Assembly (NCBI GenBank): GCA_019638935.1
Contig: JAHBSW010000025.1
Location: 1 to 33,723 of the forward strand
Length of the DNA: 33,723 nucleotides
Source of the DNA: Cryobacterium sp.
Lineage (GTDB): Bacteria > Actinomycetota > Actinomycetes > Actinomycetales > Microbacteriaceae
Direction of reading: 5' to 3'
Each line of letters starts with the position of its first letter. Position 1 is the first letter of the stretch. The notes below the pieces were generated by a model, which saw nothing but the letters and a program-made list of their open reading frames with translations, was not told where the DNA came from and ran no database searches. Of this stretch, positions 1-33,723 are shown one piece after another. The position numbers and the translations under genes are program-made.

Positions 1-1
1 C

Positions 2-3000
2 GGCACCTACGGGGCGCTGAACCGCTACACGCTGCGCCCCACCGGGCGCACGAACGAGGACGGCGAGGAGACCTTCGCCCGCATCGTGCCGACCGCGATC
101 CGCCTGCTGCGCTCCGATCCGTTCGGCCCCCTGGTGCTCGCACTCGAACAGTTCGATGACGAGGATCAGTCCGCATCGCCCGCTGCAATCATGAGCCACC
201 GCGTGGTGGTGCCGCGAGCCGAAGTACAAGGCGTAGACAGCCCCGCCGATGCCATCGCCGTCAGCCTCGACCGAACCGGCGGGATCGACCTCCCCCTCAT
301 CGCCGACCTGCTCGGCATGAGCGATCACGACGCCCGCGAGGCGCTGGGAAACCTCGTGTTCGCCGACCCGACGACCGACCAGCTCATCCACGCCCCCGAG
401 TACCTGTCCGGCGATGTGCGGGTCAAGCTCGAAGCCGCCCGCCTGCGCGCGGAGCAAGACCCGGAGTTCCAGATCAACGTGGACGCGCTGGCCGAGGCAC
501 TGCCCGCGCCACTCGGCATCCAGGACATCCACGCGAAGCTCGGTGCGGTATGGATCAGCGCCGACGTGCACGAACGGTTCCTGCGGAGCATCCTGCGCGC
601 CGAAGACGTGCGCGTCGAGAACCCGCTGCCGGGCATGTGGGAGATCCGCGGCGGACGGCAGGGCCTGCTCTCCACCTCGGAGTGGGGCACACCGCGCCGC
701 CCCGCGCCGGACATCGCCCAGGCCGTCATGGAGCAGCGGACGATGCTCGTCTACGACGAGGAGAAGGACATCGACGGCAAGGTGCGCCGCGTGCTCAACC
801 CCGTCGAAACCGCCGCCGCTCAGGAGAAGGCGGACGCACTCCAGGAGCGGTTCAGCGATTGGGTGTGGGAAGACCCGGCTCGCGCGCAGGCACTCGTAGA
901 CGAGTACAACCGGCGCTTCAACTCCATCGTGCTCCGCGACTACACCGACGCCGGGGCGTACTTGTCGCTGCCCGGCCTGGCGTCGAACTTCGAGCCACGC
1001 ACGCACCAGCGCGCTGCCGTCGCGCGCATGGTGTCCGAGCCCGCCGCCGGCCTGTTCCACGAGGTCGGTGCGGGCAAGACCGCGGAAATGATCTTGGGCG
1101 CGATGGAGATGCGCCGGATGGGGCTCATCAGCAAGCCCGTCGTAGTCGTGCCGAATCACATGCTCGAGCAGTTCGGGCGCGAGTGGCTCCAGATCTACCC
1201 GCGCGCCCGCGTGCTCGCGGCGTCGAGCCTCGACCTCACGGCAGACAAGCGGCGGCTGTTCGTCGCCCGCGCTGCCGCGAACGAGTGGGACGCGATCATC
1301 CTCACGCAGGGGGCGTTCGCCAAGATCCCGCTGCGCGCCGAGACGCAGCAGGAGTACATCCGCGGGCAGGTAGACGACGTGCGGCGAGTGCTGGGCGAGG
1401 CGACCGGCGAGCAGCGGATGAGCGTCAAGCGCATCCAGCGGAAGCTCCTGGCGATGGAGAACAAGCTCAAGGATCGGCTCGACTCCGACCGCGACCGCGG
1501 CGTCTGCTTCGAGGACACCGGCATTGATTACGTCATCGTCGACGAGATGCATATGTACAAGAATCTCGCCACCGAGTCGAACATCAGGGACGCGGCCATC
1601 GAGGGCTCGGATCGCGCGAGCGACCTGCACATGAAGCTCGAATACCTCCGCTCCGCGGGGCGCGAGCGGGTCGTGACCGCCGCGACCGCGACGCCCATCT
1701 CGAACTCGATCACCGAAACCTATGTCATGCAGCGATACCTGCGGCCCGACGTGCTGGAGTCGGCGGGTGTCGGCGCGTTCGATGCGTGGGCGGCAACGTT
1801 CGGCGAGCTGGTCACGCAGATGGAGATCTCGCCGACGGGCAGCACGTTCCGCATGAAGACCCGCTTCGCCCGGTTCCAGAACGGGCAGGAGCTGCTGCGG
1901 ATGTGGTCGGTGTTCGCCGACGTGAAGACCGCTGAAGACCTCGACCTGCCCGTGCCCGCGCTCGTGCAGCGCGACGACGGCAGCCGCGCGCCCTCCACCG
2001 TGCCGGTGCAGCCGACCGTCGAGCTGGAACAGTACGTCGCATCCCTCGCCGAGCGCGCCGAGAAGGTCGCCACCCGCCAGGTGCGGCCCGACGAAGACAA
2101 CATGCTCCTGATCGCCACCGACGGACGCAAGGCCGCGCTCGACATCCGCATGGTCATCTCCCGCGACCCGTCCGGGCCGAGCAAGGTCGACGTCGCCGCC
2201 GACGCGATCCACCGCATCTGGGAGCGCACCCGCGACAACGAGTACCTCGACACGGTGACCGGGCAACCCTCCACGGTGCGCGGGTCGCTCCAGCTCGTGT
2301 TCTCCGATATCGGCACCCCGAACCAGGACAGGTGGAACGCCTACGACGAGCTGCGGCAGCAGCTCGTGCAGCGCGGCATCCCCGCCGAGCAGGTCAGATA
2401 CATGCACGAGGCGAAGACCGACGTGGAGAAGGCCCGCCTGTTCGCCGCAGCCCGTGCCGGCCACGTCGCCGTGCTCCTCGGATCGACGGAGAAGATGGGT
2501 GTCGGCACGAACGTCCAGGCCCGCGCCATCGCGCTGCACCATCTGGACTGTCCGTGGCGGCCCTCCGACATCGCGCAGCGCGACGGTCGCATCATGCGGC
2601 AGGGCAACCAGAACGAGGAAGTGGCGATCGTCCGCTACGTCACCGAGCGTTCCTTCGACTCCTACATGTGGCAGACCGTCGAGCGGAAGGCCGCGTCGTT
2701 CGCGCAGCTCCTGCGCGGCAAGATCAACGCCCGAGAGATCGAGGAGATCGACACCTCCGCGTTGTCCGCAGCAGAGGCCAAGGCAATCGCCTCCGGCAAT
2801 CCGCTCCTGCTGGAGCACTCCGTCATCCTCAACGAGGTGAACCGGCTCCGCCGCCTCCAGCGCGCGCACGAGCGCAACGAGGACATGCTCGTCCACACCG
2901 GAAACCGCGCCCGGTCAGCCGCCGAGCGCGCCGCCGCGGACATTCGCGGGCTGGAAGCCGCTGCCCCGCGGATGATCGACACGAGCGGCGACAGGTTCCG

Positions 3001-3637
3001 CATCACGCTCGGCGCGCGCGACTACGACTCCCGCTCCGAAGCCGCCCACGCCCTCGCCGCATGGATGGGCGACTCCGGGCTGAAGTGGCTGCCGCGGTAC
3101 GGGCACAAGGACTTCGGGATCATCGGCCGCATCTCAGGCTTCGACATCCACGTCGAGGCCCGCTCCGGGCTCGCCGCCCTCGATGTGACCCTCTCCCTGC
3201 CCGAGGTGCCCCGCTCGGGATTCACGCTGCCGAAGGAGTCATTCCTTGAAGCCGGGCTCGGGCTCGTGCAGCGCATCGAGAACCGCGTCAGCGGCATCCC
3301 CTCCCTTCTCGACCAGGCCCGCGAAGACCTGGAAGAAGCCGAGCAGACCGTCGCCGACACCCAGCAGCGCCTCGGCCAGCCCTTCCGCCACGCACAGACC
3401 CTCGCCGACGCCGAGGAAGACCTCGCCCGCGTCGAGTCCCAGCTCGCCGCGATGCAGGACGAGCCCCGCCCCGAGCCTGACTCACTCGAGTCAGAGCGCG
3501 TCGAGCTAACCATCGAGGCTGTGCGCGGCTACCAGCCGAACCTGGGGTCGCGGGAGGGAGCCGTCACGGTGACGGTCGAACCGTTCGACTCCAGCGATCC
3601 GACGCGACAACCCCCGAGCAGTACGCCGTCCCTGTAG
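2..3637 (+). CDS. Large SNF2-like DEAD/DEAH helicase, C-terminal part (DarB / methylase-helicase class), 5' truncated by window
   Basis: The frame is open from base 2, with residues GTYGALNRYTLRPTGR before the first GTG (86), so the gene starts upstream and the GTG is not a real start. About 1,211 residues are visible. Helicase motifs are clear: Walker A (HEVGAGKT, near 1060-1085), a DEMH box (1541-1552), a motif III-like TATPISNS (about 1682-1710), and motifs V/VI with GVGTNVQA followed by QRDGRIMRQGNQ (about 2500-2615). A coiled-coil-rich tail follows. In the known family (COG4646-type proteins of plasmids, ICEs and phages, including P1 DarB) an adenine-methylase domain often precedes this helicase; that part is not visible. 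A role in protecting or processing transferred DNA is inferred. The C-terminus carries a motif shared with the DprA-like protein downstream (see 3503-3559). The gene ends 87 bp before the DprA-like start, with no other gene between. Confidence 0.85.
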   Translation, partial: GTYGALNRYTLRPTGRTNEDGEETFARIVPTAIRLLRSDPFGPLVLALEQFDDEDQSASPAAIMSHRVVVPRAEVQGVDSPADAIAVSLDRTGGIDLPLIADLLGMSDHDAREALGNLVFADPTTDQLIHAPEYLSGDVRVKLEAARLRAEQDPEFQINVDALAEALPAPLGIQDIHAKLGAVWISADVHERFLRSILRAEDVRVENPLPGMWEIRGGRQGLLSTSEWGTPRRPAPDIAQAVMEQRTMLVYDEEKDIDGKVRRVLNPVETAAAQEKADALQERFSDWVWEDPARAQALVDEYNRRFNSIVLRDYTDAGAYLSLPGLASNFEPRTHQRAAVARMVSEPAAGLFHEVGAGKTAEMILGAMEMRRMGLISKPVVVVPNHMLEQFGREWLQIYPRARVLAASSLDLTADKRRLFVARAAANEWDAIILTQGAFAKIPLRAETQQEYIRGQVDDVRRVLGEATGEQRMSVKRIQRKLLAMENKLKDRLDSDRDRGVCFEDTGIDYVIVDEMHMYKNLATESNIRDAAIEGSDRASDLHMKLEYLRSAGRERVVTAATATPISNSITETYVMQRYLRPDVLESAGVGAFDAWAATFGELVTQMEISPTGSTFRMKTRFARFQNGQELLRMWSVFADVKTAEDLDLPVPALVQRDDGSRAPSTVPVQPTVELEQYVASLAERAEKVATRQVRPDEDNMLLIATDGRKAALDIRMVISRDPSGPSKVDVAADAIHRIWERTRDNEYLDTVTGQPSTVRGSLQLVFSDIGTPNQDRWNAYDELRQQLVQRGIPAEQVRYMHEAKTDVEKARLFAAARAGHVAVLLGSTEKMGVGTNVQARAIALHHLDCPWRPSDIAQRDGRIMRQGNQNEEVAIVRYVTERSFDSYMWQTVERKAASFAQLLRGKINAREIEEIDTSALSAAEAKAIASGNPLLLEHSVILNEVNRLRRLQRAHERNEDMLVHTGNRARSAAERAAADIRGLEAAAPRMIDTSGDRFRITLGARDYDSRSEAAHALAAWMGDSGLKWLPRYGHKDFGIIGRISGFDIHVEARSGLAALDVTLSLPEVPRSGFTLPKESFLEAGLGLVQRIENRVSGIPSLLDQAREDLEEAEQTVADTQQRLGQPFRHAQTLADAEEDLARVESQLAAMQDEPRPEPDSLESERVELTIEAVRGYQPNLGSREGAVTVTVEPFDSSDPTRQPPSSTPSL
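3503..3559 (+). repeat. Shared C-terminal motif, copy 1 (in helicase)
   Basis: The segment encodes ELTIEAVRGYQPNLGSREG, 26 residues before the end of the helicase. Copy 2 lies near the end of the DprA-like protein (4682-4738). By my alignment 15 of 19 residues and 47 of 57 bases are identical, and similarity stops on both sides. Several differences are amino-acid changing, so this is not a very recent duplication. Confidence 0.85.
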
Positions 3638-3650
3638 CCGCCACTGCCGA

Positions 3651-3700
3651 GCCGCCTCCGGGCGGCACCACGGGTGCACCTCTCTCGTGAGGCCAGGTGC
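3651..3700 (+). other. Two consecutive hairpins between helicase and DprA-like gene
   Basis: The first stem is GCCGCC/GGCGGC with loop TCCG (3651-3666). The second is GCACCT/AGGTGC (3676-3681 with 3695-3700), with a nested CTC/GAG pair. The second hairpin ends about 9 bases before the ribosome binding site of the next gene. There is no T-tract, so the pair could be a weak terminator, an mRNA processing site or a translational control element. Function is inferred only from position. Confidence 0.35.
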
Positions 3701-3724
3701 CTGGACAGCGGAGAGGACGCGAAC

Positions 3725-4819
3725 ATGGAGACGATCGAATCGCTCACCACCAATGAGCGGAGCGCCAGGATCGCGCTCGCCATCGCCTTCGAGCCGGGCG
3801 AGGCCACCACCGCCGCGGTGATAGCCGCGGTCGGGGCCCAGGAGACACTTCGCCTCCTCACCTCGACCGAGCCTGTCCCCGGCGTCGATACGGAGGCTGC
3901 CGCGCTCTGGCGAGACCTCGCCGCTCCCCGGCTCAGGCCCCAGGCGTTCCAGCAGGTCATCGACGCAACCCAGCGTCACCGCCTGCACGTCTCGATCCCC
4001 GGCGATCCCGAGTGGCCCGAGGGCTTCGCCATCGGCGGCGTCACCCCGCCGCTGGCGCTGTGGGTGCTCGGTGAGGTCGACACCCTCCGAACCCCCGTCC
4101 AGCGGCTCGTCACGCTCACGGGATCTCGCGCCGCGTCGAGCTACGGCGAGTTCGTCGCCGCCGAGCTTGCGACCGGAGCCGCTGAGCGCGGCGGCATCGT
4201 CGTCGGTGGAGGCGCCTACGGCGTCGAGGCCGCCGCCCACCGGGGCGCGCTCAACGCGGGCGGTAAGACCATCGCCGTCCTCGCTGGCGGCCTGGACAGG
4301 CCCTACCCGGCGGGCAATCAGCAGCTGTTCGAGCGCATCGCCGCGAACGGCGCTCTGCTCAGCGAGATCCCGCCCGGATGCGCGCCGACCAGGCTGCGCT
4401 TCGTGCAGCGCGCACGGCTACTCGCCGCACTCTCGGACACGAGCGTCATCGTCGAGGCAGGCGTCCGCTCTGGCTCGCTCCTGGTCGCCGCTCGCGCCGC
4501 CACCTTCGGCCGCGATGTCGGGGCTGTGCCTGGCCCGATCACGAGCGCCACCAGCTCAGGCCCACACGAACTGCTGTGCAGCGGGACAGCGCGGATCGTC
4601 ACCGGAGCCCACGACATCCAGATGCCGGAACCCCCGGCCTCCGACGGCCTGAACGCACCCGGCGTCCAGACAAGCTGCACCGAGCTGACCGTCGAGACCG
4701 TGCGCACCTACGAGCCGAACCTGGGCTCGCGAGAGGGCACGGCACGGGAAGACGACTCCCCCGCCTTCGTCGCCGCGACGCCCGCGGCCACGCTGTCGGG
4801 CAACGCCCCGCGGCTGTAG
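3725..4819 (+). CDS. dprA: DprA/Smf-like DNA-processing protein encoded by the mobile element
   Basis: The start ATG at 3725 is chosen because GGAGAGGA lies 7 bases upstream; in-frame codons upstream to 3674 lack such a site. The 364-residue product has the DprA/Smf Rossmann-fold signature: TGSRAASSYG, then GGGAYGVEAAAHRGAL, AVLAGGLDRPYPAGN, LLSEIPPG and RFVQRARLLAALSD, then SGSLLVAARAA and a VPGP segment. In competent bacteria DprA binds ssDNA and loads RecA; in mobile elements such a protein could protect or convert incoming single strands, which is inference. The N-terminal helical part resembles actinobacterial DprA. The last roughly 45 residues are extra and carry the motif shared with the upstream helicase. 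It is probably cotranscribed with the helicase. Its stop faces the PIN gene stop with one base between. The chromosomal dprA would be expected elsewhere, so this is likely an element-borne paralogue. Confidence 0.85.
   Translation: METIESLTTNERSARIALAIAFEPGEATTAAVIAAVGAQETLRLLTSTEPVPGVDTEAAALWRDLAAPRLRPQAFQQVIDATQRHRLHVSIPGDPEWPEGFAIGGVTPPLALWVLGEVDTLRTPVQRLVTLTGSRAASSYGEFVAAELATGAAERGGIVVGGGAYGVEAAAHRGALNAGGKTIAVLAGGLDRPYPAGNQQLFERIAANGALLSEIPPGCAPTRLRFVQRARLLAALSDTSVIVEAGVRSGSLLVAARAATFGRDVGAVPGPITSATSSGPHELLCSGTARIVTGAHDIQMPEPPASDGLNAPGVQTSCTELTVETVRTYEPNLGSREGTAREDDSPAFVAATPAATLSGNAPRL
4682..4738 (+). repeat. Shared C-terminal motif, copy 2 (in DprA-like protein)
   Basis: The segment encodes ELTVETVRTYEPNLGSREG, 26 residues before the stop of the DprA-like protein. 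It matches copy 1 in the helicase at the same distance from the C-terminus. The invariant core is PNLGSREG, preceded by ELT.E.VR.Y. Confidence 0.85.
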
Positions 4820-4820
4820 C

Positions 4821-5501
4821 TCAGCGGCACTCCGGGCCGAGCCCGTCGATGACCGTGGCCGGATCCGCGACGATCCGCTCGCAGCGCAGGCAGCGCGTGC
4901 CGCGGAAGATCACCTCCGGCTCGCCGTGGATGCCGCGCTCGGGCTCGACCTCGTAGAGGTCAGCGTGTGTGGCGAATAGGCGCGGGTGGTTCTTGGCGAT
5001 GGCGGCATGGAACTGCGCGGGCGTCGTCGGTGGACTCACCTGGAGTTCCACGAATCGCCGGATGACAAAGGTGTACGCCGCGCGCGTCAGACGCTCCGCA
5101 AGGAACAGGTCGGGGTTCACCGCCGAGATGCCGACGCTGGCAAGATCGGCCAGCCCGTAGTCGTCCACATCCTCGGTGACGATGAATCGCGCCCCGGCCG
5201 CTTCCGCGTCGGCAAGGAGTTGGCGGTCCTTGGCGTCCGTGGCCTCGAACCGCCTCGCCACGTTCCCGGTAGGGGTCAACTCGCCGCCGTAGCGCCGCCG
5301 CAAGTCCACGGGCCGGGTCGCGTTCGGGCGCATGTGGCGGGCAGCCTCCGCCTCGGCGGTCGCGCTCCATCCCACGACGAACCCGCTGCGGCTCGCGCCG
5401 ACCATCAACAGGGTGCGTGTGACGGGCTTGGCTACGACATTCGCATCGAGGAAGACGAAGGTCACGTCACCGGGTGCCGAAAAGGTCTTCCCGGAGGTCA
5501 T
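4821..5501 (-). CDS. PIN-domain protein (putative toxin RNase) with C-terminal DUF6011-like zinc knuckle
   Basis: The 226-residue product begins with a PIN-type strand and acid, VFLDANV (Asp19). It continues with DAKDRQLLADA and IVTEDVDDYG, the acidic positions expected for the metal site of PIN ribonucleases. The C-terminal end reads TRCLRCERIVADP....GLGPECR. This C-x2-C...GxGPxC pattern resembles the small DUF6011 zinc-binding module and is not a usual part of VapC-type toxins. The ATG at 5501 overlaps the upstream HTH gene by 35 bp. A GTG at 5465, four bases before the end of that gene's stop region and just before the PIN strand, is an equally plausible start. Overlap with a small DNA-binding protein suggests a toxin-antitoxin unit. 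Substrate RNA is unknown. Confidence 0.7.
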   Translation of the reverse strand: MTSGKTFSAPGDVTFVFLDANVVAKPVTRTLLMVGASRSGFVVGWSATAEAEAARHMRPNATRPVDLRRRYGGELTPTGNVARRFEATDAKDRQLLADAEAAGARFIVTEDVDDYGLADLASVGISAVNPDLFLAERLTRAAYTFVIRRFVELQVSPPTTPAQFHAAIAKNHPRLFATHADLYEVEPERGIHGEPEVIFRGTRCLRCERIVADPATVIDGLGPECR

Positions 5502-5838
5502 CGCGCACCAGCTCGATCACGTCGCCCATCGCCTGGTCCCACCACCGCTGGTATTCCTCGTAGGGGATGCGGTTGCGGTTGCCGACCTTGACGGCGTGAA
5601 TCTCCCCCGCCTTGATCTTGCGAGAGATAGTGGAGCGCGACACCCCGGTCAGCGATGCGACCTGCTCCGGGGTGAGCATCCGCTGCTTCGCCGTCAACGT
5701 GACGGTCTCGCCCTCGGAGGCCGCGCGCTGGACGTACTCCGCCACCTTCTCCAACCAGGCGGGGAGCTCCGAAGTCTCCCGCGCGCTGGCGCGCACGTCC
5801 TCGGGGTCGATCGTCAAGGGTGCCGGGGTCATGCTCAC
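5467..5838 (-). CDS. HTH/excisionase-family protein, probable antitoxin of the PIN protein
   Basis: The 123-residue protein has a helix-turn-helix of the MerR/excisionase (HTH_17) type in its second half: LTPEQVASLTGVSRSTISRK, followed by the typical GEIHAVKVGNRNRIPYEEY wing. The start is GTG at 5838, supported by GGAGG (5845-5849) six bases upstream; an ATG two codons later is the alternative. The C-terminal helix (WDQAMGDVIELVRDDLRED) would be the natural toxin-binding part. The gene overlaps the PIN gene and lies 69 bp after the integrase stop on the same strand. An inverted repeat directly upstream of the ribosome binding site could be its own operator. HTH proteins of this kind paired with PIN proteins are common in Actinobacteria. 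The pairing here is inferred from overlap, not from a named family match. Confidence 0.7.
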   Translation of the reverse strand: MSMTPAPLTIDPEDVRASARETSELPAWLEKVAEYVQRAASEGETVTLTAKQRMLTPEQVASLTGVSRSTISRKIKAGEIHAVKVGNRNRIPYEEYQRWWDQAMGDVIELVRDDLREDLFGTR

Positions 5839-5852
5839 ATCCTACCTCCACC

Positions 5853-5880
5853 TGCACAGTCAGCGAAGCGTATCTGTGCA
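5853..5880 (-). promoter_or_regulatory. Inverted repeat upstream of the HTH/PIN pair, candidate operator
   Basis: A perfect 7-bp inverted repeat, TGCACAG / CTGTGCA (5853-5859 and 5874-5880), lies just upstream of the GGAGG site of the HTH gene. The two arms are 21 bp apart centre to centre, about two helical turns, which suits a dimeric HTH protein. Autoregulation is inferred. As RNA it could also form a hairpin. Confidence 0.4.
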
Positions 5881-5907
5881 TCATCAGTTCTCCCTCTTCG
5901 CGGCAGT

Positions 5908-7230
5908 TCATGCGTCGATGCCCGCGAACACCTCGTCGAGCGCATCGGCCGCGACTTCGACGATGAGATCAGGGCGCTTCGCGTAGTGCCCCTCGGTGAT
6001 CGCCGCGTCACTGTGCCCGAGCAGATCGCGTGCGACCTCGACGCCGGCCGTGTCCGATACCGCCGCAGCGACGGCCTTGCGGAGGCTACGGAAGGTGAGG
6101 TGCTCGGCATCGACCCCGATAGCCAGCAGCTCCGGCTCGAACTCGCGGCGGAACATCCGCAACAGTTCGCCGACCGCGCTGGGATCGCGCGGACGGCCGC
6201 GCTCGGTAGTGAACAGGACGTCGTCTGGATTCCGTTCGGGATCGGGAACGTGGCTCGCCACGAGTTCACTCAGAACCTTGGCTGCGAACTTCGGAACGCG
6301 AACCCAACGCTTCTGCCGCTCCGCCTTGGGCGAGTCCTGACGGAACAGACCGCGGGACTTCGTGCGAACCATCGTCCCGCCCACCCAGACGAGTGCCTCC
6401 ATCGTCAGGCTTCCGTCCGGCTGCTCCACCGCCTCGAACCGCACGTCCTGGAACCGGATCGCAATCGGCTCCGCGGTCCTCTCGGAGGTGCCGAGCGTGA
6501 TGAGGATGTAGTCGGCGAGCAGCTTGTAGTTGGGCCGACGGCCCACCGGATAGCGCGTCCGATGCCGCTCCGGCCACACGTCGCGGATGAGATGGAGGAC
6601 GTACTTTACCTGCACCGCGTCGAGTTCGAAGTACACCGTGTCCGGCTCATCCGCTCGCCTGGTCGCACGGATCGGGTTCGCCACAACGACCGCTCCATAC
6701 CGCGTCTGCTGGATCGACCCGGCAGCCGAGAAGTGCCCTTGCTGGATCGCCCAGTCGAACATGAGCGACATCACGTTCCGCACCTTGTTCGCGGTCGTCA
6801 CCGACTTCTCTCGTGCGATGTCCATGAGCAGACCGTCGGCGCGGTCGGCGGTGATGTCGGCAATGGGGATGGCACCGGCACGCGGGATGACATGCGCTCG
6901 GACCACCGATGCGTAGCCATCGACCGTCTGCTCGCGGCGCTGGCGCAGCACCCGTGGATCGTCGTCGTGATACGCCGTCTTCAGCCACGTCGTCGCCAGC
7001 TCTGCGACGGTCATGAACTGCGTTCGTCGCGCCAGGACTCGACCGACAGCGACATCAGCCGCCTCCTGCAACGCGGCCAGCGCCTCGGCCTCGGTCGCTC
7101 CGCTGCCGCTCGGACGGCGCTCATGCCCGTTGCCGTCATAGACCCGTCCTCGCGCGATGACGAGACCGCTCGGCTCGACGGTGTAGGTCACCTTGCCGAG
7201 TTCGCCGAGTGCGCGCTTCGGCCGCGCCAT
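5908..7230 (-). CDS. int: Tyrosine recombinase (phage/ICE-type integrase)
   Basis: This is a 440-residue site-specific recombinase with an N-terminal arm-binding region, a SAM-like core-binding domain (about 70-165) and a C-terminal catalytic domain. Catalytic residues can be placed: Arg251 in TSERTAEPIAIR, Arg384 in RSLRKAV, His406 in LLGHSDAAIT and nucleophile Tyr416 in GHYAKRP. The conserved His of the HxxR box is an Arg here (RSLR, residue 381), and the position after the second Arg is Lys, as in many actinobacterial integrases. The start ATG overlaps the stop of the upstream excisionase-like gene (TGATG), indicating translational coupling. It should catalyse integration and excision of the element, with the attachment site expected just beyond xis (7455-7759). 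Confidence 0.9.
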   Translation of the reverse strand: MARPKRALGELGKVTYTVEPSGLVIARGRVYDGNGHERRPSGSGATEAEALAALQEAADVAVGRVLARRTQFMTVAELATTWLKTAYHDDDPRVLRQRREQTVDGYASVVRAHVIPRAGAIPIADITADRADGLLMDIAREKSVTTANKVRNVMSLMFDWAIQQGHFSAAGSIQQTRYGAVVVANPIRATRRADEPDTVYFELDAVQVKYVLHLIRDVWPERHRTRYPVGRRPNYKLLADYILITLGTSERTAEPIAIRFQDVRFEAVEQPDGSLTMEALVWVGGTMVRTKSRGLFRQDSPKAERQKRWVRVPKFAAKVLSELVASHVPDPERNPDDVLFTTERGRPRDPSAVGELLRMFRREFEPELLAIGVDAEHLTFRSLRKAVAAAVSDTAGVEVARDLLGHSDAAITEGHYAKRPDLIVEVAADALDEVFAGIDA

Positions 7231-7454
7231 CAGTCGCCCGCCCTGTCCGTCGGGGCCACGATCCGCCCGGCGATGAACGCTTCGACATCCTCATCGCGGT
7301 AGCGGACGTTGTGCGACGAGAGTGCGACGAACGGCAATCCGAGACCTCGGCTGCGCGCACGCTCGGTCCGCCAGTCAGCGAGCGTCCTGATCGGGATGCC
7401 CGTGTACTCTGCAAGCTCCTGCGGAGTCCAGAGGCGGGGGCGGTCGTCGCTCAT
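7230..7454 (-). CDS. xis: Excisionase-like small HTH protein
   Basis: The 74-residue protein MSDDRPRLWTPQELAEYTG... contains an HTH_17-type fold: LWTPQELAEYTGIPIRTLADWR, then a basic loop and VRYRDEDVEAFI. This matches small excisionases or recombination directionality factors. ATG at 7454 is preferred over an in-frame extension to 7574 because the family starts a few residues before the HTH; no strong ribosome binding site is visible. The stop overlaps the integrase start, so xis and int form a coupled pair. Excisionase function is inferred from fold, size and position; it could also regulate the integrase operon. Confidence 0.7.
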   Translation of the reverse strand: MSDDRPRLWTPQELAEYTGIPIRTLADWRTERARSRGLGLPFVALSSHNVRYRDEDVEAFIAGRIVAPTDRAGD

Positions 7455-7581
7455 ACCAATGAGGTAGGCGGCACCACCCGTCGTCCTCCAGCGAACCCCG
7501 TAGGACGGCCAAGAATCCGCAAAACGGACAGGTTCTCGGACAGCGGCAGCAGCGACCCACCCCATGCTTAACATCGCACTT

Positions 7582-7612
7582 CCCTGTATTCACAGGGGAG
7601 TACGATCCTGTG
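7582..7612. repeat. Palindrome CCCTGT-attc-ACAGGG with an extra CCTGTG half-site
   Basis: Arms of 6 bp (7582-7587 and 7592-7597) flank a 4-bp centre. CACAGG (7591-7596) and CCTGTG (7607-7612) form a second inverted pair 16 bp apart. The site lies 128 bp upstream of xis. A role as a protein-binding site for Xis, Int or a repressor is inferred. Confidence 0.45.
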
Positions 7613-7683
7613 GGACACCCTCCGGTTCTCAGATCCTCAAGCCGAGCTCTACTACGGGGTATAGCTCAAGGCTTTGAACCCAT

Positions 7684-7739
7684 CGAACGACGCCACATTG
7701 CTGTCGCTGCGAAGGCAGAGCGCAATGTGGCGTCGTTCG
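7684..7739 (-). terminator. Long perfect inverted repeat after glnE, probable terminator
   Basis: Arms cgaacgacgccacattgc (7684-7701) and its exact reverse complement (7722-7739) are 18 bp each. The 20-base loop contains a further CTGC-GAAG-GCAG stem. The repeat starts 21 bases after the glnE stop, the position of a transcription terminator. There is no T-tract, which is common in high-GC Actinobacteria. As it also sits at the element boundary, an alternative is that it belongs to the attachment region. Confidence 0.5.
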
Positions 7740-7759
7740 GGGTCGAGAGCGTCTGAGGC

Positions 7760-10663
7760 TCAGTCGAAGAACAGGCGCTCGAAGACCCGCCGGGTCTGGC
7801 GCGTCTGGCGCAGATACGAGTCCTCAAAGGCGCCGGCCGACCCTCGCGGGTAGCCGAGCAGTCGGGCGATTCCCTCGAGCTGCGCTCGGTCGCCGGGGAG
7901 CACGTCGGTCGTCTTGCCCGTCCACAGCATGAGCGCCGAGCGGGCACGGGCGACGAACTGCCAGGTATCGCGCAGCAGCGCGGCGTCACTGATCGGAATA
8001 AGCTTCGCCCCCGCCGCCGCATCGAGCGCGTCGAGAGTCGAGGTGGTGCGCAGCTCGCCGACCGTCGACGCATGCGCGAGCTGCACCAGCTGCACGAGCC
8101 ACTCGATGTCGCTGAGCGAGCCGCGCCCGAGCTTGAGGTGTCTGCTCGGGTCCGCTCCCTGCGGCAGACGCTCCGCCTCGACGCGCGCCTTGATGCGCTT
8201 GACCTCGCGAAGCTCACGGTCGCCGATCTGCGCGGGGTAGCGCACCTCGTCGGCCAATGCCTCGAAGTCACGACCCAACACTTCGTCGCCCGCGGCGTAG
8301 CGAGCTCGCAGCAGGGCCTGCGCCTCCCAGGTGAGCGACCAGCGCTCGTAGTAGGCGCGATAGGACTCGAGCGACCTCACGATCGCACCGTTCTTGCCCT
8401 CGGGGCGCAGCCCCTCGTCCAGGTCGAAGCGAATGCGGATGTCGTCGGTGAGCCTGCGCAGCGCGAGCACGATCTGCTCGGCCCGCGACTGTGCCGCGGC
8501 AGGCTCGGCCGTGATGGCTCGGTAGACGTACATGACATCGGCATCCGACCCGAAGCCGAGCTCGCGGCCGCCGTAGCGGCCCATCGCGATAACGGCGAAC
8601 TCGATGCCGTCATCGGCGCCGTCAACCCCGGTGCCGCGCGCGAGCGCGAGCGCACTGGTGATCAGCGCCTCGGTGACGTCCGTGAGGGCGTGACCGAGCT
8701 GCTGGACGTCACGCAGCTGCAGGATGCCTGCGATCGCCAGCCTCAGGATCTCGCGCCGACGAATCCCCCTGAGCGCCGCAGCGGCATCGTCGATGGTGTC
8801 GGTGTGCCGGCCGATGATCGCGGCGCCCTCCTCGAGAAGGGACTCGAGGGATCGCGGCGCCAGCTCCTCGTCATCCGACAGCCAGGCGACTGCCTCGGGA
8901 GTGTTCAGGAACAGGTCGCCGATGAAGCGCGAGCCCGAGAGCAGCCGCATGAGGCGGTGCGCGGTGCCGGACGAATCGCGCAGCATCCTGAGGTACCAGT
9001 GCGACTCGCCGAGTGTCTCGGAGAGCCTGCGGAACGTCAGCAGGCCGTGGTCGGGATCGGCACCCTCCGCGAGCCACTGCAGCAGAATCGGCAGCAGGTT
9101 GCGCTGGATGGTGGCGCGTCGCGACAGGCCCGAGGTGAGCGCCGCAATGTGCCGCAGGGCCCCCTCGGGGTCGACGAAACCGACGCCGGCAAGACGAGCG
9201 ACGGCCTGCTCGCTCGTGATCTGGAAGTCCTCGCCGGGGAGTGAAGCGACCGCGGACAGCAGCGGACGGTAGAAGAGCCGCTCGTGCAGGCCGCGCACGC
9301 GCACGCGCGTCGCCTGCCACAGCTCGACGAGCTCACCCGATCCGCCGGCCTGACCGCTTGCACGAGCAAGTACCCGCAGGCGCTCGTCGTCGCGCGGCAT
9401 GAGGTGGGAGCGAACAAGGTTGGCGAGCTGAATGCGATGCTCCAGCAGGCGCAGGAACCGATAGTCGCGCGCGAACGACGCGGCCTCATCGCGTCCGATG
9501 TAACCGCCGGCCGCGAGAGCGCCCAGCGCACCGAGGGTGTCGCGGAGCCGAACCGACTCGTCTGTCTGCCCGTGCACGAGCTGCAGCAGCTGGATCGTGA
9601 ACTCCACGTCTCGCAGCCCGCCCAGGCCGAGCTTGAGCTGCACGTCTCGCTCCTCGGCGGGGATGTGCTCGGTGACCCGCTCTCGCATGCGCTGAACCGA
9701 GTCGACGAAGTTCTCCCGCTTGGCGCTCGACCACACGAACGGTGTGATCGCGTCGACGTAGCGCAGGCCCAGCTCGAGGTCACCCGCGAGGGGTCGAGCC
9801 TTGAGCAGTGCCTGAAACTCCCACGACTGCGCCCACCGTTCGTAGTAGGCGACGTGTGAGGCGAGTGTGCGCACGAGCGCGCCGTCCGCGCCCTCGGGTC
9901 GCAGGTTCGCATCGAGTTCCCACAGCGCGGGCTCGACCGAATTTCCGTTGACGATGTGCGACACCGCTTTGGCGAGCTCGGCGCCGATCACCACGGCACG
10001 GTCGACGGATGTCTCATCGACGGCGTCGACGACATAGATGACGTCGACATCGCTGATGTAGTTGAGTTCGCGCGCGCCCGCCTTGCCCATGCCGATGATG
10101 GCGAGACGCATGTCGGCGACTTCGGTCGCGGGGAATCGCAGTGATCCGCGCGCGAGGGTCAGTGCCGCATCCAGCGTTGCACCGGCGAGGTCAGCAAGGG
10201 CCGCGGCGACCGGTTCGACTGCCTCGAGCGGATCAGCACTGGCGAGATCCCATGCGGCGATGCGCACAAGCTCGCGCCGGTACCGCACCCGCACATCGTC
10301 GACGGAGACGGATGCCGCCAGGCGCGTGCCGAGTTCCGCAGCAGTGGGCAGCGCCGCAAGCGGTTCCCGCAGCACGGCGAGTTGCTCGGGGTGGCGCTCG
10401 AAGAACTCCCCCAGTGCGGCAGAGGCACCAAGAATGCGCACCAGGTGAGCCGCCGCATCCTGGCCCGCAAGCAACTCATCGACCGCGGCGCTGGCGCGCT
10501 CGCGCAGACGCACGATGAGCCGCAGCGCCTGGTCGGGATCGGCCGCGAGGGCGAACAGCGTGCCCAGCGAGGCGGGCAGTGTCGCGAGCCTTTCGGTCGC
10601 GACCGCGGTGTCGGTGAATCCGAGCCGCGCGAGTTCCGTGCGGGACGTGTGGTTTCTCGACAT
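7760..10663 (-). CDS. glnE: Bifunctional glutamine synthetase adenylyltransferase / adenylyl-removing enzyme
   Basis: GlnE adds AMP to, and removes it from, a tyrosine of glutamine synthetase GlnA1 in response to nitrogen status. The 967-residue length fits the family. Two nucleotidyltransferase domains are visible, each with G(M)G(K/R)xGxRELxxxSDxD: SDVDVIY near residues 204-210 (removase half) and SDADVMYVY near residue 705 (transferase half). Each is followed by helical regulatory parts (EFQALLKARP and EAQALLRARY). The ATG at 10663 is preferred to upstream in-frame codons, which lie inside glnA2 and encode no conserved sequence. It follows glnA2 at 58 bp on the same strand, as in M. tuberculosis (Rv2222c-Rv2221c). 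The normal substrate gene glnA1, which neighbours glnE in mycobacteria, is not seen; the mobile element occupies that side. Confidence 0.97.
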   Translation of the reverse strand: MSRNHTSRTELARLGFTDTAVATERLATLPASLGTLFALAADPDQALRLIVRLRERASAAVDELLAGQDAAAHLVRILGASAALGEFFERHPEQLAVLREPLAALPTAAELGTRLAASVSVDDVRVRYRRELVRIAAWDLASADPLEAVEPVAAALADLAGATLDAALTLARGSLRFPATEVADMRLAIIGMGKAGARELNYISDVDVIYVVDAVDETSVDRAVVIGAELAKAVSHIVNGNSVEPALWELDANLRPEGADGALVRTLASHVAYYERWAQSWEFQALLKARPLAGDLELGLRYVDAITPFVWSSAKRENFVDSVQRMRERVTEHIPAEERDVQLKLGLGGLRDVEFTIQLLQLVHGQTDESVRLRDTLGALGALAAGGYIGRDEAASFARDYRFLRLLEHRIQLANLVRSHLMPRDDERLRVLARASGQAGGSGELVELWQATRVRVRGLHERLFYRPLLSAVASLPGEDFQITSEQAVARLAGVGFVDPEGALRHIAALTSGLSRRATIQRNLLPILLQWLAEGADPDHGLLTFRRLSETLGESHWYLRMLRDSSGTAHRLMRLLSGSRFIGDLFLNTPEAVAWLSDDEELAPRSLESLLEEGAAIIGRHTDTIDDAAAALRGIRRREILRLAIAGILQLRDVQQLGHALTDVTEALITSALALARGTGVDGADDGIEFAVIAMGRYGGRELGFGSDADVMYVYRAITAEPAAAQSRAEQIVLALRRLTDDIRIRFDLDEGLRPEGKNGAIVRSLESYRAYYERWSLTWEAQALLRARYAAGDEVLGRDFEALADEVRYPAQIGDRELREVKRIKARVEAERLPQGADPSRHLKLGRGSLSDIEWLVQLVQLAHASTVGELRTTSTLDALDAAAGAKLIPISDAALLRDTWQFVARARSALMLWTGKTTDVLPGDRAQLEGIARLLGYPRGSAGAFEDSYLRQTRQTRRVFERLFFD

Positions 10664-10680
10664 CGGCTGCAACGACCCCT

Positions 10681-10710
10681 GCTCGCTCGTGTGCCCGCTC
10701 GCTCGTGTGC
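10681..10710. repeat. Tandem 14-bp direct repeat between glnA2 and glnE
   Basis: GCTCGCTCGTGTGC occurs at 10681-10694 and again at 10697-10710, with a 2-bp spacer, inside the 58-bp gap between glnA2 stop and glnE start. It is probably a slippage duplication. It may vary between strains; no function is evident. Confidence 0.6.
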
Positions 10711-10721
10711 TCTGCGAGGCG

Positions 10722-12062
10722 CTAGAGGATCCCCAGGTTGCGCTGGAGTTCGAACGGCGTGACCTGGTTGCGATATTCGGCCCACTCGCTCCGCTTGTTG
10801 AGCAGCACGTAGTTGAACACCTGCTCGCCGAGGGTCTCGGCGACGAGCTCCGACTCCTCCATGAGCCGAACGGCATCGCCGAGGCTCGACGGAAGGGCGT
10901 TGTAGCCGAGTGCGCGACGCTCGCCATCCGTCAACAGCCAGACGTTGTCCTCAGCCTCCGGCGGCAGCTCGTATCCCTCCTCAACGCCCTTGAGTCCGGC
11001 GGCGAGCATGAGGGCGAACGCGAGGTAGGGGTTCGCGGCGGAGTCGAGCGCGCGATATTCGATGCGCGAACTCTGGCCCTTATTGGGCTTGTACAGGGGC
11101 ACGCGAACCAGAGCGGAGCGGTTGTTGTGACCCCAGCAGACGAAGCTCGGCGCCTCTCCCCCACCCCAGAGGCGCTTGTACGAGTTCACGAACTGGTTCG
11201 TGACGGCGGTGATCTCCGGGGCGTGCTTGAGCAGCCCGGCGATGAACCGCCTGCCCACGGCGGACAGCTGGTACTGCCCACCCGCCTCGTAGAACGCGTT
11301 CGTGTCGCCCTCGAAGAGCGAAAGGTGCGTGTGCATGCCCGAACCGGGGTGGTCGGAGAAGGGCTTGGGCATGAAGGTCGCGTAGACGCCCTCCTCGATC
11401 GCGACCTCCTTGACGACGGTGCGGAACGTCATGATGTTGTCCGCCATGGTGAGTGCGTCGGCGTAGCGCAGGTCGATCTCGTTCTGCCCCGGGCCGCCCT
11501 CGTGGTGGCTGAACTCGACCGAGATGCCGAGGTCTTCGAGCATCCGCACCGAGCGACGACGGAAGTCGTGCGCGGTGCCGCCCGGAACATTGTCGAAGTA
11601 GCCCGCGGTGTCGACGGGAACAGGCTGGCCGCTCTCGTCGAGCGCGGAGCTGCGCATCAGGTAGAACTCGATCTCGGGGTGCGTGTAGAACGTAAAACCG
11701 CGGTCCGCCGCTTTGCCGAGCGCGCGCCGCAGCACGTTACGGGGATCGGCCATGGCGGGTTCACCGTCGGGTGTCTCGATGTCGCAGAACATGCGCGCGG
11801 TGGGCTCGACCTCGCCACGCCACGGCAGGGTCTGGAACGTCGTCGGGTCGGGTCGCAGGAGCACATCGGCCTCGTAGGCGCGAGTGAGCCCCTCGATCGC
11901 AGAGCCGTCGATTCCCACCCCCTCGGCGAAGGCGCCCTCGACCTCGGCGGGGGCGATGGCGACCGACTTGAGCGAACCGATGACGTCGGTGAACCACAGC
12001 CGGATGAACTTGACCCCGCGCTCCTCGATCGAGCGCAGAACGAAGTCTTGTTGCTTATCCAT
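10722..12062 (-). CDS. glnA2: Glutamine synthetase type I, GlnA2 (GSI-alpha, not adenylylatable)
   Basis: It is an ATP-dependent glutamate-ammonia ligase. The 446 residues contain the GSI hallmarks IGSLKSVAI, VGIDGSAIEG, the EFSHHEGGPGQNEID metal/glutamate site, and the ATP-site region GSGMHTHLSL with NSYKRL...EAPSFVCWG. Length and position beside glnE match actinobacterial GlnA2. At the place where GSI-beta enzymes have the adenylylation tyrosine (NLYDLPPEE), this protein reads ELPPEAEDNVWLLTDGE and has no tyrosine, so GlnE should not modify it. The ATG at 12062 has a GAGGGAG ribosome binding site directly upstream. It leads a probable glnA2-glnE operon. In Streptomyces and mycobacteria some GlnA2-like enzymes act in polyamine or D-glutamine metabolism, so the physiological substrate is not certain. 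Confidence 0.93.
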   Translation of the reverse strand: MDKQQDFVLRSIEERGVKFIRLWFTDVIGSLKSVAIAPAEVEGAFAEGVGIDGSAIEGLTRAYEADVLLRPDPTTFQTLPWRGEVEPTARMFCDIETPDGEPAMADPRNVLRRALGKAADRGFTFYTHPEIEFYLMRSSALDESGQPVPVDTAGYFDNVPGGTAHDFRRRSVRMLEDLGISVEFSHHEGGPGQNEIDLRYADALTMADNIMTFRTVVKEVAIEEGVYATFMPKPFSDHPGSGMHTHLSLFEGDTNAFYEAGGQYQLSAVGRRFIAGLLKHAPEITAVTNQFVNSYKRLWGGGEAPSFVCWGHNNRSALVRVPLYKPNKGQSSRIEYRALDSAANPYLAFALMLAAGLKGVEEGYELPPEAEDNVWLLTDGERRALGYNALPSSLGDAVRLMEESELVAETLGEQVFNYVLLNKRSEWAEYRNQVTPFELQRNLGIL

Positions 12063-12097
12063 GGCTCCCTCTTTACCAGCGGTGTGCTGCCGTTCTT

Positions 12098-12103
12098 AGG
12101 CTA
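12098..12103 (-). promoter_or_regulatory. Possible -10 element of glnA2
   Basis: On the minus strand TAGCCT fits the actinobacterial TAnnnT -10 pattern and would give a transcript start near 12091, leaving a leader of roughly 28 bases that contains the GAGGGAG site. No convincing -35 is visible. Confidence 0.3.
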
Positions 12104-12122
12104 CTGGGTCCACCCGCGCAGC

Positions 12123-13685
<1,563 letters not shown>

Positions 13686-13716
13686 GCCGCCCGATTCGCG
13701 CACGACGAGCCCTGAC

Positions 13717-13722
13717 TAGACT
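13717..13722 (+). promoter_or_regulatory. -10 element of panB, leaderless transcript
   Basis: TAGACT is followed by exactly six bases and then the panB ATG, so transcription should start at the A of the start codon. There is no Shine-Dalgarno sequence, consistent with a leaderless mRNA. Confidence 0.6.
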
Positions 13723-13728
13723 GACGAC

Positions 13729-14562
13729 ATGACGGATCCGGCGGCAGCGGCAGCACAGGCCAATCTCAAGAAAGTTCGCACGCGGCACTTTCAATCGGCC
13801 AAGGAGAACGGCATCAAGATTCTCGGGCTGACCAGCTATGACGTGCTAAGCGCGGGAATCTTCGATGAATCGGGCATCGACTTCCTGCTGGTCGGGGACT
13901 CCGCGGGCAACACCGTTTTCGGGTACGACACCACGCTGCCCGTCACCGTCGACGAGCTGATCCCCCTCACTCGGGCCGTTGCCGGCGCCGTCACGCGCGC
14001 GTTCGTCATCGCCGACATGCCCTTCGGATCGTACGAGACGAGCACCGACGAGGCGCTCCACACCGCGTTCCGCTTCATGAAGGAGACCGGCGCCCACGCC
14101 GTCAAGCTCGAGGGCGGCGAGCGCAGCGCGAAGCAGATCCGCCGTGTCGTCTCGGCCGGCATCCCCGTCATGGGCCACATCGGTTTCACCCCGCAGAGCG
14201 AGCACGGGCTCGGCGGTCATCTCGTTCAGGGTCGCGGTGAAGCGGTCGAGCAGCTGTTGCGCGACGCCCACGCCGTTGAGGAAGCCGGCGCGTTCGCCGT
14301 CGTGCTCGAGATGGTCACCTCGGAGGCCGCCAAGCGCGTGACCGAGGAGCTGACGATCCCCACGATCGGTGTCGGCGCCGGGCCGCACGTCGACGGCCAG
14401 CTGCTGGTCTGGAGCGACTGGGCCGGCTTCACCAAGGGCCGCATCCCCAAGTTCGTCAAGCAGTACGCCGACCTGCGCGGGGTGCTCGGCGGTGCCGTCA
14501 AGGCATACCGGGCGGATGTCGAGAGCGGCGCCTACCCGGCCCCCGAGCACGAGTACGAGTAG
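13729..14562 (+). CDS. panB: 3-methyl-2-oxobutanoate hydroxymethyltransferase (ketopantoate hydroxymethyltransferase)
   Basis: PanB transfers a hydroxymethyl group from 5,10-methylene-THF to 2-oxoisovalerate, the first committed step of pantothenate/CoA synthesis. The 277-residue protein has the family motifs LTSYD, LLVGDSAGNTVFGYDTTLPVT (metal-binding Asp), [34 protein letters not shown] (catalytic Glu) and IPTIGVGAG. The ATG at 13729 is supported by the leaderless promoter just upstream. The N-terminal MTDPAAAAAQANLKK is short and low in complexity. The gene is convergent with the small SPOR-like gene, 21 bp between stops. A degraded panB fragment lies upstream of gdhA. Confidence 0.97.
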   Translation: MTDPAAAAAQANLKKVRTRHFQSAKENGIKILGLTSYDVLSAGIFDESGIDFLLVGDSAGNTVFGYDTTLPVTVDELIPLTRAVAGAVTRAFVIADMPFGSYETSTDEALHTAFRFMKETGAHAVKLEGGERSAKQIRRVVSAGIPVMGHIGFTPQSEHGLGGHLVQGRGEAVEQLLRDAHAVEEAGAFAVVLEMVTSEAAKRVTEELTIPTIGVGAGPHVDGQLLVWSDWAGFTKGRIPKFVKQYADLRGVLGGAVKAYRADVESGAYPAPEHEYE

Positions 14563-14583
14563 CGCCGCGCTGCGCGAGCTGCC

Positions 14584-14787
14584 CTAGTAGTCCTCTTCGG
14601 CCGCGTCTTCGTCAGCCCACGCGCGCGACCGCTCGGCGATGATCTCGAGGGCTCGCGCGGCATCCTCGCGCGTCTCGAACGGACCCAGGCGATCGGTGCC
14701 GAGGGACTGCGGCCCCTCCTCGACCTGACCCGTCTTCGTGTTGAACCACCACTCGGTGCGGCCGTCAAAACGTCTCCAGTCGGTCAT
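14584..14787 (-). CDS. Small SPOR-like hypothetical protein
   Basis: The 67-residue protein is soluble and acidic: an aromatic N-terminal part (RRFDGRTEWWFNTKTGQVEE) followed by GPFETREDAARALEII. The latter resembles the GPF....A......L core of SPOR domains. Small proteins of this kind annotated as SPOR-domain are typical next to map in Micrococcales. SPOR domains bind denuded peptidoglycan, but this one lacks a signal peptide, so that role is doubtful. It is divergent from map with only 47 bp between starts, so their promoters must overlap. Confidence 0.7.
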   Translation of the reverse strand: MTDWRRFDGRTEWWFNTKTGQVEEGPQSLGTDRLGPFETREDAARALEIIAERSRAWADEDAAEEDY

Positions 14788-14821
14788 GAGCGCCCGTGCC
14801 TTCCCCCCTGGCCGTTCGGCC

Positions 14822-14827
14822 TAAACT
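14822..14827 (+). promoter_or_regulatory. -10 element of map, near-leaderless transcript
   Basis: TAAACT lies seven bases before the map ATG, predicting a transcript that begins at or one base before the start codon. No Shine-Dalgarno sequence is present in this 47-bp divergent region. Confidence 0.5.
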
Positions 14828-14834
14828 CGAGTGT

Positions 14835-15701
14835 ATGCCTAGGGATGCGCGCGGTCACCTCGTTCCCGGACGCATCGCACCCCTCCGCAGCGTGCCGAAA
14901 CACATCGAACGACCCGAATACGTCGGCAAACCAGCCCCCAATCGGTTCGAAGGATCCGATGTCTACTCCCTCGAGGCCGTCGAGCGCATTCGCTTCGCCG
15001 GCTCGATCGCGGCACGCGCGATTCAGGCTGTCGGAGTCGCCATCAAGCCCGGCGTGACAACCGACGAGCTCGACGGCATCGGCCATGACTTCGTCATCGC
15101 GCATGACGCCTACCCCTCGACGCTCGGCTACCGTGGCTTTCCGAAATCGGTGTGCACCTCGGTGAACGAGGTGATCTGCCACGGCATTCCCGACGACACG
15201 GTGCTCGAAGAGGGCGACATCATCAACATCGACATCACTGCTTTCATCGACGGGGTGCACGGCGACAGCAACGTCACCTTCATCGTCGGCGAGGCGGCCC
15301 CGGAGGTCACCGACCTCGTCGAGCGAACGAGGGAGGCGCTGAACCGCGGAATCAAAGCCGTCGCCGCGGGACGCCAGGTGAACATCGTCGGCCGCGCCAT
15401 CGAGTCCTACGCTCGCCGCTTCGGTTATGGGGTCGTGCGCGACTTCACCGGCCACGGCGTGGGAGAGGCGTTCCACTCCGGGCTGGTCATCCCCCACTAC
15501 GACGCCGCGCCCGCATTCGCGACCGAGATCGAGCTCGGCATGGTCTTCACGATCGAGCCCATGCTCACGCTCGGCACCCACGACTGGGATCAGTGGGACG
15601 ACGGCTGGACCGTCACGACGCGGGACAAGAGCCTCACCGCCCAGTTCGAGCACACCCTCGTCGTCACCGAGACCGGTGCCGACATCCTGACCCACCCGTG
15701 A
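14835..15701 (+). CDS. map: Methionine aminopeptidase, type I
   Basis: It removes the initiator methionine from nascent proteins in the cytosol. The 288-residue protein has the type I MetAP fold with the five metal ligands in their usual motifs: Asp in [11 protein letters not shown], Asp in VHGDSNVTF, His in [10 protein letters not shown], Glu in FTIEPML and Glu in QFEHTLVVT. The His of VICHGIP is also present. The ATG at 14835 is chosen because a -10 hexamer sits directly upstream; an in-frame ATG at 14796 lies inside the divergent promoter region. The 40-residue N-terminal extension before the catalytic domain is typical of actinobacterial MapB-like enzymes. The next gene, ppgK, starts 37 bp downstream with a strong ribosome binding site and may be cotranscribed. 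Confidence 0.96.
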
Positions 15702-15738
15702 GCATCCGTAAGCTACTCGAAGCGCTGTAGGAGGTCCC

Positions 15739-16506
15739 ATGAACACCGCCGTCGGAATCGACATCGGAGGCACCGGCATCAAGGGTGCCGTCGTCGACAC
15801 GGCATCGGGTGAGCTGCTCACCGAGCGCTTCAAGCTTCCCACACCGCCCGACAGCAGCCCGGAGTTCCTGCTCGAGACGGTGACCGAGCTGTTCGGCCTG
15901 TTCGGCGATGTCTCGCCGGATACTCCCGTGGGGATCGCGTTCCCCTCCATCATCATCAACGGCCGCACCCTGTCGGCCTACAACGTCTCGACGAAGTGGA
16001 TCGGCGTCGAGGCCGACGCCCTGTTCGAGAAGACACTCGGCCGCGAGATCCACTTCGTCAACGACGCGGACGCCGCGGGGGTCGCTGAGGCGCACTTCGG
16101 CGCGGCGAAGGGCCAGCCCGGTCTCGTGTTCCTTGCCACGCTGGGAACGGGCATAGGGACAGCCCTGCTCTACAACGGACACCTCATTCCGAACTCCGAG
16201 CTCGGACACATCGAGATCAACGGGGTGGATGCCGAAACGGTCACCTCGGCGCGGTCGCGCGAGCGCGCCGGGCTGTCGATCGAGGAGTGGGCGGTGCGCC
16301 TGCAGACCTACTTCGAGCGCATCGAGTTGCTGCTCAGCCCCGACCTCATCGTGGTCGGCGGGGGCGGATCGAAGGCGTTCGAGCAGTTCGCTCCCCTGCT
16401 CACGCTGCGCACGCCGCTCGTGCCCGCGACCCTGCGCAACAATGCGGGGGTGATGGGCGCGGGCTACCTCGCAAAGAACGACCACCGCCCTCGCCAAAGT
16501 AGTTGA
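15739..16506 (+). CDS. ppgK: Polyphosphate glucokinase (ROK family)
   Basis: It phosphorylates glucose using inorganic polyphosphate (and usually ATP), feeding glycolysis. The 255-residue ROK-type kinase shows the phosphate-1 motif GIDIGGTGIKGAVVD at the N-terminus, the catalytic aspartate region FVNDADAAG, the phosphate-2 motif LATLGTGIGTALL, and the SELGHIEI substrate segment. The start ATG has an AGGAGGT site four bases upstream. The typical length and actinobacterial context support PpgK over a generic ROK glucokinase, though the polyphosphate specificity is inferred. The gene is followed at once by a strong hairpin, and faces rnpB on the opposite strand. Confidence 0.92.
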   Translation: MNTAVGIDIGGTGIKGAVVDTASGELLTERFKLPTPPDSSPEFLLETVTELFGLFGDVSPDTPVGIAFPSIIINGRTLSAYNVSTKWIGVEADALFEKTLGREIHFVNDADAAGVAEAHFGAAKGQPGLVFLATLGTGIGTALLYNGHLIPNSELGHIEINGVDAETVTSARSRERAGLSIEEWAVRLQTYFERIELLLSPDLIVVGGGGSKAFEQFAPLLTLRTPLVPATLRNNAGVMGAGYLAKNDHRPRQSS

Positions 16507-16507
16507 T

Positions 16508-16531
16508 GCGGTGGCCCTTTCGGGCCACCGC
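16508..16531 (+). terminator. Terminator hairpin after ppgK
   Basis: A perfect 10-bp stem GCGGTGGCCC / GGGCCACCGC with a TTTC tetraloop starts one base after the ppgK stop. No T-tract follows. It could stop transcripts from both sides. Confidence 0.7.
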
Positions 16532-16541
16532 GTAGCCCGCG

Positions 16542-16564
16542 CCGAGGCCCGTCCCGGGCCTCGG
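16542..16564 (-). terminator. Terminator hairpin after rnpB
   Basis: A perfect 10-bp stem CCGAGGCCCG / CGGGCCTCGG with a 3-base loop lies 27 bases beyond the 3' end of rnpB. With the ppgK hairpin it forms a back-to-back pair between convergent transcripts. Confidence 0.6.
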
Positions 16565-16591
16565 AATGAGATTGCGCAAGTGAAGCGAGGT

Positions 16592-16958
16592 GAATGGGCC
16601 GGCTGATACGCCGGGTTCTGTTCCAGTGCACCATGCACCTTCGACGGCCATCTATCTCGGGACTGCGTTGCCGCAGCCCTCTAGCGATCCACCCGGGAAC
16701 TCGGCGGGCAGCCTCGGCGTTCCCTGTTGATCTTGCTCCGGACGAGGTTTACCCAGCTGGCCCGATCACTCGGACCACTGGTGGTCTCTTACACCACCGT
16801 TTCACCCTTACCCCTGACCGAGGTCAGGGGCGGTCTGCTTTCTGTTGCACTTTCTCGCGGATTGCTCCGGGTGGGTGTTACCCACCGCCCTGCCCTGTGG
16901 AGCCCGGACGTTCCTCGGCACCTGCGAAAGGTGACGCGGCCGTCTTGCCGACCCATTC
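16592..16958 (-). ncRNA. rnpB: RNase P RNA (type A)
   Basis: This is the catalytic RNA of RNase P, which matures tRNA 5' ends. The 5' end, read on the minus strand, is GAATGGGTCGGC and pairs over 12 bp (one G-U) with GCCGGCCCATTC at the 3' end, forming P1. Conserved parts are GAGGAACGTCCGGGCTCC (P4 5' half with J3/4), ACAGAACCCGGCGTATCAG near the 3' end (P4 3' half), the GGGTAACACCCACCCGG element, and the P15-region GGTAAACC that binds tRNA CCA. About 367 nt is normal for Actinobacteria. A -10 hexamer lies six bases before the 5' end. Long open frames in this region on either strand are artefacts. Confidence 0.96.
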
Positions 16959-16964
16959 GTGAGA

Positions 16965-16970
16965 AGTCTA
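16965..16970 (-). promoter_or_regulatory. -10 element of rnpB
   Basis: TAGACT on the minus strand is followed by six bases and then the first G of P1 (16958), the exact spacing for a start there. The -35 zone falls in the adjoining palindromic repeat (16978-17010). Confidence 0.6.
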
Positions 16971-16977
16971 TCGTTCG

Positions 16978-17010
16978 TGGTTTCGAGACGCGCTACGCGC
17001 TCCTCAACCA
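16978..17010 (+). repeat. Dispersed palindromic repeat, copy 1
   Basis: The 33-bp unit begins TGGTTTCGAGACGC and ends CTCCTCAACCA, with complementary ends and a GCG/CGC core, so it can form a hairpin. I recall this unit as highly repeated in Microbacteriaceae genomes. It overlaps the upstream promoter region of rnpB. Copy 2 is inverted at 17074-17110. Confidence 0.65.
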
Positions 17011-17047
17011 CCAAGGACCAGCACCGCTGTTCACGGCCTTCGGTTCC

Positions 17048-17110
17048 CTCAACCACCAAAGCGCGTTACTCGCTGGTTGAGGAGCTCGCGAAGCGAGCGT
17101 CTCGAAACCA
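17048..17110 (-). repeat. Dispersed palindromic repeat, partial unit plus inverted copy 2
   Basis: A CTCAACCA box at 17048-17055, preceded by GGTTCC, looks like the end of a third, truncated unit. The full inverted copy (17074-17110) begins TGGTTGAGGAGC and ends CGTCTCGAAACCA. CTCAACCA and TGGTTGAG (17074-17081) can also pair with each other. The cluster fills the gap between rnpB and the RNase H stop and could act as a terminator for the RNase H operon. Confidence 0.6.
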
Positions 17111-17119
17111 AGCCCCCGG

Positions 17120-17539
17120 TCAGCCGAAGTCGGCGCGGAGATCCATGGCACGGTTGGCGGCGGCATCCGCCCGCGAGTTCTGCAGGCGCGGTATCCACTC
17201 GAAGCGCACGGGCGTGCCCGTGAGCAGCTCGCGCGCGCGGGCGGCGAGCTCCGCCATGTCGGGATGCTTGATCTTCCAGCGGCCGGACATCTGCTCGACG
17301 ACGAGTTTGGAGTCCATGCGCACGTGGAGCTCGGCATCCGGATCGATCTCGAGCGCCCTGCGCACGCCCTCGATCAGCGCGGTGTACTCGGCGACATTGT
17401 TGGAGGCGTGTCCGAGGTAGCGCCCCACCTCGGCGAGCACCTCGCCCGTAGCGGCATCGATGACGACGGAGCCGCTGCCGGCAAGTCCCGGGTTTCCGCG
17501 GGAGCCGCCGTCGGCCTCGACGATGAGCGTGCGTGCCAC
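17120..17539 (-). CDS. rnhA: Ribonuclease HI family protein
   Basis: It cleaves the RNA strand of RNA-DNA hybrids. The 139 residues form a single RNase H domain with the catalytic acids in place: Asp10 (EADGGSRGNPG), Glu51 (NNVAEYTAL), Asp76 (MDSKLVVEQM) and Asp124 (RADAAANRAMD). The GTG start at 17539 shares its G with the TAG stop of the upstream zinc-ribbon-like gene (TAGTG), a sign of translational coupling. In mycobacteria the orthologue (Rv2228c) is fused to a C-terminal CobC-like phosphatase; here only the RNase H part exists. In the same neighbourhood zinc-ribbon and Nif3 genes follow the mycobacterial order. Confidence 0.9.
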   Translation of the reverse strand: MARTLIVEADGGSRGNPGLAGSGSVVIDAATGEVLAEVGRYLGHASNNVAEYTALIEGVRRALEIDPDAELHVRMDSKLVVEQMSGRWKIKHPDMAELAARARELLTGTPVRFEWIPRLQNSRADAAANRAMDLRADFG

Positions 17540-18273
17540 TAGAGCCCCGACTCGGCGGTGCGCACGAGGATGGCATTGCTCGAGGGGCAGAGCACGACAT
17601 CGTCAGGTGCTGCGGCGCGGATGTCGGCGAGGTCGCTCTCGTGCAGCTTGACGCCGCTCGCGCTGGAGACTCCCCCGCGCAGGTGCGACGCGCCGATGCC
17701 GTAGCGCTCCCGCTGCTTCTCGTAGAGGGCGACGAGGTCGACCGGAATCGTCGCCACCACCGCGGCGCGAGCGCTCGCGATGGCCTCACGCTCGACACCG
17801 ATCTCGCTGAGCGCGGCGTCGCGCTTCGACTGGGCGTCGGCGATGCGCGACTGAAGCTCGTCGAACTCCTGACGGGTGCCCTGCTCGGCCTTCTCGCGCT
17901 CGTCAAGCGTCTCCATGAGGGCGAGCTCGATGTCTTCGAGATTGCTCAGTCGCGTGCGAAGCGAGGTGAGTTCCGCTTCGAGGCCGGCGACATCCTTGAC
18001 CGATGAACTCGCCTCGAGCCGCTCGGTGTCACGCGCGATGCGCGCGTTGACGACCTCGACGTCGGACTCGATTCGCTTGATCTCCAGCTCGGTGTCCTCG
18101 CGCTCACCGGTCTGCTCCAGCAGCTGAGTCCGCACGGCGCCGGCCGACGCTTCCAGCTCGGTCAGCTCGGAAATCTCGGGCAACGACTTCGCCTGGTGCG
18201 CGAGCTGCTGCACCCGCGTGTCGTGGGCGAGCAGGTCGAGCAGTCTCGCTTGATCCTCGGGGCTGGCTTTCAC
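17539..18273 (-). CDS. Coiled-coil protein of the C4 zinc-ribbon family with degenerate zinc site
   Basis: The 244-residue protein has a long heptad-rich coiled coil (about residues 30-180) followed by a C-terminal domain matching the zinc-ribbon family of Rv2229c type. The family ribbon is normally held by two Cys pairs (CxxC-like). Here the first pair position reads LRGGVSSASG with no Cys, and the second reads VVLCPSSNAILVRT with a single Cys, so zinc binding is unlikely. The GTG start is at 18273, with a weak GAGAG site upstream. It is coupled to the RNase H gene downstream and lies 49 bp after the Nif3-like gene on the same strand. The molecular function is not established; association with nucleic acid or RNase H is suggested only by conserved linkage. 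Confidence 0.82.
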   Translation of the reverse strand: MKASPEDQARLLDLLAHDTRVQQLAHQAKSLPEISELTELEASAGAVRTQLLEQTGEREDTELEIKRIESDVEVVNARIARDTERLEASSSVKDVAGLEAELTSLRTRLSNLEDIELALMETLDEREKAEQGTRQEFDELQSRIADAQSKRDAALSEIGVEREAIASARAAVVATIPVDLVALYEKQRERYGIGASHLRGGVSSASGVKLHESDLADIRAAAPDDVVLCPSSNAILVRTAESGL

Positions 18274-18322
18274 TGGTCACTCTCGCAATCGGTCGGGGTC
18301 TTCGATGGTGCACGCAGCGCTC

Positions 18323-19150
18323 TCACTGCACGATTGCGAAGTCCCAGGGGTCGGTTCTGAGCTCGCTCACCGTCACCGTAGCACCGGGGAGCGCCTCGCT
18401 GAGCTGTGCCGCGGCGGTCTCGAGCCAGAGCCACTCGCTCGCCCAGTGGGAGATGTCGATGAGCGCGGGGCCGCCGCCGATTCGGACGTTCTCCCGCGCC
18501 TCACTCGCGGGGTGGTGGCGCAGGTCGGAGGTGATGTAGACGTCCGCGGCGGCGACCGCAGGCTCGCCGAGCAGGCTGTCGCCCGCTCCCCCGCACAGCG
18601 CGACGGTCTGCACGGGCTGGTCGTACTCTCCCGCCACGCGAATGCCACTCGCCGTCGCCGGAAGCACGTCGCCCAGTGCGCGTGCCAAGCGGCCGAGTGT
18701 GGTGGGCGTGGTGAGGGTTCCCACTCGTCCCAGCCCTCGAGAGGGCGACTCGCCCTCGACGATCGGACGAAGGTTCTCGAGCCCCAGCCGGGCGGCGATC
18801 ACCGCCGAGGTGCCTGTCTCGACGACGTCGGCGTTCGTGTGGGCGGCGAGGAGCGCGCATCCTGCCCTGATGAGCCGCGCGATCATCGCACCCTTGTAGC
18901 GGTCCTCGGCGACCGTGGTGACGCCTCGGAGCAGCAGGGGGTGATGGGTCAGCAGCAGATTCGCACCGATCTCGATCGCCTCGTCCACGGTCGCGGCAAC
19001 GGCGTCGACGGCGAGGTGGATGCGGCTGAGGGCAGCCGCGGGATCACCCGAGACGAGACCCGTGGAGTCCCACTCGGAGGCACCGCTGAGCGGCCACAGC
19101 GATTCGGCGGCCGCGAGTGCGTCAGCGAGGGTGTGCTGGGGCTTCGCCAT
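18323..19150 (-). CDS. Nif3-like dinuclear metal centre hexameric protein
   Basis: The 275-residue protein belongs to the Nif3/DUF34 family (GTP cyclohydrolase I type 2 in old annotations, YbgI-like). Metal-ligand motifs are visible: LLLTHHPLLLRG (His pair), AAHTNADVV (Asp) and the C-terminal DISHWASEWLWL (His and Glu). EWDSTGLVSGDP near the N-terminus matches the family's W.N.GL..G. Members form hexameric toroids with two metal ions per subunit; their cellular role is unsettled. The gene overlaps the permease gene upstream by 29 bp and precedes the zinc-ribbon-like gene, the same order as in mycobacteria (Rv2230c-Rv2229c-Rv2228c). Confidence 0.9.
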   Translation of the reverse strand: MAKPQHTLADALAAAESLWPLSGASEWDSTGLVSGDPAAALSRIHLAVDAVAATVDEAIEIGANLLLTHHPLLLRGVTTVAEDRYKGAMIARLIRAGCALLAAHTNADVVETGTSAVIAARLGLENLRPIVEGESPSRGLGRVGTLTTPTTLGRLARALGDVLPATASGIRVAGEYDQPVQTVALCGGAGDSLLGEPAVAAADVYITSDLRHHPASEARENVRIGGGPALIDISHWASEWLWLETAAAQLSEALPGATVTVSELRTDPWDFAIVQ

Positions 19151-21992
19151 CCCGCCAGTCTAGTTGGGAGGGGGCAGGGGGCTCGGCTGCTTTCTGGCCG
19201 TCGAAGAGTCCTTCCAGGCCACCCGACTCCTGGGCCGGCACGGCGGCCTGAGCGAACTCGCCCGCGCCATCGACGACTCCTGCGTAATCGACGCCCGCGT
19301 GGTCGGCATCTGCATAGCCAGCACTCGGGTAGTCGGCATCGATAGGCTCGTCGCGCTCCTGCGTGTTGATGGCGGGTTTACCCGCGATCACCGTGATGAG
19401 CAGCGCGAGCACGAGGGCTGCGACAACTCCGATGTCGGTGCCGGCGAGCGCGGAGTCGCTGTCGATGCCGAGCAGCTCCCAGCCGAAGCCCTGCCAGCTG
19501 AGCCACGACACCGCGGCGCTCGTGAAGGCGTAGCCGAGCCCGGTCGTGACGACGAGGGTCACCAGATTGACCCAGCGGAAGTCGGCGTAGATGCCGCCGC
19601 GCCGCAGCAGCGAGGCGGAGTCGTAGCGGCGCGAGCGCATCATCACCTCGGCCGAGAACACTCCGACCCACGCCGCGATCGGCACGGCGATCGTCGTAGC
19701 GAGGTCCCTGATGAGCAGCTCGAAATCGGTCAGGGTGAGCAGGATGCCTGCTGCCGCGGCTCCCGTGAGCACCGCGACGATGACGACGACCACCCAGCGC
19801 GTCGCCCGCACGCCGACGGCTTGCAGTGCGAACCCTCCCGAGTAGATGGCCATGATCGCGCCCGAGAACAGACCGAGGCCGAGTGCCGCCAGCAGCGGGT
19901 ACACGTACACGGCCGGAACGAGCAGGGTGAGCGTCTCGATCGGCTGTTCGAGCAGTCCCGTCGCGAGCTCGGGGCTCGACGCGGCGAGCAGTGAACCGTA
20001 GGCGATCAGCAGGAACGCGGGCAGCGCAGCACCGAACCACGACCACAGCATCGAGCCCGCGCTCGAGGAGTGCGGCCTCTGGTAGCGCGCGAAGTCTGCG
20101 CTGCTCACCGCCCAGACGAGACCGGTGAAGCTGAACACAAGAACCGACGCTGTCGCGACGAGCATCCAGTCGCCATCCGGCACGGAGATGGCGGAGCGCA
20201 GGTCGACCGCGGGCCAGCTGAGCATGACGAAACCGACGACGAGCACGACCGAGAGGATGGTCAGGGTCGCCTGCACGCGTGCGATGAGGCCGTAACCGAA
20301 CACCGCGATGACCGTCGCGAGCACGAGCGCGACACCGAGACTCGCGAGCGTGAGCGTCATCGCGTCGACGCTGATGGCCCCGATGCCATCGAGCACGGTG
20401 GCGATGCCGAGCGCGAGCACCCACAGCAGCACGGCGCCCCAGAAGAGGCGAGTGAGAAAAGCAAGCAGGGCGGGTAGAGCGTTACCGAGGAGCCCGAATG
20501 TCGCACGCGAGACCACCATGGTGGGCTGGCCGCTGCGCTTTCCTGCGAGTGCGCCGATGCCGATCGGCAGCGACGAGATCGAGATACCGACGAGTGCCGC
20601 GATGATCGACTGGCGCAGGCTCATCCCGAGCGAGAAGAGCACGGCTCCGAGCGCCACACTGAGAACGGACGAGTTCGTGGCGAACCACATCCAGAACAGG
20701 CGCGCGGAGCGCCCGATGCGCTGTTCGACGGGGGTCGGCTCGATCCCCGCGAGTTCGATGCGGAACGCACGGGGGGCGACGAGGTCGATCGTCTCGGGCA
20801 CCTCTTCGCCAGGCTCGTACACGTCGATCGGGAACGCCTCACCGCCGTCATCGACGGGTGCCGCATCCGTCTGCTCCTCGTAGCTGTTCTCGCTGCTCTC
20901 GCTGGCGGCGAGTGCCGCCCCGGCGAGCAGCTTGTCGAAGTCCGTCCCCGCAGGCAGTGGCTCGTCACCGATGCTGTGCGGCTCGATGAGCTCGGGGATC
21001 CCGGGAGAGACCGGTACAGCGGCACCCACGGTGGCTGCGCCCGCGGACGCGGCTGCGCCGTGAGTGGCATTCCACTCAAGCGCCTCCGGCTCGGTCGGCG
21101 GTGGGGGGATGTCGGAGTACGGCGCCGACTGCGGGGCCGGCGCTGCCGCGAGATCGGCGAGCTGGCCCGCGTCGAGCGCCTCGGGCATTGTCGCGGGAGG
21201 GAACGTTCCTGCCTCGGACGCCCACGAGGGTTGCGCCGCCTGAGCTGCTTCGGACTGCGGTGCGGTTTGCGTGGGATGCGCTGGTTCCGTGGGCGTTGTG
21301 GGCGGCAGTGGTGCTGAGGGCTGCACCGGCGAAGTGGCGGGCGCGGTCGTGATCACATCGGAGAACTCGGTGCGGGCGCGGTTGACGGCATCGATCGCTT
21401 CTGGCGTGCCGAGCGCAGCCATGGACTGCTCCCACGCGGCGAACGCCTGGGCGTCGGCCTGCCGAAGCTGCATCTCACGCTCGAGCTGCTCCATCGCATC
21501 GATCGTGGCGCTCTCACCCTGGTTGTCGGCCGCAAGTCGTTTCATGAGCGCGTCATCGGAGAGCGACTGGCGGGTCGGCGGTGTGTACTGCATTGGAGCC
21601 GGGGGCGGATCAGTCGCGGGAGCCGGGCTGAACGGAGGCGACTCGCCGATGGGCGGGGCGGCATCGACGATAGGCGCCGGCTCTGCAACCGGAGCGGGTG
21701 CGGGATCGTCGTCGAGCGACCACACGGGCGCGGCGGTGCTGGTGACGTCCGCGTCGGGCGTCGTCGCATCGTGAGACGGGGTCGGGCGCTGAACGGGAAC
21801 GGACGCGGTTCGCGTCGCTCTCGCGAGCTCGGCGGCGAGCGCCGCCGCGAGTGTGTCGTCGTCGGCGCCGAGCGCTTCGGCGGCGTGAGTGGGCGAGAAC
21901 TCGGCGGGCGGAGTGAATGTTGACCGGCGGTGCGTCGGGAGAACGGGCGAGGGATCAGTCTCCTCGCTCTCGGGCGCATCGCTCTCGGTCAT
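19122..21992 (-). CDS. NCS1-type (purine-cytosine permease-like) membrane protein with long disordered N-terminus
   Basis: The 956-residue product is about twice the normal NCS1 length. Residues 1 to about 415 are rich in Pro, Ala, Thr and acids without membrane segments, apart from a helical stretch (SLSDDALMKRLAADNQ to about RARTEF). From FRIELAGIEPTPVEQRIGR onwards comes the transporter: roughly a dozen membrane helices to about residue 880, with the NCS1-like GKRSGQPTMVVSRATFGLLGN loop. A 75-residue hydrophilic tail follows, with tyrosine/glycine-rich DADYPSAGYADADHAGVDYAG. The ATG at 21992 is supported by a -10 hexamer eight bases upstream. Likely substrates are nucleobases or related compounds, but this is not readable from the sequence. 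It overlaps the Nif3-like gene by 29 bp. Confidence 0.8.
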   Translation of the reverse strand: MTESDAPESEETDPSPVLPTHRRSTFTPPAEFSPTHAAEALGADDDTLAAALAAELARATRTASVPVQRPTPSHDATTPDADVTSTAAPVWSLDDDPAPAPVAEPAPIVDAAPPIGESPPFSPAPATDPPPAPMQYTPPTRQSLSDDALMKRLAADNQGESATIDAMEQLEREMQLRQADAQAFAAWEQSMAALGTPEAIDAVNRARTEFSDVITTAPATSPVQPSAPLPPTTPTEPAHPTQTAPQSEAAQAAQPSWASEAGTFPPATMPEALDAGQLADLAAAPAPQSAPYSDIPPPPTEPEALEWNATHGAAASAGAATVGAAVPVSPGIPELIEPHSIGDEPLPAGTDFDKLLAGAALAASESSENSYEEQTDAAPVDDGGEAFPIDVYEPGEEVPETIDLVAPRAFRIELAGIEPTPVEQRIGRSARLFWMWFATNSSVLSVALGAVLFSLGMSLRQSIIAALVGISISSLPIGIGALAGKRSGQPTMVVSRATFGLLGNALPALLAFLTRLFWGAVLLWVLALGIATVLDGIGAISVDAMTLTLASLGVALVLATVIAVFGYGLIARVQATLTILSVVLVVGFVMLSWPAVDLRSAISVPDGDWMLVATASVLVFSFTGLVWAVSSADFARYQRPHSSSAGSMLWSWFGAALPAFLLIAYGSLLAASSPELATGLLEQPIETLTLLVPAVYVYPLLAALGLGLFSGAIMAIYSGGFALQAVGVRATRWVVVVIVAVLTGAAAAGILLTLTDFELLIRDLATTIAVPIAAWVGVFSAEVMMRSRRYDSASLLRRGGIYADFRWVNLVTLVVTTGLGYAFTSAAVSWLSWQGFGWELLGIDSDSALAGTDIGVVAALVLALLITVIAGKPAINTQERDEPIDADYPSAGYADADHAGVDYAGVVDGAGEFAQAAVPAQESGGLEGLFDGQKAAEPPAPSQLDWRDGEAPAHPR

Positions 21993-21999
21993 GCCAGAA

Positions 22000-22005
22000 A
22001 TACTA
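22000..22005 (-). promoter_or_regulatory. -10 element of the permease operon, near-leaderless
   Basis: TAGTAT on the minus strand is separated from the permease ATG by seven bases, predicting a transcript starting at or one base before the start codon. No Shine-Dalgarno sequence is present. Confidence 0.5.
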
Positions 22006-22072
22006 CGACGACCGCCGAGAGTACCCGGCACGGCGTGCCGACAATCGGCTTCGACCGCCGTGAAGGTTCACG

Positions 22073-22145
22073 TGGGGCCTACCGGGATCGAACCGATGAC
22101 ATCTACGGTGTAAACGTAGCGCTCTACCAGCTGAGCTAAAGCCCC
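22073..22145 (-). tRNA. tRNA-Val (anticodon UAC)
   Basis: The 73-nt gene folds as a standard cloverleaf: acceptor GGGGCTT / AGGCCCC (one G-U), D-arm GCTC/GAGC, anticodon stem CTACG/CGTAG with loop TTTACAC (anticodon TAC), and T-arm ATCGG TTCGATC CCGGT. The discriminator is A and CCA is not encoded. It reads the valine codons GUA and GUG. Confidence 0.97.
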
Positions 22146-22226
22146 GCATCTCAAAGCGAGAAGCAGCCCCTATCGTACGGCACGCGCCCTGTGCCCGGAA
22201 CGCGCGAGCAGACCTCGACGGTCCAA

Positions 22227-22232
22227 ACTAGA
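22227..22232 (+). promoter_or_regulatory. Possible -10 element of aceE
   Basis: TAGACT matches the hexamer used upstream of panB and rnpB and would give a start near 22239 and an 83-base leader before aceE. The leader contains the palindrome CGTCGACG. No -35 is visible. Confidence 0.45.
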
Positions 22233-22321
22233 CTCGAATCGCGCCGTCGACGACGAATCGGCCACACCAAGGTCGGGCATCCGTCGGCGTGAGAGAACTC
22301 CCATCAGGAAAAGAGGTCAGT

Positions 22322-25045
<2,724 letters not shown>

Positions 25046-25056
25046 ACCGCCCAGCG

Positions 25057-26256
25057 ATGACCGATACGCCGCCCACGAAACAGCAGACGCTCGCGTGGCT
25101 GAAGACTGTCTCGGGTGAGCTTGCGACGGCCACCCTCAAACGGCTCGACGACACCCTCCCCTGGTATCGCGAGATGCCGCCGGGGCGCCGTTCGGCCGTT
25201 GGTCTCGTCGCTCAGGCGGGCATCACCTCGTTCATCCAGTGGTACGACGACCCGACCTCCACACCGTGGATCGCCGCCGACGTGTTCGGCGTCGCACCGC
25301 GCGAGCTCCTGCGCTCGGTGAGCCTCACGCAGACACTCCAGCTCATCAAGGCCACTGTTGAGGTCGTCGAAGAACGCGTGACGGGCCGGGATGAGTCGCT
25401 GCGCGAGGCGATTCTGCTGTACTCGCGCGAGATCGCCTTCGGCGCCGCGGACGTCTATGCCCGGGCCGCCGAGGCCCGCGGTCTCTGGGATGCACGCCTC
25501 GAGGCCCTCGTGGTCGACAGCATCCTGAGCGGTGAATACGACGATGAGCTGCCGAGCCGCATCGCGGCCCTCGGCTGGCACGGACACGGCGAGGTGTCGG
25601 TGCTCGTGGGCACAGCCCCCACGATGCTCGACGTGGACATGCTGCGCCGCACCGCCCGGCACCTCGACGCCGACGTGCTCATCGGGGTTCAGGGGTCGCG
25701 CCTCGTCGTCGTCATCGGACGCGCCCTGCCCGCGGATGCCGCCGACGATGCCGCTTCGCCCATGCCGTTCCTCGACATCGCGACAGCGCTGGAGCCCGGA
25801 TTCGGCGACGGTCATCTCGTGCTCGGTCACGAGGTTCCGAGCATCGTGGATGCTTCGCGCAGCGCCAAGGCGGCCCTGGCCGGTTTTGCGGTGGCGCGGG
25901 CGTGGCGAAACGCACCGCGCCCGACGCTCGCCGACGACCTTCTGCCCGAGCGTGCCCTCGCGGGCGATCCGCTTGCACGTACGACCCTGGTCAACCGCGT
26001 CTATCGCCCGCTGCAGGCGCACTCCCCCGACCTGCTCGCAACCCTGTGGGCGTACCTCGACAATGGGCGCTCGCTCGAGGCGACCGCCCGCGAGCTGTTC
26101 GTTCACCCCAACACCGTGCGCTACCGACTCAAGCGCATCACCGAGGTCATCGGCTGGGACGCGACGGGCGCGCGCGAATCTCTCATTCTGCAGTCTGCTC
26201 TCATCGTCGGCTCGATCGCCGAGCCCGACGCAAACCAGCGCCGCCGAGCACGCTAG
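25057..26256 (+). CDS. fasR: PucR-family transcriptional regulator, FasR-like
   Basis: The 399-residue protein ends with the PucR C-terminal HTH: LLATLWAYLDNGRSLEATAREL, FVHPNTVRYRLKRITEVIGWD. A central GGDEF-like regulatory fold precedes it. It lies between aceE and fabD, exactly where Streptomyces coelicolor encodes FasR, the activator of the fabD-fabH-acpP-fabF operon. Its role as activator of fatty acid synthesis genes is inferred from that orthology. The ATG at 25057 has no clear ribosome binding site, so translation may depend on coupling to aceE, whose stop is 11 bases upstream. A 131-bp gap separates it from fabD and should hold the fab promoter, with TATTGT at 26331 as a weak -10 candidate. 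Confidence 0.88.
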   Translation: MTDTPPTKQQTLAWLKTVSGELATATLKRLDDTLPWYREMPPGRRSAVGLVAQAGITSFIQWYDDPTSTPWIAADVFGVAPRELLRSVSLTQTLQLIKATVEVVEERVTGRDESLREAILLYSREIAFGAADVYARAAEARGLWDARLEALVVDSILSGEYDDELPSRIAALGWHGHGEVSVLVGTAPTMLDVDMLRRTARHLDADVLIGVQGSRLVVVIGRALPADAADDAASPMPFLDIATALEPGFGDGHLVLGHEVPSIVDASRSAKAALAGFAVARAWRNAPRPTLADDLLPERALAGDPLARTTLVNRVYRPLQAHSPDLLATLWAYLDNGRSLEATARELFVHPNTVRYRLKRITEVIGWDATGARESLILQSALIVGSIAEPDANQRRRAR

Positions 26257-26387
26257 TTCCCGGTCGGCTGTGCCGCCGTGCACGCGGTGTTCCCCACCAT
26301 CCGGCTGTGGAGAGCGACAAAGGTCCGCACTATTGTTGAGTGAATCGCTACAGCGTGACCGTACTCGCGGGAAGGGAAACTGATTAG

Positions 26388-27302
26388 GTGCTTATCGTCG
26401 TCTGCCCCGGACAGGGGTCTCAAACGCCCGGGTTCCTCGAACCCTGGCTCGCCGAACCGAGCTACCGCGAGCACCTCGCCGAGCTTTCCGAGGCGGCGGG
26501 CCTCGACCTCGCCGCGCACGGCACGACCTCTGACGCCGACACCATTCGCGACACCGCGGTGGCTCAGCCCCTCATCGTGGCGGCCGGTCTGCTGACGCTT
26601 CGCACGCTGATCGCCGGCCGCGAGTCGAAGATCGGCGGTGTCGCGGGCCACTCGGTGGGCGAGCTCACCGCGGCTGCCGCCGCGGGCATATTCAGCGAAG
26701 CGGATGCCATGTCTCTCGTGCGAGTGCGCAGTCAGGCCATGGCCGAGGCGGCGGCCCAGACGCCCACCGGGATGAGCGCCGTCGTCGGCGGCGACGAGGA
26801 TGAGCTGCTCGCCACACTCGAACGACTCGACCTGCAACCCGCGAACTTCAACGGCGGTGGACAGATCGTCGTCGCTGGCGCACTCGCGGCGCTCCAGACG
26901 CTGTCGCAGAACGCACCCGCGGGAGCGCGAGTGATCCCCCTCCAGGTCGCCGGCGCATTCCACACTCGGTATATGTCCTCGGCCGTCGAACGGCTGCGTG
27001 AAGCTGCGGCGAAGGTCAGCACCCACACACCGAGGTTCGCGATCTGGTCCAACCGCGACGGCAAACCTGTTTCCGACGGAAGCGCCTTTTGCGACTACAT
27101 CGTGGGGCAGGTGTCGTCGCCCGTACGCTGGGACCGCACCATGGCATCCTTCGCAGACGCGGGCGTCACGGGCATCGTAGAGGTGGCTCCCGCGGGTGCT
27201 CTCGTCGGGCTCGCCAAGCGCGTGCTCAAGGGAGTGCCGACCGTCGCCATCAAGACCCCCGACGACCTGCCCGCCGCCATCGAACTGATTGAGAACTCAT
27301 GA
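26388..27302 (+). CDS. fabD: Malonyl-CoA:ACP transacylase
   Basis: It moves malonyl groups from CoA to ACP, providing the extender unit for type II fatty acid synthesis. The 304-residue protein has the N-terminal PGQGSQ motif, the nucleophile elbow GHSVGE (Ser89), the arginine segment VRVRSQAM, and the catalytic histidine in GAFHTRYM. The start is GTG at 26388, just before conserved LIVVCPGQGSQ, with AAGGGAA 11-12 bases upstream. Its stop overlaps the fabH start in ATGA, so the two are translationally coupled. It heads a four-gene FAS-II operon. Confidence 0.97.
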   Translation: MLIVVCPGQGSQTPGFLEPWLAEPSYREHLAELSEAAGLDLAAHGTTSDADTIRDTAVAQPLIVAAGLLTLRTLIAGRESKIGGVAGHSVGELTAAAAAGIFSEADAMSLVRVRSQAMAEAAAQTPTGMSAVVGGDEDELLATLERLDLQPANFNGGGQIVVAGALAALQTLSQNAPAGARVIPLQVAGAFHTRYMSSAVERLREAAAKVSTHTPRFAIWSNRDGKPVSDGSAFCDYIVGQVSSPVRWDRTMASFADAGVTGIVEVAPAGALVGLAKRVLKGVPTVAIKTPDDLPAAIELIENS

Positions 27303-28303
27303 CCGCACCGACACTGAAGCAGTCCACGGGAGCGAAGTACACACGCCTGTACGGGTTCGGGGCGTCACGCGGCGATCGCGTCGTGCCCAATGACGAGCTC
27401 ATCGGACCGATCGACTCGAGCGACGAGTGGATTCAGCAGCGCACGGGAATCATCACCCGCACCCGCGCCTCCGAGGGGGTTCTTGCGATCGATCTCGCGA
27501 CGGATGCCGCAAAGGAGGCCATCGAGGTCTCGGGGATAGCGCCAGACCAAATCGACCTCGTCATCATCGCGACCATCAGCAATGTGCAGCAGACGCCGTC
27601 GATGGCGGCGGTAGTCGCGGACCGCGTGGGCGCCAACCCGGCCGCGGCATACGACTCCAACGCCGCGTGCGCAGGCTATTCCTACGCTCTGACGCAAGCA
27701 GACGCCCTCATTCGCGCGGGCGCCGCGCACTACGCGCTCGTCATCGGTGCGGAGAAGCTCTCCGACGTCGTCGACCCCACGGATCGCTCCATCTCGTTCC
27801 TGCTCGGCGACGGTGCGGGTGCGGTCGTCGTCGGTCCGAGCGACTTTCCGGGCATCTCCCCCGCCGTGTGGGGATCCGACGGGTCGAAGGCGGGCGCCGT
27901 CGGGATGAACTCCACGCTCATCGACTACCGCGACGGTGACGCCAACTGGCCGACCCTGCGGCAAGAGGGCCAGACAGTATTCCGCTGGGCCGTGTGGGAC
28001 ATGGCCAAGGTCGCGAAGAAAGCGCTCGATGACGCGGGAATCGAGCCATCCGACCTCGTCGCGTTCATTCCCCATCAGGCAAACATGCGCATCATCGACG
28101 AGTTCGCGAAGCAGCTCAAGCTTCCGGAATCGGTGATCATCGCACGCGATATAGCGACGACGGGCAATACTTCGGCTGCCTCGGTACCGCTCGCGACACA
28201 CCGATTGCTCAAAGAGCATCCCGAGCTGAGCGGCGGCCTCGCCCTGCAGATCGGATTCGGCGCCGGCCTCGTCTATGGGGCACAGGTCGTCGTACTGCCC
28301 TAA
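27299..28303 (+). CDS. fabH: Beta-ketoacyl-ACP synthase III
   Basis: It condenses an acyl-CoA starter with malonyl-ACP to begin fatty acid chains; in Actinobacteria it commonly prefers branched starters, which would suit the branched lipids of this group (inferred). The 334-residue protein shows the thiolase-fold catalytic triad: Cys124 in NAACAGYSYAL, His in IPHQANMRI and Asn in TTGNTSAASV. DSSDEWIQQRTGI near the N-terminus is the CoA-binding signature. The ATG overlaps the fabD stop by four bases. AcpP follows 37 bp downstream. Confidence 0.97.
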   Translation: MTAPTLKQSTGAKYTRLYGFGASRGDRVVPNDELIGPIDSSDEWIQQRTGIITRTRASEGVLAIDLATDAAKEAIEVSGIAPDQIDLVIIATISNVQQTPSMAAVVADRVGANPAAAYDSNAACAGYSYALTQADALIRAGAAHYALVIGAEKLSDVVDPTDRSISFLLGDGAGAVVVGPSDFPGISPAVWGSDGSKAGAVGMNSTLIDYRDGDANWPTLRQEGQTVFRWAVWDMAKVAKKALDDAGIEPSDLVAFIPHQANMRIIDEFAKQLKLPESVIIARDIATTGNTSAASVPLATHRLLKEHPELSGGLALQIGFGAGLVYGAQVVVLP

Positions 28304-28340
28304 ACTTGACTCCGGTCCACCACCCCAAGGAGAAATCACA

Positions 28341-28589
28341 ATGGCATTGTCCAACGAAGAAGTCCTCGCCGGCCTCGCCGAGCTCATCAACGACGAAACC
28401 GGAATCGCGACAGACACGGTCGAGCTGGACAAGTCGTTCACCGACGACCTCGACATCGACTCGATCTCGATGATGACGATCGTCGTCAACGCCGAAGAGA
28501 AGTTCGACGTCAAGATTCCGGACGACGAGGTCAAGAACCTCAAGACCGTCGCCGACGCCGTCAACTTCATCGTCAGCGCGCAGAACTAG
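28341..28589 (+). CDS. acpP: Acyl carrier protein
   Basis: It is the carrier of growing acyl chains in type II fatty acid synthesis. The 82-residue acidic helical protein has the phosphopantetheine attachment serine in DLDIDSISMM (Ser41). The ATG at 28341 has AAGGAGA eight bases upstream; the in-frame extension into fabH is not real. It lies between fabH and fabF in the usual actinobacterial order. A hairpin in the 117-bp gap before fabF may help set its higher expression relative to fabF. Confidence 0.97.
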   Translation: MALSNEEVLAGLAELINDETGIATDTVELDKSFTDDLDIDSISMMTIVVNAEEKFDVKIPDDEVKNLKTVADAVNFIVSAQN

Positions 28590-28654
28590 TACGACCCACG
28601 CAGGCGCAGGTGGGCCGGCCCAAGCACACTTCGGGTCGGCTCCCAGCCCGCGAT

Positions 28655-28670
28655 GCTCTCGCCCGAGAGC
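28655..28670 (+). other. Hairpin between acpP and fabF
   Basis: GCTCTC / GAGAGC pair around a GCCC loop, 37 bases before the fabF start. The 117-bp gap is long for this operon, and the hairpin could protect or partly terminate the acpP message. No T-tract follows. Confidence 0.3.
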
Positions 28671-28706
28671 AGCTCGTCCACAAGAACTGAGCAGGAAAGG
28701 CCTTTC

Positions 28707-29957
28707 ATGACCAAGAAGATCGTTGTCACGGGACTCGGCGCTACCACGCCACTCGGCGGCACCGTATCGGACTCGTGGAAAGCCCTTCTCGCCGGCGAAT
28801 CGGGAACGAGCGCCCTCGAACAGGAATGGGTTGCCCAGCACGACCTGCCCGTGACCTTCGCGGCGCAGGCACGCGTCAAGGCCGACGAGGTGCTCGATCG
28901 CGTCGAATTCAAGCGGCTCGATCCCTCGAGCCAGTTCGCGCTCGTCGCGGGTCGTGAGGCCTGGGCGGATGCCGGCTCTCCCGAGGTCGCCCCCGAGCGC
29001 CTCGCTGTCGACTGGTCCACGGGCATCGGCGGCGTGTGGACGCTCCTCGACGCGTGGGATGCCCTGCGCGAAAAGGGCCCGCGTCGTGTCATGCCCATGA
29101 CGGTCCCCATGCTCATGCCCAACGCCCCCGGGGCGGCCATCGGCATGGATCTGCACGCTCGCGCGGGGATCCGAACCGTCGTCTCCGCGTGTGCGTCGAG
29201 CACGGAGGCGATCGCGAACGCCTACGACCACCTGCAGGCCGGCCTTGCCGACGTCATCATCGCCGGCGGCTCGGAGGCCGCGATCCACCCGTTGCCGATC
29301 GCGGCGTTCGCGAACATGCAGGCGCTCTCCAAGCGCAACGACTCCCCCGCGACGGCGTCGCGCCCCTACGACGTCACTCGCGATGGCTTCGTGCTCGGTG
29401 AGGGCGCGGGCGCAGTCGTGCTCGAGACGGAGGAGCATGCCAAGGCTCGCGGTGCGAAGATCTACGCCGAGCTTGCCGGCGGCGCCGTCACCAGCGACTC
29501 GTACCACATCACCGCGCCCGACCCCGAAGGCTCAGGGGCAGCGCGAGCAATGATCTCGACGATCGAGCACGCGGGTGCCACGCGCGAGGACGTCGTTCAC
29601 ATCAACGCCCACGCGACGAGCACGCCCACGGGCGACATCGCCGAGTACAAGGCGCTGCTGCGCGTATTCGGCGATCACCTGCCGAACATCGCCGTCTCGG
29701 CCACGAAGGGCGCCACCGGACACCTGCTGGGCGGCGCGGGAGCGATCGAGGCCGTTTTCACGATTCTCGCCCTGCACAACCGCACGGCGCCTCCCACGAT
29801 CAACCTCACCGAGCAGGATCCCGAAATCCTGCTCGACGTGGTTACCAGCTCGCGCGCACTCGGCGACGGCACTGCGTCCTCCGAAAAGCTGCTCGCTCTC
29901 AGCAACTCGTTCGGTTTCGGTGGCCACAACGCTGTGATCGCGTTCCGCAACTACTAG
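28707..29957 (+). CDS. fabF: Beta-ketoacyl-ACP synthase II
   Basis: It elongates acyl-ACP with malonyl-ACP. The 416-residue protein has the KAS I/II triad: Cys162 in VVSACASSTEA, His in NAHATSTPTGD and His in KGATGHLLGGAGA, with the C-terminal NSFGFGGHNA loop. The ATG at 28707 has AGGAAAGG six bases upstream; an in-frame ATG at 28653 encodes a serine-rich, unconserved leader and is rejected. It is the last fab gene, with a glycosyltransferase starting 9 bp after its stop. Confidence 0.97.
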   Translation: MTKKIVVTGLGATTPLGGTVSDSWKALLAGESGTSALEQEWVAQHDLPVTFAAQARVKADEVLDRVEFKRLDPSSQFALVAGREAWADAGSPEVAPERLAVDWSTGIGGVWTLLDAWDALREKGPRRVMPMTVPMLMPNAPGAAIGMDLHARAGIRTVVSACASSTEAIANAYDHLQAGLADVIIAGGSEAAIHPLPIAAFANMQALSKRNDSPATASRPYDVTRDGFVLGEGAGAVVLETEEHAKARGAKIYAELAGGAVTSDSYHITAPDPEGSGAARAMISTIEHAGATREDVVHINAHATSTPTGDIAEYKALLRVFGDHLPNIAVSATKGATGHLLGGAGAIEAVFTILALHNRTAPPTINLTEQDPEILLDVVTSSRALGDGTASSEKLLALSNSFGFGGHNAVIAFRNY

Positions 29958-29966
29958 GAGCTGCCG

Positions 29967-31166
29967 ATGCGGGTAGCGATCGTCAGCGATTTCTTCCCCG
30001 ATTTCATCGGTGGCGCCCAGACCTCGATGCGCGAGCAGCAGCTCGCCCTCGCACAGGCCGGACACACCGTCCGCACCGTGAGCCCCGTGCGCGCGCGGGG
30101 ATCGCGGTTCCGTCGCGACGAGCACAGTCTGCTCGTGCGGCCGAGGCTCGTCATGCCCGGCGTCGAGCTGCCGGTCATCCGCAACACGACGGTCGTGCGC
30201 TCCACGCTCGCGCAGTATTTTCGCGACGAGCAGATCGACGTCATCCACATCCAGTCCGAGTTCGGACTCTCCCACGCCGCAATCGAGGCCGCAGCGGAGA
30301 TCGGTCTGCCCGTCGTACACACCATCCACACGTTCTACTGGACGAGCGACGACAACTGGCACGCCTTTCTCGCTCCTCTCGGTCGCTGGCTGCTCACACG
30401 GGTCATCGGTCGGTCGATCGAGCGCAGACAGCTCGCCGCGAAACCGATCGACTCCGTGCTGCGCAACCTCACCCTCACCACGGCGATGCGGGCGGATGCC
30501 GTCGTCTCCCCCTCCGCGCACCAGGCCAGAGACCTCGAGGACGCCGGCGTGCGCGCACCGGTGCACATCATCCGCAACCCCATGGTCACGTCGGGCACGC
30601 CCTCGACGCCGCTGACCGAAGAGCATGCCCGCACCCCCCGATTTCTGTGGGCGGCGCGCTGCGACCTCGTCAAGCGGCCGCTCGTGTTCGCTCAGGGAGC
30701 GATCGAGGCGCTCGAGCGCACGCGCGACGGTTTCAGCGTCGACTTCGTGGGCACCGGCGGACAACTGGGCGCGCTGAGAAGGCTCGCTGCGAAGCATCCG
30801 CAGCTGCGGGTGCACGGCGCGATCCCGCGCGAGAGGCTGCTGGAGCTGCTCGACGACTCTGCCGCGATCGTGCTGAGCTCGCTCGGCTTCGACAACCAGC
30901 CCATGACCGTCGTCGAAGCCATCAGCCGGCAGCGCGGTGTGCTCTACTGCGACGACAACCTCACCGAGGGGCTCACGAACGCGGGCTACCTCACGCCAAG
31001 GCCGGATGCCGGCGGCTTCGCCGACGCGCTCGTGGCCCTCGTGAACGATCCCGAACTGCTCGTTCGGCTCTCAGCGGGCGCAGCGGCCGAGCAGGAGGAG
31101 TTCTCGGGCGAGGCCTACGTTCGACGCATCCTGCGCGTCTACGAGGCTGCCGCCGCGTTGCGCTAG
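29967..31166 (+). CDS. GT4-type glycosyltransferase
   Basis: The 399-residue protein begins MRVAIVSDFFPDFIGGAQTSM, the typical start of GT-B enzymes of family GT4. It has the donor-side HIQSEFGLSHAAIEAA and HTIHTFYW segments in the N-terminal domain. In the C-terminal half are FLWAARCDLVKRP, VDFVGTGGQLGALR and VLSSLGFDNQPMTVVEAISR, where the last is the nucleotide-sugar E-x7-E-like region. A TAGGAG site precedes the ATG. It follows fabF by 9 bp and is probably in the fab operon, hinting at glycolipid or cell-envelope synthesis, but acceptor and sugar are unknown. Its stop overlaps the DUF3145 stop on the other strand. Confidence 0.88.
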   Translation: MRVAIVSDFFPDFIGGAQTSMREQQLALAQAGHTVRTVSPVRARGSRFRRDEHSLLVRPRLVMPGVELPVIRNTTVVRSTLAQYFRDEQIDVIHIQSEFGLSHAAIEAAAEIGLPVVHTIHTFYWTSDDNWHAFLAPLGRWLLTRVIGRSIERRQLAAKPIDSVLRNLTLTTAMRADAVVSPSAHQARDLEDAGVRAPVHIIRNPMVTSGTPSTPLTEEHARTPRFLWAARCDLVKRPLVFAQGAIEALERTRDGFSVDFVGTGGQLGALRRLAAKHPQLRVHGAIPRERLLELLDDSAAIVLSSLGFDNQPMTVVEAISRQRGVLYCDDNLTEGLTNAGYLTPRPDAGGFADALVALVNDPELLVRLSAGAAAEQEEFSGEAYVRRILRVYEAAAALR

Positions 31167-31666
31167 CCGACCTTGTGCAGCCACACCACCTGGTTGGCGT
31201 CGGATGCGTGACGAAAGACCTCGAGTTCGTCGTCCCACGCCTGCCCCAGGGCCAGTCGCAGCTCGCGGTGCAGCTCGAATGCGTCCGAGCCGGCGAGCTC
31301 CATCGCGTAGCGGATGCGGTCCTCGGCGATGACGGTGTTGCCGGCCGAGTCGATCTGGGCGTAGAAGATGCCGAGGTCGGGCGTATGCATCCAGCGGCCG
31401 CCGTCACTGCCGAGGCTCGCATCCTCGGTGACCTCGTAACGCAGATGCTCCCATCCGCGCAGGGCCGACGCCAGGCGGGCGCCCGTTCCCGGAGCGCCCT
31501 CCCAATAGAACTCCGCACGCATGGAGCCCTTGAGAACCGGTTGGTCGGCCCAGTTGAAGTTGACGGCGCGATCGAGGGCGCGACCTGCCGCCCACTCGAT
31601 GTGGGGGCACAACGCCTTCGGGGACGAGTGAACGTAAATCACTCCCCGTGCGGGTACTGCAGCCAC
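31163..31666 (-). CDS. DUF3145 protein, actinobacterial conserved hypothetical
   Basis: The 167-residue protein starts VAAVPARGVIYVHSSPKALCPHIEWA and continues with FNWADQPVLKGSMRAEFYW and GWEHLRYEVTED, all characteristic of DUF3145, found next to fab genes in many Actinobacteria. The GTG start at 31666 is chosen over the in-frame ATG at 31792 because GGAG lies seven bases upstream and because the family begins here. A good sigma-70-type promoter lies about 80 bases upstream. The function is unknown. Its TAG stop shares the bases CTAG with the TAG of the glycosyltransferase on the opposite strand. Confidence 0.88.
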   Translation of the reverse strand: MAAVPARGVIYVHSSPKALCPHIEWAAGRALDRAVNFNWADQPVLKGSMRAEFYWEGAPGTGARLASALRGWEHLRYEVTEDASLGSDGGRWMHTPDLGIFYAQIDSAGNTVIAEDRIRYAMELAGSDAFELHRELRLALGQAWDDELEVFRHASDANQVVWLHKVG

Positions 31667-31745
31667 TGTTCTCTCCGTTCCTTGAAGGTGCGACTTCCCC
31701 ATCGACCTTGGAGACGGAATATGTGGCGTATGAAGTTCTCCCTGA

Positions 31746-31775
31746 ATTATCGCCTCAAATAGCGCGGAATGACAA
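31746..31775 (-). promoter_or_regulatory. Promoter of the DUF3145 gene
   Basis: On the minus strand TTGTCA (31770-31775) and GATAAT (31746-31751) are 18 bp apart, close to the housekeeping sigma consensus. The predicted start is near 31739, giving a leader of about 70 bases. This AT-richer patch stands out from the surrounding sequence. Confidence 0.65.
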
Positions 31776-31810
31776 GTGTGTGATTCTGACACGCCGCAGA
31801 CGCGGTGAAA

Positions 31811-32080
31811 CTACGCACGCGGGTCGGTTCCGAACACGTGCTTCGCGATCGCCTGGACGTCTCTATCCAGGTTCTCGATCTTTGCTTCCAGCACGGCAAA
31901 CCGACCGTCAAAACGGTCATTCTGCGCCTCGAACCGCAACTCCATGGTCTCACGCAGCGAGTCACGCACGATCATGAGGTTGCGGTTGAAGCTCGCGGTC
32001 TGCCAGCCCAGCATGCCAAAAATGGCGGTCGCGAAGATGCCCATGAGCACCCACACCTGCGGTTCGGTCAACTCGATCAC
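31811..32080 (-). CDS. Small single-pass membrane protein with coiled-coil tail, unknown function
   Basis: The 89-residue protein has one N-terminal membrane segment (VWVLMGIFATAIFGMLGW, about residues 9-26). It is followed by a charged helical part with heptad spacing (FDGRFAVLEAKIENLDRDVQAIAKHV) suited to coiled-coil trimers or dimers. Similar short proteins of the HTH-free phage/temperate-island type occur in many Actinobacteria, but I do not recognise a named family. The start is GTG at 32080 with AGAAGG directly before it; a leaderless start is possible. It lies between DUF3145 and the DNA polymerase gene, all on the minus strand, with gaps of 144 and 142 bp. Confidence 0.6.
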   Translation of the reverse strand: MIELTEPQVWVLMGIFATAIFGMLGWQTASFNRNLMIVRDSLRETMELRFEAQNDRFDGRFAVLEAKIENLDRDVQAIAKHVFGTDPRA

Positions 32081-32222
32081 CCTTCTATTGTTGCCGACGT
32101 ATTCGTCAAAACCTAGAACGCCTCACCGACCGTTACAGAGCCTCTCTCCAACAAATGTGTAGAGACACCGTAGTGAGGAGACTGTGAAGAACCGAAGAAC
32201 CGCACCCGGAAAGCAGCCATTC

Positions 32223-33723
32223 CTATTTCGCTTCGGAATACCTGTCGACGACGGCGATGCTCAGCGGAAACTCGACGGAAGAGTTCTTGAACAGCAGCGT
32301 TCCCGAACGAGTGGCTGCGTCGGCGACGACGCGTGACGCGGCCTCGGCATGCGCGACGGGGGTGTGGATGACGAGCTCGTCGTGGAGAAAGAAGGCAAGA
32401 TGCGCTGAGTCGTCACGCCACCCGGCCAGGTCGAAAAGGCCCGCACGCGTGAGCGCGATCCAGCTCATGGCCCACTCGGCCGCGGTTCCCTGCACGATGA
32501 AGTTCCGTGTGAAGCGACCCCACGACTTGGCCGCCTGGCGCGCACGGGAGGTGTCAGCATCCGTCGCGCCCTCGCGGGACGCCTTCGACTGAGTCTCGAG
32601 CCAGGTGCTGCCGGGGAGCGGTGAGCTGCGACCGAGCCACGTGCTCACGACCTCGCCGTTCTCGCCGGCTCGCGCGGCCGACTCGACAAGACCGATCGCG
32701 CGCGGATAGGCGCGTGTCAGAGCGGGCATGAGTCGACCGCTGTCCCCCGTCGTCGCCCCGTACATGGCGCCGAGCATGGCGACCTTGGCATGGTCACGCG
32801 TCGCGACCGCCCCGCTCGCGACGATCGCACTGTACATGTCCTTCGCCCGCCCCGCGCCGGCCATCGCCTCATCACCCGACATCGCAGCGAGGATGCGCGG
32901 CTCGAGTTGCGAGGCGTCGGCGACGACGAGCTTCCATCCGGGGTCCGCGACCACTGCCGAACGCACCGACTTCGGCAGCTGCATCGCGCCCCCGCCGCCC
33001 TTGCTCGCCCACCGCCCCGTGACGACGCCGCCCACGACGTAGTCGGCACGAAACCGGCCACCGCTCACGTTCGTGTCGAGCCAGTGCCAGCCGTTCGCCG
33101 TGAGCAGCCGTGCGAGGGACTTGTACTCGAGCAGGGGCGCGATCACGGGGTGCTGCTTGTCGTAGAGCTCCCACTTCGCCGTGGAGTTCACCTGCAGACC
33201 GGCCCGCCGAAGCGCCTTGAGCAGTTCGACCGGAGAATCGGGGTTGAGCTTGGGGGCGGCGAGGGCCTCACGGATGCGCTCGGCAAGCACGGCGAGCTTG
33301 GCGGGGCGATCGCCCGCGGCGGGTCGGGGTCCGAGCAGCTCGGTGAGGAGTGCACTGTGCTCGTCCTCGCGCCAGGGAAGCCCACGGTGCCTCATCTCCG
33401 CAGCGGCGAGGGCTCCGGCGCACTCGGCAGCGAGCAGCAGGGCGAGGCGAGCGTCGGTGGTCGCCTCCCGCTGCAGTTGGAACTCTGCGAGCGGGTCAGG
33501 GTCTGCGCTCGTGGTGAGCGAGAAAAGACCGCCGTCGTCCGTCTGTGTCGGCTCGAGAGCGTCCCACTCGCTGTGCGGCGCTGTGGCGAGCCGCGAATCG
33601 GCGCTCAAGACCGAGTGGCGAAGGATCGCGTGGCTCAGCCGCAGATCGATGCCGCGCTCGACTCGCACCCCGGCGTCGAGGAGCGCGGGGTACCCCCGTT
33701 CGGTGTCGTCCCACACCCAGTGC
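32223..33723 (-). CDS. Family A DNA polymerase (bifunctional 3'-5' exonuclease/polymerase), C-terminal part, 5' end outside window
   Basis: The frame stays open to the window edge (HWVWDDTERGYP...), so the gene continues upstream; about 500 residues are visible. Polymerase motifs are motif A (VVADASQLEPRILA, metal Asp), motif B (RDHAKVAMLGAMYG) and motif C (FFLHDELVIHTP). The region before motif A corresponds to the palm/thumb, and the exonuclease-like domain lies mostly beyond the edge. The class is the short actinobacterial protein annotated as bifunctional 3'-5' exonuclease/DNA polymerase, distinct from the 880-residue PolA because motifs are more divergent and there is no 5' nuclease. A repair role is presumed from the family. 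The stop TAG is at 32223. Confidence 0.9.
   Translation of the reverse strand, partial: HWVWDDTERGYPALLDAGVRVERGIDLRLSHAILRHSVLSADSRLATAPHSEWDALEPTQTDDGGLFSLTTSADPDPLAEFQLQREATTDARLALLLAAECAGALAAAEMRHRGLPWREDEHSALLTELLGPRPAAGDRPAKLAVLAERIREALAAPKLNPDSPVELLKALRRAGLQVNSTAKWELYDKQHPVIAPLLEYKSLARLLTANGWHWLDTNVSGGRFRADYVVGGVVTGRWASKGGGGAMQLPKSVRSAVVADPGWKLVVADASQLEPRILAAMSGDEAMAGAGRAKDMYSAIVASGAVATRDHAKVAMLGAMYGATTGDSGRLMPALTRAYPRAIGLVESAARAGENGEVVSTWLGRSSPLPGSTWLETQSKASREGATDADTSRARQAAKSWGRFTRNFIVQGTAAEWAMSWIALTRAGLFDLAGWRDDSAHLAFFLHDELVIHTPVAHAEAASRVVADAATRSGTLLFKNSSVEFPLSIAVVDRYSEAK

Follow-up and report, generated by a model that had tools for sequence, protein, structure and literature searches.

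Shared endings in proteins of an actinobacterial mobile element: a helicase-derived tail on a DprA-like protein and a terminal leucine as candidate export signal

Introduction

Why do two neighbouring proteins with unrelated main domains carry nearly the same sequence shortly before their C-termini? The question is raised by a stretch of DNA of 33,723 bases, here referred to as the window, in which a helicase and a DprA-like protein share a motif of 19 residues. A preliminary description had taken this motif as a hint of a common partner, such as a machinery that would deliver both proteins together with DNA during conjugation, with a recombined duplication without function as null explanation. 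By comparison with related elements, we have investigated where the motif originates, how widely it occurs and whether the endings of other element proteins share features that would be compatible with recognition.

Results

Two copies of a motif in proteins with unrelated domains

The forward strand of the window encodes the C-terminal part of an SNF2-type helicase (86–3637), which is cut at its N-terminus since the window starts at the end of a contig and which in its full-length form, found in a second genome of the same genus (G003), comprises 1,644 residues. It is followed on the same strand by a DprA-like gene (3725–4819), encoding 364 residues from an ATG at 3725 defined by our gene-calling script, with the longest open frame starting from a GTG at 3674. 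Downstream of this gene, a reading frame on the reverse strand (4821–5501) weakly matches the RSP_2648 PIN-domain family below its cut-off. A further helicase fragment of 92% identity is located at another contig end of the same genome (G000:C59:3-845). In Pfam, the helicase is defined by the domains SNF2-rel_dom and Helicase_C and the DprA-like protein by DNA_processg_A (E 8.8e-55, 185.6 bits compared to a cut-off of 29.6), with no domain common to both and a match to LDcluster4 below its cut-off. The main domains are thus indeed unrelated, as initially described, and a common structural domain behind the motif was rejected.

The sequence ELT(I/V)E.VR.Y.PNLGSREG is found at 3503–3559 in the helicase and at 4682–4738 in the DprA-like protein, the two copies agreeing in 47 of 57 bases and in 15 of 19 residues. 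Its presence was confirmed by a self-comparison of positions 1–12000 of the window with blastn, which recovered the 57-bp pair at 84.2% identity (E 1.4e-9), and the resemblance is far above chance. Outside the motif, nine blocks of 30 bases of the same pair match at only 6–13 positions each. Among 7,046 pairs of non-homologous proteins from 45 loci, the helicase and the DprA of G003 obtained the highest score for similarity of their C-terminal tails (81), followed by pairs scoring 66, 54, 52 and 52. The motif was said to be located 26 residues before both stops, which is accurate for DprA, where the remaining tail (4739–4819, including the stop) ends with GNAPRL, whereas in the helicase 25 residues (3560–3637, including the stop) lead to a terminal PSSTPSL. 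Since synonymous positions within the motif vary, its conservation as a site at the level of DNA is not favoured.

The motif belongs to one helicase subfamily

To determine how widely the motif is distributed, genome_contigs (84,980 species represented by one genome each) and IMG/VR were scanned with a degenerate nucleotide pattern that encodes LT[VI]E[AT]VR.[YH].P.LG, which matched 28 times in the former and once in the latter. Upon translation, these 29 matches were assigned to 25 helicase C-termini and four DprAs (L166, L168, L178 and L180), with no third protein bearing the motif in either collection. Wherever a stop is visible, 28–30 residues separate the pattern from the end of the protein, one contig ending within the tail. 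The four DprAs are identical to their counterpart in the window over the 93 to 381 residues compared. At L166 the helicase is also identical (451 residues), and this locus thus probably originates from the same or a very closely related strain.

A search with the full-length helicase, for which the motif was not used, provided a complementary view, as all four relatives with 66–70% identity contain LTVEAVR or LTVETVR, and the motif is lacking in all 15 tails examined among helicases with at most 54% identity. Three additional motif-bearing helicases (G039, G048 and G027) were found via the motif itself, and our tabulation of its conservation is biased because its rows were chosen with the pattern. 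A profile built from the two copies showed strong matches solely in helicases and the described DprA when applied to eight genomes from the genus and to 398 from the family, with weaker matches such as one in G145 (E 0.0075), and a tblastn search with a 27-residue tail against 72,556 plasmids gave no match, although such short queries are insensitive. The motif is thus restricted to helicases of one subfamily and to DprA in a single lineage. On the basis of the pattern scans, its role as a general tag was rejected, and the proposal that it would mark diverse element proteins for co-delivery gains no support from it.

An insert-free relative reveals the probable origin of the shared motif

The element of the window is also contained on a long contig of G003, with 98% identity over window positions 1–7663. 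Just beyond the end of this homology, we found an inverted repeat at 7684–7739 (58 columns, 83% identity), and in G003 the left end of the element yielded nothing beyond chance-like repeats of at most 15 bases. The origin of the motif pair is illustrated by the related element of G039, which contains no dprA in the compared stretch. In a blastn comparison, positions 1–3558 of the window align with positions 6249–9806 of the respective locus (L019, 95% identity) and positions 4681–7660 with its positions 9750–12719 (85%). Both alignments overlap by 57 bases on the G039 side, which implies that the motif is present there once and that the 1,179 bp corresponding to 3560–4738 of the window are absent.

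In G039, the helicase ends in the same tail that closes DprA in the window, and in 10 of the 25 motif-bearing helicases the tail matches the final 50 residues of the window DprA at 54–64%. In a comparison against codon shuffles, the DprA tail beyond the motif shares 57–65 of 81 bases with helicases of this tail type (z 7.3–11.0 in all eight cases tried) and shows no such relation to three helicases with other tails (z −0.4 to 1.2). The initial statement that the tails outside the motif are unlike thus holds for the pair in the window, whereas the tails of related helicases are homologous to the entire DprA tail. Conversely, the tail of the window helicase is only marginally similar to those of the same eight helicases (z 1.7–4.0) and would be either new or strongly diverged, with a strongly diverged old tail being compatible with these values, for which reason our first reading of a wholly new tail was abandoned. 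The body of dprA adjoins 4 of the 25 motif-bearing helicases, all of this one lineage. A search of the flanks of the remaining 21, covering 29 to 7,904 bases (at least 1,014 in 20 of the 21), did not reveal it. In addition, the motif is absent from the tails of 28 other element DprAs, as judged by eye.

Since the insert-free arrangement is found in G039 and since helicase tails are homologous to the tail of DprA, it is almost certain that the motif originates from the tail with which one helicase subfamily ends and that in a single lineage dprA became joined to a duplicate of the helicase 3′ end. A recombination event in or beside the 57-bp motif would have placed dprA at this end, with DprA acquiring about 45 terminal codons of the helicase, comprising motif and tail, in frame with its own coding region, and with the helicase retaining the motif and ending in the new or strongly diverged tail described above. 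With respect to the origin of the motif, the null explanation of a recombined duplication has thus proven correct, as G039 is free of the insert and the copy in DprA corresponds to the ancestral end of the helicase gene.

The region between the helicase and the integrase serves as a cargo site of varying content. In the place of dprA, 3′ of the helicase, different cargo is found in G048 (L020) and Galbitalea (G036, L021), whose genes we take to resemble an AbiE pair, and Galbitalea also keeps a decayed remnant of dprA that is devoid of the motif. In a metagenome-assembled genome of Microbacterium sp. BWSM_13 (L168, L174), dprA is split over two contigs and interrupted by other DNA.

A leucine closes the tails of several element proteins

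For a broader comparison of C-terminal tails, we have collected 40 loci of up to 20 kb around element-type dprA genes, picked from the best-matching places, and 20 stretches around relatives of the helicase. With four plasmids and the element of G003 added, the clustering covered 1,339 proteins, which were called with our own script, whose simple procedure affects the assignment of starts, whereas the tails depend on stops only. Although 156 of the 1,339 proteins terminate with leucine, the residue is concentrated in certain families, whose counts were obtained after removal of similar tails and are not independent since family members are related. A final leucine is present in 21 of 29 dissimilar tails of element DprAs, in 10 of 13 of g30 (a small protein of the transfer operon, beside VirB4), in 9 of 13 of the MobF relaxase (PF08751) and in 4 of 6 of an ArdC-like protein (PF08401, PF06114). 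In the transfer machinery, it is found in 1 of 16 VirB4 and none of 18 VirD4 proteins, and it closes none of 20 chromosomal DprAs selected from the dprA search. The helicase (7 of 20) and the single-stranded DNA-binding protein SSB (3 of 23) fit this rule poorly, and upon correction for 40 families the excess in the ArdC-like protein (p 2.4e-3) and the helicase (p 6.3e-3) would not stand.

Preceding the leucine, serine at position −2, arginine at −3, glycine at −4 and proline at −5 are enriched, which approximates an ending G-R-S-L-COOH, and 33 of 40 proteins terminating with [GPS][RP]x[LI] belong to DprA, MobF, g30 or the helicase. The codons used for the leucine (six kinds) and the stops vary. 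As it would by itself not be surprising to find leucine as the commonest last residue, we have set the conservation at position −1 against that of the remaining tail in 31 families, each represented by five or more dissimilar tails. In DprA, g30, MobF and the ArdC-like protein, leucine occupies position −1 at a frequency of 0.67–0.77, whereas positions −6 to −20 match at 0.09–0.14. Among families with at least six tails, these four are the only ones that reach 0.6 at −1, in each case with leucine, and four families of five tails also attain this value, with serine in three cases and arginine in one. The last 30 residues carry a mean charge of +1.3 to +1.8 in DprA, g30 and MobF and of +0.2 in the ArdC-like protein and the helicase; since tails of some control families are positively charged as well, this feature is not specific, and the disorder of the tails was assessed by composition only.

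Two of the families were investigated in the larger set of 398 genomes. From 50 tails of ArdC-like proteins, read at 30 loci and 20 stretches covering part of the places listed, 34 of the 43 belonging to close relatives end with leucine, or 29 of 37 if six members of the first set are left out, and none of the seven tails of distant relatives does. For MobF relaxases, 46 of 50 selected loci yielded a tail, with 33 of these ending with leucine; exclusion of eight members of the first set leaves 25 of 38, and in 35 of these 38 the last residue is either L, I, V, M or F. Because the sequences are related, binomial values for these added tails are only indicative. Leucine is not the final residue in any of three relaxases encoded on annotated plasmids from Arthrobacter and Mycetocola. 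For the G003 element itself, no MobF relaxase was found on its contig, with the matches in this genome located on other contigs; as the Pfam scan covered 10 of the 29 called proteins of this element in addition to those of the window, a relaxase of another type is possible.

Shared endings on a Microbacterium plasmid and in DUF6349 proteins

On the plasmid NZ_CP049254.1 of Microbacterium amylolyticum (L098), four proteins share a C-terminal TGPVT, namely a homologue of the helicase (2602–7782, forward strand), a protein of 320 residues with unknown function (12621–13583, forward), a zeta toxin (18850–19881, forward) and a Fic protein (21898–22482, reverse), the latter with an adjoining VbhA. 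The sequence GP(S/V/N)L either closes the protein or is followed by one further residue in the helicase homologue, the zeta toxin, the Fic protein and an AAA protein of 708 residues (43479–45605, reverse). This is tail sharing of the kind that the preliminary description had in mind, in another element. Separately, DUF6349 proteins encoded beside SSB and helicase genes (L141, L142, L143 and L154) terminate with GRSLTD, GRALSQ, GPDLSR and GRVLGD, which corresponds to the same ending extended by two residues, with the family assigned by Pfam for the member at L143.

Discussion

Our comparison provides two results of different nature. The fusion of dprA to a helicase end, its direction and the narrow distribution of the motif, together with the leucine common to the tails of several families, can be regarded as established at the level of sequence comparison. 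For the function of these tails, we favour, at somewhat less than even confidence, their role as C-terminal export signals for type IV secretion, with the relevant feature residing in the closing leucine rather than in the motif of 19 residues. The idea of a common partner would thus gain indirect support from the terminal leucine and not from the shared motif. In such a mechanism, exchangeable C-terminal tails would bring element proteins to a VirD4-type coupling protein, and the relaxase, DprA, the ArdC-like protein and perhaps the helicase would enter the recipient together with single-stranded DNA. What these proteins would have in common is a disordered tail with leucine as its last residue, and the window DprA would have exchanged its own tail for that of the helicase, a tail that would remain functional in its new context. 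That both proteins of the window end with leucine fits such a signal, while being weak evidence on its own.

The assignment as export signal is based on the fact that families ending with leucine, such as the relaxase and ArdC, are expected in the recipient. Traits anticipated for type IV signals include their presence on the relaxase, as found in 33 of 46 MobF tails, and their absence from machinery and chromosomal paralogues, as found for VirB4 (1 of 16), VirD4 (0 of 18) and chromosomal DprA (0 of 20). Published work describes the transfer of ArdC of the plasmid pSa (PMC5512222) and the translocation of a plasmid SSB by an F-type system (PMC8406263), although in our samples SSB mostly lacks the final leucine. 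Among the known type IV signals are C-terminal stretches in which basic or hydrophobic residues abound, and the acquisition of signals by recombination with relaxase genes is raised as a possibility (PMC11288057). The endings described here resemble these signals in their C-terminal location and their expected occurrence on relaxases and co-transferred proteins and may share their basic or hydrophobic character, but differ in the conserved last leucine, in tails that otherwise cannot be aligned and in their occurrence on elements of Microbacteriaceae. Among the titles and opening lines of abstracts retrieved from an open-access library, none was recognised as describing C-terminal export signals in actinobacterial conjugation.

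Parallels to other systems concern the individual components. As with polyvalent methylase-helicases of the DarB type (PMC5512222), the SNF2-type helicase belongs to an element that also codes for VirD4 and VirB4-like proteins, whereas the tail containing LTVEAVR is limited to one subfamily. With members of the DprA family (DNA_processg_A, TIGR00732), the window protein shares a clear core domain, whereas it bears a helicase-derived tail and with 190.1 bits scores just below the NCBIfam cut-off of 191.15 for TIGR00732. In the Fic/VbhA interbacterial effector, the signal is reportedly a folded BID domain, whereas in the case described here it would be a short tail. What both would have in common is a C-terminal signal that is passed between proteins, as reported for the terminal reassortment of effectors (PMC5675462), and a Fic protein with an adjoining VbhA is encoded on NZ_CP049254.1.

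Other explanations have to be weighed against an export signal. It is conceivable, though in our view rather unlikely, that the reading frame of dprA simply continues into the former end of the helicase gene, and that the resulting tail is tolerated as a functionless relic and remains idle for DprA. Such a relic would be consistent with the restriction of the fusion to a single recent lineage with DprAs that are identical over the compared parts, with the absence of the motif in all 28 other element DprAs and in the Galbitalea remnant, and with the interruption of dprA in BWSM_13. However, the tail is intact in the window, in G003 and in M. ginsengisoli, and it still ends with leucine, as do most element DprAs. 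Since the lineage is recent and single and its copies are identical, they give no measure of selection on the captured tail.

A last residue that is conserved on tails that otherwise cannot be aligned points to the recognition of a free C-terminus, which could equally be the task of a protease, a chaperone or a PDZ-like domain, a possibility that we consider improbable in light of the fact that the relaxase, the ArdC-like protein and DprA all are DNA-handling proteins of transfer elements and that proteins of the machinery lack the leucine. Even less probable appears a role of the 19-residue motif, apart from the leucine, as binding site for one partner that DprA would have gained with the tail. 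Although the occurrence of LTVEAVR or LTVETVR in the four helicases of 66–70% identity identified by the full-length search and the variation of synonymous codons within the motif would both agree with such a site, no third protein among the 29 matches contains it, nor does any of the 15 tails of helicases with 54% identity or less.

The export signal, in which we place more confidence, can be extended to a general scheme, which we propose with greater reservation. Actinobacterial conjugative elements may mark proteins destined for co-delivery with a minimal C-terminal code, a disordered tail that ends in about G-R-S-L-COOH. Either the coupling protein or an adaptor would read this code, and the tails would be passed between genes by recombination, with the window as a case of passage from helicase to DprA. 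Irrespective of this scheme, the window offers a clear example of a protein that gained the tail of another, for which the insert-free state is known in relatives. If the proposal is true, a simple ending on relaxase, antirestriction protein and DprA would make the proteins transferred by actinobacterial elements predictable from their sequence and the protein side of conjugation would become testable in these elements.
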